A stretch of DNA of 58,151 nt, taken from contig NZ_MKJY01000255.1 of NCBI RefSeq assembly GCF_001942465.1, positions 1 to 58,151 of the forward strand, written 5' to 3'. A program made the translations under genes and the position numbers. The notes beneath the pieces were generated by a model. It had not been told where the DNA came from. It saw only the letters and a program-made list of their open reading frames with translations, and did not search any database. The number at the start of each line of letters is the position of its first letter. The stretch's first letter is position 1. Source of the DNA: Actinomadura sp. CNU-125. Lineage in GTDB: Bacteria; Actinomycetota; Actinomycetes; Streptosporangiales; Streptosporangiaceae. Shown piece by piece: positions 1-58,151 of this stretch.

Positions 1-310
1 GGCGCGGGCTCGGGAGCCGGAGCCGCGGCCGGCTCGGGCGCGGGGGCCGCGGCGGGGGCCGCGCCGGACGACGCGCCCTTGGGGACGACGATGGCGATCG
101 CGCCGCCGATCGCGCCGTCTCGCCGTCGCCGACCAGGATCTTCTCGAGCACGCCGGCCTCGTAAGCCTCGTACTCCATGACCGCCTTGTCGGTCTCGATG
201 TCCACGAGGACGTCGCCGACCGCGACCTCGTCCCCCGGCTGCTTCTGCCAGGAGCTGATGACGCCTTCCTCCATCGTGTCGGAGAGGCGGGGCATGAGGA
301 TCTCGGTCAT
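1..310 (-). CDS. 2-oxoacid dehydrogenase E2 (dihydrolipoamide acyltransferase), N-terminal part
   Basis: Only the lipoyl domain and the start of the Ala/Pro linker are in the window; the gene runs off the left edge. The protein opens MTEILMPRLSDTMEEG and carries the lipoylation motif DIETDKAVMEYEA, in which the lysine of DK is the residue that receives lipoate. The ATG overlaps the E1 beta stop codon as ATGA, so it is the third gene of the E1 alpha-E1 beta-E2 operon. The reading frame breaks near 111-118: the expected continuation (IGGAIAIVVPKG, then an Ala/Pro linker) is found in another frame, which one missing base would explain. Family membership is clear. Whether the complex acts on pyruvate, branched-chain 2-oxoacids or acetoin cannot be told from this part. 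Confidence 0.85.
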   Translation of the reverse strand, partial: MTEILMPRLSDTMEEGVISSWQKQPGDEVAVGDVLVDIETDKAVMEYEAYEAGVLEKILVGDGETARSAARSPSSSPRARRPARPPPRPPRPSRPRLRLPSPR

Positions 311-1323
311 GAGGCGGTCTCCAGGGCGAGCCGGCCGGTCGCGCGGAGGGTGTCGCGGGCGGCGGTGAGCAGGGACTCGGCGGACGGCAGCGCCGCCGAC
401 TCCAGGGACTTGGCGTAGGGGAGCGGCACCTCGGCCATCGCGACGCGCCGCACCGGCGCGTCCAGCCAGTCGAAGGCGCCCTCCTGGATGGTGGCGGCGA
501 TCTCGGCGCCGATGCCGTAGGTCAGCCAGTCGTCCTCGGCGACGACGGCGCAGCCGGTCTTGCGGACGGACTCGACGATCGTCGCGCGGTCCAGCGGACG
601 CAGGCTGCGCAGGTCGACGACCTCGGCGGAGATCCCCTCGGCGGCGAGCGTCTCGGCGACCTCGGCGGCGACGCGCGCCATCCGCGAGTACCCGATCAGC
701 GTGATGTCGGTGCCGGGACGGGTGACGGCGGCGCGGCCGATCTGCGTCGGCTCGATCTCGCCGACCTCGGCGGGCAGCTCGCCCTTGGTGTTGTAGAGGG
801 CGAGGTTCTCCAGGAACAGCACCGGGTCGTCGTCGCGGATCGCGGCCTTGAGCATGGCGGACGCCTCGGCGGGCGTGCTCGGCGCGACGACCTTCAGGCC
901 GGGGATGAACGAGTAGAACAGCTCGACGTTCTGCGAGTGGGTGGCGCCTAGCTGCTGCCCGCCCCCGCCCGGGGTGCGGATGACCATCGGGACGCTGGTC
1001 TGCCCGCCGAACATCCCGTAGATCTTCGCGGCGTGGTTGACGATCTGGTCGAGCGCCAGCAGCGAGAAGTTGATCGTCATGAGCTCCACGACCGGGCGCA
1101 GGCCCAGCATGGCGGCGCCGATCGCGGCGCCGACGAACCCCTCCTCGGCGATCGGGGTGTCGCGCACGCGGCGCGGCCCGAACTCTTTCAGCAACCCTTC
1201 GGTGATCTTGTACGAGCCCTCGAAGAGCCCGATCTCCTCGCCCATCAGGAAGACGTTCTCGTCCCTGATCATCTCGGCGCGGAGGGTGTCCCGGAGAGCC
1301 TGGCGGTAGGTGACGGTTGCCAT
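307..1323 (-). CDS. pdhB: 2-oxoacid (pyruvate-type) dehydrogenase E1 component, beta subunit
   Basis: This is the beta subunit of the thiamine-diphosphate-dependent E1 enzyme, which decarboxylates a 2-oxoacid and passes the acyl group to lipoyl-E2. It has 338 residues, the usual length. It starts MATVTYRQALRDTL, has the family block GEEIGLFEGSYKIT, then DTPIAEEGFVGAAIGAA, and the C-terminal transketolase domain with VVDLRSLRPLD and VVAEDD. The ATG at 1323 has GAGGAG seven bases upstream. It lies 11 bases after E1 alpha and overlaps E2 by four, so the three genes should be translated together. The pyruvate assignment rests on overall likeness; an acetoin or branched-chain enzyme is possible. 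Confidence 0.9.
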   Translation of the reverse strand: MATVTYRQALRDTLRAEMIRDENVFLMGEEIGLFEGSYKITEGLLKEFGPRRVRDTPIAEEGFVGAAIGAAMLGLRPVVELMTINFSLLALDQIVNHAAKIYGMFGGQTSVPMVIRTPGGGGQQLGATHSQNVELFYSFIPGLKVVAPSTPAEASAMLKAAIRDDDPVLFLENLALYNTKGELPAEVGEIEPTQIGRAAVTRPGTDITLIGYSRMARVAAEVAETLAAEGISAEVVDLRSLRPLDRATIVESVRKTGCAVVAEDDWLTYGIGAEIAATIQEGAFDWLDAPVRRVAMAEVPLPYAKSLESAALPSAESLLTAARDTLRATGRLALETAS

Positions 1324-1334
1324 GGACGGGCTCC

Positions 1335-2504
1335 TCAGGAACTGAATACGGGGTCCGCGGGCATGCGGCGCAGCTCGCCCGGGACCGGAGTGGCATAGGT
1401 GTAGTCGAACAGCGTGGAGACGTCCGGCGCCGGGCTCCGGTCGGCGAACGCCGCGGCGGCGTCGACCTCGGCGGTCACCTCGGCGTCGAGCGCGTCCCGC
1501 GCGTCGTGCGACAGGATCCCCTGGTCGGCGAGGTCCAGCGCCATCCGGGCCAGCGGGTCGGCGGCCTTGAGGGCCTCCCTCTCCTCCTTGGAGCGGTAGC
1601 GGGCCGGGTCGACGACCGAGTGGCCCTTCAGCCGGGGGCTCATCGTCTCCAGCAGGTACGGGCGGCTCTCCGCGCGGGCCTTCTCGACGGCGAGCACCGC
1701 GGCGTCGCGGACGGCGACGACGTCCGTCCCGTCGACGCGGGCGGACTCCATCCGGTAGGCGGCGCCGCGCTTGTGCAGCTCGGGCTCGGCCGAGGAGTTC
1801 TCCACGGTGGTGCCCATGCCCAGTCCGTTGTTGATCACAACGAAGACGGCGGGCAGATCCCACAGCCCGGCGATGTTCAGCGACTCGTGGAACGCGCCGA
1901 TCGCGGTCGTCCCGTCGCCCATCTGGCACATGACGACGTCGTCGCCGCCCTTGTAGTTGACGGCGAGGGCCGCGCCCGCGGCGAGCGGGACCTGCCCGCC
2001 GACGATGCCGTAGCCGCCGAGCAGCCGGGCCTCCTTGTCGAACATGTGCATCGACCCGCCCCAGCCCTTGGACACGCCGGTGGAGCGGCCGTACAGCTCG
2101 GCCATGACGCGGTCGGGGTGGATGCCCTTGGCGATCGCGTAGCCGTGCTCGCGGTAGTTCGTGAACAGGTAGTCGGTGGGCCGCAGCGCGGACATCAGCC
2201 CGACGACGGTGGCTTCCTCGCCGAGGTTCAGGTGGCAGTAGCCGCCGATCTTCGCCTCGGTGTAGGCGCGGGCGGCGCGCTCCTCGAACCGGCGGATGAG
2301 CAGCATCTGCCGGTAGTAACCGATGAGCGTCTCCGCGTCGGGGCCGCCGGGCGCGGCGCCGCCGGGGACGGCGTCGGCCGGGATGCCGGCGCCGGGCGCG
2401 GGCGCGCTCTCGCCGCCGGTTTCGGGCCCGGACGGCTTGGTGCCGCGCGTCCTGCGGGTGCGGGCCGGGGCGGCAGTGCCGGCCGACCTGGTCGTCTCAG
2501 CCAT
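1335..2504 (-). CDS. pdhA: 2-oxoacid (pyruvate-type) dehydrogenase E1 component, alpha subunit
   Basis: This 389-residue subunit binds thiamine diphosphate through the motif starting GDGTTAIGAFHESLN and ending VVINN. Other family blocks are FTNYREHGYAIAKG, GKGWGGSMHMFD-like (here SKGWGGSMHMFD) and YRSKEE in the phosphorylation-loop region. The first 60 or so residues are an Ala/Pro/Gly-rich tail before the core, which begins near ETLIGYYRQMLLIRRFEE. Start ATG 2504 has AGGAAGG at good spacing. It is first in the operon and diverges from a GntR regulator whose shared upstream region holds palindromes, so control by that regulator is likely (inference). Confidence 0.9.
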   Translation of the reverse strand: MAETTRSAGTAAPARTRRTRGTKPSGPETGGESAPAPGAGIPADAVPGGAAPGGPDAETLIGYYRQMLLIRRFEERAARAYTEAKIGGYCHLNLGEEATVVGLMSALRPTDYLFTNYREHGYAIAKGIHPDRVMAELYGRSTGVSKGWGGSMHMFDKEARLLGGYGIVGGQVPLAAGAALAVNYKGGDDVVMCQMGDGTTAIGAFHESLNIAGLWDLPAVFVVINNGLGMGTTVENSSAEPELHKRGAAYRMESARVDGTDVVAVRDAAVLAVEKARAESRPYLLETMSPRLKGHSVVDPARYRSKEEREALKAADPLARMALDLADQGILSHDARDALDAEVTAEVDAAAAFADRSPAPDVSTLFDYTYATPVPGELRRMPADPVFSS

Positions 2505-2558
2505 CGGCGACCTTCCTAACTCAGGGGTAACGCCGTAGGATCGCCACGACGCTCACCG

Positions 2559-2584
2559 ATCATCATTGATCTATGATCGATCAT
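2559..2584. promoter_or_regulatory. Candidate GntR operator between pdhA and its divergent regulator
   Basis: The region holds repeated GATCAT/ATGATC half-sites. A perfect 12-bp palindrome, ATGATCGATCAT, lies at 2573-2584, and a further GATCAT at 2559-2564 pairs with the ATGATC at 2573-2578. The block sits midway in the 169-bp gap between the pdhA start and the GntR start and is AT-rich against the surroundings. Autoregulation plus control of the dehydrogenase operon is inference. Confidence 0.5.
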
Positions 2585-2673
2585 ATTCTACCTCGTCAAG
2601 ACCCGCTTACTCTCCGCCGGACAGCCGACCGGTCAAGTCTTACTTACTGGGCGTAGGACTACGATGGAGTACC

Positions 2674-3306
2674 GTGAACGCGCCGATCCCCGCTCAGTTG
2701 CTCCGCACCGGTCTCGCCGATCAGATCCGCGAGTTCATCGTGGAGGGCATCAGCTCCGGGCGCTGGGAGCCCGGGGAGCGGATCGTCGAGCGGCGCATCG
2801 CCACCGAGCTGGGCGTCAGCCAGGGGCCGGTGCGCGAAGCGCTCCGCCAGCTCGAAGCGCAGCGGCTCATCGAGTCGCTGCCGAACCGGGGCGCGCGCGT
2901 CCGCGAGTTCACCGAACGGGACCTCGCCGAGATCTTCCCCGTGCGCGCCGGGCTGGAGCGGACGGCCGTCGAGCTGGCCCTCCCGCACATCGGCGACCGG
3001 CTGGACGCCCTGGAGGAGCACAACCGGCGCCTCGCGGAGGCCGCGCGGGACGGCGACCTGCACGCGCAGATGCGGCTGAGCATCGCGTTCCACCGGGAGA
3101 TCGTCGAGACGGCCGGGAACCGGCTGCTGGTGTCGGTGTGGGAGGGGCTCGGCATCGAGCTGTGGACGACGCTGTCGCTGCGGCTGCACCAGACGGAGAT
3201 CTACTCCAAGTCGGCCGAGCACGCCGAGCTGATCGAGGCGTTCCGCCGCCGCGATCCCGAGGCGCCGCGCATGCTGCACGACCACGTCATGAACTACGCT
3301 CCGTGA
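2674..3306 (+). CDS. GntR-family (FCD domain) transcriptional regulator
   Basis: A 210-residue regulator. The N-terminal winged helix (about residues 8-75) contains ERIVERRIATELGVSQGPVREALRQLEAQRLI, followed by an FCD ligand domain with FHREIVETAGN and a C-terminal HAELIEAFRRRDPEA segment, where FCD proteins keep metal-binding histidines. I chose GTG 2674 because residues just before the HTH begin there; the upstream in-frame extension to 2566 covers the palindromic operator and reads unlike the family. It is divergent from the E1-E1-E2 operon, so it probably senses a 2-oxoacid or related acid (inference). It ends slightly early for the family. Confidence 0.85.
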   Translation: MNAPIPAQLLRTGLADQIREFIVEGISSGRWEPGERIVERRIATELGVSQGPVREALRQLEAQRLIESLPNRGARVREFTERDLAEIFPVRAGLERTAVELALPHIGDRLDALEEHNRRLAEAARDGDLHAQMRLSIAFHREIVETAGNRLLVSVWEGLGIELWTTLSLRLHQTEIYSKSAEHAELIEAFRRRDPEAPRMLHDHVMNYAP

Positions 3307-3330
3307 CGTCCGGCGGCGCTCCCGGCCGCG

Positions 3331-4013
3331 TCAGTCCTTGTCGCGGTACGCCTTCATGAGCTGCGCCTCCGCGTCGTCGAGGTAGGACCGCAGTTCCCGT
3401 TCGGCCGCGTCGTAGTCGGCGGCGGCGAGAAGGTCGTACATCCGCCGGTTGCGGGCAAGGTACGGCTCGTGGAACTCGCGGGGCGACCCCATCTCGTGGA
3501 AGACCAGGCGCATCTCCGCCATCAGGTGGCGGATCATCTCGTCCACCCGGGGGCTGCCGACGAGCGCCGCGACGGCGCGGTGGAAGCGGATGTCGGCGGT
3601 GCCGACGTCCGGCCAGCGGGCGGCGGCGGCCGCGGCCTCGCCGTCCTCGACGGCCGCGCGGACGCGGTCGAGCGCGTCCCGTTCGGCGCGGGGGCGCAGC
3701 GGACGCCCTCGGACTCCAGGATCCGCCGCACCCGGTACAGGTCGGACAGCCCGTCGGCGCCGACCCGCCGGACGAACACGCCGCGGTTGAACTCGTGGAC
3801 GAGCAGCCGCTCCTGGACGAGCAGGCGGAACGCCTCGCGCATCGTGTTGCGCGAGACCTTGGCGGCACGGCACAGGTCCTCTTCGGGGAGCCGGGCCCCG
3901 GGGACGAGCGCGCCGTCGGTGATCTGGTCGCGGAGCAGGTCGGCGACCCGGGCGGCGGTGCTGGAGCGGTCCAGCTCGTGGCGGGCCGCCGCGATGTCAT
4001 CGAGCCACGTCAC
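3331..4013 (-). CDS. GntR-family (FCD domain) regulator of the NRAMP-pxpBC-ycsI operon, frame broken
   Basis: Two overlapping frames together make one FCD-type GntR protein. The HTH part reads SSTAARVADLLRDQITDGALVPGARLPEEDLCRAAKVS in pieces, then RNTMREAFRLLVQERLL; after LESEGVR near 3700 the frame shifts and continues AERDALDRVRAAVEDGE through FHRAVAALVGSPRVDEM to the stop. One missing base in the GC run near 3690-3705 would join them. The start is uncertain: GTG 4013 leaves the operator at 4063-4079 free, while the in-frame TTG 4076 would put the start codon inside that palindrome with no usable ribosome site. It faces the NRAMP operon divergently. Confidence 0.75.
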
Positions 4014-4062
4014 GAGATCAGCGTAGCGCACGGCGAGAGAAATGTCGGACCAGGGGATTGCT

Positions 4063-4079
4063 GGATTGTTGAACAATCC
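4063..4079. promoter_or_regulatory. FCD/GntR-type operator before the NRAMP-pxpBC operon
   Basis: GGATTGTTGAACAATCC is an odd-length palindrome with 8-bp arms around one central base. Its core, TTGTTGAACAA, matches the known FadR/FCD-class pattern of GT and AC spaced by three bases. It lies between the divergent GntR regulator and the NRAMP-like gene, 41 bp before the latter's ATG. Autoregulation and control of the operon are inferred from position. Confidence 0.65.
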
Positions 4080-4119
4080 TTACTCTGACGGAAAGCCGAA
4101 ACCCCCGAAGGGCCAGATC

Positions 4120-5348
4120 ATGACCGACTCCACCACCGTGGACGCCACCCCGGCGCCGCCCGACCGATCCCGGCGCGGCGCACTCGTCGGCGCCATGTTC
4201 CTGATGGCGACCAGCGCCATCGGCCCCGGTTTCATCACCCAGACCACCGTGTTCACCGCCCAGCTCGGCGCCGCGATGGCTTTCGCGATCGTCGTGTCGG
4301 TGCTGGTGGACATCGCGATCCAGCTCAACGTGTGGCGCGTCGTCGGCGTCTCCGGCAAGCGCGCCCAGGAACTCGGCAACAAGGTCGTGCCCGGCGGCGG
4401 TTACGCGCTGGCGGCACTGGACGTCTTCGGCGGCCTCGTCTTCAACATCGGCAACGTCGCCGGGACGGCGCTCGGGCTGAACGCGCTGTTCGGCCTCGAC
4501 GTCAAGATCGGCGGGGCGCTCTCCGCGCTCGTCGCCATCGCGATCTTCCTGAGCAAGCGGGCCGGCGTCGCGATGGACCGGATCGTCGTCGTGCTCGGCG
4601 GCGTCATGATCCTCATGACGCTGTACGTGGCGATCGTGTCCGATCCGCCGCTCGGGGACGCGCTGGTGCAGGCCGCCGCGCCCGAGGAGATCGACTTCCT
4701 CATCATCACCACGCTGATCGGCGGCACCGTCGGCGGCTACATCACCTACGCGGGCGCGCACCGGATGATCGAGTCCGGGATCACCGGGCCGAAGCACGTC
4801 AAGCAGATCAACCGCAGCGCGATCACCGGCATCCTGGTCACCGGCGTGATGCGGATCCTGCTGTTCCTCGCGGTGCTCGGCGTCGTCGCGGGCGGCGTGA
4901 AGTTGGCGGAGGCCAACCCGGCGCGTCGGCGTTCGAGCACGCCGCCGGGGAGGCCGGGCTTCGGGTCTTCGGGCTGATCATGTGGTCGGCCGCGATCACC
5001 TCGGTGATCGGCGCGTCCTACACCTCGGTGTCGTTCCTGGTCTCGTTCTCCTCGCTGGTGGAGAAGTACCGGAGCCAGATCGTGGTCGGGTTCATCGCGG
5101 TGTCCACGGTGATCTACCTGTTCATCGGCACCGCCCCGGCGAAGCTGCTGGTCCTGGCGGGCGCCCTCAACGGCCTGATCCTGCCGTTCGGGCTGGCCGT
5201 GCTGCTGTGGGTGGCGGCGCGGCGCCGCGACCTGCTCGGCGGGTACCGGTTCCCGAAGTGGCTGCTCGCGCTCGGCGTCGCCGCCTGGCTGCTGTCGCTG
5301 TACCTCGGCTGGAACGCGCTGTCCGGCCTCGACGAACTCTGGGCGTGA
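4120..5348 (+). CDS. NRAMP-family membrane transporter (YcsG-like), frame broken
   Basis: A polytopic membrane protein of about 410 residues with some 11 hydrophobic segments. It starts [11 protein letters not shown] after GAAGG spaced six bases from ATG 4120. In the first membrane helix the sequence is [13 protein letters not shown], and later [12 protein letters not shown]; neither the DPGN nor the MPH metal-binding motif of true Mn/Fe NRAMPs is present. Near 4918 the frame breaks after EANPA and resumes as [21 protein letters not shown], which one missing base explains. In Bacillus the homologue ycsG lies with ycsF, ycsI and kip genes, the same company as here, so transport of 5-oxoproline or a related acid is more likely than metal uptake (inference). 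Confidence 0.8.
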
Positions 5349-5355
5349 GGCACGG

Positions 5356-5962
5356 GTGCGGATCCTGCCGAGCGGCGACGCCGCCCTCCTGGTCGAACTT
5401 CCCGGCCTGCCGGAGATGCTGGGCCTGTACGCGGCGCTGGCCGCGGCCCCGCCGCCCGGCGTCGCCGACATCGTCCCGGCGGCCCGCACCCTCACCCTCC
5501 TGCTCGACCCCGCCGCGAACCCGGCGCCATCGCGGACGCCGTGCGCACCGCGCGTCCCGTCCCGGCGGCCGGGACCGCCGGCACCGTGGAGATCCCCGTG
5601 ACCTACGACGGCCCGGACCTGGCCGAGGTCGCCCGGCTGACCGGGCTGTCGCCGACGCGGTCGTCGCCGCCCACACCGCCGCGTCCTGGCGGGTCGCGTT
5701 CACCGGGTTCGCACCCGGCTTCGGCTACCTCGACGGCGGCGACCCCCGGCTGGACGTCCCGCGCCGTGCGACCCCGCGGGTGCGCGTCCCGGCGGGGTCG
5801 GTCGGCCTCGCCGGGCGCTTCAGCGGCGTGTACCCGGCCGACTCGCCGGGCGGCTGGCAGATCATCGGGTCCACCCGCGTCCCGCTGTGGGACCTCGACC
5901 GCGACCCGCCCGCCCTGCTCCGCCCGGGCCTGCACGTCCGGTTCGTCCGGGAGCGGCCGTGA
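5356..5962 (+). CDS. pxpB: 5-oxoprolinase subunit PxpB (KipI-like), two frame breaks
   Basis: PxpB works with PxpA and PxpC to open 5-oxoproline to glutamate using ATP; the Bacillus homologue was named KipI. The pieces are [17 protein letters not shown] from GTG 5356, then [26 protein letters not shown], then [30 protein letters not shown] and [17 protein letters not shown] up to the stop. They lie in three frames, with breaks near 5522 and 5650, each consistent with a one-base indel. The [11 protein letters not shown] and AGSVG blocks are diagnostic. The stop overlaps pxpC as GTGA. Confidence 0.85.
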
Positions 5963-6848
5963 AGCGGTTGCTGGACGTGCTGGCCACCGGCCCCCTCGCC
6001 ACCGTCCAGGACCTCGGACGGTACGGGCACGCGGCGCTCGGCGTCGGGACGTCCGGCGCCGCCGACCCCGCGGCGCTGCGGCTGGCGAACCGGGCCCTGG
6101 GCAACCCCGAGGCCGCCGGCAGATCGAGGTCACCTTCGGCGGCCTGCGGATACGCGGCCGCGGCGGCTCGTCTTCGCGATCGTCACCGGCGCCCCGGCAC
6201 CGCTCGTCCTCGACGGGCGCCCGGCCCCGCCGAACACCGTCCTGCACGTCCCGGACGGCGCCGAGCTGCGGCTCGGCGCACCGCCCACCGGGCTGCGCAG
6301 CTACCTCGCGGTGCGCGGCGGCGTCGCCGTCGCGCCCGTCCTCGGTCCGCTCCACCGACACGCTGTCGGGCGTCGGCCCGCCGCCGCTCGAACCCGGCGC
6401 GGTCCTGCCCGTCGGCCCGCCCCCGGACGCCCCGCCGCTGCTGGACGTCCTGCCCGTCGCGCCGCCGCCCGCCGGGACGGTCGAGCTGCGCGCCGTCCCC
6501 GGCCCCCGCGCCGACCGGCTCGTCCCCGGCGCCCTCGACGCCCTGTTCACCGGGGCGTTCGAGGTCACCAGCGAGACCGACCGCGTCGGGATGCGGCTGG
6601 CCGGACCCCGTTTGAACCACGCGGATCGGGGTGAGTTGCCCAGTGAGGGGACGGTCACCGGGGCGTTGCAGGTCCCGCCGTCCGGGCAGCCCGTGCTGTT
6701 CCTCGCAGACCGGCCCGTGACCGGCGGCTACCCGGTCATCGCCGTCGTCGTCACCGCCGACGTGGGACGCGCCGCCCAGGCCCGTCCCGGGCAGCGGCTC
6801 CGGTTCCGTCCGATCCCCGCACCGGACCTCAGGAAGGCATCGTCATGA
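5959..6848 (+). CDS. pxpC: 5-oxoprolinase subunit PxpC (KipA/biotin-dependent carboxyltransferase-like), three frame breaks
   Basis: From GTG 5959 it reads [42 protein letters not shown], the classic opening of the KipA/AHS2 family. Frame breaks near 6117, 6165 and 6340 separate [15 protein letters not shown], then [17 protein letters not shown] through [17 protein letters not shown], then [17 protein letters not shown] and [13 protein letters not shown] to the end. All pieces are in the expected order, so this is one gene of normal size (about 295 residues). It overlaps pxpB and ycsI by four bases each. Confidence 0.85.
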
Positions 6849-7642
6849 ACGAAACCGTCCCCCTCGACCCGGGGGCGCTGACCCCCGAACAGGCGCGCGC
6901 GCTGTTCCGCGCGGGGCTCCGCGTCCCGACCGCCGGCTGGTGCACGGGACGCACGCAGGCGAACCTCATCGCCGTCCCGCGCGACCAGGCGTACGACCTG
7001 CTGCTGTTCGCCCAGCGCAACCCGAAGCCCTGCCCGCTCCTCGAAGTCACCGACCCCGGCGCGGTCTCCGCCCCGATCTTCTCCGGTGACCTGCGCACCG
7101 ACCTGCCCGGATACATCGTCTACGAGCACGGCGAGCCGGTCGCCGAGGTCACCGACGTCACCGAGTACTGGCGCGGCGACCTCGTCTCGTTCCTGATCGG
7201 CTGCAGCTTCACGTTCGAGACGGCCCTGGGCGACGCCGGGGTCCCGATCCGGCACGTCGAGCAGGGCGTCAACGTCCCGATGTACCGGACGAACCGGACG
7301 TGCAGGCGCGCCGGGGAGTTCGGCGGCCCGCTCGTCGTGTCGATGCGGCCGGTGCCCGCCTCCCAGGTCGCCGACGCCGTCCGCGTCACCGCGCGCTACC
7401 CGTCCGTCCACGGCGCGCCCGTGCACATCGGCGACCCGCTCGAACTCGGCATCACCGACCTCGGCGCCCCCGACTACGGCGACGCCGTGGACGTCCGGGT
7501 GGACGAGATCCCGGTGTTCTGGGCGTGCGGCGTCACCCCGCAGGCGGCCGTGGCGGCGTCCCGTCCGAAGTTCGCCATCGGCCACGCGCCCGGCCACATG
7601 GCGATCACCGACGCGCGCGACACCGCCTACCTGGTGCCCTGA
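6845..7642 (+). CDS. YcsI/DUF1445 family putative hydro-lyase (D-glutamate cyclase-like)
   Basis: A 265-residue intact protein of the DUF1445 family, which includes Bacillus YcsI and the hydro-lyase-like part of D-glutamate cyclase (D-glutamate to 5-oxo-D-proline). Diagnostic stretches are [43 protein letters not shown] and the C-terminal [11 protein letters not shown] and [11 protein letters not shown]. The ATG overlaps the pxpC stop (ATGA). Placed next to pxpBC and a NRAMP-like transporter, it suggests a route from D-glutamate or 5-oxoproline to glutamate. The family function is only partly proven. Confidence 0.85.
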
Positions 7643-7677
7643 GCAGGGGACGTTCGCGCCTGTCATAGGCTTGCGGC

Positions 7678-9071
7678 ATGCCGGAGACCGTGGGCCCGGG
7701 CGACCTGCCGGGGGAGCGCTACCGGATCGAGGCGCCGCTCGGCACCGGCGGCATGGCCGCCGTGTGGCGCGCCCACGACCTCGTCCTCGACCGCGCGGTC
7801 GCCGTCAAGGTGCCCCGCGACGACTGGCCGGAGGAGTTCACCCGGCGGCTGCGGCAGGAGGCGCAGGCCGCCGCCGGGCTCTCGCACCCGAACATCACCG
7901 GCGTCTACGACTACGGCGAGCACGATTTCGGCGACCGCGAATCCGGTGAACGCGAATCCGGTGCGCGGCGCGGCGTCCCGTACGTCGTGATGGAGCTGCT
8001 CGACGGGGAGACCCTCGCCGACCGGCTGGCGCGCGGGCCGCTGCCGTGGCGGGAGGCGGCGGCGGTGTGCGCGGCGATCGGGGACGCGCTCGACGCCGCC
8101 CACGCGGCCGGGATCGTGCACCGCGACATCAAGCCCGCGAACGTGTTCCTGACGCCGGTCGGGGTGAAGGTCCTCGACTTCGGCATCGCCTTCACCGGGC
8201 CCGATCCGGCGGGCGGGCCGGTCCTCGGCACCCCCGCCTACACCGCGCCCGAGCTGCTGGACGGCGCGCCGCCGTCCCCCGCCGCGGACGTGTTCTCGCT
8301 CGGCGTCGTCCTCCGGCAGGCCCTCACCGGCGGGCCGCCCGAGGCGGCGGCCCTCCCCGCCGACGTGCCCGCCGAGGTCGCCGGGTTGTGCGCGAGCTGC
8401 ACCCGATCCGCGTCCGGGCGTCCGGCCAGCCGCCGCCGAGGCGGCCCGCGTGCTCGCCGGGGCGGCGGGCGTCCGGCTCGCGCGCGTTCTGCCGGGCGAA
8501 CCGCCGCCGCCGTCCCGCGAACGACCGCGCGGGGACGAACCGGACGCGCGTCCTCGACGACCCCCTCCCGGACGAGCCCGCGTCGCCGCGGAAGCCGCTG
8601 GTCAGCGCGGCCGCCGTCGCCGGGGGCGTGGCGCTGGTCGCGGTGGTGCTGGCGACGCTGCCGCGGGACGGACCGTCCACGGGCGCCCCGCCCGCCGGGA
8701 CGTCCGACGGCCCGGCCGCCGTCGCGGACGGCGCGCCGTGCGAGGTCGCGTACCGGGTCGACGGGACGTGGTCGGCCGGCTTCCAGGCGACGGTGCGGAT
8801 CACCAATCTCGGCGCGGGCCCGATCGACGGGTGGCGGCTCGGCTTCGACCTGCCGGACGGGCAGGCCGTCACGCAGCTGTGGAACGGGACGCCGGTGCAG
8901 GACGGCTCCGCGGTGACGGTCACGCCCGCGGGCTGGAACCGGTCGATCCCGGCGGGCGGCACGGTCGAGTTCGGTTTCCTCGGGAGCAACGAGGGCGACG
9001 ACGGCGACGAGGGCGACGAGGGCGACGGGACCCCCGAGGGGTTCACGCTGAACGGCTCGCGGTGCCGCTGA
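7678..9071 (+). CDS. Membrane Ser/Thr protein kinase with extracellular CBM2 cellulose-binding domain, two frame breaks
   Basis: Residues 1-270 are a Hanks-type kinase with the glycine loop LGTGGMAAVWRA, ATP-binding lysine 44 in AVAVKV, catalytic Asp150 in HRDIKPAN and Asp168 in DFG. A small repeat (GDRESGERESGARRG) sits near residues 85-99. After CASCT the frame shifts near 8425 (AEAARVLAGAAGVRLARVL) and again near 8545 (TRVLDDPLPDEPASP), then comes a single membrane helix (LVSAAAVAGGVALVAVVLATL) and a CBM2 domain at 8740-9068. CBM2 hallmarks are the two end cysteines and the three exposed tryptophans in TWSAGF, LWNGT and GWNRSI, plus FTLNGSRC. An acidic Gly-Asp-Glu repeat lies in one loop. 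The outside domain should bind cellulose or xylan, so the kinase may sense polysaccharide for the adjacent sugar operons (inference). Confidence 0.8.
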
Positions 9072-9082
9072 GCCCTCCCGGC

Positions 9083-9096
9083 TGGGAGCGCTCCCA
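9083..9096. promoter_or_regulatory. CebR-type operator upstream of the GH31/GH1 importer operon
   Basis: TGGGAGCGCTCCCA is a perfect 14-bp palindrome identical to the established operator of Streptomyces CebR and Thermobifida CelR. It begins 12 bp after the kinase stop and 241 bp before the binding-protein start. The only other perfect copy I found is before cebE at 27413. Confidence 0.8.
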
Positions 9097-9188
9097 AAGA
9101 AGTTCGGCCAGCTCAACGCCATGATCGAGAAATTGGCATGGGCCCGCCTATTGTGCGCCGTCCGATCCCACGGCTAGCATCCCGGCAA

Positions 9189-9226
9189 TCGAAACGCTTC
9201 GACGAGCGAATCGAAGCGCTTCGATT
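9189..9226. promoter_or_regulatory. Double LacI operator upstream of the GH31/GH1 importer operon
   Basis: Two LacI-like palindromes lie 22 bp apart: TCGAAACGCTTCGA (9189-9202, one mismatch) and AATCGAAGCGCTTCGATT (9209-9226, perfect, 18 bp). The same 14-bp core TCGAAGCGCTTCGA recurs before the GH3 gene at 17244-17257. The natural candidate to bind them is the LacI protein encoded at 16174-17175 inside this operon. That pairing is inference. Confidence 0.7.
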
Positions 9227-9336
9227 GGAACGAGACAACCCCTCGATCGACCGTTCGCTCAATCCCTCGCTCGAACCCTCGCTCACCCCGCTCCAACTCC
9301 CCGGAACCACTCCGTTCCACCCCCGGAGGAACACCC

Positions 9337-10620
9337 ATGATGAAGGCAGGCAGGGGCGCGACCCTGCTCGCGGCGGTCGCCGCGAGCGCTCTCGCGCTCA
9401 CGGGCTGCGGCGGCGGCGACGCCGAGTCCGACCCGAACGTCCTCAAGCTCTGGCACTACGAATCCCCCGACAGCGCCATGGGCGTCGCGTGGAACGCGGC
9501 GATCAAGGAGTTCGAGAAGACCCACCCGGGCGTCAAGGTCGAGTTCGAGGAGAAGGGCTTCGAACAGATCCAGAAGACCGCCTCGATGGTCCTGAACTCC
9601 GACGACGCCCCCGACATCATGGAGTACAACAAGGGCAGCGCCACCGCCGGGAAGTTGTCCACCCAGGGGCTCCTCGCCGACATGAGCGCGGAGGTCGCGG
9701 AGCGCGGCTGGGACAAGATGATCAGCCCGAACGTCGCCGTGACCGCCAAGTACGACGACAAGGGCACCATGGGCGGCGACAAGTGGTTCGGCATCCCGAA
9801 CTACGCCGAGTACGTCATGGTCTACTACAACAAGGAGCTGTTCGAGAAGCACGGCGTCGAGGTCCCGACCACGATGGCCGAGTTCACCGCGGCTCTCGAC
9901 AAGTTCGTCGCCGAGGGCGTCACCCCGCTGACCAACGCGGGCGCGGAGTACATGGCGCAGCAGTACGTCTACCAGCTCGCGCTCTCCAAGGCCGACCGCA
10001 ACTGGATCAGCAACTACCAGCGCTACACCGGCCCGGTGAACTTCACCGACGACGCCTGGACGCACGGCGCGACCACGTTCCAGCAGTGGGTGGAGAAGGG
10101 CTACGTCGACAAGAACACCGTCGGGCAGAAGGCCGAGGAGGCCGGGGTCGCCTTCATGAAGGGCGAGTACCCGATGATGTTCTCCGGCAGCTGGTGGTTC
10201 GGCCGGGTGAACGCGGAGTCGAAGTTCGACTGGGGCACGTTCGTCTGGCCCGAGGCCGAGTTCACGCTCGGCTCCAGCGGCAACCTGTGGGTCGTCCCGG
10301 AGGGGTCGGAGAACAAGGACCTCGCCTACGACTTCATCAACATCACGCTGCAGAAGAACATCCAGAACCAGCTCGGCAACGCGGGCGGCATCCCGATCGC
10401 GGCGGACCCGAGCGCGATCACCGACGAGAAGTCCAAGAAGCTCATCGCCGACTTCAACGAGCTGACGGAGGGCGACAAGCTCGCCTACTACCCGGACTGG
10501 CCGGTGCCGGGCTTCTATGACGCCCTGGTCGCCCAGTTCCAGAAGGTCATGAACGGGGAGGACCCGAAGGAGTCCCTCGCCCCCCTCCAGACCACCTACG
10601 AGGACGGCCTGCCGAAGTGA
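9337..10620 (+). CDS. ABC sugar importer, solute-binding lipoprotein
   Basis: A 427-residue family 1 extracellular binding protein. The signal peptide ends in a lipobox, ALTGC, with the lipidated Cys at residue 24. The mature part has LKLWHYES, EFEKTHPGVKVEF, DAPDIMEYNKGSA and GEYPMMFSGSWWF, typical of oligosaccharide-binding proteins. GGAGGA lies six bases before ATG 9337. It heads an operon of overlapping genes for two permeases, GH31, GH1 and LacI. No ATPase gene is present, so a shared MsiK-type ATPase encoded elsewhere is expected, as known for actinomycete sugar importers. The ligand is probably a xyloglucan or similar beta-glucan oligosaccharide, judged only from the neighbouring enzymes. 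Confidence 0.88.
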   Translation: MMKAGRGATLLAAVAASALALTGCGGGDAESDPNVLKLWHYESPDSAMGVAWNAAIKEFEKTHPGVKVEFEEKGFEQIQKTASMVLNSDDAPDIMEYNKGSATAGKLSTQGLLADMSAEVAERGWDKMISPNVAVTAKYDDKGTMGGDKWFGIPNYAEYVMVYYNKELFEKHGVEVPTTMAEFTAALDKFVAEGVTPLTNAGAEYMAQQYVYQLALSKADRNWISNYQRYTGPVNFTDDAWTHGATTFQQWVEKGYVDKNTVGQKAEEAGVAFMKGEYPMMFSGSWWFGRVNAESKFDWGTFVWPEAEFTLGSSGNLWVVPEGSENKDLAYDFINITLQKNIQNQLGNAGGIPIAADPSAITDEKSKKLIADFNELTEGDKLAYYPDWPVPGFYDALVAQFQKVMNGEDPKESLAPLQTTYEDGLPK

Positions 10621-11543
10621 GCGGACGGTCGCCCGGGCGGGCCGGCGGCCTCGGCGGCCGGCTCGCCTACCTCCCCTACCTGCTCCCGGGGCTGCTGCTG
10701 TTCGTCGGCGTGATCGGGATCCCGTTCCTGATGAACATCGGGACGAGTTTCACCGAGTGGTCGGGCGTCGGCAGCCCCGAGTGGGTCGGCCTGGAGAACT
10801 ACAAGGAGCTGATGGGGGACGAGAAGTTCTGGTCCTCCTTCCGCAACAACGTCTTCGTCATCATCGGCATGGCGATCGTCCCGACGATCGTCGGGCTGGT
10901 GCTGGCCGGCGCGCTGACCGACCTGATCGACCGGCACTTCGGGTCCCGCACCGCGGCCGTCCTGCGCGCCTGCATCTACCTGCCGCAGGTGCTGCCGGTC
11001 GTCATCGCGGGCGTGGTGTGGAGCTGGCTGCTGGCCCCCGACGACGGCGCGGTCAACGCGCTGCTGGAGGCGGTGGGCCTCGGCTCGCTCGCGCACAACT
11101 GGCTCGGCGACCCGGACACGGCGCTCTGGTCCGTCCTGGCCGTCATGGTCTGGACGCAGATCGGGTTCCCGCTCGTGATCTTCATGTCGGGGCTGCAGCG
11201 GGTCGACCCGTCGCTGTACGAGGCGGCCGAGATCGACGGGGCGTCGTGGGCGCGCCGGTTCTGGCACGTCACGATCCCGCAGATCCGCCCGGAGATCTTC
11301 GTGGTCCTGCTCTGGACGACGATCGCCGCGCTGAAGGCGTTCCCGCAGATCTTCGTCCTCACCAAGGGCGGCCCGGGCGGCGCGACGAACGTGCCGTCCT
11401 ACTACTCCTACGTGAACTTCTTCGACAAGCAGGACGTCGGCTACGGCTCGGCGATCGCGACCGTGCTGACCCTGGTGATCATCGTACTGACCGTCGTCTT
11501 CCTGCGTGCGCAGGGACGTGAGCTGGAGGGGGAGGACCGGTGA
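10617..11543 (+). CDS. ABC sugar importer permease (MalF-type)
   Basis: A 308-residue inner-membrane permease with six predicted helices. It starts at GTG 10617, overlapping the binding-protein stop as GTGA. The coupling (EAA) loop reads LYEAAEIDGASWARRFWHVTIPQIRP, the contact site for the ATPase. FTEWSGVGSPEWVGLENY in the first periplasmic loop is typical of MalF/UgpA-type subunits. It overlaps the second permease as GTGA. Confidence 0.9.
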   Translation: MSGRSPGRAGGLGGRLAYLPYLLPGLLLFVGVIGIPFLMNIGTSFTEWSGVGSPEWVGLENYKELMGDEKFWSSFRNNVFVIIGMAIVPTIVGLVLAGALTDLIDRHFGSRTAAVLRACIYLPQVLPVVIAGVVWSWLLAPDDGAVNALLEAVGLGSLAHNWLGDPDTALWSVLAVMVWTQIGFPLVIFMSGLQRVDPSLYEAAEIDGASWARRFWHVTIPQIRPEIFVVLLWTTIAALKAFPQIFVLTKGGPGGATNVPSYYSYVNFFDKQDVGYGSAIATVLTLVIIVLTVVFLRAQGRELEGEDR

Positions 11544-12430
11544 CCGCGACCCTCGCCAAGCGCACCCGCACGCCGGCCCGCGACCGCCGCGACGCGCCGA
11601 AGCGGCGCCGCCGCGGACCGGGCGCCTACGCGGTGCTGGTCGCGCTGATCGCGATGGCGGGGATCATGCTGATCCCGTTCGTCGTCGTGCTGTTCAACGC
11701 GCTGAAGACCCCGCAGGAGTACTCCTCCAACGGCCCCCTGTCGCTGCCCGAGGGCGTCTACCTGGACGGGCTGCGCGCGTTCTGGGAACGGACCGAGTTC
11801 GGCCAGGTGCTGGTCAACAGCGCCGTCATCAGCGGCTCGGTTGCGGTCCTCGCGGTGCTGCTGTCGGTCCTGAACGCCTACGCGCTCGGCATCGGCCGCA
11901 TCAAGGGGCGCATGTGGGTGCTGGTCCTGCTGCTGCTGGCGAACACGCTGCCGCAGGAGGCGCTGGTCTACCCGCTGTACTACCTGGGCAAGGAAGTCGG
12001 CCTCTACGACACCCGCATCGCGGTGATCATCGTGTTCACGGTGATCCAGAGCGCGTTCGGCACCTACCTGCTGTCGTCGGTGCTGTCGGCGTTCCCGCGC
12101 CCGCTGCTGGAGGCCGCCCGCATCGACGGCGCCGGCCGGTTCCAGATCCTGTGGCGGGTCGTGGTCCCGGTGATCAGGCCGACGCTGCTGGTGCTGATGG
12201 TCTTCTTCTTCGTGTGGACCTGGAACGAGTTCCTGATCCCCATGGTCTTCCTGATCTCCAACGACAACCAGACGGTCTCGGTCGCGCTCGGCGTCCTGCA
12301 GGGCCAGCGGATGATGGACGCCACGATGTCCAGCGCCGCCTCGCTGCTCGGCCTGCTCCCGACCGTCGTCTTCTTCCTCATCTTCCAGCGCACGCTGTCG
12401 CGCGGACTCACGGCAGGAGCGGTCAAGTAA
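11540..12430 (+). CDS. ABC sugar importer permease (MalG-type)
   Basis: A 296-residue partner permease. After a basic N-terminal tail (KRTRTPARDRRDAPKRRRR) come six helices. The EAA loop is LLEAARIDGAGRFQILWRVVVPVIRP, and FVWTWNEFLIPM is the usual MalG-type signature. Start GTG 11540 overlaps the previous stop, and its TAA shares one base with the GH31 ATG (TAATG). Confidence 0.9.
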   Translation: MTATLAKRTRTPARDRRDAPKRRRRGPGAYAVLVALIAMAGIMLIPFVVVLFNALKTPQEYSSNGPLSLPEGVYLDGLRAFWERTEFGQVLVNSAVISGSVAVLAVLLSVLNAYALGIGRIKGRMWVLVLLLLANTLPQEALVYPLYYLGKEVGLYDTRIAVIIVFTVIQSAFGTYLLSSVLSAFPRPLLEAARIDGAGRFQILWRVVVPVIRPTLLVLMVFFFVWTWNEFLIPMVFLISNDNQTVSVALGVLQGQRMMDATMSSAASLLGLLPTVVFFLIFQRTLSRGLTAGAVK

Positions 12431-14778
12431 TGAAGTTCAGCGACGGCTACTGGATGATGCGCGAGGGTGTGCACGCGAGTCATCCGGTGGAGGTCCAGGG
12501 CGTCGACGCCGCACGGGACTCGCTCACCGTGCACGCGCCCGTCCAGCGGGTCCGCCACCGCGGCGACCTGCTGAAGGGCCCGGTGCTGACGGTGACGGCG
12601 GAGTCGCCGATGCCGGACGTCATCGGCGTGACGCTCACGCACTTCGCCGGGGAGCGCTCCCGCGGCCCCGCGTTCGAGCTGGCCTCGGAGTCGCCGGAGG
12701 TCGTCGTGGACGCGCCGTCCCCCGGGGACGCGGCGACGCTGACGTCCGGCGCGCTCACCGTGCGGATCCGGCGGGACGGGACGTGGGGCGTCGACTTCCT
12801 CGCGGACGGGCGGCGGCTCACCGGCAGCGCCCCGAAGGCCGCGGCGATCGTCGACACCGACGAGCGCTGGCCGCACGGGGCCCGGCACTACGTCCGCGAG
12901 CAGCTCGACCTCGGCGTCGACCACTTCGTCTACGGGCTCGGCGAGCGGTTCGGGCCGCTGGCGAAGAACGGCCAGGCCGTGGACGTGTGGAACGCCGACG
13001 GCGGCACGGCCAGCGAGCAGGCGTACAAGAACGTGCCGTTCTACCTGACGAACGCGGGCTACGGGGTGTTCGTCGACCACCCGGGCCTCGTGTCGTTCGA
13101 GGTGGCGTCGGAGGTCGTGACGCGGACGTCGTTCAGCGTCGAGGGCCAGTCGATGCGGTACTTCGTCATCTACGGCCCGACCCCGCGGGAGATCCTGCGC
13201 AAGTACACGGCGCTGACGGGACGGCCCGCGAAGCTGCCCGACTGGTCGTTCGGGCTCTGGCTGTCGACGTCGTTCACGACGTCCTACGACGAGGAGACCG
13301 TCACCTCGTTCATCGAGGGGATGGCCGAGCGCGACCTGCCGCTCAGCGTGTTCCACTTCGACTGCTTCTGGATGCGCGAGTTCCAGTGGTGCGACTTCGA
13401 GTGGGATCCGCGGGTGTTCCCCGACCCGCCCGGGATGCTGCGGCGGCTGAAGGACCGCGGCCTCAAGATCTGCGTGTGGATCAACCCCTACATCGGGCAG
13501 CGGTCGCCGCTGTTCGAGGAGGGCCGCGCGAACGGCTACCTGCTGACGCGCCCGGACGGCGACGTGTGGCAGTGGGACAAGTGGCAGCCCGGCCTCGCGG
13601 TCGTCGACTTCACCAACCCCGAGGCCCGCGAGTGGTACTCGGCGAAGCTCGACGCACTCCTCGAAATGGGCGTCGACTGCTTCAAGACCGACTTCGGCGA
13701 ACGCATCCCCACGGACGTCGTCTACCACGATGGGTCCGACCCAGAGCGCGCGCACAACTACTACACGTTCCTCTTCAACAAGACCGTGTTCGAACTGCTC
13801 CAGAAGAGGCGCGGTGAGGACGAGGCGGTGGTGTTCGCACGGTCGGCCACGGTGGGCGGGCAGCAGTTCCCGGTCCACTGGGGCGGCGACTGCGAATCGA
13901 CGTTCGAGGCCATGGGCGAGAGCCTGCGCGGCGGCCTGTCCCTGGGAATGTCCGGGTTCGGGTACTGGAGTCACGACATCGGCGGGTTCGAGGGCACGCC
14001 CGACCCGGCCCTGTTCAAGCGGTGGGTCGCGTTCGGGATGCTGTCGTCGCACAGCCGCCTGCACGGCAGCCACTCCTACCGGGTGCCGTGGCAGTTCGAC
14101 GACGAGTCGGTCGACGTCCTGCGCACCTTCACGAAGCTGAAGATGCGGCTGATGCCCTACCTCGCGGGCGCCGCGCGGCAGGCGTACGAGGAGGGCGCGC
14201 CGATGATGCGCGCGATGGTCCTCGACTTCCCCGACGACCCCGCCTGCACGCACCTCGAACGCCAGTACATGCTCGGCGACGATCTCCTCGTCGCGCCCGT
14301 GTTCTCGCCGGACGGCACCGTCGCGTACTACGTGCCGGACGGTACGTGGACGCACTACCTGACGGGCGAACGGGTCGCGGGCGGCCGCTGGGTGCGGGAG
14401 ACGCACGGGTTCGAGAGCGTGCCGCTGCTCGTCCGTCCGGGCGCGGTGATCGCGGAGGGCGCGGTCGACGACCGTCCCGACTACGACCACGCGGACGGCG
14501 TCACGCTCCGGGTGTACGAACCGGCGGACGGCGCCCGGGTCGTCACGAAGGTCGGGGACGCGACGTTCACCACCGAACGCGACGGTTCGACCGTCCGCGT
14601 GACGCGCACGGGCACGGGCGCGGGTGCGGGCGCGGGCGCGGGCGCCTGGAACGTTCTTCTGATCAACGCGCGGGCCGCCGCGGTCGAGGGCGGTGCGGCC
14701 GCCGAACATCCGCTGGGCGTGCTCGTCGAGGCGTCCGGCGGCGAAGTCGCCATCACGCTGGAAGAAGGGCAGAACTGA
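12430..14778 (+). CDS. GH31 alpha-xylosidase (YicI-like)
   Basis: A 782-residue intact glycoside hydrolase family 31 enzyme with no signal peptide, so it acts in the cytoplasm on imported sugar. The nucleophile Asp421 lies in KTDFGERIP, the form typical of YicI alpha-xylosidases, and the acid/base Asp487 lies in HWGGDCEST. The GLSGFGYW-like block ([18 protein letters not shown]) and [10 protein letters not shown] also match YicI (772 residues in E. coli). The likely reaction is release of alpha-linked xylose from xyloglucan oligosaccharides or isoprimeverose; alpha-glucosidase activity cannot be excluded. A low-complexity Gly-Ala stretch (GTGAGAGAGAGA) occurs near the C-terminus. It overlaps the upstream permease and the downstream GH1 gene by one base each. 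Confidence 0.88.
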
Positions 14779-16190
14779 TGGGGTTTCCCGAGGGCTTCCT
14801 CTGGGGCACGGCCACGGCTTCCTACCAGATCGAGGGGGCGGCGGCCGAGGACGGCCGCGCGCCGTCCATCTGGGACACCTTCAGCCGCACCCCCGGCAAG
14901 GTGCTGGACGGCGACACCGGTGACGTCGCCACCGACCACTACCACCGGTGGCGCGAGGACGTCGCGGCGATGGCCCGGCTCGGCGTCGGCGCGTACCGGT
15001 TCTCGATCTCGTGGTCGCGCGTCCTGCCCGGCGGCGTCCCCAACCGGAAGGGGATCGACTTCTACTCGCGGCTGGTCGACGAGCTCCTCGACCACGGCAT
15101 CGCGCCCGTCGCGACCCTGTACCACTGGGACCTCCCGCAGGACATCGAGGACGCCGGCGGCTGGCCCGCCCGCGACACCGCGAACCGCTTCGCCGACTAC
15201 GCCGAACGGCTGGGGCGGGCCCTGGGCGACCGCGTCCACACCTGGACGACGCTGAACGAGCCGTGGTGCTCGGCGTTCCTCGGCTACGCGGCCGGGGTGC
15301 ACGCGCCCGGCCGCACCGATCCGGTCGACGCGCTGAAGGCCGCGCACCACCTCAACCTGGCGCACGGCATGGCGAACCGGGCGTTGCGCGAGGTCGTGGC
15401 GCCGTCCGCGCTGCACTCGGTCACCCTGAACCTGCACCACCTGCGCGGCGAGGACGAGGCCGTCCGGCGGGTGGACGCCGTGTCGAACCGGGTGTTCCTC
15501 GACCCGATGCTCGGCCGCGGCTACCCGGGCGACCTCAAGAGCGACACCGCCGACCTGACCGACTGGTCGTTCGTCCGCGACGGCGACGAGGAGACGATCG
15601 CCGCGCCGCTGGACGTCCTCGGCGTGAACTACTACTCGCCGACCCTCGTCCGGACCTACGACGGGACGTCCCCGCGCGAGTACGCCGACGGGCACCGGCA
15701 GGGCGCGGCGACGCCGTTCGTCGGCTGCGACGACGTCGAGTTCGCCGTGCAGCCCGGCCCGTACACCGCGATGGGCTGGCCGATCGACGCGACCGGCATG
15801 GACGAGCTGCTCCTGCGGCTGCACCGCGAGTACCCGGGCGTCCCGCTGATGGTGACCGAGAACGGCGCCGCGTTCGACGACGAGGTCGCCGCGGACGGCG
15901 GCGTCCGGGACGCGCGCCGCGTCGCGTACCTGCGCGACCACATCGCCGCCGTCGGGCGCGCGATCGGCGCGGGCGCGGACGTCCGGGGCTATTTCGCCTG
16001 GTCGCTGCTGGACAACTTCGAATGGGCCTACGGCTACTCGAAGCGCTTCGGCATCATCCGCGTCGACTACCCGACCGGCGAGCGGACGTGGAAGGACAGC
16101 GCGTTCTGGTATCGCGACACGATCGCGGCGAACGGGGCTAAGATCAACGACCCGGACGACGACGGGACGGTCCGTGGTCAAGATCACTGA
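14778..16190 (+). CDS. GH1 beta-glucosidase, operon copy
   Basis: A 470-residue family 1 beta-glucosidase, cytoplasmic. The N-terminal signature is [15 protein letters not shown]; acid/base Glu161 is in TLNEPW and nucleophile Glu361 in VTENGA. The [14 protein letters not shown] block completes the family pattern. It starts at ATG 14778, sharing one base with the GH31 stop (TGATG), and its end overlaps the LacI start by 17 bases. Next to an alpha-xylosidase it would remove beta-glucose from trimmed oligosaccharides. It is a paralogue of the enzyme at 22609-24030. Confidence 0.92.
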
Positions 16191-17175
16191 CGTGGCGCGG
16201 CACGCGGGCGTGTCGCCGAGCACCGTCTCCTACGTGCTGAGCGGCAAGCGCTCGATCTCCGAGGAGACCCGGCGGCGCGTCCGCGCCAGCATCCGGGAGC
16301 TCGGCTACCGCCCGCACGCCGGCGCCCGCGCCCTCGCCAGCAGCCGCTCCAACGTCGTCGCGCTGATGCTGCCGCTGCGCAGCGGCGTCGCGGTCCCCGT
16401 CGTGATGGGGTTCGCGACGTCGGTCGTCACCGCCGCCCGCCGGCACGACCACGACGTCCTGCTGCTCACCCAGGAGGAGGGCGAGGACGGGCTGCGCCGC
16501 GTCGCCGACAGCGCGCTCGTCGACGCGCTGATCGTCATGGACGTCCAGTTGCGCGACCCGCGGCTGCCGCTGCTGCGGTCGCTCGACCGGCCCAGCGTCC
16601 TCATCGGGTTCCCCGCCGACGCCGACGACCTGACCTGCATCGACCTCGACTTCCACGCGGCGGGCGCGGCCTGCGCCCGGCATTTGGCGGCGCTCGGGCA
16701 CCGCGAGGTCGCGATGATCGGTTCGCCGCCCGAGGTGTACGAGCGGGAGACCGGCTTCGCGCAGCGGGTCACCGAGGGGTTCGCCGAGGCCGTCCGCGAG
16801 CACGGCATGACCGGCGACGTCCACCCGTGCGAGGCGAGCGCGGACGCGGCGAAGGACCTGGTCGGACGGCTGCTGGCCGAACGCCCGAACCTGACCGGGA
16901 TCCTCGTCCACAACGAGCCGATCGTCGACCCGGTCGTGCGGGCGCTGCGCGCCGAGGGCCGCCGCGTCCCCGAGGACGTGTCGATCGTGGCGATCTGCCC
17001 GGACGAGCTGGCCGAGCACGCCGATCCGCCGCTGTCGTCCGTCGCGATCCCCGCCGTGGAGGTGGGCGGCCGGGCCGTCGAGCTGCTGATGGCCAAGCTC
17101 GACGGCGAGCCGGTCCCGGCCGCGACGCTGCTGCCGCCGACGCTGACGCCGCGCGCCAGCAGCGCCCCGCGCTGA
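16174..17175 (+). CDS. LacI-family regulator of the GH31/GH1 operon
   Basis: A 333-residue LacI-type repressor starting at GTG 16174. The HTH reads [23 protein letters not shown], followed by the hinge helix [17 protein letters not shown] and a periplasmic-binding-type sugar domain with [28 protein letters not shown] and the C-terminal [21 protein letters not shown]. It overlaps the GH1 gene, so it belongs to the same transcript. The TCGAAGCGCTTCGA palindromes before this operon and before the GH3 gene are its likely targets (inference from location). Confidence 0.9.
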
Positions 17176-17243
17176 CCACCGGACCACTACGACCACCACC
17201 ACCACCGCAGACCGGGAAAGGAGGACTTTCCGGGCGCTCATCG

Positions 17244-17257
17244 TCGAAGCGCTTCGA
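17244..17257. promoter_or_regulatory. LacI operator before the GH3 gene
   Basis: TCGAAGCGCTTCGA, perfect and extended to 16 bp by flanking G/C (17243-17258). It is the same core as at 9211-9224, so the GH3 gene and the importer operon probably share one repressor. It lies 43 bp before the GH3 start. Confidence 0.65.
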
Positions 17258-17299
17258 CAACTCAAGAATCATCGGGGGCGAGTTCACCAAGGAGCCAGG

Positions 17300-20273
17300 T
17301 TGAACCTCAGCCGAAGCAGACCCCGTTCCCCCGGCCGGCGCAGCCGGCCGCTGACCCTCGTCCTTGCCGCCGCGCTCGCGCGCCCCTGATCCAGGCCGCA
17401 CCGGCGGCGCCCGCGAGACCCTCCCGTTCCGCGACCCCGACCTTCCCGTGGCCGCCCGCGTCGACGACCTGCTCGGGCGGCTCACGCTCGACGAGAAGAT
17501 CGGGCTGCTGCACCAGTACCAGGCGCCGATCCCGCGCCTGGACATCGGCCGGTTCAAGACCGGCACCGAGGCCCTGCACGGGCTCGCCTGGACCACCGAC
17601 GTCCACGCGGACGGCGCCGTCCGCACCGCGAAGGCGACCGTGTTCCCGCAGTCGGTCGGCCTCGGCGCCACCTGGGACCCGGCGCTCATGAAGCAGGTCG
17701 GCGCGGTCGTCGGCGACGAGGCGCGCGGCTACAACAGCGAGAATCCCGACGTCTGGGGCCTGCAGTTGTGGGCGCCGGTCGTCAACCTGCTGCGCGACCC
17801 GCGCTGGGGCCGCAACGAGGAGGGCTACTCCGAGGACCCGCTGCTCACCGGCCTGCTCGCCACCGCCTACGGCCGGGGGATGCGCGGCGACGACCCGGAG
17901 CACCTCAAGACCGCGCCCGTCCTGAAGCACTACCTCGCGAACAACAACGAGTACAAGCGCACCGAGACCTCCTCCTCCCTGAGCCCGCGCAACAAGAAGG
18001 AGTACTACGAGGTCCCGTTCAAGATGCCGATCTCCAATGAGGCGGTCACCGGCATCATGACGGCGTACAACAAGGTCAACGGCCGTCCCGCGACGGTCAC
18101 GCCGGACGCCGCCGGGCTCGTCCGGTCGTGGACGGACGAGACGCTGTTCAACGTCACCGACGCGGGCGGCCCGAACAACCTCATCGGCTCGCAGAACTAC
18201 TTCTCCGACCTGCCCGCCGCCGACGCCGCCACCATCAAGGCGGGCGTCGACAGCTTCACGGTCGACGACACCAAGTCGTCCATCACGATCGGGGCCGTGA
18301 AAGAGGCCCTCGACCGGAAGCTCCTCACCGAGGCCGACATCGACGAGGCCGTCGGGCACATCCTGAACATCCGGATGCGGCTCGGCGAGTTCGACCCGGA
18401 CGGCGGCCCCTACGCCGGCATCACCATGAAGACGGTGAACAGCCCCGAGCACCGCGCGCTCGCCCGCAAGGCGGCCGTGGAGCAGATGGTGCTGCTCAAG
18501 AACGAGAAGAAGGCGCTGCCCGTCGCCTCCGGCGGCAAGGTCGCCGTCGTCGGCCCGCTCTCCGACACCCTCTACACCGACTGGTACTCCGGCGCCCTCC
18601 CGTACGAGGTCACCCCGCTCGACGGCGTCCGCGCCCGGGCCGGTGCGGAGAACGTCACCACCAGCGAGGGCGTCGACCGCATCGCGCTCAAGGACGTCCG
18701 GACGGGCGAGTACGTCGCGGGCGGTACCGGCGCGGACGGCGCCGTCCTCAAGACCGGCCCGACCACGCCGGACGCCACGACCCAGTTCGACGTCTTCGAC
18801 TGGGGCCAGGGGATCGTGACCCTGCGCAGCGTCGCGAACGGCAAGACCGTCGGCCGTCACAACTGGGGTTCGAACCTGTCGAACAGCCAGGCGCAGCCGA
18901 ACGGCTGGTTCGTCCAGGAGATGTTCGAGCTGGAGCAGCAGTCCGACGGCAATCACCTGCTGCGCTACGCGGGCTACGAGAACCCGGCCGACGCCTACGT
19001 CCGGGTGCTCGACGACGGCACCCTCGCCCTCGCCGCGAAGGCCGACGCGACGCCGTTCGCCAAGGACGTCGTCAGCAGCGGCACCGAGTCCGCCGTGGCC
19101 GCCGCGAAGCAGGCCGACACCGCCGTCGTCGTGGTCGGCAGCATGCCGTTCATCAACGGCCGCGAGGACCACGACCGCACCACGATGGACCTCGCCGAAG
19201 GCCAGCTCGAACTGATCAAGGCCGTCCGGAAGGCGAACCCGAACACCGTCGTCGTCGTGGAGAACAGCTACCCCACCACCCTCACCTGGGCGGAGGCGAA
19301 CGTCCCGGCGATCCTGTGGACGAGCCACGCCGGCGCCGAGACGGGCAACGCGCTCGCCGACGTCCTGTTCGGCGACGAGAACCCGTCGGGCAAGCTGCCG
19401 CAGACCTGGTACCGCTCGGCGGAACAGCTCCCGAGCATCCTCGACTATGACGTCATCGACTCCGACCGCACGTACCTGTACTTCGAGGGCGACCCCCTCT
19501 ACGAGTTCGGGTACGGCCTCTCCTACACCACGTTCGAGTACGGCGAGCCGAAGCTGAGCCGCCGCTCGATGAGCGCGGACGGCACCATCGAGGTCACCGT
19601 CCCGGTCACCAACACCGGGAAGCGCGCGGGCGAAGAGGTCGTCCAGCTGTACACCCACCAGCGGAAGTCCCGGGTGAAGCAGCCGGTCAAGGAGCTGCGC
19701 GACTTCGCCAAGGTCGCGCTCGAACCGGGCGGGACCGAGCGCGTGAAGCTGGAGATCAAGGCGTCCGACCTGGCGTTCTGGGACGTCACGCGGAACAAGT
19801 GGACGGTCGAGCGCGCCCACCACGACGTCCTGATCGGCTCGTCGTCCGGTGACATCCGGGAGCGCGCGAAGATCAACGTCCGGGGCGAGCGGATCCCCGC
19901 CCGCGACCTGTCCGAGCCGACCCGCGCCGCCGACTTCGACGACCACGACGGCATCGTCCTGGTCGACGAGACCAAGACCGACGGCGACGCCGTCGGCGGC
20001 GCCGCGAACGGCTGGATCGAGTTCGCGGGCGTGGACCTCGGCCGCAGCACCGGCGAGATCACCGCCCGCGTGGCGGGCACCGAGGCGGCCACGATCGACG
20101 TCCGCCTCGACGGCCCGGACGGTCCGCGCATCGGCACCCTCGCCGTCCCGTCCACCGGCGGGATCTACACCTACCGGGAGATCACCGCCGACCTGCGCCG
20201 CACCGGCGGCAGGCACGACGTCTACCTGGTGTTCGACGGCGAGACCCGCCTGAGCGACATCACCCTGAAGTAA
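17300..20273 (+). CDS. Secreted GH3 beta-glycosidase with internal beta-trefoil and C-terminal CBM6, signal region frame broken
   Basis: The best start is TTG 17300, preceded by AAGGAG, giving a basic then hydrophobic signal (RSRPLTLVLAAALA). The frame is lost near 17385 and the mature protein resumes as RETLPFRDPDLPVAARVDDLLGRLTLDEKIGLL. The GH3 (alpha/beta)8 domain holds the likely nucleophile Asp at 18159-18161 in NVTDAGG. An insert at about 18660-19050 resembles a beta-trefoil (GQGIVTLRSVANGKTVGRHN, then GTLALAAKAD). The second GH3 domain follows with GYGLSYTTF, a FnIII-like domain, and a CBM6-like module from about 19900 (GWIEFAGVDLG, then VYLVFDG). It probably cuts beta-glucan or xylan chains outside the cell. 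Beta-glucosidase or beta-xylosidase cannot be told apart here. Confidence 0.85.
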
Positions 20274-20280
20274 CCGGTAC

Positions 20281-20313
20281 CGAGCCCGCCCCGGCCGTTC
20301 CGGGGCGGGCTCG
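20281..20313. terminator. Strong bidirectional hairpin after GH3
   Basis: A perfect 14-bp stem (CGAGCCCGCCCCGG and its complement) around a 5-base loop CCGTT, seven bases after the GH3 stop and twelve before the stop of the convergent methyltransferase. There is no clear U-run, as is common in high-GC actinomycetes. Confidence 0.75.
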
Positions 20314-20324
20314 CCCGTGCGGCG

Positions 20325-20936
20325 TCACCCGGTGCGGCGGACGGCGATGACGTTGTCGAGCAGGGTGCCGGGCCGCCCGTCGGGACCCTTCGCCTCGCGC
20401 TCGTGGGTGCCGCACCGCTCGGTCGTCCACCCGGCAGGGTCGAGGGCCAGGTCGGCGAACGTCTCGTCGGCCGTGGGGAAGCGGTGGTCGTGGTGGTCCG
20501 ACCAGGGCGGGGCGGCGGCGTGCTCGACGATCAGCAGCAGCCCGCCGGGCGCGACGGCGGCGGCCGCCTTCCGCAGGATCGCGGCGCGGTCCCACTCCAG
20601 CGGCGACTGCAGGAACTGCGCCGACACCAGGTCGTAGGAGCCCTCCGGGAAGCCGTGGCTCAGGTCGTGCTGCCGGAACTCGGCGTCGACGCCCGCGTCG
20701 GACGCGTGCGCGGCCGCGCGGTCGAGGGCGACGGTGGAGACGTCGACGCCGGTCACCCGCCAGCCGCGGCGGGCGAGCCAGACGACGTCGGCGCCCTCGC
20801 CGCAGCCGAGGTCGAGCGCGGTGCCCGGGTCGAGCGGCTCGACGACGCTCACCATGACGGGGTTCGGGTTGCCGCTCCACACCCGGTCGCTGGAGCGGTA
20901 GCGCTCCTCCCAGAACTCCTCGGTCTCGTTGCCCAT
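20325..20936 (-). CDS. Class I SAM-dependent methyltransferase
   Basis: A 203-residue Rossmann methyltransferase. Motif I is ALDLGCGEGADVVWLA, followed by VTGVDVSTVALDRA for the ribose-binding acidic residue and a motif IV region with YDLVSAQFL. I chose ATG 20936 (MGNETEEFWEERYR) because GGAGGA lies just upstream; an in-frame extension to 21014 is possible but reads unlike the family. It resembles TehB-like and other small-molecule methyltransferases; the substrate is unknown. It stands alone, convergent to GH3. Confidence 0.82.
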   Translation of the reverse strand: MGNETEEFWEERYRSSDRVWSGNPNPVMVSVVEPLDPGTALDLGCGEGADVVWLARRGWRVTGVDVSTVALDRAAAHASDAGVDAEFRQHDLSHGFPEGSYDLVSAQFLQSPLEWDRAAILRKAAAAVAPGGLLLIVEHAAAPPWSDHHDHRFPTADETFADLALDPAGWTTERCGTHEREAKGPDGRPGTLLDNVIAVRRTG

Positions 20937-20990
20937 GGGTCCTCCTGTCCGTTGCCTTCCCGCATCTTGGGCGACGGACGCGCGGACGGG

Positions 20991-21016
20991 CAAAATCGTT
21001 TGCCGTCTCGGCAAAC
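20991..21016 (-). terminator. Intrinsic terminator of the deaminase gene
   Basis: On the minus strand, 11 bases past the deaminase stop, GTTTGCCG-AGA-CGGCAAAC forms an 8-bp stem (20998-21016), followed by GATTTTG. A stem with a short T-run is the standard rho-independent form. Confidence 0.6.
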
Positions 21017-21026
21017 GCGGGGGCGG

Positions 21027-21510
21027 TCAGCCGTAGGCGCGGGCGTGCAGGGCGCGGATCTCGGCCTCCAGCGCGGCGACCGGCCCCTCGACGCGCACGC
21101 CCGGCAGCCACCTCCCCGGCCGGGATCGGACGGACCGGCGCCGGGGGCAGCCCGCGCTCGGCGAGCCATCCGCCGAGCTGCGCGGACGACGCGACGTACA
21201 CGATCCGGCCGAGTCCCACCCAGCCGTGCGCCGCCGCGCACATCGGGCAGTGCTCGCCGGACGTGAAGACGGTCGCGGCGGCGCGCTCGTCCGGCGTCAT
21301 GTGCTCGGCGGCCCAGCGGGCCAGCTCGAACTCGGGGTGCCGGGTGCGGTCGCCGCCCGCGACCCGGTTGCGGTCCTCGGCCAGCACCTCGCCCGCCCCC
21401 GAGACCAGCACGGACCCGAACGGCTCGTCGCCGTCCGCGAGCGCCTCGGCGGCCAGCTCCACGCAGCGGCGCAGGTACGACAGTTCTTCCGGCGTCGGTT
21501 CGTAGCCCAT
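21027..21510 (-). CDS. Nucleoside/guanine deaminase-like zinc enzyme, frame broken near the end
   Basis: About 160 residues of the cytidine/deoxycytidylate deaminase family. Zinc-binding and catalytic residues are visible as HPEFE (His ligand and catalytic Glu) and EHCPMC (two Cys ligands); DGDEPFGSVLV is the usual substrate-pocket opening. After IPAGEV near 21107 the frame shifts; the expected tail, LPGVRVEGPVAALEAEIRAL, is in another frame and ends at 21027. The MTPDERAAATVFTSGEHCPMC context is closest to guanine deaminase-like proteins, but the substrate is not certain. Start ATG 21510. Confidence 0.8.
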
Positions 21511-21535
21511 ACCGATGATCTTACGCCCGCCCAGG

Positions 21536-22546
21536 TCAGGCGCTTTCGCGCAGCACCAGGTGCGGCTTCAGGACGACCACCGGCTCGGCGACCGTCTCGC
21601 CGCCGATCCGCGACACCAGCAGCCGCGCCATCTCCACGCCCATCTCCTCCAGCGACTGGTGGACGCTCGACAGCGGGGGGTCGGCGAGGGGGGCGGCGGC
21701 CGAGTCGTCGAAGCCGATCACCGCGACGTCGTCCGGGACGCGGCGGCCCTGCCGGTGCAGGACGCGCAGCGCGCCGAGCGCCATCGGGTCGTCGGCGGCG
21801 AACACCGCGTCCAGGTGCGGGTCCCGGGCGAGCAGCTCCTCGGCGGCGGTGATGCCGCTGGCCTCACCGAAGTCGCCGAACGCGACGCACTCGGGCAGCC
21901 CGGCGGCGGCGAGCGCGTCCCGGTAGCCGGTGAGCCGGTCGATGCCGGCGCCCATGTCCTGCGGCCCGGCGATCGTCGCGATCCGCCGCCGCCCGCCGCT
22001 GATCAGATGGCCGACCGCCTCCCGCGCGCCGCTGCGGTTGTCGACGTCCACGTAGCTGACCGGCGACACCCCCGGCGGGCAGCCGCCGAGCACCGTCGGG
22101 ACGCCCGCCGCCTCCAGCTTCGCGGGCAGCGGGTCCTCGGCGTGCAGCGACGTGAGCAGCACCCCGTCGACGTGCTGCGGGGTGAGGTAGTTCTCCAGCC
22201 GCGCGTACTCGGCGGGGGAGCGGGCCATGGCGAGCAGGAGCTGCAGGCCCGTGTCGGCGAGCCCGTTGCCGATCCCGCGGACGACGCCCGCGAAGTACGG
22301 CTCGCCGAACAGCCGCTGGTCGGACTCGGCGACCACCAGCGCCACCGTGTCGGTGCGCCGGGTGACGAGCGTGCGGGCCGCGCGGTTCGGCACGTACCCC
22401 AGCTCGTCGATCGCCTTCAGCACGGCCTCGCGGGCCTGTGCGCTGACCCGCGGCGACCCGTTGATCACCCGGGAGACCGTGCCGCGGCCCACCCCGGCCC
22501 GCGCAGCGACCTCCTCCAACGTGGGCCGCGTGCTCCTGCCCGTCAT
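21536..22546 (-). CDS. cebR: Cello-oligosaccharide repressor CebR (LacI family)
   Basis: A 336-residue LacI protein whose HTH, RPTLEEVAARAGVGRGTVSR followed by VINGSPRVS, and hinge (YVPNRAARTLVTRRTDTVALVV) are those of Streptomyces CebR. The sugar domain has YVDVDNRSGAREAVGHLISGG and PPLSSVHQSLEEMG. It sits 62 bp downstream of bglC on the same strand, at the end of the ceb operon. CebR binds TGGGAGCGCTCCCA and is released by cellobiose; that exact sequence is at 27413 (cebE) and 9083. GGAGGGGGC precedes ATG 22546. Confidence 0.9.
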   Translation of the reverse strand: MTGRSTRPTLEEVAARAGVGRGTVSRVINGSPRVSAQAREAVLKAIDELGYVPNRAARTLVTRRTDTVALVVAESDQRLFGEPYFAGVVRGIGNGLADTGLQLLLAMARSPAEYARLENYLTPQHVDGVLLTSLHAEDPLPAKLEAAGVPTVLGGCPPGVSPVSYVDVDNRSGAREAVGHLISGGRRRIATIAGPQDMGAGIDRLTGYRDALAAAGLPECVAFGDFGEASGITAAEELLARDPHLDAVFAADDPMALGALRVLHRQGRRVPDDVAVIGFDDSAAAPLADPPLSSVHQSLEEMGVEMARLLVSRIGGETVAEPVVVLKPHLVLRESA

Positions 22547-22608
22547 CCCGCCCCCTCCGTCGATCCTGCTCCGAAACGGTCGGAACCCGCCGTTCACACC
22601 CCGGAATC

Positions 22609-24030
22609 TCAGCCGGACGCGGGCCCGCCCCGCCGGATCACGTCCGCGTACCAGCGGGCGCTCGCCTTCGGGACGCGCCGCTGCGTGGCGTAGTCCACGT
22701 GCACCAGCCCGAAGCGCTTCGAATAGCCCCAGGCCCATTCGAAATTATCCAGCAGCGACCACGTGAAGTAGCCCCGCAGCGGGACGCCTTCGGCGATCGC
22801 GTCGTGGCACGCGCGCAGGTGCGCGTCGACGTAGGCGATCCGTCCGGTGTCCTGGATCGTGCCATCGCCGTCCAGGACCTCGTCGTAGCCCGCCCCGTTC
22901 TCGGTGATGTACAGCGGGACGGCCGGGTACTCGCGGTGCAGGCGGGTCAGCACCTCGAACAGGCCGCGCTCGTCGATCTCCCAGCCCATCCCCGTCACCG
23001 GACGGCCCGCCGGGACGAACCGGACGTGCTCGCTGCCGACCCACGGGGAGTGCGTGGAGAACGGCGACGACGCCGTCTGCGCGGCCTCGCCCGGCGTCCC
23101 CGCGACGGTGTGCCGCGTGTAGTAGTTGATGCCGAGCTGGTCGAGCGGCTGGTTGATGGTCCGCAGGTCCTCCGCGGACGGGTCGAACCCGTGCTCGGCC
23201 GTGTCGGCGAGGACGTCCTCGGGGTAGCGGCCGAGCAGCAGCGGGTCCAGGAACAGCCGGTTCTGCAGGCCGTCGATGCGGCGGGCCGCGTCCACGTCCG
23301 CCTCGTGGTCGGACGCGGGGGAGACCGCGTACAGGTTCACGGCCGCGCCGAACCGGTTGTCCGGGCGCCGCGCCCGCATCGCCTCCACCGCGAGCCCGTG
23401 CCCGAGGAGCATGTGGTGCGCGGCCAGCAGCGACGCGGACGGTTCGAGCCGTCCGGGCGCGTGCTCCCCGGACGCGTAGCCGAGGAACGCCCCGCACCAC
23501 GGCTCGTTCACCGTCATCCAGTTCCGGACCCGGTCGCCGAGCGCGCCGTGGACGTGCGCGGCGTAGTCGGCGAACCGGTGCGCGGTGTCCCGCTCGGGCC
23601 AGCCGCCCGCGTCCTCAAGCGGCTGCGGCAGGTCCCAGTGGTACAGCGTCGGCCACGGCTCGACGCCCGCCTCCAGCAGCGCGTCCACGAGCCGCCGGTA
23701 GAAGTCGAGGCCCTCCTCGTTGACGGCGCCCGCGCCGTCCGGCTGGATCCGGGGCCACGAGACCGAGAACCGGTACGCCGTCAGGCCGAGATCGGCCATC
23801 AGCGCGACGTCCTCGCGGAAGCGGTGGTAATGGTCCACGGCGACGTCGCCGGTGTCGCCGTTCAGGACCTTGCCGGGCGTCCGGCAGAACGTGTCCCAGA
23901 TGGACGGGCCGCGCCCGCCCTCGGCCGCGGCGCCCTCGATCTGGAAGGCGGCCGTGGCCGCGCCCCACCGGAACCCGGCCGGGAACAGCGCGGCCTCGGC
24001 CGCACCGGTGTCGTCCTGTAGCGAGGTCAC
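22609..24030 (-). CDS. bglC: GH1 beta-glucosidase BglC of the ceb operon
   Basis: A 473-residue cytoplasmic family 1 enzyme that splits imported cellobiose and longer cello-oligosaccharides. Acid/base Glu176 is in TVNEPW and nucleophile Glu377 in ITENGA; FRWGAATAAFQIEGA opens the barrel. It starts at GTG 24030, overlapping the cebG stop as GTGA, the same gene order as in Streptomyces (cebEFG-bglC). It is clearly related to the GH1 gene at 14778 but has a longer N-terminus. Confidence 0.92.
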   Translation of the reverse strand: MTSLQDDTGAAEAALFPAGFRWGAATAAFQIEGAAAEGGRGPSIWDTFCRTPGKVLNGDTGDVAVDHYHRFREDVALMADLGLTAYRFSVSWPRIQPDGAGAVNEEGLDFYRRLVDALLEAGVEPWPTLYHWDLPQPLEDAGGWPERDTAHRFADYAAHVHGALGDRVRNWMTVNEPWCGAFLGYASGEHAPGRLEPSASLLAAHHMLLGHGLAVEAMRARRPDNRFGAAVNLYAVSPASDHEADVDAARRIDGLQNRLFLDPLLLGRYPEDVLADTAEHGFDPSAEDLRTINQPLDQLGINYYTRHTVAGTPGEAAQTASSPFSTHSPWVGSEHVRFVPAGRPVTGMGWEIDERGLFEVLTRLHREYPAVPLYITENGAGYDEVLDGDGTIQDTGRIAYVDAHLRACHDAIAEGVPLRGYFTWSLLDNFEWAWGYSKRFGLVHVDYATQRRVPKASARWYADVIRRGGPASG

Positions 24031-24917
24031 GCTTTTACCGCACCTTCCATGATTCCGCCGATGATCTGGCGGCCGAACACGATGAACACGACGAGCAGCG
24101 GCAGCACCGCCACGGTCGTACCGGCGAACATGAGCGTGTAGTCGTCGAAGTAGGCGTTCGCCAGGTTGTTGATGGACAGCTGCACGGTGGGGTTGTCGGG
24201 GGCGAGCACCGCGAGCGGCCACATGAACTCGTTCCACGTCTGCATGAACGTGAGCAGGCCGAGGACGCCGGCCGCCGGGCGCAGCGCGGGCATCACGACG
24301 CGCCAGTAGATGCCGAACGTGGAGCAGCCGTCGACGCGCGCCGCCTCGATCAGCTCGTCCGGGATGGCCTGCGAGGCGTACTGCCGCATCATGAACACGC
24401 CGAACCCGGTCACCAGGAACGGGACGATCACCGCCTGCAGCTGGTTCTGCCAGCCCAGCTCCACCATGATCATGTAGAGCGGGATGATGCCCATCTGGAC
24501 CGGGATCATCATCGTCGCGATGATGGTCAGCAGCAGCCCGTTCTTGCCCTTGAAGCGCAGCTTGGCGAAGGCGAACCCGGCCAGCGACGCGAAGAACACG
24601 GTCGAGACCGTCACCACGGTGGAGGCGATCGCCGAGTTCAGCAGGCCCTGCGCGAAGTAGGCGTCGGGGTTGTCGAACAGGCGCCCCACGTTGTCGCCGC
24701 CCTCCCCGCCGGGCAGCAGCGGGGGCGGCACGGCGGAGACGACGTCGTTGGTCCGCGTCGCGACGACGATCATCCAGTAGATCGGGAACAGCGACATGGC
24801 GACCGCGACGATCAGCGCCACGTACGTGAGCGGGCTGGCCTCCCACAGGCCGCGCATCTTCCCGGTCGGGCGGGCGTGCTTGCCGGGCTGCCCGGGACCG
24901 GCGAGGAGCGTCGTCAT
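24027..24917 (-). CDS. cebG: Cello-oligosaccharide ABC importer permease CebG
   Basis: A 296-residue MalG-type permease with six helices. The EAA loop is LIEAARVDGCSTFGIYWRVVMPALRP and LTFMQTWNEFMWPL is the subunit signature. ATG 24917 overlaps the cebF stop (ATGA). The ATPase MsiK is not encoded here. Confidence 0.9.
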   Translation of the reverse strand: MTTLLAGPGQPGKHARPTGKMRGLWEASPLTYVALIVAVAMSLFPIYWMIVVATRTNDVVSAVPPPLLPGGEGGDNVGRLFDNPDAYFAQGLLNSAIASTVVTVSTVFFASLAGFAFAKLRFKGKNGLLLTIIATMMIPVQMGIIPLYMIMVELGWQNQLQAVIVPFLVTGFGVFMMRQYASQAIPDELIEAARVDGCSTFGIYWRVVMPALRPAAGVLGLLTFMQTWNEFMWPLAVLAPDNPTVQLSINNLANAYFDDYTLMFAGTTVAVLPLLVVFIVFGRQIIGGIMEGAVKA

Positions 24918-25900
24918 TTCGTGCCTCCCGTGCGTCGCACGATCAGGAAGTTGATCAGGGAGAACACGATGATCATCATGAACAGCGCCCAGGCGACCGC
25001 GGCGCCGTAGCCGTACCGGTCCGACCCGAAGGCGTTGTCGTACATGTACATCGTGATCGTCTGGAACTGGTGCAGCGCGCCGCCGTCCATGTTGTTCGGC
25101 GTGCGGACGCTGAACAGCACGGGCTCGGTGAACAGCTGCAGGCCGCCGATCGTCGAGATGATCACCGTGAAGATGACGGTCGGGCGCAGCATCGGCACCG
25201 TGATCTGCCAGAACTGCCGGGTCCGGGAGGCGCCGTCGATCGCGGCCGCCTCGTAGAGGTCGCGCGGGATCGACTGCATGGCGGCGAGGTAGATCAGCGC
25301 GTTGTAGCCGATCCAGCGCCAGTTCACCATCATGGCGATCGCGACCCAGGACCAGCCGCGGCTGGCGCTCCAGTCGATCGGGTCGATGCCGACCAGGCCG
25401 ATCGCCCAGTTGAACATGCCCCAGTCGGTGTCGAACATCTGGGTGAAGACGATCGAGACGGCGGCGGTCGAGGTGACCAGCGGCGCGACCATCCCGATCC
25501 GGAACAGCGTGGGCATCCGGATGCGCCGGTTCAGCGCGTTCGCGATGAACAGCGCGATGAGCAGCTGCGGGATCGTCGCCATCACGAAGATGCCGAGCGT
25601 GTTGACCGTCGCGTGCCAGAAGTCGGAGTCGGTCAGCAGGTACTCGTAGTTGTCCAGGCCGACCCAGTCGCGGGTGCCCGAGGCGAGCCCCCAGTCGTGC
25701 AGGGACACCCAGAGCGTGAAGAGGAGCGGGAACAGGCCGAAGATCAGGAAGACGATGTAGAAGGGCGAGATGAAGGCGTAGGGAGCGGCCTTCACGTCGA
25801 GTTTGGCCAGCCGGCCCCGCCAGGTGGAGCGTGGACGGCGGTCGGCGTCGCCCGGCGCGGGCCGGGGTCGTTTCCGGCCGGCGCGCAGATCGGTGGTCAT
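24914..25900 (-). CDS. cebF: Cello-oligosaccharide ABC importer permease CebF
   Basis: A 328-residue MalF-type permease with the EAA loop LYEAAAIDGASRTRQFWQITVPMLRP and AYAFISPFYIVFLIFGLFPLLF as the first helix. A strong AAAGGAGG lies six bases before ATG 25900. It is separated from cebE by 179 bp containing a stable hairpin. Confidence 0.9.
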   Translation of the reverse strand: MTTDLRAGRKRPRPAPGDADRRPRSTWRGRLAKLDVKAAPYAFISPFYIVFLIFGLFPLLFTLWVSLHDWGLASGTRDWVGLDNYEYLLTDSDFWHATVNTLGIFVMATIPQLLIALFIANALNRRIRMPTLFRIGMVAPLVTSTAAVSIVFTQMFDTDWGMFNWAIGLVGIDPIDWSASRGWSWVAIAMMVNWRWIGYNALIYLAAMQSIPRDLYEAAAIDGASRTRQFWQITVPMLRPTVIFTVIISTIGGLQLFTEPVLFSVRTPNNMDGGALHQFQTITMYMYDNAFGSDRYGYGAAVAWALFMMIIVFSLINFLIVRRTGGTK

Positions 25901-25961
25901 GCGCCTCCTTTCGGGGGCGGTCCGTCCGGTGTCCGGGACGGAAGTTTCGGGGCATGGAAGA

Positions 25962-26004
25962 GGCGGTGGCGCCGCACGGGGAGGTGAGGCACGGCGCCAC
26001 CGCC
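25962..26004 (-). promoter_or_regulatory. Stable intercistronic hairpin between cebE and cebF
   Basis: A perfect 13-bp inverted repeat, GGCGGTGGCGCCG at 25962-25974 and its complement at 25992-26004, with a 17-base loop. It sits in the only large gap of the ceb operon. By analogy with malE-malF type operons it would protect the cebE message and reduce read-through, giving more binding protein than permease (inference). Confidence 0.6.
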
Positions 26005-26079
26005 TGGCCGGTGTGGTGGGTCGTCTGATGGTCTGGTGGTCGTCCGGGGTGGGGCGTGCGGATCAGGACCGGGCCGGGA

Positions 26080-27377
26080 TCACCGGGCGGCCTTCTCCGC
26101 CTCCTCGACGGCCTTGCTCCACGCCTCGCCCGCGTCGACCTTGCCCTGGCCGACACTGATCAGGACGTTCTCGACGGCCTGGCGCACGTCCTCGTTCTTC
26201 GGGCCGAGGTAGACGGGCTGGGCCTTCGCCACCATCTCGCCGAAGATCTCACCGACCGGCGCGTTGTTGAAGTACTCGTCCTTGGCCTCGGCCACCGCCG
26301 GGTCCTTCGCGGCCTGCGGCGAGGACGGGAAGACGTTCGCGGCCTTGAACGCGCGACCTGGCCCTCCGGCGAGGTCAGGAACTTGGCCAGCTCCGCGGCC
26401 TCCTTGGCGTGGTCGGTCTGCTTCGGCACGGCCAGCCACGAGCCGCCCCAGTAGCCGCTGCCGCCCGGGACCGAGGCGACGTCCCACTTGCCCTTGCCGT
26501 AGTCGCCGGAGAACTCCTTGATGCCGCCGAGCATCCAGGACGGGCAGGGCACGGTCGCGAACGTGTCGCGCTTCAGCGCCGTCTGCCACGGCGGGGTGAA
26601 GATCGACATGTCCGCGGTGAGCTTGTTCTGCTCGAACTTCAGCGCGGTGTCGAACGAGCTCTTCACCGCCGGGTTCGAGTCGAAGACCAGCTTGTTCGAC
26701 TTGTCGAAGTAGCTGTAGCCGGGGCCCGCGCCGGCCTGCTGCAGGACGGTGACGCGCCAGACGGCCGTCGGGCCGTCCAGCCACTTGCTGTCCTTCATCT
26801 TCGACTGGAAGTCCTGCCCGACCTTCAGGTACTCGTCCCACGTCGGCCAGAGCTTGGAGACCTCGTCGCGCTCGGTCGGCAGCCCGGCCTTCTCGAACAG
26901 GTCGGTCCGGTAACACATGGCGAGCGCGCCGACGTCGGTGCCGAGACCGACGAGCTGCTTCCCGTCCGGGGTGACGCCCGCCTGCCACTTCCACGACACG
27001 AAGTTCTGCTCGAGCTCCTTGCCGCCGTGGTCGAAGAGGTTGACGAACTTGTCCGGCTGCTGCATGTACAGCGGCAGGATGCCCTCTTCCAGCATGACGA
27101 CGTCGCCCGCGCCGCTGCCGGTCGCCATCCACTGCTGGATGCGCGGCTTGAAGTCGTCCAGGCTGGACACCTTGCGCTGCTTGATCTTGACGTTCGGGTG
27201 CGACGCCTCGTACTGCTTGTACAGCTCTTCGTAGCCCGGCTCGCCGAAGACGTCGACGGTCAGCTCGACCGTGCCGTCGCCGCCGGAGTCGCCGTCGTCG
27301 CCACAGGCGACGGCGAGGCCGCCGACGAGCAACGCGGCCACCGCCGTGCTCAGTCCGCGCCGCATGCTGGCCCTCAT
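26080..27377 (-). CDS. cebE: Cello-oligosaccharide-binding lipoprotein CebE, frame broken near the C-terminus
   Basis: The signal peptide MRASMRRGLSTAVAALLVGG ends in the lipobox LAVAC with Cys25. The mature part contains ELTVDVFGEPGYEELYKQYE, GAGDVVMLEEGILPLY and GKWDVASVPGG, which resemble CebE of Streptomyces. At about 26356 (after SPEGQVA) one base is missing; the frame resumes as FKAANVFPSSPQAAKDPAVAEAK to the stop. ATG 27377 has GGAAGGGG upstream. The CebR operator lies 36 bp before the start, the normal position for repression of this operon. Confidence 0.9.
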
Positions 27378-27412
27378 CGCGGACCCCTTCCAGTTGTGAT
27401 GTACCTCGTGTG

Positions 27413-27426
27413 TGGGAGCGCTCCCA
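27413..27426. promoter_or_regulatory. CebR operator of the ceb operon
   Basis: TGGGAGCGCTCCCA, perfect and extended by flanking G/C to 16 bp (27412-27427). It is identical to the known CebR site and lies directly upstream of cebE. Confidence 0.88.
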
Positions 27427-27551
27427 CGAAGCAAAGACGGTGATGGCCGTCACTGTCAATCGCCGAGACTGAACCGTTATCGGCCGAATCCGAACCGATC
27501 AGCGTGCCGCACGCCGGGCCCGGCGCCGCCGACGCCGGCCCGACGGACCGC

Positions 27552-28655
27552 CTAACCTTCGGGAACGGGCTGGTGAACCGGCCCGCGAACGTTCCCGGAG
27601 GCGGGCGCGGGGACGTCCCCGCGCCGCGCCCCCGCCGGCGCGGGCGCCGTCGAGCGGCGCACGACCAGTTCCGGCCGGTACAGCAGCTCGGTGCGCGGCG
27701 CGCGCTCGCCGCGGATCTCGTCCAGCACCGTGCTGACCGCCGCCATCGACATCTCCCGCACCGACTGCCGGATCGTGGTCAGCGGCGGGTCGAGGTAGGC
27801 CGTCAGCAGCGAGTCGTCCATGCCGGTGACCGACACGTCCTCGGGGACGCGCAGCCCGCGCGCCCGCGCCGCCCGGATCGCGCCGAGCGCCATGATGTCG
27901 TTGCCGCCGCAGATCGCCGTGCAACCCTCGTCCAGCAGCCGGGCCGCCGCGGCCTGCCCGCCCTCCACCGTGTACATGGTGTTGACGACCAGCGCGTCGA
28001 CCTTGGCCGCGGACAGGCCGGTGTGCGCCGCCATCCCGCGCCGGAACCCCTCGGTCTTGCGGCGGGTCGGGACGTAGACGTCCTGCCCGATCGCCAGCCC
28101 GATCCGGCGGTGGCCCATCGCGGCCAGATGCCCGACCGCGGCCTCCATCGAGGCGACGTCGTCGTTGGAGATGAACGGCGCGTCGATGTCGGCCCGGTAC
28201 CCGTTCACCAGCACGATCGGCAGCGCCTTCTCCAGCAGCCGCGCGTACCGCGCCCGGTCGGAGTTGGCGTTGGCGTGCAGGCCGTTGACGAAGATGATCC
28301 CGGCGACGCCGCGCTCCAGCAGCATCTCGATGTAGTCGTCCTCGGCGACGCCGCCCGGCGCCTGCGAGCACAGCACCGCCATGTACCCGTGCCGGGCCAG
28401 CGCGCTCTCGATGACCTCCGCGAACGCCGGGAAGATCGGGTTGGTCAGCTCCGGGATGATCAGCCCGATCAGCCCGGCCCGGTGCTGGCGCAGCCGGGCC
28501 GGGCGCTCGTAGCCGAGCACGTCCAGGGCGGTCAGCACCGCCTGGCGCGTGGTGGGGGACACGCCCGGCTTGCCGTTCAGCACCCGGCTCACCGTCGCCT
28601 CGCTCACTCCGGCGTGGGCCGCGATGTCCGCCAGGCGCGTCGTCATGGGTTTCAT
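27552..28655 (-). CDS. malR: Maltose operon repressor MalR (LacI family)
   Basis: A 367-residue LacI protein. The HTH TRLADIAAHAGVSEATVSR followed by VLNGKPGVS, and the stretch LDVLGYERPARLRQHRAGLIGLI, match MalR of Streptomyces. The sugar domain includes IEMLLERGVAGIIFVNGLHAN. ATG 28655 shares one base with the aglA stop (TAATG) and is preceded by GAGGAG, so I prefer it to ATG 28646. It ends the malEFG-aglA operon. In the short gap after it, GCCGGGCCCGGC (27513-27524) may form part of a terminator. Confidence 0.88.
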   Translation of the reverse strand: MKPMTTRLADIAAHAGVSEATVSRVLNGKPGVSPTTRQAVLTALDVLGYERPARLRQHRAGLIGLIIPELTNPIFPAFAEVIESALARHGYMAVLCSQAPGGVAEDDYIEMLLERGVAGIIFVNGLHANANSDRARYARLLEKALPIVLVNGYRADIDAPFISNDDVASMEAAVGHLAAMGHRRIGLAIGQDVYVPTRRKTEGFRRGMAAHTGLSAAKVDALVVNTMYTVEGGQAAAARLLDEGCTAICGGNDIMALGAIRAARARGLRVPEDVSVTGMDDSLLTAYLDPPLTTIRQSVREMSMAAVSTVLDEIRGERAPRTELLYRPELVVRRSTAPAPAGARRGDVPAPASGNVRGPVHQPVPEG

Positions 28656-30289
28656 TATCGCTCCTCGATCTCCCACCATAGAGCCGTGTTCGGGGGGAGA
28701 TCCGCGCCTTCGTCGCCGATCTGGACGGGCCCGCTCGCCAGCAGCGGCGTGCCGCGGGCGGGGACGCGCAGCGTCCGTCCGGACATGTTGACCGCGCAGC
28801 CGACGGCCCCGCCGCCCGGGGCGTCCCGGACGAACGCCAGCGTGTCGTCCGGGCCGTCCAGCCAGCGGAGGCGGCCGTCGCCGAGCGCCGGGTGCTCGCG
28901 CCGGACGCGCAGCGCGTCCCGGTAGAGCGCGAGCATCGAGTCCGGGTCGGCCTCCTGCGCGGCGACCGTGAGGGACCGCCAGGCCGGCGGGATCGGCAGC
29001 CACGTGGCCGCGCCGGTCCCGAAGCCGAACGGCGGCTCGTCCCCGGCCCAGGGCAGCGGCACGCGGCAGCCGTCGCGGCCCTGGCCCTCGCCGCGCAGCC
29101 GCTGCGGGTCCTGGAGGAACTCCTCCGGCAGGTCGAGCACCTCGGGAAGCCCCAGCTCCTCGCCCTGGTACACGTACGCCGAGCCGGGCAGCGCGAGCGT
29201 CAGCAGCGCGGCGGCGCGGGCCCGCGCCAGTCCCGTCTCGCCGCCGCCGTACCGGGTGACGTGCCGTTTCACGTCGTGGTTCGACAGCACCCACGTCGCG
29301 GGGGCGCCGACGGCCGCGGCGGTGCGCAGCGACTCGTCGACGACCGCGCGCATCTCGGCGGCGTCCCACGGGGCCGACAGGTAGTGGAAGTTGAACGCCT
29401 GGTGGAGCTCGTCCGGACGGGTGTAGGCGGCGAGGCGCTCGGGGGTCGGGGCCCACGCCTCGGCGACCGCGACGCGCTCGCCGTCGTAGGTGTCGAGGAG
29501 GCGGCGCCACGCGCGGTGGATGTCGTGCACCGGGTCCTGGTCGAAGTACGGCAGGACGGCCGTGCCGAGCATCTCGACCTGGTTCGGGTGGCCGACGTCG
29601 GGCAGTCCGGGGGCCTTCGCCATACCGTGCGCGACGTCGATCCGGAACCCGTCGACGCCGAGGTCGAGCCAGAACTTCAGGATGCCCTCGAATTCCGCGT
29701 GGACTTCGGGGTTCTCCCAGTCGAGGTCGGGCTGCTCGGCCGCGAACAGGTGCAGGTACCACTGCCCGTCGGGCACCCGCGTCCACGCGGGGCCGCCGAA
29801 CACCGACTCCCAGTCGTTGGGCGGTTCGGCGCCGTCCGGGCCGCGGCCGTCCCGGAAGACGTACCGGGCGCGTTCCGGCGAGCCGGGCTCGGCGGCGAGC
29901 GCCGCCCGGAACCAGGCGTGCCGGTCGGAGGTGTGGTTCGGCACGACGTCCACGATGACGCGCAGGCCGTGGCCGTGCGCGTCGGCGACCAGCGCGCGCG
30001 CGTCGTCGAGCGTCCCGAACAGCGGGTCGACGTCGCGGTAGTCGGCGACGTCGTAGCCGAAGTCGGCCATGGGGGAGACGTAGAACGGGGTCAGCCACAG
30101 CGCGTCCACGCCGAGCGCCGCCAGGTACGGTAGCCGCGACCGGACGCCCGGCAGGTCGCCGACGCCGTCGCCGTCGGAGTCGGCGAAGCTGCGCACGTAC
30201 ACCTGGTAGATGACGGCGTCCCGCCACCAGCGGGCACTGCTCTCGGCGCCGTCCCGGGGCGCGGGGACGGCGAGGGTGTCGTGCGTCAT
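28655..30289 (-). CDS. aglA: GH13 alpha-glucosidase of the mal operon
   Basis: A 544-residue cytoplasmic GH13 enzyme. Nucleophile Asp218 is in GFRIDVAHG, acid/base Glu277 in VAEAW and Asp339 in SNHD; FADSDGDGVGDLPG is the usual N-terminal block, and VIVDVVPNHTSD carries conserved region I. It should hydrolyse maltose and short maltodextrins after import. It lies between malG and malR in the same direction, after a 93-bp gap that holds 15-bp repeats. The symbol follows Streptomyces use; oligo-1,6-glucosidase activity is possible. Confidence 0.88.
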   Translation of the reverse strand: MTHDTLAVPAPRDGAESSARWWRDAVIYQVYVRSFADSDGDGVGDLPGVRSRLPYLAALGVDALWLTPFYVSPMADFGYDVADYRDVDPLFGTLDDARALVADAHGHGLRVIVDVVPNHTSDRHAWFRAALAAEPGSPERARYVFRDGRGPDGAEPPNDWESVFGGPAWTRVPDGQWYLHLFAAEQPDLDWENPEVHAEFEGILKFWLDLGVDGFRIDVAHGMAKAPGLPDVGHPNQVEMLGTAVLPYFDQDPVHDIHRAWRRLLDTYDGERVAVAEAWAPTPERLAAYTRPDELHQAFNFHYLSAPWDAAEMRAVVDESLRTAAAVGAPATWVLSNHDVKRHVTRYGGGETGLARARAAALLTLALPGSAYVYQGEELGLPEVLDLPEEFLQDPQRLRGEGQGRDGCRVPLPWAGDEPPFGFGTGAATWLPIPPAWRSLTVAAQEADPDSMLALYRDALRVRREHPALGDGRLRWLDGPDDTLAFVRDAPGGGAVGCAVNMSGRTLRVPARGTPLLASGPVQIGDEGADLPPNTALWWEIEER

Positions 30290-30327
30290 GAACGTCCTTC
30301 GTGTCGGGAGCGGTTTCGGGCTTTCAC

Positions 30328-30380
30328 TCGACCGGTCCTCATTCGACCGGTCCTCATTCGACCGGTCCTCATTCGACCGG
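30328..30380. repeat. 15-bp tandem repeat between malG and aglA
   Basis: Three exact copies of TCGACCGGTCCTCAT (30328, 30343, 30358) plus the first 10 bases of a fourth (30373). Each unit carries the palindrome ACCGGT. The array starts 38 bp upstream of the aglA ATG and ends just after the malG stop. Expression tuning or a slippage product are both possible. Confidence 0.85.
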
Positions 30381-30382
30381 TC

Positions 30383-31213
30383 TCACTTGACGCCGCCGGC
30401 GGTGAGCCCGGCGACGATCCGGCGCTGGAAGATCAGCACGACGACGATCAGCGGGACGGTCACGATGACGCCCGCCGCCATCTGGGTGCCGAACGGCTGG
30501 TCGAAGCCGGACACGCCGGTGAACTTCGAGATCGCCACCGTGGCGGTCTGCATGTCCTTCTCGTTCACCATCGACAGCGCGATGAGGAACTCGTTCCACG
30601 CGGCGATGAACGTCAGGATCGCCGTGGTGAACACCCCGGGCGCCGCCAGCGGGACGATGATCTTGCGGAACGCCTGGCCGCGCGTGCAGCCGTCCACCAT
30701 GGCCGCCTGCTCCAGTTCGAACGGCAGTTGCCGGAAGAACGCGTTCAGCAGCCAGATCGACAGCGGCAGCGCGAAACCGAGGCTCGGCACGATCATCGCC
30801 TGGTAGGTGTTGATCCAACCGATGTCGGTGAAGAGTTTCAGCAACGGAACGAGCTGGGAGATTCCGGGGAACATCGTCGTGGCGATGATGAGCCCGAGCA
30901 GCGCGTTCTTGAACCGGAACTGCAGCCTGGCCAGCGCGTACGCGGTGAAGATGCCGATGATCAGCGTGAGCACGGTGGTGATCCCGGCGACGATGACGCT
31001 GTTGAGCAGCGCCCGGCCGAAGCCGTTGTCGCCTTGGAACACCGCGGTGAAGTTCTCCAGCGACCAGCGGATCGGGACGATCGAGTTGTCGAACTGGTCC
31101 TGCGGGCGCCGGAACGCCGAGATCGTCATCCAGTAGAACGGCGCGAGGCAGTAGACCGCCACGGCCGCGATCCCGACGTACGACAGGATCCGCCGGGCCC
31201 GGGAGCCGGTCAT
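30383..31213 (-). CDS. malG: Maltodextrin ABC importer permease MalG
   Basis: A 276-residue permease with six helices, EAA loop LEQAAMVDGCTRGQAFRKIIVPLAAP and FIAAWNEFLIAL. ATG 31213 overlaps the malF stop (ATGA). It pairs with MalF at 31210-32285; the ATPase is encoded elsewhere. Confidence 0.9.
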   Translation of the reverse strand: MTGSRARRILSYVGIAAVAVYCLAPFYWMTISAFRRPQDQFDNSIVPIRWSLENFTAVFQGDNGFGRALLNSVIVAGITTVLTLIIGIFTAYALARLQFRFKNALLGLIIATTMFPGISQLVPLLKLFTDIGWINTYQAMIVPSLGFALPLSIWLLNAFFRQLPFELEQAAMVDGCTRGQAFRKIIVPLAAPGVFTTAILTFIAAWNEFLIALSMVNEKDMQTATVAISKFTGVSGFDQPFGTQMAAGVIVTVPLIVVVLIFQRRIVAGLTAGGVK

Positions 31214-32285
31214 GAGGCCACCGCCTTTTTCTGGTCCGCCTTTTTCTGGTCCGCCTTCTTCTTCCGCCGCCGGTCGGTGTGCCTCGCGCGTTTCGTCTGC
31301 TCGCGGGCCTCGCCGATGATGTCGGCGCCGAGCAGCTTCACGAACAGGTACGCGATCAGCGCGATGTAGACGAACAGGATCGTCGCGTACGCCGCCGCCG
31401 ACCCGTACCGCAGGTTGGACGCCTCGAACCAGGCGATCATCGTGAGCGTCTCCACCGAGTCCTGGTTGACGCCGATGAGGACGGCCGGGAGGTCGAACAT
31501 GCGCAGCACGTCCAGCATCCGGAACAGCACCGCGACCAGCAGCGCCGGTTTCACCAGCGGAAGCGTGATGCTGCGGAACTGCTGGAACGCGGTCGCGCCG
31601 TCCACGCGGGCCGCCTCGTAGACGTCCCGGGGGATCATCTGCAGCCCCGCCAGCACCAGCAGCCCGATGAACGGCGACGTCTTCCACACCTCGGCGGTGA
31701 TCACCGCGAGCTTCGCCGGGAAACCGTCGGCCGTCCACAGGATCTGCTGCCGCAGGATCGCGTTCGCGGCGCCGTCCGCCTGGAAGATCCACCGCCACAG
31801 CAGGCCGGAGATCGCGGTCGGGATCGCCCACGCACCAGGATGCTGGCCCGGACGAACGCGCGCCCGCGGAACGCCTGGTGCATGATCAGCGCCATCCCGA
31901 CGCCGATCACCGTCTCCAGGATCACCGTCGTGAAGGTGAAGAACGACGTGTTGCCGAACGCGTTCCAGAACGCGTCGGCGCTGTCGCCGCTGAAGATCGC
32001 GGTGTAGTTGTCGAGGCCGACGAACCGGGTCCCCTCGACGACGAACCCGTTCTCGTCCAGGCCCTCGCCGCGCGCGAACAGCGACTCGCGGAACCCGGCC
32101 AGCACCGGGTAGCCGATGACCAGGGCCAGTACCAGCAGGGTCGGGGAGAGCAGCAGCGCGGCGAGCCGCCGCTGGCTGCGCGCGTCCCCGCCCTTGCGGG
32201 ACTTGCGTCCCCGCCCGCGCGGCGGTGCCGCCGCGGCGTGCGCCGCGGCGGACCGCTCGTCGTGCGTCGTCGTCATGGGTGTCAC
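31210..32285 (-). CDS. malF: Maltodextrin ABC importer permease MalF, frame broken
   Basis: Two frames make one permease. The first part ends VRASILV near 31838; adding one C there restores PWAIPTAISGLLWRWIF, a well-known MalF stretch, and the rest follows with ITAEVWKTSPFIGLLVLAGL and the EAA loop VYEAARVDGATAFQQFRSITLPLVKP. GTG 32285 overlaps the malE stop (GTGA); ATG 32276 is the alternative. The C-terminus is a Lys-rich tail of DQKKA units encoded by 15-bp repeats. Confidence 0.87.
31221..31260. repeat. 15-bp tandem repeat in the 3' end of malF
   Basis: Two exact copies of CCGCCTTTTTCTGGT (31221-31235, 31236-31250) and a partial third copy. On the coding strand each adds one DQKKA unit to the cytoplasmic tail of MalF. 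Confidence 0.8.
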
Positions 32286-33586
32286 TTCTGGGCGGTCAGG
32301 GTTTCGAGCTTGCCCTGCAGGTCGGCGAGGGCCTTGTCGGCGGGCGCGTCGCCGGTGACGGCCGAGTAGCCGGCCTCCTGGATCGCGGCGGTCACGTCGC
32401 CGTACTTCACCGCGACGGGACGCGGCGTGGCGTTCTCGATCGCCGCCTTCAGCACCGGCAGGTACGGGAACTTCTTCACCAGCTCGGGGTCGTCGTAGAG
32501 CGCGGCGACGGTCGGGGCCTGCGAGGTGGCCAGCAGGTTGTCGCGCTGCGCCTGCTCACCGGTCAGGTAGCGGACGAAGTCGAGCCCGGTCGCCTTGTTC
32601 TTCGCGAACGCCGAGATGGCGAGGTTGTGCCCGCCGAGGTTGGAGACGCCGGGGCCGTCCGGGCCGGGCAGCGGCGCGACGGCGAACTTCCCGGCGACCT
32701 TCGACGACCCGTCGTCCTCGTTCGCCAGCGAGTACTGGTACGGCCACTGCCGCTGGAACACGAGCTTGCCGTCCTGGAAGTAGCGGCGCCCGCCCTCGGT
32801 GTCGAGCGTGATCGCCGACTTCGGCATCATGCCGTCCTCGTAGGCGTTGACGAGGAACTCCAGGCCCTGCTTCGCCTGCGGCGTGTTCACGGTCGGCTTG
32901 CCGTCCGGGCCGATGATCGAGCCGCCCGCGCTTCCGATGGCCTCGACCATCGAGATCGTCATGCTCTCGCTCTTGTTGACCTCGGTGAAGAAGCAGTCGA
33001 TGTCCTTCGCCTCGTCCAGGTCCTTGACCTTCTCGCAGGCGTCCCACATCTGCTGGTAGGTCTTCGGCGGCTCGGAGATCCCCGCCTTCTCCAGCAGGTC
33101 CTTGCGGTAGTAGAGCATCCCGGCGTCGGACGTGGACGGCACCGCGTACAGCCGGTCGCGGTACCGGCCCGTCTTGATCGTCGCGGGCAGCATCTTCGAC
33201 AGGTCGATCTTTTCCTCGGGCAGCTCGGTCAGCCACCGGTTGGCCGCGAACTCCGCCGTCCAGACGACGTCGAGGTTGAGCACCGTGTACGCGTCCGACT
33301 TGGTCGTCGCGTTCTGGATCATCTGCTGCCGCTGCTCGTTCGGCTCGTCGGGCAGCTCGATGATCCGCACCTTCTCGTCCGGGTGCTCGGAGTTCCAGCC
33401 GTCCACCTGCTTCTGCAGGTTGCCGGACCGGTCCTTGCCCGTGACGAACGTGATCGGGCCGCGGCCCTGCAGGTCGTCCGCCGACGTGCCGGACGATCCG
33501 TCGCCGTCGTCGCCGCCGCAGCCGGCCAGCGAGAGGGCGAGGACGGCGCCGACGACCGCGCCGCCGATCCGGGGGATGCGCCGCAT
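32282..33586 (-). CDS. malE: Maltodextrin-binding lipoprotein MalE
   Basis: A 434-residue family 1 binding protein. The signal peptide (MRRIPRIGGAVVGAVLALS) ends in the lipobox SLAGC with Cys23. Mature features include GPITFVTGKDRSGNLQKQV, PDEKVRIIELPD and VPSTSDAGMLYYRKDLLEKAG, typical of actinomycete MalE/trehalose-maltose-binding proteins. I chose ATG 33586, which has GGAGG five bases upstream; the ATG at 33598 contains that ribosome site. It heads the operon malE-malF-malG-aglA-malR. Several palindromes lie upstream. Confidence 0.88.
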   Translation of the reverse strand: MRRIPRIGGAVVGAVLALSLAGCGGDDGDGSSGTSADDLQGRGPITFVTGKDRSGNLQKQVDGWNSEHPDEKVRIIELPDEPNEQRQQMIQNATTKSDAYTVLNLDVVWTAEFAANRWLTELPEEKIDLSKMLPATIKTGRYRDRLYAVPSTSDAGMLYYRKDLLEKAGISEPPKTYQQMWDACEKVKDLDEAKDIDCFFTEVNKSESMTISMVEAIGSAGGSIIGPDGKPTVNTPQAKQGLEFLVNAYEDGMMPKSAITLDTEGGRRYFQDGKLVFQRQWPYQYSLANEDDGSSKVAGKFAVAPLPGPDGPGVSNLGGHNLAISAFAKNKATGLDFVRYLTGEQAQRDNLLATSQAPTVAALYDDPELVKKFPYLPVLKAAIENATPRPVAVKYGDVTAAIQEAGYSAVTGDAPADKALADLQGKLETLTAQK

Positions 33587-33670
33587 GGGGTCCTCCATTC
33601 GCGAGACGGGCCGTGCCGGCCGCCGTCCCGCCGTTCCGTGGATGGGGGTGGTGGTTGATCGGGGACATTA

Positions 33671-33758
33671 GCAACGGTTTGCAAGGAGGTAAATAGCTTG
33701 CAGAAAGTTTCAGCAAGCTCGTATCCGAGCTGTAACCAACTTGCAGGAGGTCCTGCAA
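33671..33758. promoter_or_regulatory. malE promoter region with clustered LacI-type (MalR) operators
   Basis: This stretch is AT-rich for the window and holds TTGCAAG/CTTGCAG elements: GTTTGCAAGG at 33677-33686; an imperfect 23-bp palindrome at 33696-33718 with arms GCTTGC/GCAAGC and inner GAAA/TTTC; and a near-perfect 18-bp palindrome TTGCAGGAGGTCCTGCAA at 33741-33758. CTTGCAG-type repeats are what I recall for Streptomyces MalR sites. They lie 85-172 bp before malE. Confidence 0.65.
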
Positions 33759-33810
33759 CGGCCGCGAAACCGGGTCGACGCGGGACGCCCGTTGCGTCAG
33801 GCTTCGTTCC

Positions 33811-34509
33811 GTGAGCGATCCGGTGAGCACCGACCTGCGGCTCGTCCGCGACCACACGATCCTGTCCGTCGTGACGGGTTCGCGCGCGTACGGCCTCGCG
33901 ACCGCCGACAGCGACGTCGACCGGCGCGGCGTCTTCGTCGCCCCGGCCCCGCTGTACTGGCGTTTCGACAAGCCGCCCACCCACCTGGACGGCCCGCTGC
34001 CCGAGCAGTTCTCGTGGGAGCTCGAACGGCTCTGCGAGCTGGCGCTCGCCGCGAACCCGACCGTCCTGGAGTGCCTGTGGTCGCCGCTCGTCGAGCGCGT
34101 CACCCCGATCGGCGAGGAGCTCCTGGCGATCCGCACGGCCTTTCTGTCCCGGCAGGCGCACCGCACGTTCCTCCGCTACGCCGACAGCCAGTTCCGCAAG
34201 ATGCAAGGCGACTTGCGCAAGGACGGCGAACCGAACTGGAAGCACGTGATGCACATGCTCCGCCTCCTGCACAGCGGCCTGCGCCTCGTCCGCACCGGCG
34301 AGCCGCTCGTCGACGTCGGCGACCTGCGCGACCGGTTCCTCGCCGTCAAGCGCGGCGAGCTGCCCCCGGACGAGGTGGACGCCTGGCGCACCGGCCTCAC
34401 CGCGCAGATGCAGGGGGCGCTCGACGCGAGCCCGCTGCCCGAGCTCCCCGACCGCGACCGCGTCGAGGACTTCCTGATCTCCGTCCGCCGAAGGAGCCTG
34501 GATTGGTGA
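33811..34509 (+). CDS. RlaP-like nucleotidyltransferase, first of a tandem pair
   Basis: A 232-residue DNA-polymerase-beta-type nucleotidyltransferase (RlaP/YcgL group). The active-site pattern GSRAYGLATADSDVDRRGV gives GS and two metal-binding Asp in SDVD; a third acidic residue is probably the Glu in LPEQFSWELERL. ANPTVLECLWSP and FRKMQGDLRK follow, and HVMHMLRLLHSGLRLVRTGE is a helical tail shared by the group. GTG 33811 begins the protein. It overlaps its paralogue by four bases. Relatives are linked with RNA ligases, but no ligase gene is adjacent, so the substrate is unknown. Confidence 0.78.
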   Translation: MSDPVSTDLRLVRDHTILSVVTGSRAYGLATADSDVDRRGVFVAPAPLYWRFDKPPTHLDGPLPEQFSWELERLCELALAANPTVLECLWSPLVERVTPIGEELLAIRTAFLSRQAHRTFLRYADSQFRKMQGDLRKDGEPNWKHVMHMLRLLHSGLRLVRTGEPLVDVGDLRDRFLAVKRGELPPDEVDAWRTGLTAQMQGALDASPLPELPDRDRVEDFLISVRRRSLDW

Positions 34510-35267
34510 AACTCCCCGATGGCCTGCTCGACCGCTTCACCGCCGAGCACCCCTACCCGCGGGCGTTCCTGACGGTCAGCGGGTCGCACATCTACGGCTT
34601 CGAGTCCCGCGACTCCGACATCGACCTGCGCGGCGTCCACCTGCTGCCCCTCGACCAGGTCATCGGCCTGTTCACCGGACGCCACCAGTGCACCGCCGTG
34701 TGGGAGCACGGCGGCGTCGAGGCCGACATCGTCACCTACGACCTCGGCAAGTTCTGCGACATGCTGCTGAAGCCGAACGGGCACGCCGTCGAGCAGCTCG
34801 GCTCGTCCATCGTCGTGGAGTCCTCGCCGCTGCACGCCGAGCTGCGCGACCTGATGCCGGGCCTGCTCACCTCCCGGCACGCCGGCCACTACCTCGGCTT
34901 CGCGCGCGGCCAGTGGCGCATGTTCGAGAACCGCGACGAGCTCAAGCCGCTGCTCTACGTGTTCCGCACCCTCCTGACGGGCGTGCACCTCATGCGGACG
35001 GGCGAGCTCGTGACCGACCTGACGGCGCTGCTCGACGACGCGCCGCCGTACGTCCCCGACCTCATCGCCGCCAAGCGCGAGGCCGAACACTCGGGCGTCC
35101 CGTCCGGTGCCCCGGACCGTCCGACCCTGCAGGCCGACGTTGCCGCGCTCACGGCCCTGCTCGAAGACGAACGCGACCGCAGCGCGCTCCCCGAGCGGCC
35201 GAGCGCGGGACGGGCGCTGCACGACCTCGTCGTCCGGACCCGGCTGGGCGACCTATACCACGACTGA
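34506..35267 (+). CDS. RlaP-like nucleotidyltransferase, second of a tandem pair
   Basis: A 253-residue paralogue. It has GSHIYGFESRDSDIDLRGVHLLP (GS and SDID) and a third Asp in GVEADIVTYDL, so the catalytic triad looks complete. LYVFRTLLTGVHLMRTGELVTDL matches the helical part of its neighbour. GTG 34506 overlaps the upstream stop (GTGA), with AAGGAG before it. The two may work as a heterodimer or on different ends (inference). Confidence 0.78.
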   Translation: MKLPDGLLDRFTAEHPYPRAFLTVSGSHIYGFESRDSDIDLRGVHLLPLDQVIGLFTGRHQCTAVWEHGGVEADIVTYDLGKFCDMLLKPNGHAVEQLGSSIVVESSPLHAELRDLMPGLLTSRHAGHYLGFARGQWRMFENRDELKPLLYVFRTLLTGVHLMRTGELVTDLTALLDDAPPYVPDLIAAKREAEHSGVPSGAPDRPTLQADVAALTALLEDERDRSALPERPSAGRALHDLVVRTRLGDLYHD

Positions 35268-35352
35268 ACCTTCCGGTGGGGTTGCGACACCGATGACCAG
35301 GGGATCTTTCTCCGCGGACGGCACGGGGGAGCCGTCCGCGAAGGGAGCCGTC

Positions 35353-36154
35353 ATGACCGTGGCCAGCCCGGCCGACCCGTCCTGGGCGGAACTGCGCGAG
35401 CCCGCCGACGCCGCCGCCCGCGCGGGCTCGCTGCTCGACGTCCTGCGCGCCGAACTGCCCGCGGACCGTCCGGTCACCGTCTGGAACGCCCGCTGCGGCG
35501 ACGGCGCCCTCGCCCGGTGGCTCGCCGGACGCCTGCGCGGCCCGCAGCACTGGATCCTGCAGGACTCCGATCCGGCCCGCCTCGCCCGCGCGCCGGGCGG
35601 ACCTACACCTCCGCCGACGGCACCGCCGCCACCGTCGAGACCCGCGCGGGCGACCTCGCCGACCTGCGCGCCGCCGATGTCCTCGGCGCGTCCGTCCTCG
35701 CGGCCTGCCACGTGCTGCACCGCCTCGACGCCGCCGAGATCGACGCGCTCGCCGCGACGGCGTGCCGTCCGGTGCTGCTCACCCTCGCCCCGATCGGACG
35801 GGTCCGGCTGGATCCGGCGGACCCGCTCGACATCGAGTTCGCCGCCGCGGCCGACGCCCACCGCCGCCGCGACGGGCCGGCTCGGCACCGACGCTCGCGT
35901 TCGCCGCCGCGGACGCGTTCGCCCGGCGCGGCGCGACCGTCCGCACCCGGCCCAGCCCGTGGCGGCTCGGCCCGGCCCGTTCCGTCCTGACGGCGGAGCG
36001 GCTGCGCGGCCAGGTCGCCGCCGCGGTCGAGCACCGTCCGGCCCTCGCCGCCGACGCGCCCGCCTACCTGCGCCGCCGCCTCGCCGACTGCGCCACCGGC
36101 GACCTCGCCCTGGAGGTCCGGCACCTGGACCTCCTGGCGATCCCCGCCCGCTGA
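35353..36154 (+). CDS. SAM-dependent methyltransferase-like protein, frame broken several times
   Basis: A Rossmann-type methyltransferase of about 265 residues. It opens SWAELREPADAAARAGSLLDVL, then TVWNARCGDGALARWLAGRL in the position of motif I, where relatives have DLGCGTG, so SAM binding may be weakened. Frame breaks occur near 35598 and 35880; the later pieces (VETRAGDLADLRAADVLGAS, then FARRGATVRTRPSPWRLGP and VAAAVEHRPALAADAPAYL) are in family order. ATG 35353 has AGGGAG upstream; an in-frame ATG at 35293 exists. In related actinomycetes this family sits beside a 6-pyruvoyltetrahydropterin synthase-like gene, which is not seen here. Confidence 0.7.
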
Positions 36155-36160
36155 CCTCTT

Positions 36161-36182
36161 GTAACCAAGCGCTTACTAGGGT
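36161..36182. promoter_or_regulatory. Candidate operator/promoter of the esterase gene
   Basis: The 61-bp gap before the esterase holds the palindrome AAGCGCTT (36167-36174) flanked by GTAACC and TACTAGGG, one of the few AT-rich spots nearby. It is not similar to the TetR sites at 37817-37867. Which regulator uses it is unknown. Confidence 0.35.
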
Positions 36183-36215
36183 AATCTCCCGCCGGGCACC
36201 CGACGGGAGGCAGGG

Positions 36216-37184
36216 ATGACGGTCGCAGCGGTGGTGGAAGAGCGCGCGGGATGCGGGCGGGGCGCGCGGCTGCTCGCCGCGCTGATGCGCCGGTTCGTGC
36301 GGCCGTTCGTCGCGCGGCTGCCGTGGACGCCGCTCACCCTCCGCTTCGCCGGGCTGATCGAGCTCGCGGGCGCCCTCCTGCTCGCGCCGCGCGGCACGCG
36401 GACCGCCGCGGTCAACGGTCTCGGTTGCGCCGCCGAGTGGGTCGTGGGGCGCGGAGTCGCCGCCGACCCCCGCCGGGTGATCCTCTACTTCCACGGCGGC
36501 GGGTTCGTCGCGTGCGGCCTGCGCACCCACCGCCGGTTGATCGCGCGGATCTCCCGCGCCGCCGGGATGCCGGTCCTCTCGGTCGCCTACCGCATGCCGC
36601 CGAAGGTCCCCATCGCGACGTCCATCGGCGACTGCGTCGACGCCTACCGGTGGCTGCTCGGCCGCGGCGTCGACCCCGGGAACATCGTGGTCGCGGGCGA
36701 CTCGGCGGGCGGCTACCTCGCGTTGACGACCGTCCTGGACGCCGTCCGCGACGGGCTGCCCCGCCCCGCCGGGATCGCCGCGCTGTCGCCCTTCATCGAC
36801 CTGGACCTCGACGCGCGCGTCGCGCACGCCAACGAGCCGCTCGACCCGTTCATCCCGGCCCGCCGCCTCGGCGACCTGGTGCGGACCGTCTTCCCGGGCG
36901 TCGAGCCGACCGACCCCCGGCTGTCCCCCCTGCACGCCGACCTGCGCGAACTGCCGCCCGTCCTGATCCAGGTCGGCGGCATCGAAGTGCTGTGCTCCGA
37001 CGCGGAGTTGATGGCCGAACGCCTCGGCGCCGCCGACGTGCCCTGCACCCTGCAGATCTGGGAGGGGCAGTTGCACGTCTTCCAGGTCTTCGCCGACCTC
37101 TCCCGCGAGGGACTGCCCGCGATCGACGAGATCGGCCGCTTCGCCCGCGACGTCACGTCCCCGGCCGCGGCCAGGGCCGCCTGA
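36216..37184 (+). CDS. Alpha/beta hydrolase, HSL-type esterase/lipase
   Basis: A 322-residue hormone-sensitive-lipase-type esterase. The oxyanion-hole motif is YFHGGGFVACG, the nucleophile Ser lies in GDSAGGY, the acid is probably the Asp in EVLCSDAELMAERL and the His is in GQLHVFQ. There is no signal peptide, though hydrophobic segments near the N-terminus may bring it to the membrane. It converges on the TetR gene with only three bases between the stops. Acts on short-chain esters or lipids (family knowledge). Confidence 0.88.
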   Translation: MTVAAVVEERAGCGRGARLLAALMRRFVRPFVARLPWTPLTLRFAGLIELAGALLLAPRGTRTAAVNGLGCAAEWVVGRGVAADPRRVILYFHGGGFVACGLRTHRRLIARISRAAGMPVLSVAYRMPPKVPIATSIGDCVDAYRWLLGRGVDPGNIVVAGDSAGGYLALTTVLDAVRDGLPRPAGIAALSPFIDLDLDARVAHANEPLDPFIPARRLGDLVRTVFPGVEPTDPRLSPLHADLRELPPVLIQVGGIEVLCSDAELMAERLGAADVPCTLQIWEGQLHVFQVFADLSREGLPAIDEIGRFARDVTSPAAARAA

Positions 37185-37187
37185 CGG

Positions 37188-37798
37188 TCACCGGCCGAGG
37201 CGCTCGACGGCCTTGGCGTGCAGGGCGGTCGACAGTTCGACGGCGGTGTCGACGACCGCGCCGAGGTCGTCGCCGAGCCGTCCGTCCGCCCACTGCCGGG
37301 CCAGCTCGATCATCGCGCCGGTGAACATGGTCGCGGCGATCACGACCGTCGGGTCGTCGCGCGGGCCCATCGCCACGAGCCCGTCCAGCAGCGCCGTCTC
37401 GGCCGCCCGGCGCCGCGCGGCCATCGGCTCGTTGCCGGGCGCCTCGGCGAACAGGACGCGGCCGCGGTCGCGGTGTCGTCGCTGATGAACCGCAGCACGT
37501 CCCGGACGCCCGCGCGCGTGCGGGCCTCCGGATCCTGCCCGGCCTCCTCCAGTGCGCTCGCGAGCACCTCGCCGAGCGCCTCCGCCTGCCGGTCGTAGAC
37601 GGCCGCGAGCAGCTCGCCGGTGTCGGTGAAGTTCTCGTAGAAGTACCGCGTGTGGAGCTCGGCCTCCCGGCACACCGCGCGGACGGTCAGGACCGCCTCG
37701 CCCCCCGCGCCGAACAGGCCGAACGCGGCGCGCACGAGCATCTCGCGGCGCTCGTCCCGGCGCCGGGACGCGGGGACGCCCGCCCACCGGGTCGTCAT
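37188..37798 (-). CDS. TetR-family regulator, frame broken
   Basis: The HTH reads ERREMLVRAAFGLFGAGGEA then LTVRAVCREAELHTRYFYENF, the typical TetR N-terminus. After RFISDDTA near 37463 the frame shifts and continues VLFAEAPGNEPMAARRRAAETALL to the stop, so a one-base indel is likely. ATG 37798 is preferred; GTG 37807 is an alternative. It is divergent from the DUF2236 gene with two matched palindromes between, so it very likely represses that gene and itself. Confidence 0.82.
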
Positions 37799-37816
37799 GC
37801 GGGTCACAGTACCAAG

Positions 37817-37867
37817 TCTGGACACGGACGTAACCAGACACTTATTCTGGCTACAGTCGTATCCAGA
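37817..37867. promoter_or_regulatory. Two direct copies of a 22-bp TetR operator
   Basis: Copies at 37817-37838 and 37846-37867 each begin TCTGG and end CCAGA, and agree at 17 of 22 positions. The second is a palindrome of form TCTGG-N-TAC-N4-GTA-N-CCAGA; the first differs by one base in the TAC arm. They fill the gap between the TetR gene and the DUF2236 gene. Confidence 0.75.
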
Positions 37868-37880
37868 TTAGGAGCCTGCG

Positions 37881-38882
37881 ATGCCGTCGAAGAGCAACAT
37901 CATCGCGACCAAGTTCGAGCAGGGGTTCGATGCCGACATCCGCGCGAAGTTCTTCAAGGGCCTCGACTTCGCCGGCCCCGAGGGCGACCCCGGCTGGTTC
38001 GGCCCCGGCAGCGCCGTCTGGTACGTGCACTCGCACCTGCCCACGCTGATCCTCGGCCTCGTCGGCGCCGCCTACATCGAGGGGCTCGACCCCAGCATCA
38101 GCTGGATGGCCTACGACCACTCCCGCATCCCCGAACGGGACAAGAACGGCATCCCCACCGGGAACGTCGACGTCCACGGCGCGACCGTCCGGCTCGGCCA
38201 CTCCGTCTCGTTCTTCATCGGAACCGCCTACGGCTCCACCGAGACCGCCGAACGGCTCGCCCGCACCGTCCGCGCCATGCACCACACCATCAAGGGCACC
38301 CGCCCCGACGGGCTCGCCTACGACGCCGACGACCCCGACTGGCTCCGGTGGAACTACGCCACGGTCGTCTGGGGCCTCGCGACCGCCCACGAGCGCTACC
38401 ACCGGCGCCCACTGCGCGACATCGACCGCTACTACCGCGAGTTCGTCCGCGTCGGCGAGTCCCTCGGCGGCACCGACCTGCCGACGACCAAGGCCGAGAC
38501 CGCCGAATGCCTGGAGTCCTACCTGCCCCGCCTGGCCGTGACCCCGATCAAGGCGTTCGGCACCGGCCCCAACCTCCGCGACAGCGAAGCCAAGCCGTGG
38601 GAGCCCGGCAGCGCCTTCATGGACTGGGCCGCCCGCGACATGCTCCCCGAATGGGCGCAGAAACTCGCCCTCTACAAGCCGCCGAACCCCCTCGCCCTGC
38701 GCGCCCGCCGCGCCGCCCTCTGGACCGCGATCAACGGCCTGTACGAGGCCACCGGCCCCATCCGCGAGTTCCGCGAGGCGAAGGCCCGCGTCGCGAAGGG
38801 CACCACCACCCCCGTCGCGTCCACCGCCCCCACCGCGCCCGACCCCGTCCTCACCCGCGAAGAGGTCGAGGCGATGGCCTGA
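37881..38882 (+). CDS. MpaB-type DUF2236 oxygenase-like protein
   Basis: A 333-residue member of the DUF2236 family, which includes the fungal oxygenase MpaB and bacterial latex-clearing protein-like haem enzymes. Recognisable stretches are FFKGLDFAGPEGDPGWFGPGS, VWYVHSHLPTLILGLVGAAY, ARTVRAMHHTIKGT and WNYATVVWGLATAHERYH; the histidines in the last two are candidate haem or metal ligands. GGAG lies eight bases before ATG 37881. It is the likely target of the divergent TetR regulator. The substrate is unknown, possibly a lipid, which would fit the nearby esterase (inference). Confidence 0.82.
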   Translation: MPSKSNIIATKFEQGFDADIRAKFFKGLDFAGPEGDPGWFGPGSAVWYVHSHLPTLILGLVGAAYIEGLDPSISWMAYDHSRIPERDKNGIPTGNVDVHGATVRLGHSVSFFIGTAYGSTETAERLARTVRAMHHTIKGTRPDGLAYDADDPDWLRWNYATVVWGLATAHERYHRRPLRDIDRYYREFVRVGESLGGTDLPTTKAETAECLESYLPRLAVTPIKAFGTGPNLRDSEAKPWEPGSAFMDWAARDMLPEWAQKLALYKPPNPLALRARRAALWTAINGLYEATGPIREFREAKARVAKGTTTPVASTAPTAPDPVLTREEVEAMA

Positions 38883-38901
38883 CCGCCCGTATGTTGGCGG
38901 C

Positions 38902-39462
38902 ATGATCGAAGGCGAATGGCTGAACGCGCCCGCCGGAGTCGTCGAGGACGGGCACGACCTGCTCGTCACCGCCGTCCGGGGCAGCGACTTCTGGCGGACG
39001 ACCTCCTACGGCTACGACCGGGACGGCGGGCACGCGCTCCTCGCCCCGTTCGCCGCCGACGCCGCGATCGAGGTGTCGTTCGTCGCGGACTACGACCACC
39101 AGTTCGACCAGGCCGGACTGCTCGTCCGGTTGGACGCGGCGACGTGGATCAAGGCCGGGCTGGAGTACTGCGACGGAGCCCTCCAACTCGGAGCGGTCGT
39201 CACGCACGGGACGTCCGACTGGTCGTCGGCGCCCGTCGACTGGACGGGACGCGAGGTGACGATCCGCGCGAGCCGCACCGGCGACGCCGTCACCGTCCGC
39301 GCCCGTCCCGGCGACGAACCATGGCGAATGATCCGCCTCGCCCCGTTCCCCGTGGGAGTGGAGGCCCGCGCAGGCCTCTACTGCTGCGCGCCCGAACGCG
39401 CGGGCCTGACCGTCCGCTTCACCGACGCGACCTTCACCGCCCCGGACGAGACCCTGCATTAG
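38902..39462 (+). CDS. DUF1349 concanavalin-like lectin-fold protein
   Basis: A 186-residue DUF1349 protein (related to yeast Ree1-type regulation of enolase). The pattern FWRTTSYGYDRDGGHALLAPF, DYDHQFDQAGLLVRLDAATWIKAGLEY and MIRLAPFPVGVEARAGLYCC is diagnostic. There is no signal peptide. It starts 19 bp after the DUF2236 stop, possibly in the same transcript. Its TAG overlaps the TAA of the convergent GH26-like gene. Confidence 0.85.
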   Translation: MIEGEWLNAPAGVVEDGHDLLVTAVRGSDFWRTTSYGYDRDGGHALLAPFAADAAIEVSFVADYDHQFDQAGLLVRLDAATWIKAGLEYCDGALQLGAVVTHGTSDWSSAPVDWTGREVTIRASRTGDAVTVRARPGDEPWRMIRLAPFPVGVEARAGLYCCAPERAGLTVRFTDATFTAPDETLH

Positions 39463-40388
39463 AGCATGAACTCGCCCGGCTCGAAGAAGTACTTCCGCGA
39501 AGCCTTTTTCGCCGCCGCGATCCACGCGCCATTATCGCCGGGCGTCGGGCGGGAGATCGGCCCTGCGGTGTCGAACCAGCACGCGAAGGCGCACCGCGTG
39601 TGCTTCCCGCCCGCGGCCGTCGAAGTCATGTACGCGATCTGATCGTTCATCCACGAGACGTCCCGCGATCCCTTATTGCCATAGCCGATCTCGGGCACGC
39701 ACCACGGAATGCCGCGTGCCCGAGCGAATTCCACCGCCGGACCCCAGAGCGATCCCTTCGACCCGACGTGCGAATAGCCGTCGGCGCCGTAGCAGTCGAC
39801 CAAGCCGTCCCCGGGCCACATGTCCTCGTACGTGCGCCCCTTCGACGGATTCGTCCCCGCCCACGTCGTGACGATCTGCACCGTGTACAGACGCGGCCAC
39901 CCGTCGTCCTGCACCTGCTTGACCAGACCGCAGAACCGCCGGAACCCCTTCCGGTAGGTGGACAGCGAGAACGTCCCGTTCTTCAGCTTCGCGTCCGGCT
40001 CGTGCCAGATCGTGACGAACGCGACATGGCGCTTCGGGATGCTGCGGAGGAACCCGACGATCCGTTCGTCCAGCGCCCCGGACGCGACGTCGCCCATGTC
40101 CGGCTTCCCCGACCAGCAGCTCGCGCGCTTCCCCACATCGGACGCGGCGTTCGACCGCGCCCACGATTTCGGTATCCCGTCGTCCGGACGCTGGTACACG
40201 CGCCGGATCGTCAGAGGCCCGTACCGATCGTCCAGCCGCGAATACCCCGACCCCTTGAGATCGTCGCCCGCCGCCCCCCACAAGATCGCATCACGCTTTT
40301 CCGCCAATGGAGCGCCACCGCCTTCATCGTCGTCTGTAAAAGAAATACCCATACCACCCGACAACGGAAGCATCTGATCAAGCGGCAA
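39459..40388 (-). CDS. GH26-like glycoside hydrolase domain protein without signal peptide
   Basis: About 300 residues with a beta-mannanase-like TIM-barrel pattern: acid/base Glu in VTIWHEPDAKLKNG, YRKGFRRFCGLVKQVQDDGW, VDCYGADGYSHVG and probable nucleophile Glu in WCVPEIGYG. The GH26 placement is from these motifs only. There is no signal peptide, and the start is unclear: TTG 40388, ATG 40373 and ATG 40352 are all in frame. An AAGGAGG box lies further upstream but an in-frame TAG separates it from these starts, so the 5' end may be damaged. The gene is less GC-rich than its neighbours, which hints at transfer. It may act on an internal or phage-type polysaccharide. Confidence 0.6.
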   Translation of the reverse strand: MPLDQMLPLSGGMGISFTDDDEGGGAPLAEKRDAILWGAAGDDLKGSGYSRLDDRYGPLTIRRVYQRPDDGIPKSWARSNAASDVGKRASCWSGKPDMGDVASGALDERIVGFLRSIPKRHVAFVTIWHEPDAKLKNGTFSLSTYRKGFRRFCGLVKQVQDDGWPRLYTVQIVTTWAGTNPSKGRTYEDMWPGDGLVDCYGADGYSHVGSKGSLWGPAVEFARARGIPWCVPEIGYGNKGSRDVSWMNDQIAYMTSTAAGGKHTRCAFACWFDTAGPISRPTPGDNGAWIAAAKKASRKYFFEPGEFML

Positions 40389-40499
40389 AAGGTAGATCTT
40401 TCCGACGAGCTAGAAATGATCGCGCTTTCCCCTCCTTGGAAAAATCATCTGCGAGCTGCGGAAGGCGGTAGCGGCGTCAAATTCGATGACGGCGATCGG

Positions 40500-41063
40500 T
40501 CATCGGGCGGCCCTCCGGTAGCGGCCGAGCACGGCGGCACCGGCCTGCTCGGCGGCCAGGCACTCCAGCTCCCTGTGGGGGCCGTCGGTCGGGAAGAGCC
40601 GCCGGCCGGTGCCGAGAACGGTAGGGAACGTCAGCAACCGGTACTCGTCGACCATGTCCGCGGCCATCAGCCGGTCCACGACGCTCAGGCTCCCGGCGAT
40701 GACCACGTCCCGCCGTTCGGCTTCGACGGCATCGATCAGATCCCCGTCGAGGAGCCGGGAGTTCGACCACGCCGAGGTGTCGTCGCGGCTCAGGGTGCGG
40801 GAGGCCACCAGCTTCGGGACGGCGTTCATTCGCGCGGCGAACGGGTCGTCCTGGCCCGGCCAGAGCCGCGAGAACAACCGCCAAGTGGCGCGCCCGAGCA
40901 GCAGCACCCCCTCGTCCAGCGTGCGGCCGAGCCGGAACTTGTCCCCGGCGACCGCCTCCGGACCGTGCCGGAACGCCCAGCCGCCCGTCGGCGTGCCCTC
41001 GGACCCGTCCGGGTCGGACACGATCCCGTCCAGGGTGATGAACTCGATCACGATGACGCTCAC
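40500..41063 (-). CDS. Dihydrofolate reductase-like (RibD C-terminal) protein
   Basis: A 187-residue RibD_C/DHFR-like reductase (YyaP group). It has IEFITLDGIVSDPDG at the start, GVLLLGRATWRLFSRLWP and VIAGSLSVVDRLMAADMVDEYRLLTFPTVLGTGRRLF, the NADPH-binding half of the family. GTG 41063 has GAAGGGA upstream. It follows a SigJ-like sigma factor on the same strand with a 56-bp gap; such reductases often travel with these sigma factors in actinomycetes. The substrate is unknown. Confidence 0.85.
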   Translation of the reverse strand: MSVIVIEFITLDGIVSDPDGSEGTPTGGWAFRHGPEAVAGDKFRLGRTLDEGVLLLGRATWRLFSRLWPGQDDPFAARMNAVPKLVASRTLSRDDTSAWSNSRLLDGDLIDAVEAERRDVVIAGSLSVVDRLMAADMVDEYRLLTFPTVLGTGRRLFPTDGPHRELECLAAEQAGAAVLGRYRRAAR

Positions 41064-41119
41064 GATGAAATCCCTTCGGTTCGGTGTTCACCGGTATGTA
41101 CCGGCCGCACCGCCCGGAC

Positions 41120-42145
41120 TCATCGCTCCCGGCGGAACTCGTCCGGCAGACCGAAGGCGTCGAAGACGCGCGGATCGGCGAACACGACGTTGCGCGCGAT
41201 CAGGCCGTCGGCGACGGTGAACACCTGCACGGTGTGCAGACGGCGCCCGCCGCCGGGCACCGGCGCGTACGCGGCGAGCGCGGGCTGCCCGTTCGCGGTG
41301 AGCTCCCGCACGCCCCAACCCGTGCCGTGCATCCGGAACACCCGCTCCATGAACAGGCCGTAGTCCCGGCCGCCCCGGTACCACAACGGCACCGGCGGCA
41401 TCTCCAGCACCGCGTCGTCGACCAGCAGCCGCACCAGCGCGGGTACGTCCGCCGCCTCGAACGCCCGCATGTACTGCCGGACCACCGCCCGCACCTCGGG
41501 ATCGTCCGGCTCGGTGACCGCACCCGCGTCGCCCGCGTCCGCGAGGGCGGCCCGGGCGCGCTGCAGCGCGCTGTTGACCGCCGGGACCGTGGTCCCCAGC
41601 TGTTCGGCGACCTCGGCCGCGGTGAACGCCAGCACCTCGCGCAGCACCAGGACCGCCCGCTGCCGCGCCGGAAGGACCTGCACCGCCGCCACCCACGCGA
41701 GCCGCAGATCCGCCCTGACCTCCACATCGAACCGCGCGTCGGGGAAGGGCTCCAGCCAGGGCACGTCGAGCGCCGGAGCCAGCGGCGCCTCGGGATCGTC
41801 GCTCGGCGCTCCCAGCCCGGACGGCAGCGGACGCCGCCCGCGTCCCTCCAACGCGGTCAGGCACGCATTGGTCGCGATCCGGTACAGCCAGGTCCGCACC
41901 GACGCGCGCGCTGGATCGTACCGGTCACGGGCCTTCCAGGCGCGCAGCAACGTCTCCTGAACCAGATCCTCGGCCTCGTGCACCGAGCCCATCATCCGAT
42001 AACAGAACGCCACCAACTCGCCACGATGCACCTCGAAATCCACGGCCTCATTATGCGGCAGCGGTCTGTGCCCGGCGGCGCCCGCGGCGTCGGTCTTACG
42101 TCCCAAGAGGGGCTTCTGCAGGCTCCGCCAGGACTTCACGGTCAT
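41120..42145 (-). CDS. SigJ-like ECF sigma factor with C-terminal SnoaL-like domain
   Basis: Sigma region 2 reads RGELVAFCYRMMGSVHEAEDLVQETLLRAW, and region 4 LPARQRAVLVLREVLAFTAAEVAEQLGTTVPAVNSALQRAR. After it comes a SnoaL-like ligand domain (MRAFEAADVPALVRLLVDDAVLEMPP, then VQVFTVADGLIARNVVF) as in ECF41/SigJ-type factors, where this domain controls activity in place of an anti-sigma factor. The start is uncertain: ATG 42145 gives 341 residues, but the family usually begins close to VDFEVHRGE, i.e. GTG 42043. Confidence 0.87.
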   Translation of the reverse strand: MTVKSWRSLQKPLLGRKTDAAGAAGHRPLPHNEAVDFEVHRGELVAFCYRMMGSVHEAEDLVQETLLRAWKARDRYDPARASVRTWLYRIATNACLTALEGRGRRPLPSGLGAPSDDPEAPLAPALDVPWLEPFPDARFDVEVRADLRLAWVAAVQVLPARQRAVLVLREVLAFTAAEVAEQLGTTVPAVNSALQRARAALADAGDAGAVTEPDDPEVRAVVRQYMRAFEAADVPALVRLLVDDAVLEMPPVPLWYRGGRDYGLFMERVFRMHGTGWGVRELTANGQPALAAYAPVPGGGRRLHTVQVFTVADGLIARNVVFADPRVFDAFGLPDEFRRER

Positions 42146-42272
42146 GCCCCCAGATTTTGATTTCGCGGGTGAGTTGGCCGACGCAATGCGGCAGTGGGGC
42201 TACGGGAGCCGATCGTCAATTTGACCGGTATCGAAGCTTGGCTGTGGCGTAGATTCCCGTGCCGGTGGCTTC

Positions 42273-42872
42273 TCAGCGGCGTGAGCCTGGGTTGTCGGGC
42301 GGGGGAGCGGTGGTCTGGTTGTATTCCTCGTCCAGGATTTGGTGGAAGCGGCGGGCCTGCTTGGTCTCCGAGGTGTCGATGCGGACCTGGCGCGCGTCCT
42401 GCCAGTAGGTGCGTCCGGGACGGCCGCTGAACATCTCGCGGGAGATGGCGCGCAGGCGGGACTCGGGGAGGGCTTTGGTCTCGAAGGACATCTGCCATTC
42501 GGAGACGATCATGTTGATGTACATGAGTTGACGCCGGGTCTTGCGGTCCTCCCTGGCCGGTACCGGTCCCCACGCCTCATCGAGGTCGGGGTCGTCCATC
42601 GCCATCTTGAGGAGTTCGGCTATCGCGATGCGCCGTGCCTCTTCGCGTTCGACCTTTGTGGCTCGTGCTTGGAAGTTGAGTAGAGCAATGATTCCCGGGG
42701 CGGTGCCGAGAGCGGCACCCGCAAGTGTTGTGAGGCCGATCCAGTTCGACTCCTCGTGAAATAAGTTCCGCAGAGCGATCGTGAATAGGGCTACGAGGGC
42801 GGCGGTGAGGAGGATGGAGAGAACGAGGACGAACGTGGATCTCGCGCGGCTTCCCGGGTGGTCGGAGGACAT
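42273..42872 (-). CDS. DUF6082 membrane protein
   Basis: A 199-residue protein with two N-terminal helices (VLVLSILLTAALVALFTIAL and GLTTLAGAALGTAPGIIALL) and a soluble C-terminal part with MIVSEWQMSFETKALPESRLRA and FSGRPGRTYWQDAR. This is DUF6082, found in actinomycetes near XRE/DUF397 genes, as here. Function unknown. Confidence 0.75.
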   Translation of the reverse strand: MSSDHPGSRARSTFVLVLSILLTAALVALFTIALRNLFHEESNWIGLTTLAGAALGTAPGIIALLNFQARATKVEREEARRIAIAELLKMAMDDPDLDEAWGPVPAREDRKTRRQLMYINMIVSEWQMSFETKALPESRLRAISREMFSGRPGRTYWQDARQVRIDTSETKQARRFHQILDEEYNQTTAPPPDNPGSRR

Positions 42873-43212
42873 GGCGCGAGCCTAAGCTCGCTGGTGGGGC
42901 GCCGGCTCGTATTCAAGGCGATGCGATACGGATCTTCTTCTTCCTCGGAGCCATAAGGTGTTTTGCTCGCTGGTAAAGCGGCTGATGACGACGTGACCGG
43001 CTTGTTGTTTCGCGTGATGGTCCGGATTGCGGCGGATCGCCCATGCGCGGGATGCCGGGCCATCCGCCGCAAACATGAACCGGTCGCATCACGCGGTTTT
43101 CAGCGAGTGTGGTCGCTGGTGAAGCTCAGGACACTCCCTGCGGTGGCGTGTCCGTCTGCCGGGACAGGCGACACCTTGGGCGTCGAACCGCTGATTCTCG
43201 ATGGTGGGAGGC
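42873..43212. other. Non-coding stretch, no gene recognised
   Basis: A 340-bp gap with mixed GC content and no open frame that looks like a protein. It contains two similar 14-bp words, CTCGCTGGTAAAGC near 42966 and GTCGCTGGTGAAGC near 43112. I see no RNA gene or mobile element in it. Confidence 0.5.
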
Positions 43213-43482
43213 TCAGGCGTCTCGGATGTCTGGTTTGGCGGCCGAGAGCATGCGACCCGGGATGATGACGAGGCGCTCGTCCTGTCCGATGCTTACTCCC
43301 TTCGGGAGGCGGCCGGCATATGCGTCGGTCGCCTCGCGGCCGATCACGGCGATATCGCCGTTGTCCAGCTCCCAGATCTCCGGGCAGTCCTGAGTGGTTC
43401 GGCTGGCGCCCACCTCTGCGGCCGTCTTGCCCAGTCTGCGCTGAAACTCTGCGTCATGGTCGGCGTCCCACGGTCTGGTCAT
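43213..43482 (-). CDS. Small hypothetical protein of the XRE/DUF397 neighbourhood
   Basis: An 89-residue protein starting MTRPWDADHDAEFQRRLGKT, then AAEVGASRTTQDCPEIWELDNGDIAVIG and VSIGQDERLVIIPGRM. I know closely similar small proteins as common hypotheticals in Streptosporangiales. No enzyme motif is visible. ATG 43482 is chosen because relatives begin there. Confidence 0.65.
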   Translation of the reverse strand: MTRPWDADHDAEFQRRLGKTAAEVGASRTTQDCPEIWELDNGDIAVIGREATDAYAGRLPKGVSIGQDERLVIIPGRMLSAAKPDIRDA

Positions 43483-43808
43483 GCTGAACCCACTTCCTAT
43501 CGTCACCCTTATTGAGACTCTCGCAGAAGTGCTCAAAAGCGACAAGAGGGCTGGGATGGGGCCACGTGACTCAAGGTGGGCGCCATGTGTGGAGTTGGGA
43601 GGTGGTGCTGGTGGTGCTGGGCGATATTGGTCCGATGTGTTGGGTTGGCGCCGGGTGACGGTTTCCTTGCCGTCAGGTAAGGCGTCTGGCGTGCGGAGGC
43701 GGTGGTGCGGCAAAGGGCGGGGCGGCCGCTATCGCTGTGAGTGCTGCTCGTCTCGCACGTTGAAGGTTGCCGCGACTCTTCTGGTGTAAGGCTTGATCGT
43801 TTGGTCGG
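43483..43808. other. Non-coding stretch, no gene recognised
   Basis: A 326-bp gap between the small protein and the HATPase gene. One short plus-strand frame exists but has no family features, no ribosome site and unusual composition. Nothing else is seen. Confidence 0.5.
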
Positions 43809-44225
43809 TCACGTGGGCATGAGTGCCCAGACGATCTTTCCGACTCCGGTAGCCGACGGACGGACGCCGGTGTCCTTGGCGTAGGCCGCGACGATCGCCA
43901 TGCCGCGTCCGCTCAAGGCGTCCAGGTCGAGAGCGGTGGCCAGGGGCACTTCGGGAGCCGGGTCCCAGCACTCCAGGAGCGGGGCGCCGTTGTGCACGGC
44001 GACGCGTATGCGGAGGGTGTGGCCGGGGGCCGCATTGGCGGCGTTTGTGGTGATTTCACTCATGACGAGAATCGATTCGTCGATCAGAGGGCGACTGTAG
44101 CCCCACTTGGTGAGCGCGTACCGGACGAGTTCACGGGCGAACACGACGGAGGAGTTCACTCCGAGGAGGTTCATTCGGATTTCGTCCGATTCGGGCAGTT
44201 GGCGTATTTGTTCTTGATTATTCAT
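43809..44225 (-). CDS. HATPase_c anti-sigma-like ATP-binding protein
   Basis: A 138-residue GHKL-fold protein of the RsbW/SpoIIAB-like class. The N box is VMSEITTNAANAA, the G1 region LLECWDPAPEVP, and the G2 region LSGRGMAIVAAYAKDTGV. It is divergent from an XRE gene, which is followed by DUF397, the set typical of whiJ/abaA-like loci. It may bind a partner regulator rather than a sigma factor (inference). Confidence 0.85.
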   Translation of the reverse strand: MNNQEQIRQLPESDEIRMNLLGVNSSVVFARELVRYALTKWGYSRPLIDESILVMSEITTNAANAAPGHTLRIRVAVHNGAPLLECWDPAPEVPLATALDLDALSGRGMAIVAAYAKDTGVRPSATGVGKIVWALMPT

Positions 44226-44322
44226 TGTTGCCGTCCTGTTTCTCGGTAATCTGCTTCACAGGATCGGCTCGGAAGAGTTAGCGTGTGATGGATTGGAATC
44301 CGTTGGATACACGGAGGTCCTG

Positions 44323-45135
44323 ATGAGCGTCCGCGAAACGATCGACCCGAACTCTTCGCTCTGGGCCTGGTTGGCCTTCGACCTGTGGTTCTACCGGACT
44401 CGTCGAGGGCTCTCGCTCGCGCAAACTGCTCAAATCGTGCACGTTGCGCGTGGAACTGTCTCCAACTGGGAAGCGGGGCGGCTGCGCCCCAGTGAGCAGT
44501 GCATGGCCATACTCGATGAGGCGTGGGATACAGGCGGACACTTCCGGAGACTGCTGTACTACGCCCGCACTGGTCACGATCCGGACTGGTTCAAGCAGTT
44601 CATCCAGTACGAGAAGTCCGCGGATATAATCAAGGTCTATCATGGGAAGTCGATTCCCCTCCTGGCGCAGACGGAAGAGTACGCGCAAGCGTTGCTGCAA
44701 GCCGCTGGCCGAACGCATGAGGTCGCGATGGAGACCAAGGTGCGGATGGGACGTCAAGGGGTCTTGGAGGGAAAGGAGCCTCCGTACCTCTGGATCTTGC
44801 TAGATCAGGTGGTTCTAGAAAGCCCGATCGGCGGTAAATCGGTTATGCGCGATCAGCTTGCGCATCTACTCAAGATGGGGGAGAGCCCGCGCACCATGGT
44901 CCGGGTCGTGGCCACCGAGGTGGGATGGCACCCGGGGCATGATGGCCCGTTCCAGATCTTCAAGATCAAGTCTCGGGAGTTGGCCTATGCGGGCGCGCAG
45001 ATCGGAGGACGCTTGATCGAGGCTGGTGACGAGGTTGGCACCCTCGCGCTATGGTTCGATCAGATCGGGGCAATTGCCCTTTCCAGGGATGCTTCGAGGG
45101 AACTGATCGAGCAGACAATGAGGAGCTACGAGTGA
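44323..45135 (+). CDS. XRE-family regulator with DUF5753 (WhiJ-like)
   Basis: A 270-residue protein. The HTH (about residues 25-70) is FYRTRRGLSLAQTAQIVHVARG then TVSNWEAGRLRPSEQ. The C-terminal DUF5753 ligand-like domain has IPLLAQTEEYAQALLQAAG and GWHPGHDGPFQIFKI. GGAGG precedes ATG 44323. It overlaps the DUF397 gene (GTGA). GC content is clearly below that of the flanking chromosome. Confidence 0.88.
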   Translation: MSVRETIDPNSSLWAWLAFDLWFYRTRRGLSLAQTAQIVHVARGTVSNWEAGRLRPSEQCMAILDEAWDTGGHFRRLLYYARTGHDPDWFKQFIQYEKSADIIKVYHGKSIPLLAQTEEYAQALLQAAGRTHEVAMETKVRMGRQGVLEGKEPPYLWILLDQVVLESPIGGKSVMRDQLAHLLKMGESPRTMVRVVATEVGWHPGHDGPFQIFKIKSRELAYAGAQIGGRLIEAGDEVGTLALWFDQIGAIALSRDASRELIEQTMRSYE

Positions 45136-45320
45136 TCCGGTGGCGCAAGAGCTCTCACAGTGGCGGCGGCAACGATGACGCGTGTGTTGAGCTGGCCAAT
45201 CTAGAGGGGAACGTCGGTGTGCGGGACTCGAAAGATCCGGAAGGGCCTCGGCTCGGGTTCAGTCGCGATGATTTCGGCGGGCTTCTGGCGCGTATCCGGC
45301 GTGGGGAACTCGACGACTGA
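45132..45320 (+). CDS. DUF397 small protein
   Basis: A 62-residue DUF397 protein: IRWRKSSHSGGGNDDACVEL, then VRDSKDPEGPRLGFSRDDF. GTG 45132 overlaps the XRE stop, with AGGAG upstream. DUF397 proteins accompany WhiJ-like regulators and are thought to modulate them. Confidence 0.9.
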   Translation: MIRWRKSSHSGGGNDDACVELANLEGNVGVRDSKDPEGPRLGFSRDDFGGLLARIRRGELDD

Positions 45321-45419
45321 GTCCGGCGGATGTCCGGGTTCCTGAGAATTCCAGTGGCGAGCCTTGATCCATCCGGGGAGGACGGGGCCGGAGCGACGGC
45401 GAGGTGAGCGGGGTAGTTC

Positions 45420-45960
45420 GTGGCTGGTCCCGAGTATTCGCAGGTGGAAGCGCCGCTGATCCGGCAGCTTGAGGACATGGGCTGGGGTCACCTGGTCGGG
45501 GCGCCGCCGGGGACGTCCGTGCCGAGCGGGCCCGGGGCGTCCGGTCGTGGGATATGCGTTGAGGTGCTGCTCGTCGACCGGCTTTGGACGGCGCTGCGGG
45601 AGATCAACGTTCGGCCGGGCGGCGGATCGTGGCTCGACTCGGCTGGCGGCGTCCCGGGCTGATGGAGGCCACCCAGAAGGCGTCCGCCCCGCTGCTGGAC
45701 GGCGTGGCCGTCGAGGGGCTTTCCGGGTGGGACGGCGGCCGGGTCCAGCGCGTCCGCTTGATCGACTGGCGGCACTGGGACCGCAACGACTTCACGTCGT
45801 CTCCCAGTTCCGGGTGGACGTGCCCGGGACGTAGGGGCAAGCGCATCGTGCCGGACGAGGTCCTGTTCGTGAACGGGATCCGCTCGTCGGCGAGTGCAAG
45901 ACGCCCGGCCGGGGAGACGCGCTCCTTGAGGGCGTCAAGCACCGGACCCGTGACGGGTGG
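45420..45960 (+). pseudogene. Remnant of a type I restriction subunit gene (hsdR 5' end)
   Basis: The first frame starts at GTG 45420 with AGPEYSQVEAPLIRQLEDMG then WGHLVGAPPG, the usual HsdR N-terminus in actinomycetes. Later pieces in other frames are LLDGVAVEGLSGWDGGRVQR, VVSQFRVDVPGT, RIVPDEVLFVNGI and ECKTPG, in the expected order. PD and ECK belong to the nuclease motif. Only about 170 of some 1000 residues remain, there is no helicase part, and hsdM and hsdS are absent, so this is a decayed relic, unlike the single-indel genes elsewhere. Confidence 0.75.
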
Positions 45961-45980
45961 CCGCCGGGGCATCGGCCCGG

Positions 45981-46806
45981 TCAACGGCGGCGGAGGGTAC
46001 CCGTCGCGGCTTTCTCTCCGTTCGCCGCGTAATAGACGATGTCGGCTTCGCCGTCCTTGCGTGGCGTGAGGTGCAAGCGCCGACGTCGCATTCGGACTTG
46101 TCGTCCGGGAAGTCCGTCTCGACCGTGAGGGTCTTCCCGTTGTCGGCGACCGGGACGGCGGTGCCTGTGCACTTACCTTCCAGGTAGCGCACTTCGCCGA
46201 GGTTCAGGCCTTCTTCAAGGGTCATTTCCACGTCCCAGGAGCTCCGGTCGCCCGCGACTTGCTTCACGGTGCCCGCCCACGTTCCGGTGAGGTCGTCGGG
46301 CACGGACGCCTCGGGCTTCGGGCCGTCCGGCTGGAATGCGATCACCACGACGGTGCCCAGGAAGAGCACCCAGCATATGGCGAAGAAGATCCCGCAGCCG
46401 ATGGCGAAGCGAGTACCCGGGCCGTTGCGGGCCCGGTACTGCGGCCCCCTGTATCGAGGCGGGGGCGGCGGCCGTCGTCCGGGGGACGCGCCTTCCCACG
46501 GGTCGTCCGGGGCGGCGGTGGCCCAGGGGTCGTCGTCGATGATCTCCTCGGCGTCCGGTGTCCCGGGTTCGGTGCGGGCGGCGTCGTAGGCGGTGCGGCG
46601 GGTGGTGAGGACGTCGCGTGCGGCGTTGATCAGACGTAGGCGGTCTTCGGCGGCGGCCTTGGCCGCGGGGTCGGTGACGCGGTCGGGGTGGTGCGCGCTC
46701 GCCTGTTCACGCCAGGCGCGCTGGATCTCGTCCGCCGAGGCGTCCGGGGGGACGTCCAGGAGTTCGTAGGCGTCGTTGCCCGCCAGCTCGCCGAACAGGG
46801 TGGACA
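45981..46806 (-). CDS. J-domain protein with one membrane helix, C-terminal frame break
   Basis: From GTG 46806 it reads STLFGELAGNDAYELLDVPP, then the J domain with the essential HPD in ASAHHPDRVTDPAAK and LRLINAARDVLTTRRTAYD. A Pro/Asp-rich linker (DDPWATAAPDDPWEG) precedes one helix (FAIGCGIFFAICWVLFLGTVVVIAF) and an outer domain (DDLTGTWAGTVKQVAGDRSS). Near 46072 the frame breaks; the likely end is LTPRKDGEADIVYYAANGE to 45981. A J domain inside tethered to an outer beta-rich domain suggests DnaK recruitment at the membrane. It lies four bases after the next gene. Confidence 0.72.
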
Positions 46807-46809
46807 CGG

Positions 46810-47529
46810 TCAGCGGCCGATCCTGCGTGCGACCGAGGCCCGGTAGCAGGTGAGCGTCCAGTGGGCGGTGGCGGCGGAGTGGCCCGCGGGGACGACCATG
46901 GAGCCGGTGGCGGCGGTGACGTCCTTCGCTCCGGCGAGTACGAAGACGAAGCAGGGTAGATGCTGTTCCCAGCCCTCGTAGTACCACTGGTTGCGGAGGA
47001 TCTTCTGGCCTTGGAGGAAGGGCGCCTGCAGGAGTTCCTGCGCCTGCGCGGGCAGGTTGCCGAGCACTTCGCGGGCCCGGCGGGACAGGCCGAGGTCGGG
47101 CGGGGGAGCGCCGGGCGCGGACGGTCCGGCCGCACGCGGCGCCGGGCGGTGGTTCACCGGGACGTGCCGCAGCGAGCCGGGGGCGAACTGGAACGACGAG
47201 ATCGCGTACACCGGGCGGTGTTCGGCGTTCACCCGGGGTTCGGCGAACGACAGCCCCGACTCCCCGAGGGTGACCGCGTAGCTGCGGCCGTCTCCGCTGG
47301 ACGTATCGAGGTTGGCGAACCAGTCGATGGGGGTGCCGGAGAGTTCGGTGAGGCGTCGGACGGTTCGCGCGCCGATCGTCCGCCAGTTCTCCTCGCGTGT
47401 GCCCTCGCCGCCGAGCGACAGTTCGCCCGGACGGTGCGTCGCGGGCGCGTCGCGTCCGGTGATCTCGCCGTCGCGCCGGTGTTCGGGCGTTCCGGAACCG
47501 GACGGCACCACGGGGAAGAACGAATTCAC
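46810..47529 (-). CDS. Hypothetical protein, partner of the J-domain gene
   Basis: A 239-residue protein I do not recognise. It begins MNSFFPVVPSGSGTPEH and contains TPIDWFANLDTSSGDGRSYAV, HVPVNHRPAPRAAGPS and GQKILRNQWYYEGWEQHLPC, then a C-terminal part PAGHSAATAHWTLTCYRA. No signal peptide or membrane helix is seen. The stop is three bases before the J-domain start, so the two are surely co-expressed, and it may be a client or co-factor of the J protein (inference). Confidence 0.65.
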   Translation of the reverse strand: MNSFFPVVPSGSGTPEHRRDGEITGRDAPATHRPGELSLGGEGTREENWRTIGARTVRRLTELSGTPIDWFANLDTSSGDGRSYAVTLGESGLSFAEPRVNAEHRPVYAISSFQFAPGSLRHVPVNHRPAPRAAGPSAPGAPPPDLGLSRRAREVLGNLPAQAQELLQAPFLQGQKILRNQWYYEGWEQHLPCFVFVLAGAKDVTAATGSMVVPAGHSAATAHWTLTCYRASVARRIGR

Positions 47530-47606
47530 GTGTCGGCCCCCTCGACCGCACGATGGCAGTTCGTGATCAGGCTAGTGCGGCGGGGGCCGGTGCGTCGACG
47601 ATTGTC

Positions 47607-47637
47607 GCCCCGGCCGATCGGTGGGATCGGCCGGGGC
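47607..47637 (-). terminator. Strong hairpin ending the DUF6282-ABC operon
   Basis: A perfect 13-bp stem (GCCCCGGCCGATC and complement) with a 5-base loop, six bases past the stop of the binding-protein gene. Confidence 0.75.
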
Positions 47638-47643
47638 GCGGGG

Positions 47644-48659
47644 TCAGTCGTTTCCGGAGACTCGGAGGTTCGGGGGGACGATCTCTTCGTATTTCGGGAG
47701 GCGTTCGACGAGGCCGGTCGTGCGGTGGAACTCCAGGGCGGTGTCGATCGCTTCTCGCGTGAAGCCGATCTGGTCGGGGACTCCTCGCGGAGGATCGGGA
47801 CGAGCGCCTCGCGGGCCTGGGGGTCGGTGGCCTTGTTGTATTCGGCGAGGAGAGCGGGGATCTCTTCGGGGCGTTCGCGGATGTCGGCTTCGGCGCGGGC
47901 GATGGCGCGCTGGAACGCGGCGATCTCCTTGCTCTTCTTGTCCATCAGCTTCTGCGTGGTGAAGACGACGCCGTGCGCGGTCTTCTCGAAGCCGGGAATG
48001 TCGCCCCTGGAGGGGGAGATGTAGAGGTTCCCGGCGCCGGCCGCTTCGGCCTGCTGGGCGATCGGCTGGAAGAAGGAGAGGGCGTCGACGCGTCCGGCCT
48101 TCAGGGCGCCGATGGCGGAGGTGGCCTTGGCGCCGAGGTTGACGAGTTCGACGTCGGTGTCGGAGCGCATCCCGACGCGCTCGAACAGGTAGGTGACGAG
48201 GGCTTCGGTGCCGCTGCCGGGGCCGGTGATGCCGATCTTCTTGCCCTTCAGCGCGCGGATCCGCTGGTCGAGCGGGGCCGAGACCGGCGGGCCGTTCCAG
48301 TTCTCCGACACGATGATGTCGACGTAGTACTTGTCGACGAGGTTGGCGACGAGCTGGGTGCCGTCGTCGATGCGGGCGAGGTTGAGGGCGTCGGTGAGGA
48401 CGCCCGCGCCGACGTCGATGCTGCCGGACTTGAGGGCGGCGGCGACCTTCGCGCCGGTGCCGAGGCGGGGACGGTCGCCGAGCTTCACGCCCTCCTGCGC
48501 GAAGTAGCCCTTCTTCTCGGCGATGAACAGCGGGAAGAACGCGATCGAGTTGCTGATCTGGCCGACGTTCAGCACGCCCGGCGGGGTGGTGGAGGTGCGG
48601 CTCGCGCATCCCGCGGCGGTCAGGACCAGGACGAGCAGCGCTGCGAGCAGGCGTTTCAT
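47644..48659 (-). CDS. ABC importer substrate-binding lipoprotein (NMT1/SsuA-like), frame broken
   Basis: A signal peptide MKRLLAALLVLVLTAAGC with lipobox Cys18 leads to VGQISNSIAFFPLFIAEKKG and YFAQEGVKLG, the opening of NMT1/SsuA/TauA-type proteins. GSIDVGAGVLTDALNLARID and LKGKKIGITGPGSGTEALV are further family blocks. Near 47785 the frame breaks after LREES; the true tail, IGFTREAIDTALEFHRTTGL, continues to 47644. ATG 48659 overlaps the permease stop. The ligand is unknown; sulfonates, thiamine precursors or aromatic acids are typical for the class. Confidence 0.83.
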
Positions 48660-49489
48660 CGTGCTTCCACCGGCTTCCAGCGGCTGAGCCTGCGGTCGAG
48701 GAGGCCGACGAGGAGGTTCAGCACGGCCGCGATGACGCTCAGCACGACGAGGGTGGCGAACACCCCGGCGGTGTCGAACTGGGCGGCCGCGTCGTTGATC
48801 AGGTAGCCGAGGCCGCGGTTGGACGCGACGAGCTCGCCGATCACCGCGCCGATCAGCGCGTACGGGATCGCGACCTTGAGGCCGGTGAGCACGCCCGTCA
48901 TCGAGCCGGGCAGGACGACCTTGAAGGTGATCTGCCACCGTCCGCCGCCCATCAGCCGGACGGCGTCGATCAGCCCCTGGTCGACCTGGCGGACGCCCGC
49001 GACGGTGTTGAGGAACACGAGGAAGAACACCGTGGCGGCGGCGAGCAGCACCTTCATGTTCATGCCGATGCCGAACCACACGATGAACAGGGGGGCGAGC
49101 GCGACCTTCGGGATCGAGTAGAGGGCCATGATGAACGGGTCGAGCACCCGGTAGACGAGCGTCGCCGACGCCAGCAGGAAGCCGAGGACGACGCCCGCCG
49201 CGGCGCCGAGCGCGAACCCGTAGAGGATCTCCTGGACGGTGACCCAGGTGTTCGACCACAGGATGTCGTCCTGGTGCCATTGCACGAGGCGGTTCCAGAT
49301 CTCGGACGGGCGGCTGGTGAAGATGACGTCGAACCAGCGGTCGGCGGCCCACTGCCAGACGAGCAGCAGTGCGGCGACGAGGACGATGCGGGCGGTCCAC
49401 ACCAGGACCGTCGTGCCGTTCTTCGCCCAGAAGCTCCGCTGGACCGGGACGGTCTCGGGCGCGGATCCCTTGATGGTGTCGGCGCTCAT
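48656..49489 (-). CDS. ABC importer permease (SsuC/TauC-like)
   Basis: A 277-residue permease with about six helices. The coupling loop is QVDQGLIDAVRLMGGGRWQITFKVVLPG, and ALYSIPKVALAPLFIVWFGIGM is the SsuC-type signature. ATG 49489 overlaps the ATPase stop (ATGA). Confidence 0.9.
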   Translation of the reverse strand: MSADTIKGSAPETVPVQRSFWAKNGTTVLVWTARIVLVAALLLVWQWAADRWFDVIFTSRPSEIWNRLVQWHQDDILWSNTWVTVQEILYGFALGAAAGVVLGFLLASATLVYRVLDPFIMALYSIPKVALAPLFIVWFGIGMNMKVLLAAATVFFLVFLNTVAGVRQVDQGLIDAVRLMGGGRWQITFKVVLPGSMTGVLTGLKVAIPYALIGAVIGELVASNRGLGYLINDAAAQFDTAGVFATLVVLSVIAAVLNLLVGLLDRRLSRWKPVEAR

Positions 49490-50251
49490 CGTGCCCCCTC
49501 GCGGAGTGCGTCGGTCATTTTGCGGTGGAGGGCGACGAACCGGGGGTCGACGCGGGACTCGTCGGGGTCGCGGGGGCGGGGCAGGTCGACGGTCTCGTCG
49601 AGGACGACGCGGCCGAGGCGGCCGAGGACGACGACGCGGTCGCCGAGCAAGAGGGACCTCTTCGATGTCGTGGGTCACGAACACGACGGTCTGGCCGCTG
49701 CCCTGCCACAGGCGGAGGAGTTCTTTCTGCAGGTCGTGGCGGAGTTGGGCGTCGAGGGCGCCGAACGGCTCGTCCATCAGCAGGGTCTCGGGGTCGCAGG
49801 CGAGCATGCGGGCGAGGCTGACCCGGCGGCGCATGCCGCCGGACAGTTCGCGGGGGTAGTGCCGGTCGAAGCCGCCGAGGCCGACCCGCTCGATCAGCTC
49901 GTCGGCGCGCTCGCGGCGGGTGCCGGACGGGACGCCGCGCAGTTCCATCGGCATCTCGATGTTGCGCCGGACGGTCCGCCAGGGCATGAGCGTGTCGGAC
50001 TGGGTCAGGTAGCCCACCTCGATGCGCGGCTTGGTGACCGGTTCGTCCCGGTAGAGGACTTCGCCGGACGTGGGCGTGGTGAGGCCCGCGAGGAGGTTCA
50101 GCATCGTGGACTTGCCGCAGCCGCTGCGGCCGAGGACGCTGACGAATCCGCCCTGCTCGATGTCGAGGTCGAAGTCGCGGAGCGCGACGATGCCCTGGTC
50201 GTCCTTGACGAACTGTTTGTGCAGGTTCCGGGTCTTGAGTACGGATGTCAC
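49486..50251 (-). CDS. ABC importer ATPase (SsuB/TauB-like), frame broken
   Basis: Walker A is GRSGCGKST, the signature LSGGMRRR, Walker B LLMDEPFGALD and the switch His is in VTHDIEEV. After that, near 49655, one base is off: the expected LLLGDRVVVLGRLGRVVLDE to the end is in the next frame, ending at 49486. GTG 50251 overlaps the DUF6282 stop. It energises the permease and binding protein downstream. Confidence 0.87.
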
Positions 50252-51188
50252 TGTCGAGCCTCCTCGGCTCGGTCGGCACCGGCGAGCCAGCGGCTGTTGC
50301 GGACGGCCATGACCTCGATGTCGTCCTCGGTGAAGCCTTCGGCGAGCAGCCGGTCGGCCATCAGCGCGAGCCCGTCCTCGACGGGCGGGTTGAACGGCTG
50401 GCCGAGATCGCTCGACAGCACGGAGTGCTCGGGGCCCACGGCCTTGATGTTTTCGATCCAGAGGTCCCAGGAGACCTTCCCGGTGTAAGGGGTGGTGAAG
50501 CAGCGCTCCATCAGGGCGCCCTTCGCCGCGAGGGCGCGCTGGCGTTCGGCGCCGACCCGCTGGGAGGTGAACTCGGGGTGGGTGACGACGATGCGGCGGA
50601 CGCCTTGGGGCGGCGCGCGTTCACGACGGTGTCGATCTCGGTCTGGCTGAGGTGGCCGGTTGCGAGCGTCATGTCGTGCTTGGCGATCACCCGCAGCACC
50701 TGCCGGGTCGCCTCGGTGACCGTCCCGTCGGCGGTGACGACGTCCACGGGGTCGGCGGCCATGCCGTCGGCGCGCAGTTCCTCCTGGAGGCGCGCCCACA
50801 TCGGCGGCTTGGCGCCCTCGGGGTCGTGCGCGGTGCATTCGCGCTGGTTGGCGCTGTCCACGGTCGGCATCCAGACGACCTGGGCGCCGCCGCGTCCGGC
50901 GATCTCGACGGCGATGGGGTTCATGCCGCCGACGGAGCCGTTCAGCGTGATCGCGCCGACCGCGTCGAAGCCGGGGACGGCGGCGCGCACCACGGCGGCG
51001 CGCTCCGCGGTGGGCAGGTAGTGGGACTTGAGCACGAAGCCGCCCAGTCCCGCCGCGGCGAACTTCGGCGCGAGGGACAGGTCGTCGATGCGCCGCCGCA
51101 TCACGTCGGGGGCCACGTGGATGTGTACGTCGTATGCGCCCCGCACGAGTGCACGCGCCCGTTCGGACGGTTCGGGGTGGTCGGTCAT
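50248..51188 (-). CDS. DUF6282 amidohydrolase-like protein, frame broken
   Basis: About 313 residues. It starts MTDHPEPSERARALVRGAYDVHIH with the metal-binding HIH motif of TIM-barrel amidohydrolases (VHIHVAPDVMRRR), then GLGGFVLKSHYLPTAERAA with a lysine where such enzymes often have a bridging residue. After VVNARR near 50610 the frame breaks, and VTHPEFTSQ, then VLSSDLGQPFNPPVEDGLAL, supply the later His and Asp. DUF6282 is uncharacterised. As first gene of an ABC importer operon it probably hydrolyses the imported compound or a precursor (inference). Confidence 0.75.
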
Positions 51189-51223
51189 GCTCGGCGCCTC
51201 CTGTCGACGTCACTGGTGCCAAG

Positions 51224-51235
51224 ATTGTCAACAAT
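51224..51235. promoter_or_regulatory. Candidate FCD/GntR-type operator before the DUF6282 operon
   Basis: ATTGTCAACAAT has 5-bp inverted arms around CA and lies 36 bp before the DUF6282 ATG in an AT-rich spot. Its core resembles the site at 4063-4079. No GntR gene is adjacent here. Confidence 0.5.
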
Positions 51236-51341
51236 TTCGGCGACATCGTCAATGCCCTGGTCCGAGTATGTTCGCGACGATCTCGGGGAAACGAGAACGC
51301 GCGCGACGTCGTCGCGCGCCCGTACCGGTATCGGAGGGGTC

Positions 51342-52453
51342 CTACCGGGCCGAGTCGATCGCCTCGGGGGAGAGGATCTTGCCGAGGACCATCGCGGCGC
51401 AGCCGGTGAGCCCGGCGGCCTCGCCGAGGCGGGCGGGCTCGATCCGCAGGCTGCGGGTGGCCAGGCCGGTGGCGCGCTGGTAGACGATCTCGCGCAGCCC
51501 CGCGATGAGCGGTTCGTCCGCGCCGACGAGGTCGCCGCCGAGCACGACCACGGCGGGGTTGAGCAGGTTGACCGCGGTGGCGACGACCTCGCCGATGCGG
51601 CGGCCCGCGTCGCGCAGCAGCGCGACGGTCGCGGGGTCGCCGGCGCGGGCGAGCGCGCGAGGGCGGGCAGGTCGGACGTGCTGGAGCGGGCGAGCAGCGC
51701 GGCGCCGCCGGCGATCGCCTCGACGCAGTTGAGGTTGCCGCAGCGGCACGGGCGCTCGACGTCGGACGGGACGGGCACGTGGCCGATCTCCCCGGCCGCG
51801 CCGAGCGCGCCGCGCCGGATGGCGCCGCCCGCGATGATCGCGGCGCCTATCCCGGTGGAGATCTTCACGAACAGCAGGTCGTCCACGCCGGGGTGGGCCT
51901 GGTGCTCGCCGAGCGCGGCCGCGTTGACCTCGTTGTCGAGGTAGGCGGGGACGCCGAACCGCTCGCGGACGCGCGGGCCGATCTCGACGGCGTCCCAGCG
52001 GCCCGCGACGTGCTCGACGGCGTCGGGGACGCCGAGCCCGACGCCGCGGACGCGGTCGAGCGGGACGCCCGTGTTCTTGAGCAGCTCGCACCACAGGTCG
52101 AGCAGGTTCGGGATGGTCTTGTCGGGCGTGACGTCGGCCGGGGGCCCGTCGGCGCGGGCCAGGACCGTCCCGGCGAGGTCGCAGACGGCGAGCTGCCCGC
52201 GGGACTGGCCGAGGTTGGCGACCAGCACGGCGCCGCCCGCCGCGTGGAACCGCAGCCGGGCGGGGGGACGGCCGCCGGTGGACGGCCCGTCGGCGCGTTC
52301 GACCACGAGGCCGCGGCCGATGAGGTCGGCGACGCGGGACGCCACGGTGGGACGCGACAGTCCGGTGTGGCGGGCGAGGTCCGCGCGGGTGTCGACGCCC
52401 TGCTCGCGGATGAGGCGGAGGACGTCGCCGGTCGTGGCCGGGGTGACGGGCAT
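51342..52453 (-). CDS. ROK-family regulator, frame broken
   Basis: About 370 residues. A winged helix (VLRLIREQGVDTRADLARHT, GLSRPTVASRVADL) is followed by a ROK sugar-kinase-like domain with VKISTGIGAAIIAGG, GEIGHVPV and the zinc motif CRCGNLNCVEA. Near 51658 the frame breaks; the rest, GDPATVALLRDAGRRIGE and NPAVVVLGGDL, follows to the stop. ATG 52453 is chosen. It is divergent from edd-glk-eda, so it probably represses that operon in answer to a sugar (inference). Confidence 0.85.
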
Positions 52454-52507
52454 CCGGCCAGTCAAGCATGCGCGTCTTCGGTACGTCCAGTTGGTGAAAC
52501 AGCGGAG

Positions 52508-52533
52508 ACTTTTGTAAGTCAGATTTTCAAAGT
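52508..52533. promoter_or_regulatory. Candidate ROK operator between the regulator and edd
   Basis: An AT-rich inverted repeat with outer arms ACTTT and AAAGT (52508-52512 and 52529-52533) separated by 16 bases. Such spaced A/T arms are the style of NagC/XylR-type ROK sites. It lies in the 148-bp divergent gap. Confidence 0.4.
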
Positions 52534-52601
52534 GGGTTGTGCGGGCAGCGTATGTCTCGGTAGTTTGCGAAGCGGACATTCCCCCTGGTCTGGAGCATCG
52601 A

Positions 52602-54418
52602 ATGGCTGTGCATCCCGTGCTGGCAGAGGTGACGCGGCGCATCGCGGAGCGGAGCGCCGACCGCCGCGAGGAGTACCTGGGCCGGATCCGCGCCGCCCGG
52701 ACGGCCGGGCCGGTGCGCGGCGGCATGGGCTGCGCGAACCTCGCGCACGGCTTCGCGGCGTGCGGTGTCCAGGACAAGCTGTGGCTGCGCGGCGACGTCA
52801 CGCCGAACGTCGCGATCGTCTCGTCGTACAACGACATGCTGTCGGCGCACCAGCCGCTCAAGGACTACCCGGACGTCATCAAGGCCGCCGTCCGGCGGGC
52901 GGGCGGCACCGCGCAGTTCGCGGGCGGCGTCCCGGCGATGTGCGACGGCATCACCCAGGGCCGCGCGGGCATGGAGCTGTCGCTGTTCAGCCGGGACGTG
53001 GTGGCGATGGCGACGGCGGTGGCCCTGTCGCACGACATGTTCGACGGCATGCTGCTGCTCGGCGTCTGCGACAAGATCGTCCCCGGGCTGGTGATCGGCG
53101 CGCTGTCGTTCGGGCACCTGCCCGCGATCCTGGTCCCGGCCGGGCCGATGGCGTCGGGGCTGCCGAACTCGGAGAAGGCGAAGACCCGCAAGCGGTACGC
53201 GGCCGGGGAGATCGGACGCGACGAACTGCTCGCCGCCGAGGCCGCGTCCTACCACTCGCCCGGCACCTGCACCTTCTACGGCACCGCGAACTCCAACCAG
53301 CTGCTCATGGAGGTCATGGGCCTGCACCTGCCGGGCGCGAGCTTCGTCCCGCCGGGCACCGACCTGCGCGAGGGCCTCACCGCCGCCGCCGGACGCCGCG
53401 TCCTGCAGATCACCGACCTCGCCGACGAGTACACCCCGGTCGGCGAGATGCTGGACGAGCGCGCGTTCGCCAACGCGATCGTCGCGCTGCTCGCCACCGG
53501 CGGCTCCACCAACCACACCCTGCACCTGCCCGCCATGGCCGCCGCCGCGGGCATCGAGCTGACCTGGGACGACTTCGACGAGCTGTCGCAGGTGACGCCG
53601 CTGCTCACGCAGCTCTACCCGTCCGGCACGGCCGACATCAACCACTTCCACGCCGCGGGCGGCACCGCGTTCCTGATCGGCGAGCTGATCGACGCCGGGC
53701 TCCTGCACGAGGACGCCCGGACGGTCGGCGGCGCGACCCTCGCCGAATACCGCAAGGTCCCGCGCCTCGACGGCGGCCGGGTCGTCTGGGAGGACGGCCC
53801 CACCGCCACGGGCGACGCGGCGGTGCTGCGTCCCGTCGCGGAGCCGTTCGACACGCACGGCGGGCTGCGGACCGTCCGCGGCAACCTCGGCCGCGCGGTG
53901 ATCAAGGTGTCGGCGGTCAAGCCGGAGCACCGGACGGTCGAGGCGCCCGCCCGCGTGTTCGGCTCGCAGGAGGAACTGCAGGACGCGTTCGCCGCCGGGG
54001 AACTCGACCGGGACCTCGTCGCGGTCGTCCGGCTGCAGGGCCCGCGCGCCGACGGGATGCCCGAACTGCACCGGCTGATCACGCCGCTGGGCGTGCTGCA
54101 GGACCGCGGCCACCGGGTCGCGCTCGTCACCGACGGGCGGCTGTCGGGCGCGTCGGGGGCGGTGCCCGCGGCGATCCACGCGACGCCGGAGGCGGCGGCG
54201 GGCGGCCCGCTCGCGCGCGTCCGCGACGGCGACGTCGTGCGGCTCGACGCCGACAAGGGCCTCCTCGAAGTGCTGGTGCCGACGAGGAGTTCGCCGCGTT
54301 GGAGCCGGAGGGGGGCGTGCCCGACCCCGACCGGTGGTCGGGCACCGGACGCGAGCTGTTCGCGGCCTTCCGCGCGGCGGTCGGCCAGGCCGTGCGCGGC
54401 GCCGGGGTGTTCGGATGA
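52602..54418 (+). CDS. edd: 6-phosphogluconate dehydratase (Edd), frame broken near the end
   Basis: About 605 residues. It converts 6-phosphogluconate to 2-keto-3-deoxy-6-phosphogluconate, the first special step of the Entner-Doudoroff pathway. IlvD/Edd family blocks are [46 protein letters not shown] and [15 protein letters not shown], whose cysteines bind the iron-sulfur cluster, and [12 protein letters not shown]. At about 54285 one G is missing: [22 protein letters not shown] continues in the next frame. ATG 52602 is preceded by GGAG. It overlaps glk as ATGA. Confidence 0.93.
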
Positions 54419-55400
54419 CCGGCCCGTGGCTGGTCGGCGACATCGGCGGGACGAACGCGCGGTTCGCGCTCGTGGACGGCCCGGACGGCGCGCCCCGCGA
54501 CGTCCGCGCCCTGCCCACCCGCGAGCACGCCGACCTCGCCGACGCCGCGCTGGCGTACCTGTCCCGGCACGCCCCGGGCGTCCGGCCGTCCGCCGTGTGC
54601 CTGGCCGTCGCGGGGCCCGTCACCGGCGGGACGTTCCACCTGACGAACGCGGGCTGGCCGGTCGGCACCCCGGACGACGTGCGCGAACGCCTCGGCGTCC
54701 CGCACCTGGAGATCGTCAACGACTTCGCCGGGCTCGCCATGTCGCTGCCCCGGCTGGCCGCCGACGACCTGGTCCCGGTCGGCGACCGGTACCCGGCGGC
54801 GGACGGGCCGCTCGCGGTCGTCGCCCCGGCACCGGCCTCGGCGTCGGCGGGCTCGTGCCCGCGCCGGGCGGCGGCTGGGTGCCGCTGCCGGGGGAGGGCG
54901 GCCAGGTCGACGCGCCCGCCGGGACCGACCGGGAGGTCGAGGTCGTCCGGCTGCTGCGCGCCGAGCGCGGCGCCGCGACCGCCGAGTACCTGCTGTCGGG
55001 GGACGGCCTCGCCCGCATCCACCGCTACCTCGCGATCATCGACGGCGTTCCGCCGGAGCCGGTCACGGCCGCGCGGATCGTCGAGAACAAGGAAGACCCG
55101 CGCTGCGCGGCGACCCTCGCGATGTTCTGCGAGCTGCTCGGCTCGCTCGCCGGGAACGTCGCGCTGACGATCGGCGCGACCGGCGGCGTCTACCTCGGCG
55201 GCGGCATCCTGCCGCGCATCACCGATGTCCTGAAGGACAGCGCGTTCCGTGCCCGCTTCGAGGGGAAACCCCCCGTCGAGGGCTACCTGCGCGCGATCCC
55301 GACCGCACTGATCGTCCACCCCGGCCCGGCGCTGGTCGGCGCGGCCATGCGGCTCGCGCAGACCGCCCCCGAACCCGCACGACCCTTGGAGTCCGCTTGA
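54415..55400 (+). CDS. glk: Glucokinase (proteobacterial Glk type), frame broken
   Basis: About 328 residues. It phosphorylates glucose with ATP. It opens [20 protein letters not shown] (phosphate loop), has [21 protein letters not shown] and the catalytic Asp in EIVNDFAG. At about 54825 one C is missing from a C-run; adding it restores [17 protein letters not shown]. The end has [12 protein letters not shown] and [15 protein letters not shown]. This is the Glk (PF02685) type, not the ROK glucokinase usual in actinomycetes. It overlaps edd and eda. Confidence 0.92.
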
Positions 55401-56031
55401 ACGCCGAAGACCTGTTCGACCTCGCGCCCGTCGTCCCCGTCGTCGTCCTGGACGACGCCGACGCCGCCGTGCCGCTCGCGCGCGCGCTCGTCCGCGGCGG
55501 CCTCCCGGCGATCGAGGTGACGCTGCGGACACCGGTCGCGATCGAGGCGATCACCCGGATCGCCGCCGAGGTGCCGGACGGCGGTCGTCGGCGCGGGACG
55601 GTCGTCCGCCCGGACGACGCCGAGCGCGCGCCCGCCGCGGGCGCCCGCTTCCTCGTCAGCCCCGGCTGCACCGAACGCCTCCAAGACGGCGATGGCGGCG
55701 ACGCCTGCCGTTCCTGCCGGGCGCCGCGACCGCGTCGGAGGCCATCGCGCTGCTGGAGGCGGGGATCACCGCGATGAAGTTCTTCCCGGCCGAGCCCGCC
55801 GGGGGCATCCCGTACCTGAAGGCGCTGAACGGCCCGCTCCCGCAGGTGCGGTTCTGCCCGACCGGCGGGGTGAAGCCGGGCAACGCCGCCGACTACCTCG
55901 CGCTGCCGAACGTCGGCTGCGTCGGCGGGACGTGGCTCACCCCCGCCGACGCCGTCCGCTCCGGCGACTGGGAGCGGATCCGCGAGCTGGCGGCCGAGGC
56001 CGCCGCGCTCGGGCCCGTCCGTCCGGGCTGA
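55397..56031 (+). CDS. eda: KDPG aldolase (Eda), two frame breaks
   Basis: About 210 residues. It splits 2-keto-3-deoxy-6-phosphogluconate into pyruvate and glyceraldehyde 3-phosphate. [19 protein letters not shown] holds the conserved Glu; the Schiff-base Lys is in [12 protein letters not shown]. Breaks near 55590 (expected VVGAGTVV) and 55700 (expected [11 protein letters not shown]) are small indels. TTG 55397 overlaps the glk stop (TTGA). It completes the edd-glk-eda operon. Confidence 0.9.
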
Positions 56032-56060
56032 TCAACGCCGGGACGGTGGCGGCGGCCCCC

Positions 56061-56110
56061 GGCCGATGTCCGGGGCCGACGTCCGTGGCCGACGTCCGTG
56101 GCCGATCCGG
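56061..56110. repeat. 13-bp tandem repeat after eda
   Basis: Nearly four copies of GGCCGACGTCCGT (56061, 56074, 56087, partial 56100), in the gap between the convergent eda and secreted-protein genes. It overlaps no recognised gene and could be a slippage product or part of a transcription-end structure. Confidence 0.75.
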
Positions 56111-56482
56111 TTATGCCGTGCCCTTCTGCCACTGGCTGCACTTGATGATGACGTTGCCGTCCCGGTAGCACATCTGGATGTACACGGGGGAACCTTCGCG
56201 CTGGTCGTAGGTCTTGTACACCGTTTCGCCCACGCCGGAGGCGCGGAGGTCGTGCTCGATGCCGGCCTGTCCCTTGTAGTACCCGACGATGGAGATGCCG
56301 TCCTTTTTGGTGTCGGAGACGTAGACCTTGTCTCCGTAGGAGACCCAGGCCACCCTCCCGCGTTCGGTCGTGATGGACTCGTCTTCGCCGGCCCAAGCCG
56401 CCGTCGCGGTGATGGTCGTGCCCCCCGCCGCCAGTGCGAGGCCGGAGACCAGAACCGTGGCGCGTCGCATGCCAGAGCGCAT
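56111..56482 (-). CDS. Small secreted protein of unknown function
   Basis: A 123-residue protein with a signal peptide (MRRATVLVSGLALAAGG, cut probably after TAAWA). The mature part, about 90 residues, has ITTERGRVAWVSYGDKVYV, ISIVGYYKGQAGIEHDLRA and one Cys pair in QMCYRDGNVIIKCSQW that may form a disulfide. GGGAGG lies before ATG 56482. I know no named family for it; such small beta-rich secreted proteins are common in actinomycetes. Confidence 0.75.
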   Translation of the reverse strand: MRSGMRRATVLVSGLALAAGGTTITATAAWAGEDESITTERGRVAWVSYGDKVYVSDTKKDGISIVGYYKGQAGIEHDLRASGVGETVYKTYDQREGSPVYIQMCYRDGNVIIKCSQWQKGTA

Positions 56483-56611
56483 ACCGTGCCCTCCCTGTGT
56501 GATCGGTGGTTACGCTTCTTACGACCGGACGGCCCGGCCGAATGTGACTCCCGGGCGGTTGTGATCTGGGTCGCCCCAGGCGCCTGAGGGGAACGGAATA
56601 CGACCGCGCCG

Positions 56612-58151
56612 CTACTCCGCGGCGATGGCGCGGAGGACGTCCGTCCGGGCGGCGCGGCGGCCCGGCCTACGCGGCGGCGAGCACGCCGATCGCCGCCGCC
56701 CCCGCCGCGCACGCCGCGAGCAGCCCCCACGGCACGGCGACGGCCGCCATGCCGTCGCCGCCGGACGACAGGGCGCGCTGCAGGAGGAGGCCCAGCCCGG
56801 TCCCGGTGCCGATCCCGAGCGACCCGCCGAACAGCGAGATCACGACCGCCTCGTAGCGGATCATCCGGCGCAGGAGGCGGCGGTCCATGCCGACCGCGCG
56901 CAGCAGCCCGAGCTCGCGGGTGCGCTCGGCGACCGCGAGCGCCAGCGTGTTGACGATGCCGAGCGCCGCGATCAGCACCGACAGCACCAGCAGCCCGGTG
57001 ATCAGCCGGAGGAGCGCCTCGATCTCCCCTGCGGCATCGGACTTGATCTCGGCGCGGTCCTTGACCTCCAGGTTCGGCCACGGGCGCAGGGCCTCCCGCA
57101 GCGCCGCGTCCAGTTCCGAACCCGGCCCCGGCCTCGGCCCCGCGACGATCTCGATGCGGTCGATCGGCGCCCCCGGATCGTGCGTCCGGTACGCGGCCCA
57201 GTCGACGATCATGGACGGCGCGGACGGCGTGACCGACGGCCGGTCGTCGAACACGCCCGCGATGCGGAACGTCGCACTCGTCCCGTCCTGGTACCGGCCG
57301 CGGACGGTGTCGCCCGCCGCCCAGCCCTCCCCGTCCGCGATGCTCCGCCCCACGAGCAGGCCGCCCGCACCGCCGGACGAGCCGTCCCGCAGCGGCAGCG
57401 CGAAGTGGGCGAGCAGTTCGGCGCGGCGCCCCGGCGGCGGCCGTCCGGACCGAACCGGCCAGCTCCAGCCGCGCCGTGCGGACCGGGATCGCCCGCCGGA
57501 CGCCCGGGACCTGCGCGACCGCCTCCACGGCCCCCGCCGCGACCGGGGTGACCTGGCTGCGCCCCGTGACCCGGTAGTCGGCGGTGAGCCCGGCGTCCAG
57601 CCGCCGCTCCACCGACGCCGCCGTCGACTGCACCACCACCGACACGGCGGCGATCAGCCCGAGCCCGATCGTCAGCGCGGACGCCGTCGCCGCCGTCCGC
57701 CGCGGGTCGCGCAGCGCGTTGCGCGCGCCGAGCCGTCCGGGCGGGCCGCCGAACCGCGCGAACGGTGCCGACAGGGCCCGCACGGCCGGGCCGGCCAGCA
57801 CCGGCATCAGCACGATCACGCCGGTGAACAGCGCCGCCGCCCCGCCGCACGTGAACCACAGCCGCCGTCGCCGTCCACGACGGCCCCGGTCACTGCCAGG
57901 GCCGCGCCCGCCGCCAGGACGGCACCGCCGGTGCGGCCCCGCCCGCGCAGCGGCGCGGACGGGGCGGCGACCTCGCGCAGCGCCGCGACCGAGCGGCACG
58001 CGGGACGCCCGCCGCGCCGGGACGTACGCGGCGGCGAGCGCGACGAGCGTCCCGACCCCGTACCCGGCGGCCACGGCCGAAGGCGGCACCACCAGAGGCC
58101 CGAACGGCAGGTCCCCGGCGCGGCGGCCAGCAGCCGCGCGAGGCCCGCCGC
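56612..58151 (-). CDS. FtsX-like ABC transporter permease, partial and frame broken
   Basis: The 5' end lies beyond the right edge. The final part is clear: RIEIVAGPRPGPGSELDAAL, ALLRLITGLLVLSVLIAALG, then IVNTLALAVAERTRELGLLRAVGMDRRLLRRM, the FtsX-domain signature, and the tail RPGRRAARTDVLRAIAAE to 56612. Upstream pieces, ALFTGVIVLMPVLAGPAVRA, FARFGGPPGRLGARNALRDP and SALTIGLGLIAAVSVVVQS, lie in another frame. At least three breaks (near 56672, 57400 and 57870) are present. It is an exporter-type permease; its ATPase should lie to the right. Confidence 0.8.

Follow-up and report, generated by a model that had tools for sequence, protein, structure and literature searches.

Sensing of solid polysaccharides and soluble oligosaccharides

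The RsgI/SigI sensors of C. thermocellum consist of an outer carbohydrate-binding module, one membrane segment and a cytoplasmic signalling part, as set out in the excerpted text of PMC4711584. In Streptomyces, the induction of cellulose use is attributed to soluble cello-oligosaccharides, to which the repressor CebR responds, according to an extract of PMC4898821, which also prints the 14-bp CebR box, TGGGAGCGCTCCCA. We describe here a gene of Actinomadura sp. CNU-125 in which a Ser/Thr protein kinase is joined through a predicted membrane helix to a module of family CBM2; searches of the open-licence PMC literature found no description of such a fusion. The window, that is, the whole stretch of DNA analysed, is one entire contig (C255, 58,151 bases); the assembly to which it belongs comprises 9.96 Mb in 603 contigs, with an estimated completeness of 88.45%. 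Because the kinase is joined to a module of cellulose-binding type and usually lies near sugar-import genes, the best reading of the fusion is likely that of a receptor for solid polysaccharide, with a plant polymer as the likely substrate.

The kinase-CBM2 gene and its reading frames

The gene extends from 7678 to 9071 on the plus strand. Pfam identified a PknB-like kinase in frame 1 between 7678 and 8427 (PF00069, E 2.6e-34, 119.3 bits against a cut-off of 31.7) and a CBM2 in a frame 3 piece that ends at 9071 (PF00553, E 2.5e-30). A single continuous frame running from the kinase into the CBM2, which the initial annotation had asked to confirm, is not present in the assembly. Frame 1 reaches a stop at 8916 and does not encode the CBM2, the phase of the third-position GC content shifts between about 8380 and 8440, and a tblastn comparison with an intact ortholog (L009) spreads the gene over three frames, namely frame 1, frame 2 from about 8395 and frame 3 by the motif TRVLDDP. 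One break is located close to 8395 and the other somewhere within about 8480-8540, so that the doubt already raised over 8400-8560 was well placed. The frame pieces were searched separately, as they stand in the assembly.

The first piece (7678 to approximately 8395, frame 1) holds the glycine loop, Lys44, the HRD Asp150, the DFG Asp167 and the APE motif. The second (approximately 8396 to 8500, frame 2, placed by tblastn with L009) encodes the end of the C-lobe of the kinase and the beginning of the linker, the kinase end reading ...DPRPGVRPAAAEAARVLAGAAGVRLARVLPGE... in this frame. Lys44 and Asp150 had been named correctly as marks of a complete kinase, the third residue is 167 and not 168, and since the gene lies in three frames the domain is complete only across the first break; in frame 1 the Pfam match covers 196 of 263 positions. 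Frame 3 continues with the juxtamembrane linker and its T-R-V-L-D-D-P (from approximately 8529 to 8600, by tblastn with L009 and translation), a predicted membrane helix at approximately 8601-8655 and the CBM2 at 8739-9068 (PF00553; 1EXG; predicted fold). The helix corresponds to a hydrophobic run in frame 3, to the hydropathy maximum of the orthologs and to helix 305-321 in the structural model of the A. rifamycini protein (L068); a hydrophobic stretch that could form the one membrane helix of the initial annotation thus precedes the CBM2 both here and in the intact orthologs. A scan of 6800-9500 returned no promoters and no terminators and is uninformative at such GC content.

In comparison with A. 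rifamycini, the low-numbered end of the contig has six broken genes, the kinase-CBM2 gene among them. The others are a 227-aa gene, an Nramp-like transporter gene, the two genes for 5-oxoprolinase-type carboxyltransferases and one situated at the contig edge, each distributed over two or three frames. The pieces of these neighbours are 87-97% identical to A. rifamycini in 12 of 13 cases and 72% identical in one; the D-glutamate cyclase gene and the genes compared from 9337 on are whole. The 227-aa, Nramp-like and carboxyltransferase genes lie in the interval 3346-6842, and their division between frames suggests local base-calling errors. The kinase-CBM2 gene is also broken in one other assembly, which is represented by both L026 and L065. 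Since the neighbouring genes are broken alike and relatives carry the gene intact, its split is most likely due to sequence errors. A break between kinase and CBM2, which the initial annotation had held to count against its own proposal, does exist in the assembly, but the intact relatives and the broken neighbours point to sequence error as its source. A programmed frameshift was rejected as the main reading because the neighbours are similarly broken and the relatives are single-frame; the view that the two domains form no real fusion was rejected because intact orthologs exist.

Conservation of the fusion

A query with the CBM2 tail matched 42 of 59 genomes. Of the 30 loci retrieved, 26 were classified: kinase and CBM2 shared a single frame in 20, two were cut by contig ends, two were broken or chimeric, and two encoded other CBM2 proteins. 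A set of 63 loci of named genomes, which shares genomes with the first, yielded 30 single-frame genes, five cut by contig ends, two broken or chimeric and 26 other CBM2 proteins. Orthologous loci number 37 of the 63, with 30 intact copies, all in records named Actinomadura or Spirillospora. At one locus (L027) the frame joined to the CBM2 tail is unrelated and contains several hydrophobic stretches; this locus may be an assembly chimera.

In a protein collection, both Pfam domains were present in 60 of the 70 proteins matched, under generic database names such as "protein kinase domain-containing" and "cellulose binding domain-containing". A second protein search with a query from a deep branch returned 62 matches, again kinase-CBM2 proteins, and those named were all from Actinomadura or Spirillospora. 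One kinase-CBM2 protein close to the Actinomadura family (P0022) is filed under Mycobacterium tuberculosis and is probably a mislabelled record. A model of helix and CBM2 was matched with at least 162 bits in 47 of 65 congeneric genomes, leaving 18 without. In the family-wide survey of 341 genomes, for each of which 11 candidates were scored, the matches listed from the 276 genomes outside the genus reached at most 156.7 bits and did not begin before model position 18, so that the membrane helix is covered little or not at all; further independent fusions may be present among them. On the strength of these comparisons, the kinase-helix-CBM2 arrangement is a conserved gene of Actinomadura and Spirillospora, and misreading is excluded as its cause.

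A metagenome protein (P0111) has the same layout as the family: a distant kinase part, a hydrophobic stretch, a Pro/Thr linker and a CBM2. The CBM2 is 44% identical and the kinase part 30% identical over 142 columns; at the HRD and DFG positions it reads HNN and DFS. The protein may have arisen as a separate fusion, perhaps with an inactive pseudokinase, and its layout suggests more than one origin of the design.

The kinase domain and the juxtamembrane motif

The catalytic Lys, the HRD Asp and the DFG Asp are invariant in all 32 rows of the ortholog alignment, in which L010 and L068 represent one gene. Together with the Pfam score these residues characterise a Hanks-type Ser/Thr kinase, and the nearest solved relatives are PknA and PknB. 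Judged by its catalytic features the protein is a Hanks-type kinase and no PASTA kinase; with the PASTA-kinase model NF033483 (NCBIfam PknB_PASTA) the scores of 217.4 and 218.7 bits, the latter for 7678-8394, stay under the cut-off of 450. In the full-length model of L068 the kinase and the CBM2 are mostly confident and the linker is not, and the fold-search matches listed are kinases. Pairwise dN/dS ratios range from 0.19 to 0.46 in the kinase and from 0.14 to 0.53 in the CBM2; for the short linker before the motif they range from 0.44 to 1.29, a rough estimate from few codons.

Within this variable linker stands the motif T-[RK]-[VI]-L-D-x-P, with T and P conserved in 32 of 32 rows and L in 31. 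An Arg before the membrane helix is nearly invariant (R299 of L068). Binding to FHA domains is favoured by a Thr with Leu at position +3. Paralogs for comparison came from one congeneric genome (G006) with 83 kinase matches, of which the 30 with the highest scores were taken; these provided 23 readable kinases and 20 readable activation loops. None of the 23 has T[RK][VI]L in the linker, and 16 of the 20 loops contain TxT at the spacing of PknB. This TxT occurs in none of 30 orthologs, seven of which have a T-G-T nearer to the DFG motif. The regulatory phosphosite may thus have shifted from the activation loop to the juxtamembrane segment; loss of TxT could also mean that kinase activity is weak or unregulated. 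The linkers of L061 (A. fibrosa) and L023 are far longer, and the motif occurs in them in two forms, T-K-I-L and T-E-V-L.

The CBM2 module

The initial annotation had noted three surface tryptophans and terminal cysteines in the CBM2, and these align with 1EXG, the tryptophans as W17, W54 and W72. W17, W54 and both end cysteines are present in all 32 rows, whereas position 72 is Trp in 28 and Tyr in four. The closest solved relatives are the cellulose-binding domains of C. fimi Cex (1EXG, 3.5e-25; 6QFS, 3e-23). The predicted fold of the window module, with a mean pLDDT of 91.1, matched 6qfs best among PDB entries, followed by 3ndy and 1exg; an acidic insertion is located near the C-terminus. 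By the PF00553 match, the three surface tryptophans (W72 being Tyr in 4 of 32 rows), the terminal Cys pair and the modelled fold, the outer domain is CBM2a-like.

Neighbouring genes and gene content

An importer operon with a CebR operator had been noted directly downstream of the kinase gene, and this arrangement was confirmed. The exact 14-bp sequence lies at 9083-9096, 11 nt past the kinase stop. It precedes an operon on the plus strand (operon 1) with genes for a sugar ABC solute-binding protein (9337-10620; PF01547/PF13416) and an ABC permease (10617-11543; PF00528), followed by a GH31 protein of the alpha-xylosidase type (12427-14778, start approximate; NF007940 with 1246 bits against a cut-off of 606; PF01055), a GH1 protein (14784-16190, start approximate; PF00232 with 4.3e-146 on 14022-16190), a first LacI-family regulator (16174-17175; PF00356/PF13377) and a GH3 protein with an Fn3-like domain and a CBM6 (17364-20273; Pfam). 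The presence of these genes behind the kinase suggests the use of xyloglucan or beta-glucosides. A second operon is read from the minus strand. It has a solute-binding protein gene (26160-27434, start uncertain; PF13416), an ABC permease gene (24914-25900; PF00528) and an open frame for a GH1 protein (22609-24846; PF00232 with 6.1e-161 on residues 287-739). A second LacI-family regulator (21536-22738, minus strand, start uncertain; PF00356) is by its position a candidate for CebR, and no NCBIfam model scored above its own cut-off on it. Another exact box is located at the 5' end of operon 2 (27413-27426). Five exact sites occur in the entire assembly and none for the reversed pattern; the other three are at G000:C61:1160, C578:6516 and C578:6562.

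The initial annotation had proposed a search of genomes for kinase-CBM2 fusions beside sugar loci. At least one of the two import operons, counted within about 10 kb and with the non-orthologous L091 and L092 left out, was found at 32 of the 37 orthologous loci: operon 1 lies downstream in 23, operon 2 in 10, and both in one. Neither was found at L046, L054 (a 3-kb contig), L058, L072 and L073. An exact CebR box follows the kinase stop by 1-40 nt at 18 of the 30 intact loci, further boxes lie at 41 nt in L044 and at 896 nt in L056, and L042 has one with a single mismatch. Upstream of the kinase gene, where a box would mark it as a member of the CebR regulon, none with up to one mismatch occurred in the DNA scanned, of which little lies upstream at some loci; in these scans boxes are located solely downstream.

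In three genomes (L066, L067 and L069) an AA10 gene for a lytic polysaccharide monooxygenase (LPMO) stands directly upstream of the kinase-CBM2 gene, identified in L069 by Pfam (7872-8924) and in L066 and L067 from the positions in the matching genomes and by reading. A divergent LacI gene precedes the AA10 gene at L069 and also at L066 and L067. The AA10 gene includes a CBM2 in L067 and L069, and none was found in L066; a Pfam scan of L067:7988-9000 in a frame other than that of AA10 gave no match. Since AA10 stands where many relatives have the D-glutamate cyclase gene and the sugar operon stays, the kinase is linked to sugar use with either set of neighbours.

The window genome, 88% complete, returned no match to GH6, GH48 or GH12 and a single GH5-type match, which resembles an endoglycoceramidase and falls under the cut-off of that model. 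It encodes six other CBM2 proteins. In the same genome a CBM2 is attached to a haem peroxidase (An_peroxidase; L004:276-2096). Here the kinase would serve a species that imports oligosaccharides and perhaps encounters solid polymer only where other organisms attack it. Among congeneric genomes, GH48 is present in 22 of 47 with the kinase versus 2 of 18 without (Fisher p 0.009, without correction for phylogeny), so that 25 of the 47 have the kinase and no GH48. GH6 occurs in 26 of 47 versus 5 of 18, and CBM2-type matches besides the kinase average 8.4 versus 4.6, again without phylogeny correction. AA10, present in 61 of 65 genomes, hardly separates the two groups (46 of 47 versus 15 of 18). 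As far as the GH48, GH6 and AA10 counts indicate, the kinase accompanies cellulolytic gene content and is not confined to genomes that have it.

Alternative explanations

The sugar genes might be incidental neighbours, the kinase belonging functionally with the upstream oxoprolinase and D-glutamate cyclase genes and being unrelated to sugar use. It does follow closely behind the cyclase gene here and in many relatives, and L046 and L058 have the cyclase and neither sugar operon in the stretch examined. However, no cyclase is visible in L066, L067 and L069, where AA10 lies upstream and a sugar operon is still downstream; L047 and L088 show a sugar operon and no cyclase, and L072 and L073 show neither, which makes this explanation very improbable. 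The frame breaks might also be real, leaving a pseudogene or separate short genes in this strain, which would then lack the receptor made by its relatives. The three frames occupied by the gene speak for this, but four syntenic neighbours and the gene at the contig edge are likewise split relative to A. rifamycini, the assembly is in 603 contigs and 88.45% complete, and the gene is broken in one other assembly as well (L026, identical with L065). We therefore consider a loss of the receptor in this strain quite unlikely.

If the protein is made, its module might hold another polymer than cellulose, and the kinase would then be a receptor for chitin or some other beta-glycan. CBM2 modules are known from chitinases as well, and since two of the six other CBM2 proteins of the window genome are GH18 chitinases, chitin is a reasonable alternative ligand, and the chitin-binding CBM2 2RTT is also among the fold matches; the missing GH6 and GH48 matches are in line with it. 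In sequence, however, the Cex domain is far closer to the window module (3.5e-25 versus 1.7e-9 for 2RTT), and the GH31 alpha-xylosidase, GH1 and GH3 genes and the CebR boxes of the neighbouring operons also speak against it, so that a ligand other than cellulose appears rather doubtful. Alternatively, the CBM2 may be an anchor and no sensor: it would hold the kinase against beta-glucan of the cell itself or against a surface that has been colonised, in the service of growth or attachment. Streptomycetes make a cellulose-like glycan at their hyphal tips, and the kinase persists in genomes that have no cellobiohydrolase families. Its repeated location near sugar-import genes and the AA10 gene in three genomes argue against a mere anchor, which we hold to be unlikely.

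A proposed receptor for solid polysaccharide

We consider it somewhat more likely than not that the kinase-helix-CBM2 protein acts as a receptor, which would hold insoluble beta-1,4-glucan outside the cell and would signal inward by phosphorylation. According to the predicted topology, the CBM2 would be exposed at the outside and the kinase would face the cytoplasm. The tryptophan face of the CBM2 would grip crystalline beta-1,4-glucan, and the module would thereby sense the insoluble substrate directly. Clustering of receptors on the solid polymer would raise kinase activity, and within the clusters the kinases would phosphorylate first one another, at the juxtamembrane Thr, and next a partner protein. 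The invariant Thr of T-R-V-L-D-x-P would be autophosphorylated and would offer a dock to other proteins, such as one with an FHA domain, and it would stand in for the TxT switch that the activation loop lacks. The output would tune polysaccharide use in parallel to CebR, which reads soluble cello-oligosaccharides. The initial annotation had placed the kinase as a layer above the LacI repressors, which it may be; the CebR box follows the kinase gene and does not precede it. The more specific proposal, that the Actinomadura protein is a solid-phase receptor switched on by sitting on a cellulose-like polymer, with a phosphorylated juxtamembrane Thr as dock in place of the activation loop, is put forward tentatively. 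If the kinase is switched on the polymer in this way, insoluble food would be felt before soluble sugar reaches CebR. The receptor idea lends itself to direct testing because the family is clean, the tryptophans can be mutated and the juxtamembrane Thr is invariant. If it is true, it would supply a testable ligand for one of the many actinobacterial kinases, of which 83 were matched in a single congeneric genome.

Relation to known systems

With the PknB/PknA-type Hanks kinases the fusion shares the kinase fold, the catalytic residues, the N-terminal position of the kinase, one predicted helix and a C-terminal outer domain. It differs in that PknB/PknA-type kinases have PASTA and other sensors whereas the fusion has a CBM2, scores below the cut-off of NF033483 and lacks the TxT at PknB spacing in 30 of 30 orthologs. 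The window module and the CBM2a of Cex (1EXG) have the predicted fold, the three surface tryptophans and the end cysteines in common; that of Cex is carried by an enzyme, that of the window by a kinase. The box before the neighbouring operons is identical to the 14-bp box of the Streptomyces CebR regulon, as far as the extract of PMC4898821 describes it. The kinase gene, in contrast, has none upstream in the loci scanned.

The layout resembles that of RsgI, with a carbohydrate-binding module outside, a membrane segment and a signalling part inside, the topology being predicted in the present case and that of RsgI taken from the excerpted source. RsgI, however, has an anti-sigma output and CBM3 and other modules, whereas the fusion has a protein kinase and a CBM2. 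The N-terminal anti-sigma domain of RsgI is not among the Pfam matches, and the kinase holds its place; the RsgI-type CBM3 modules 4b97 and 4b96 are weaker fold matches of the window CBM2, at ranks 32 and 43. By analogy of layout the fusion would work like RsgI, yet it is no RsgI. If the receptor reading is true, the protein would be a direct sensor of solid substrate and the kinase counterpart of clostridial biomass sensing by RsgI.
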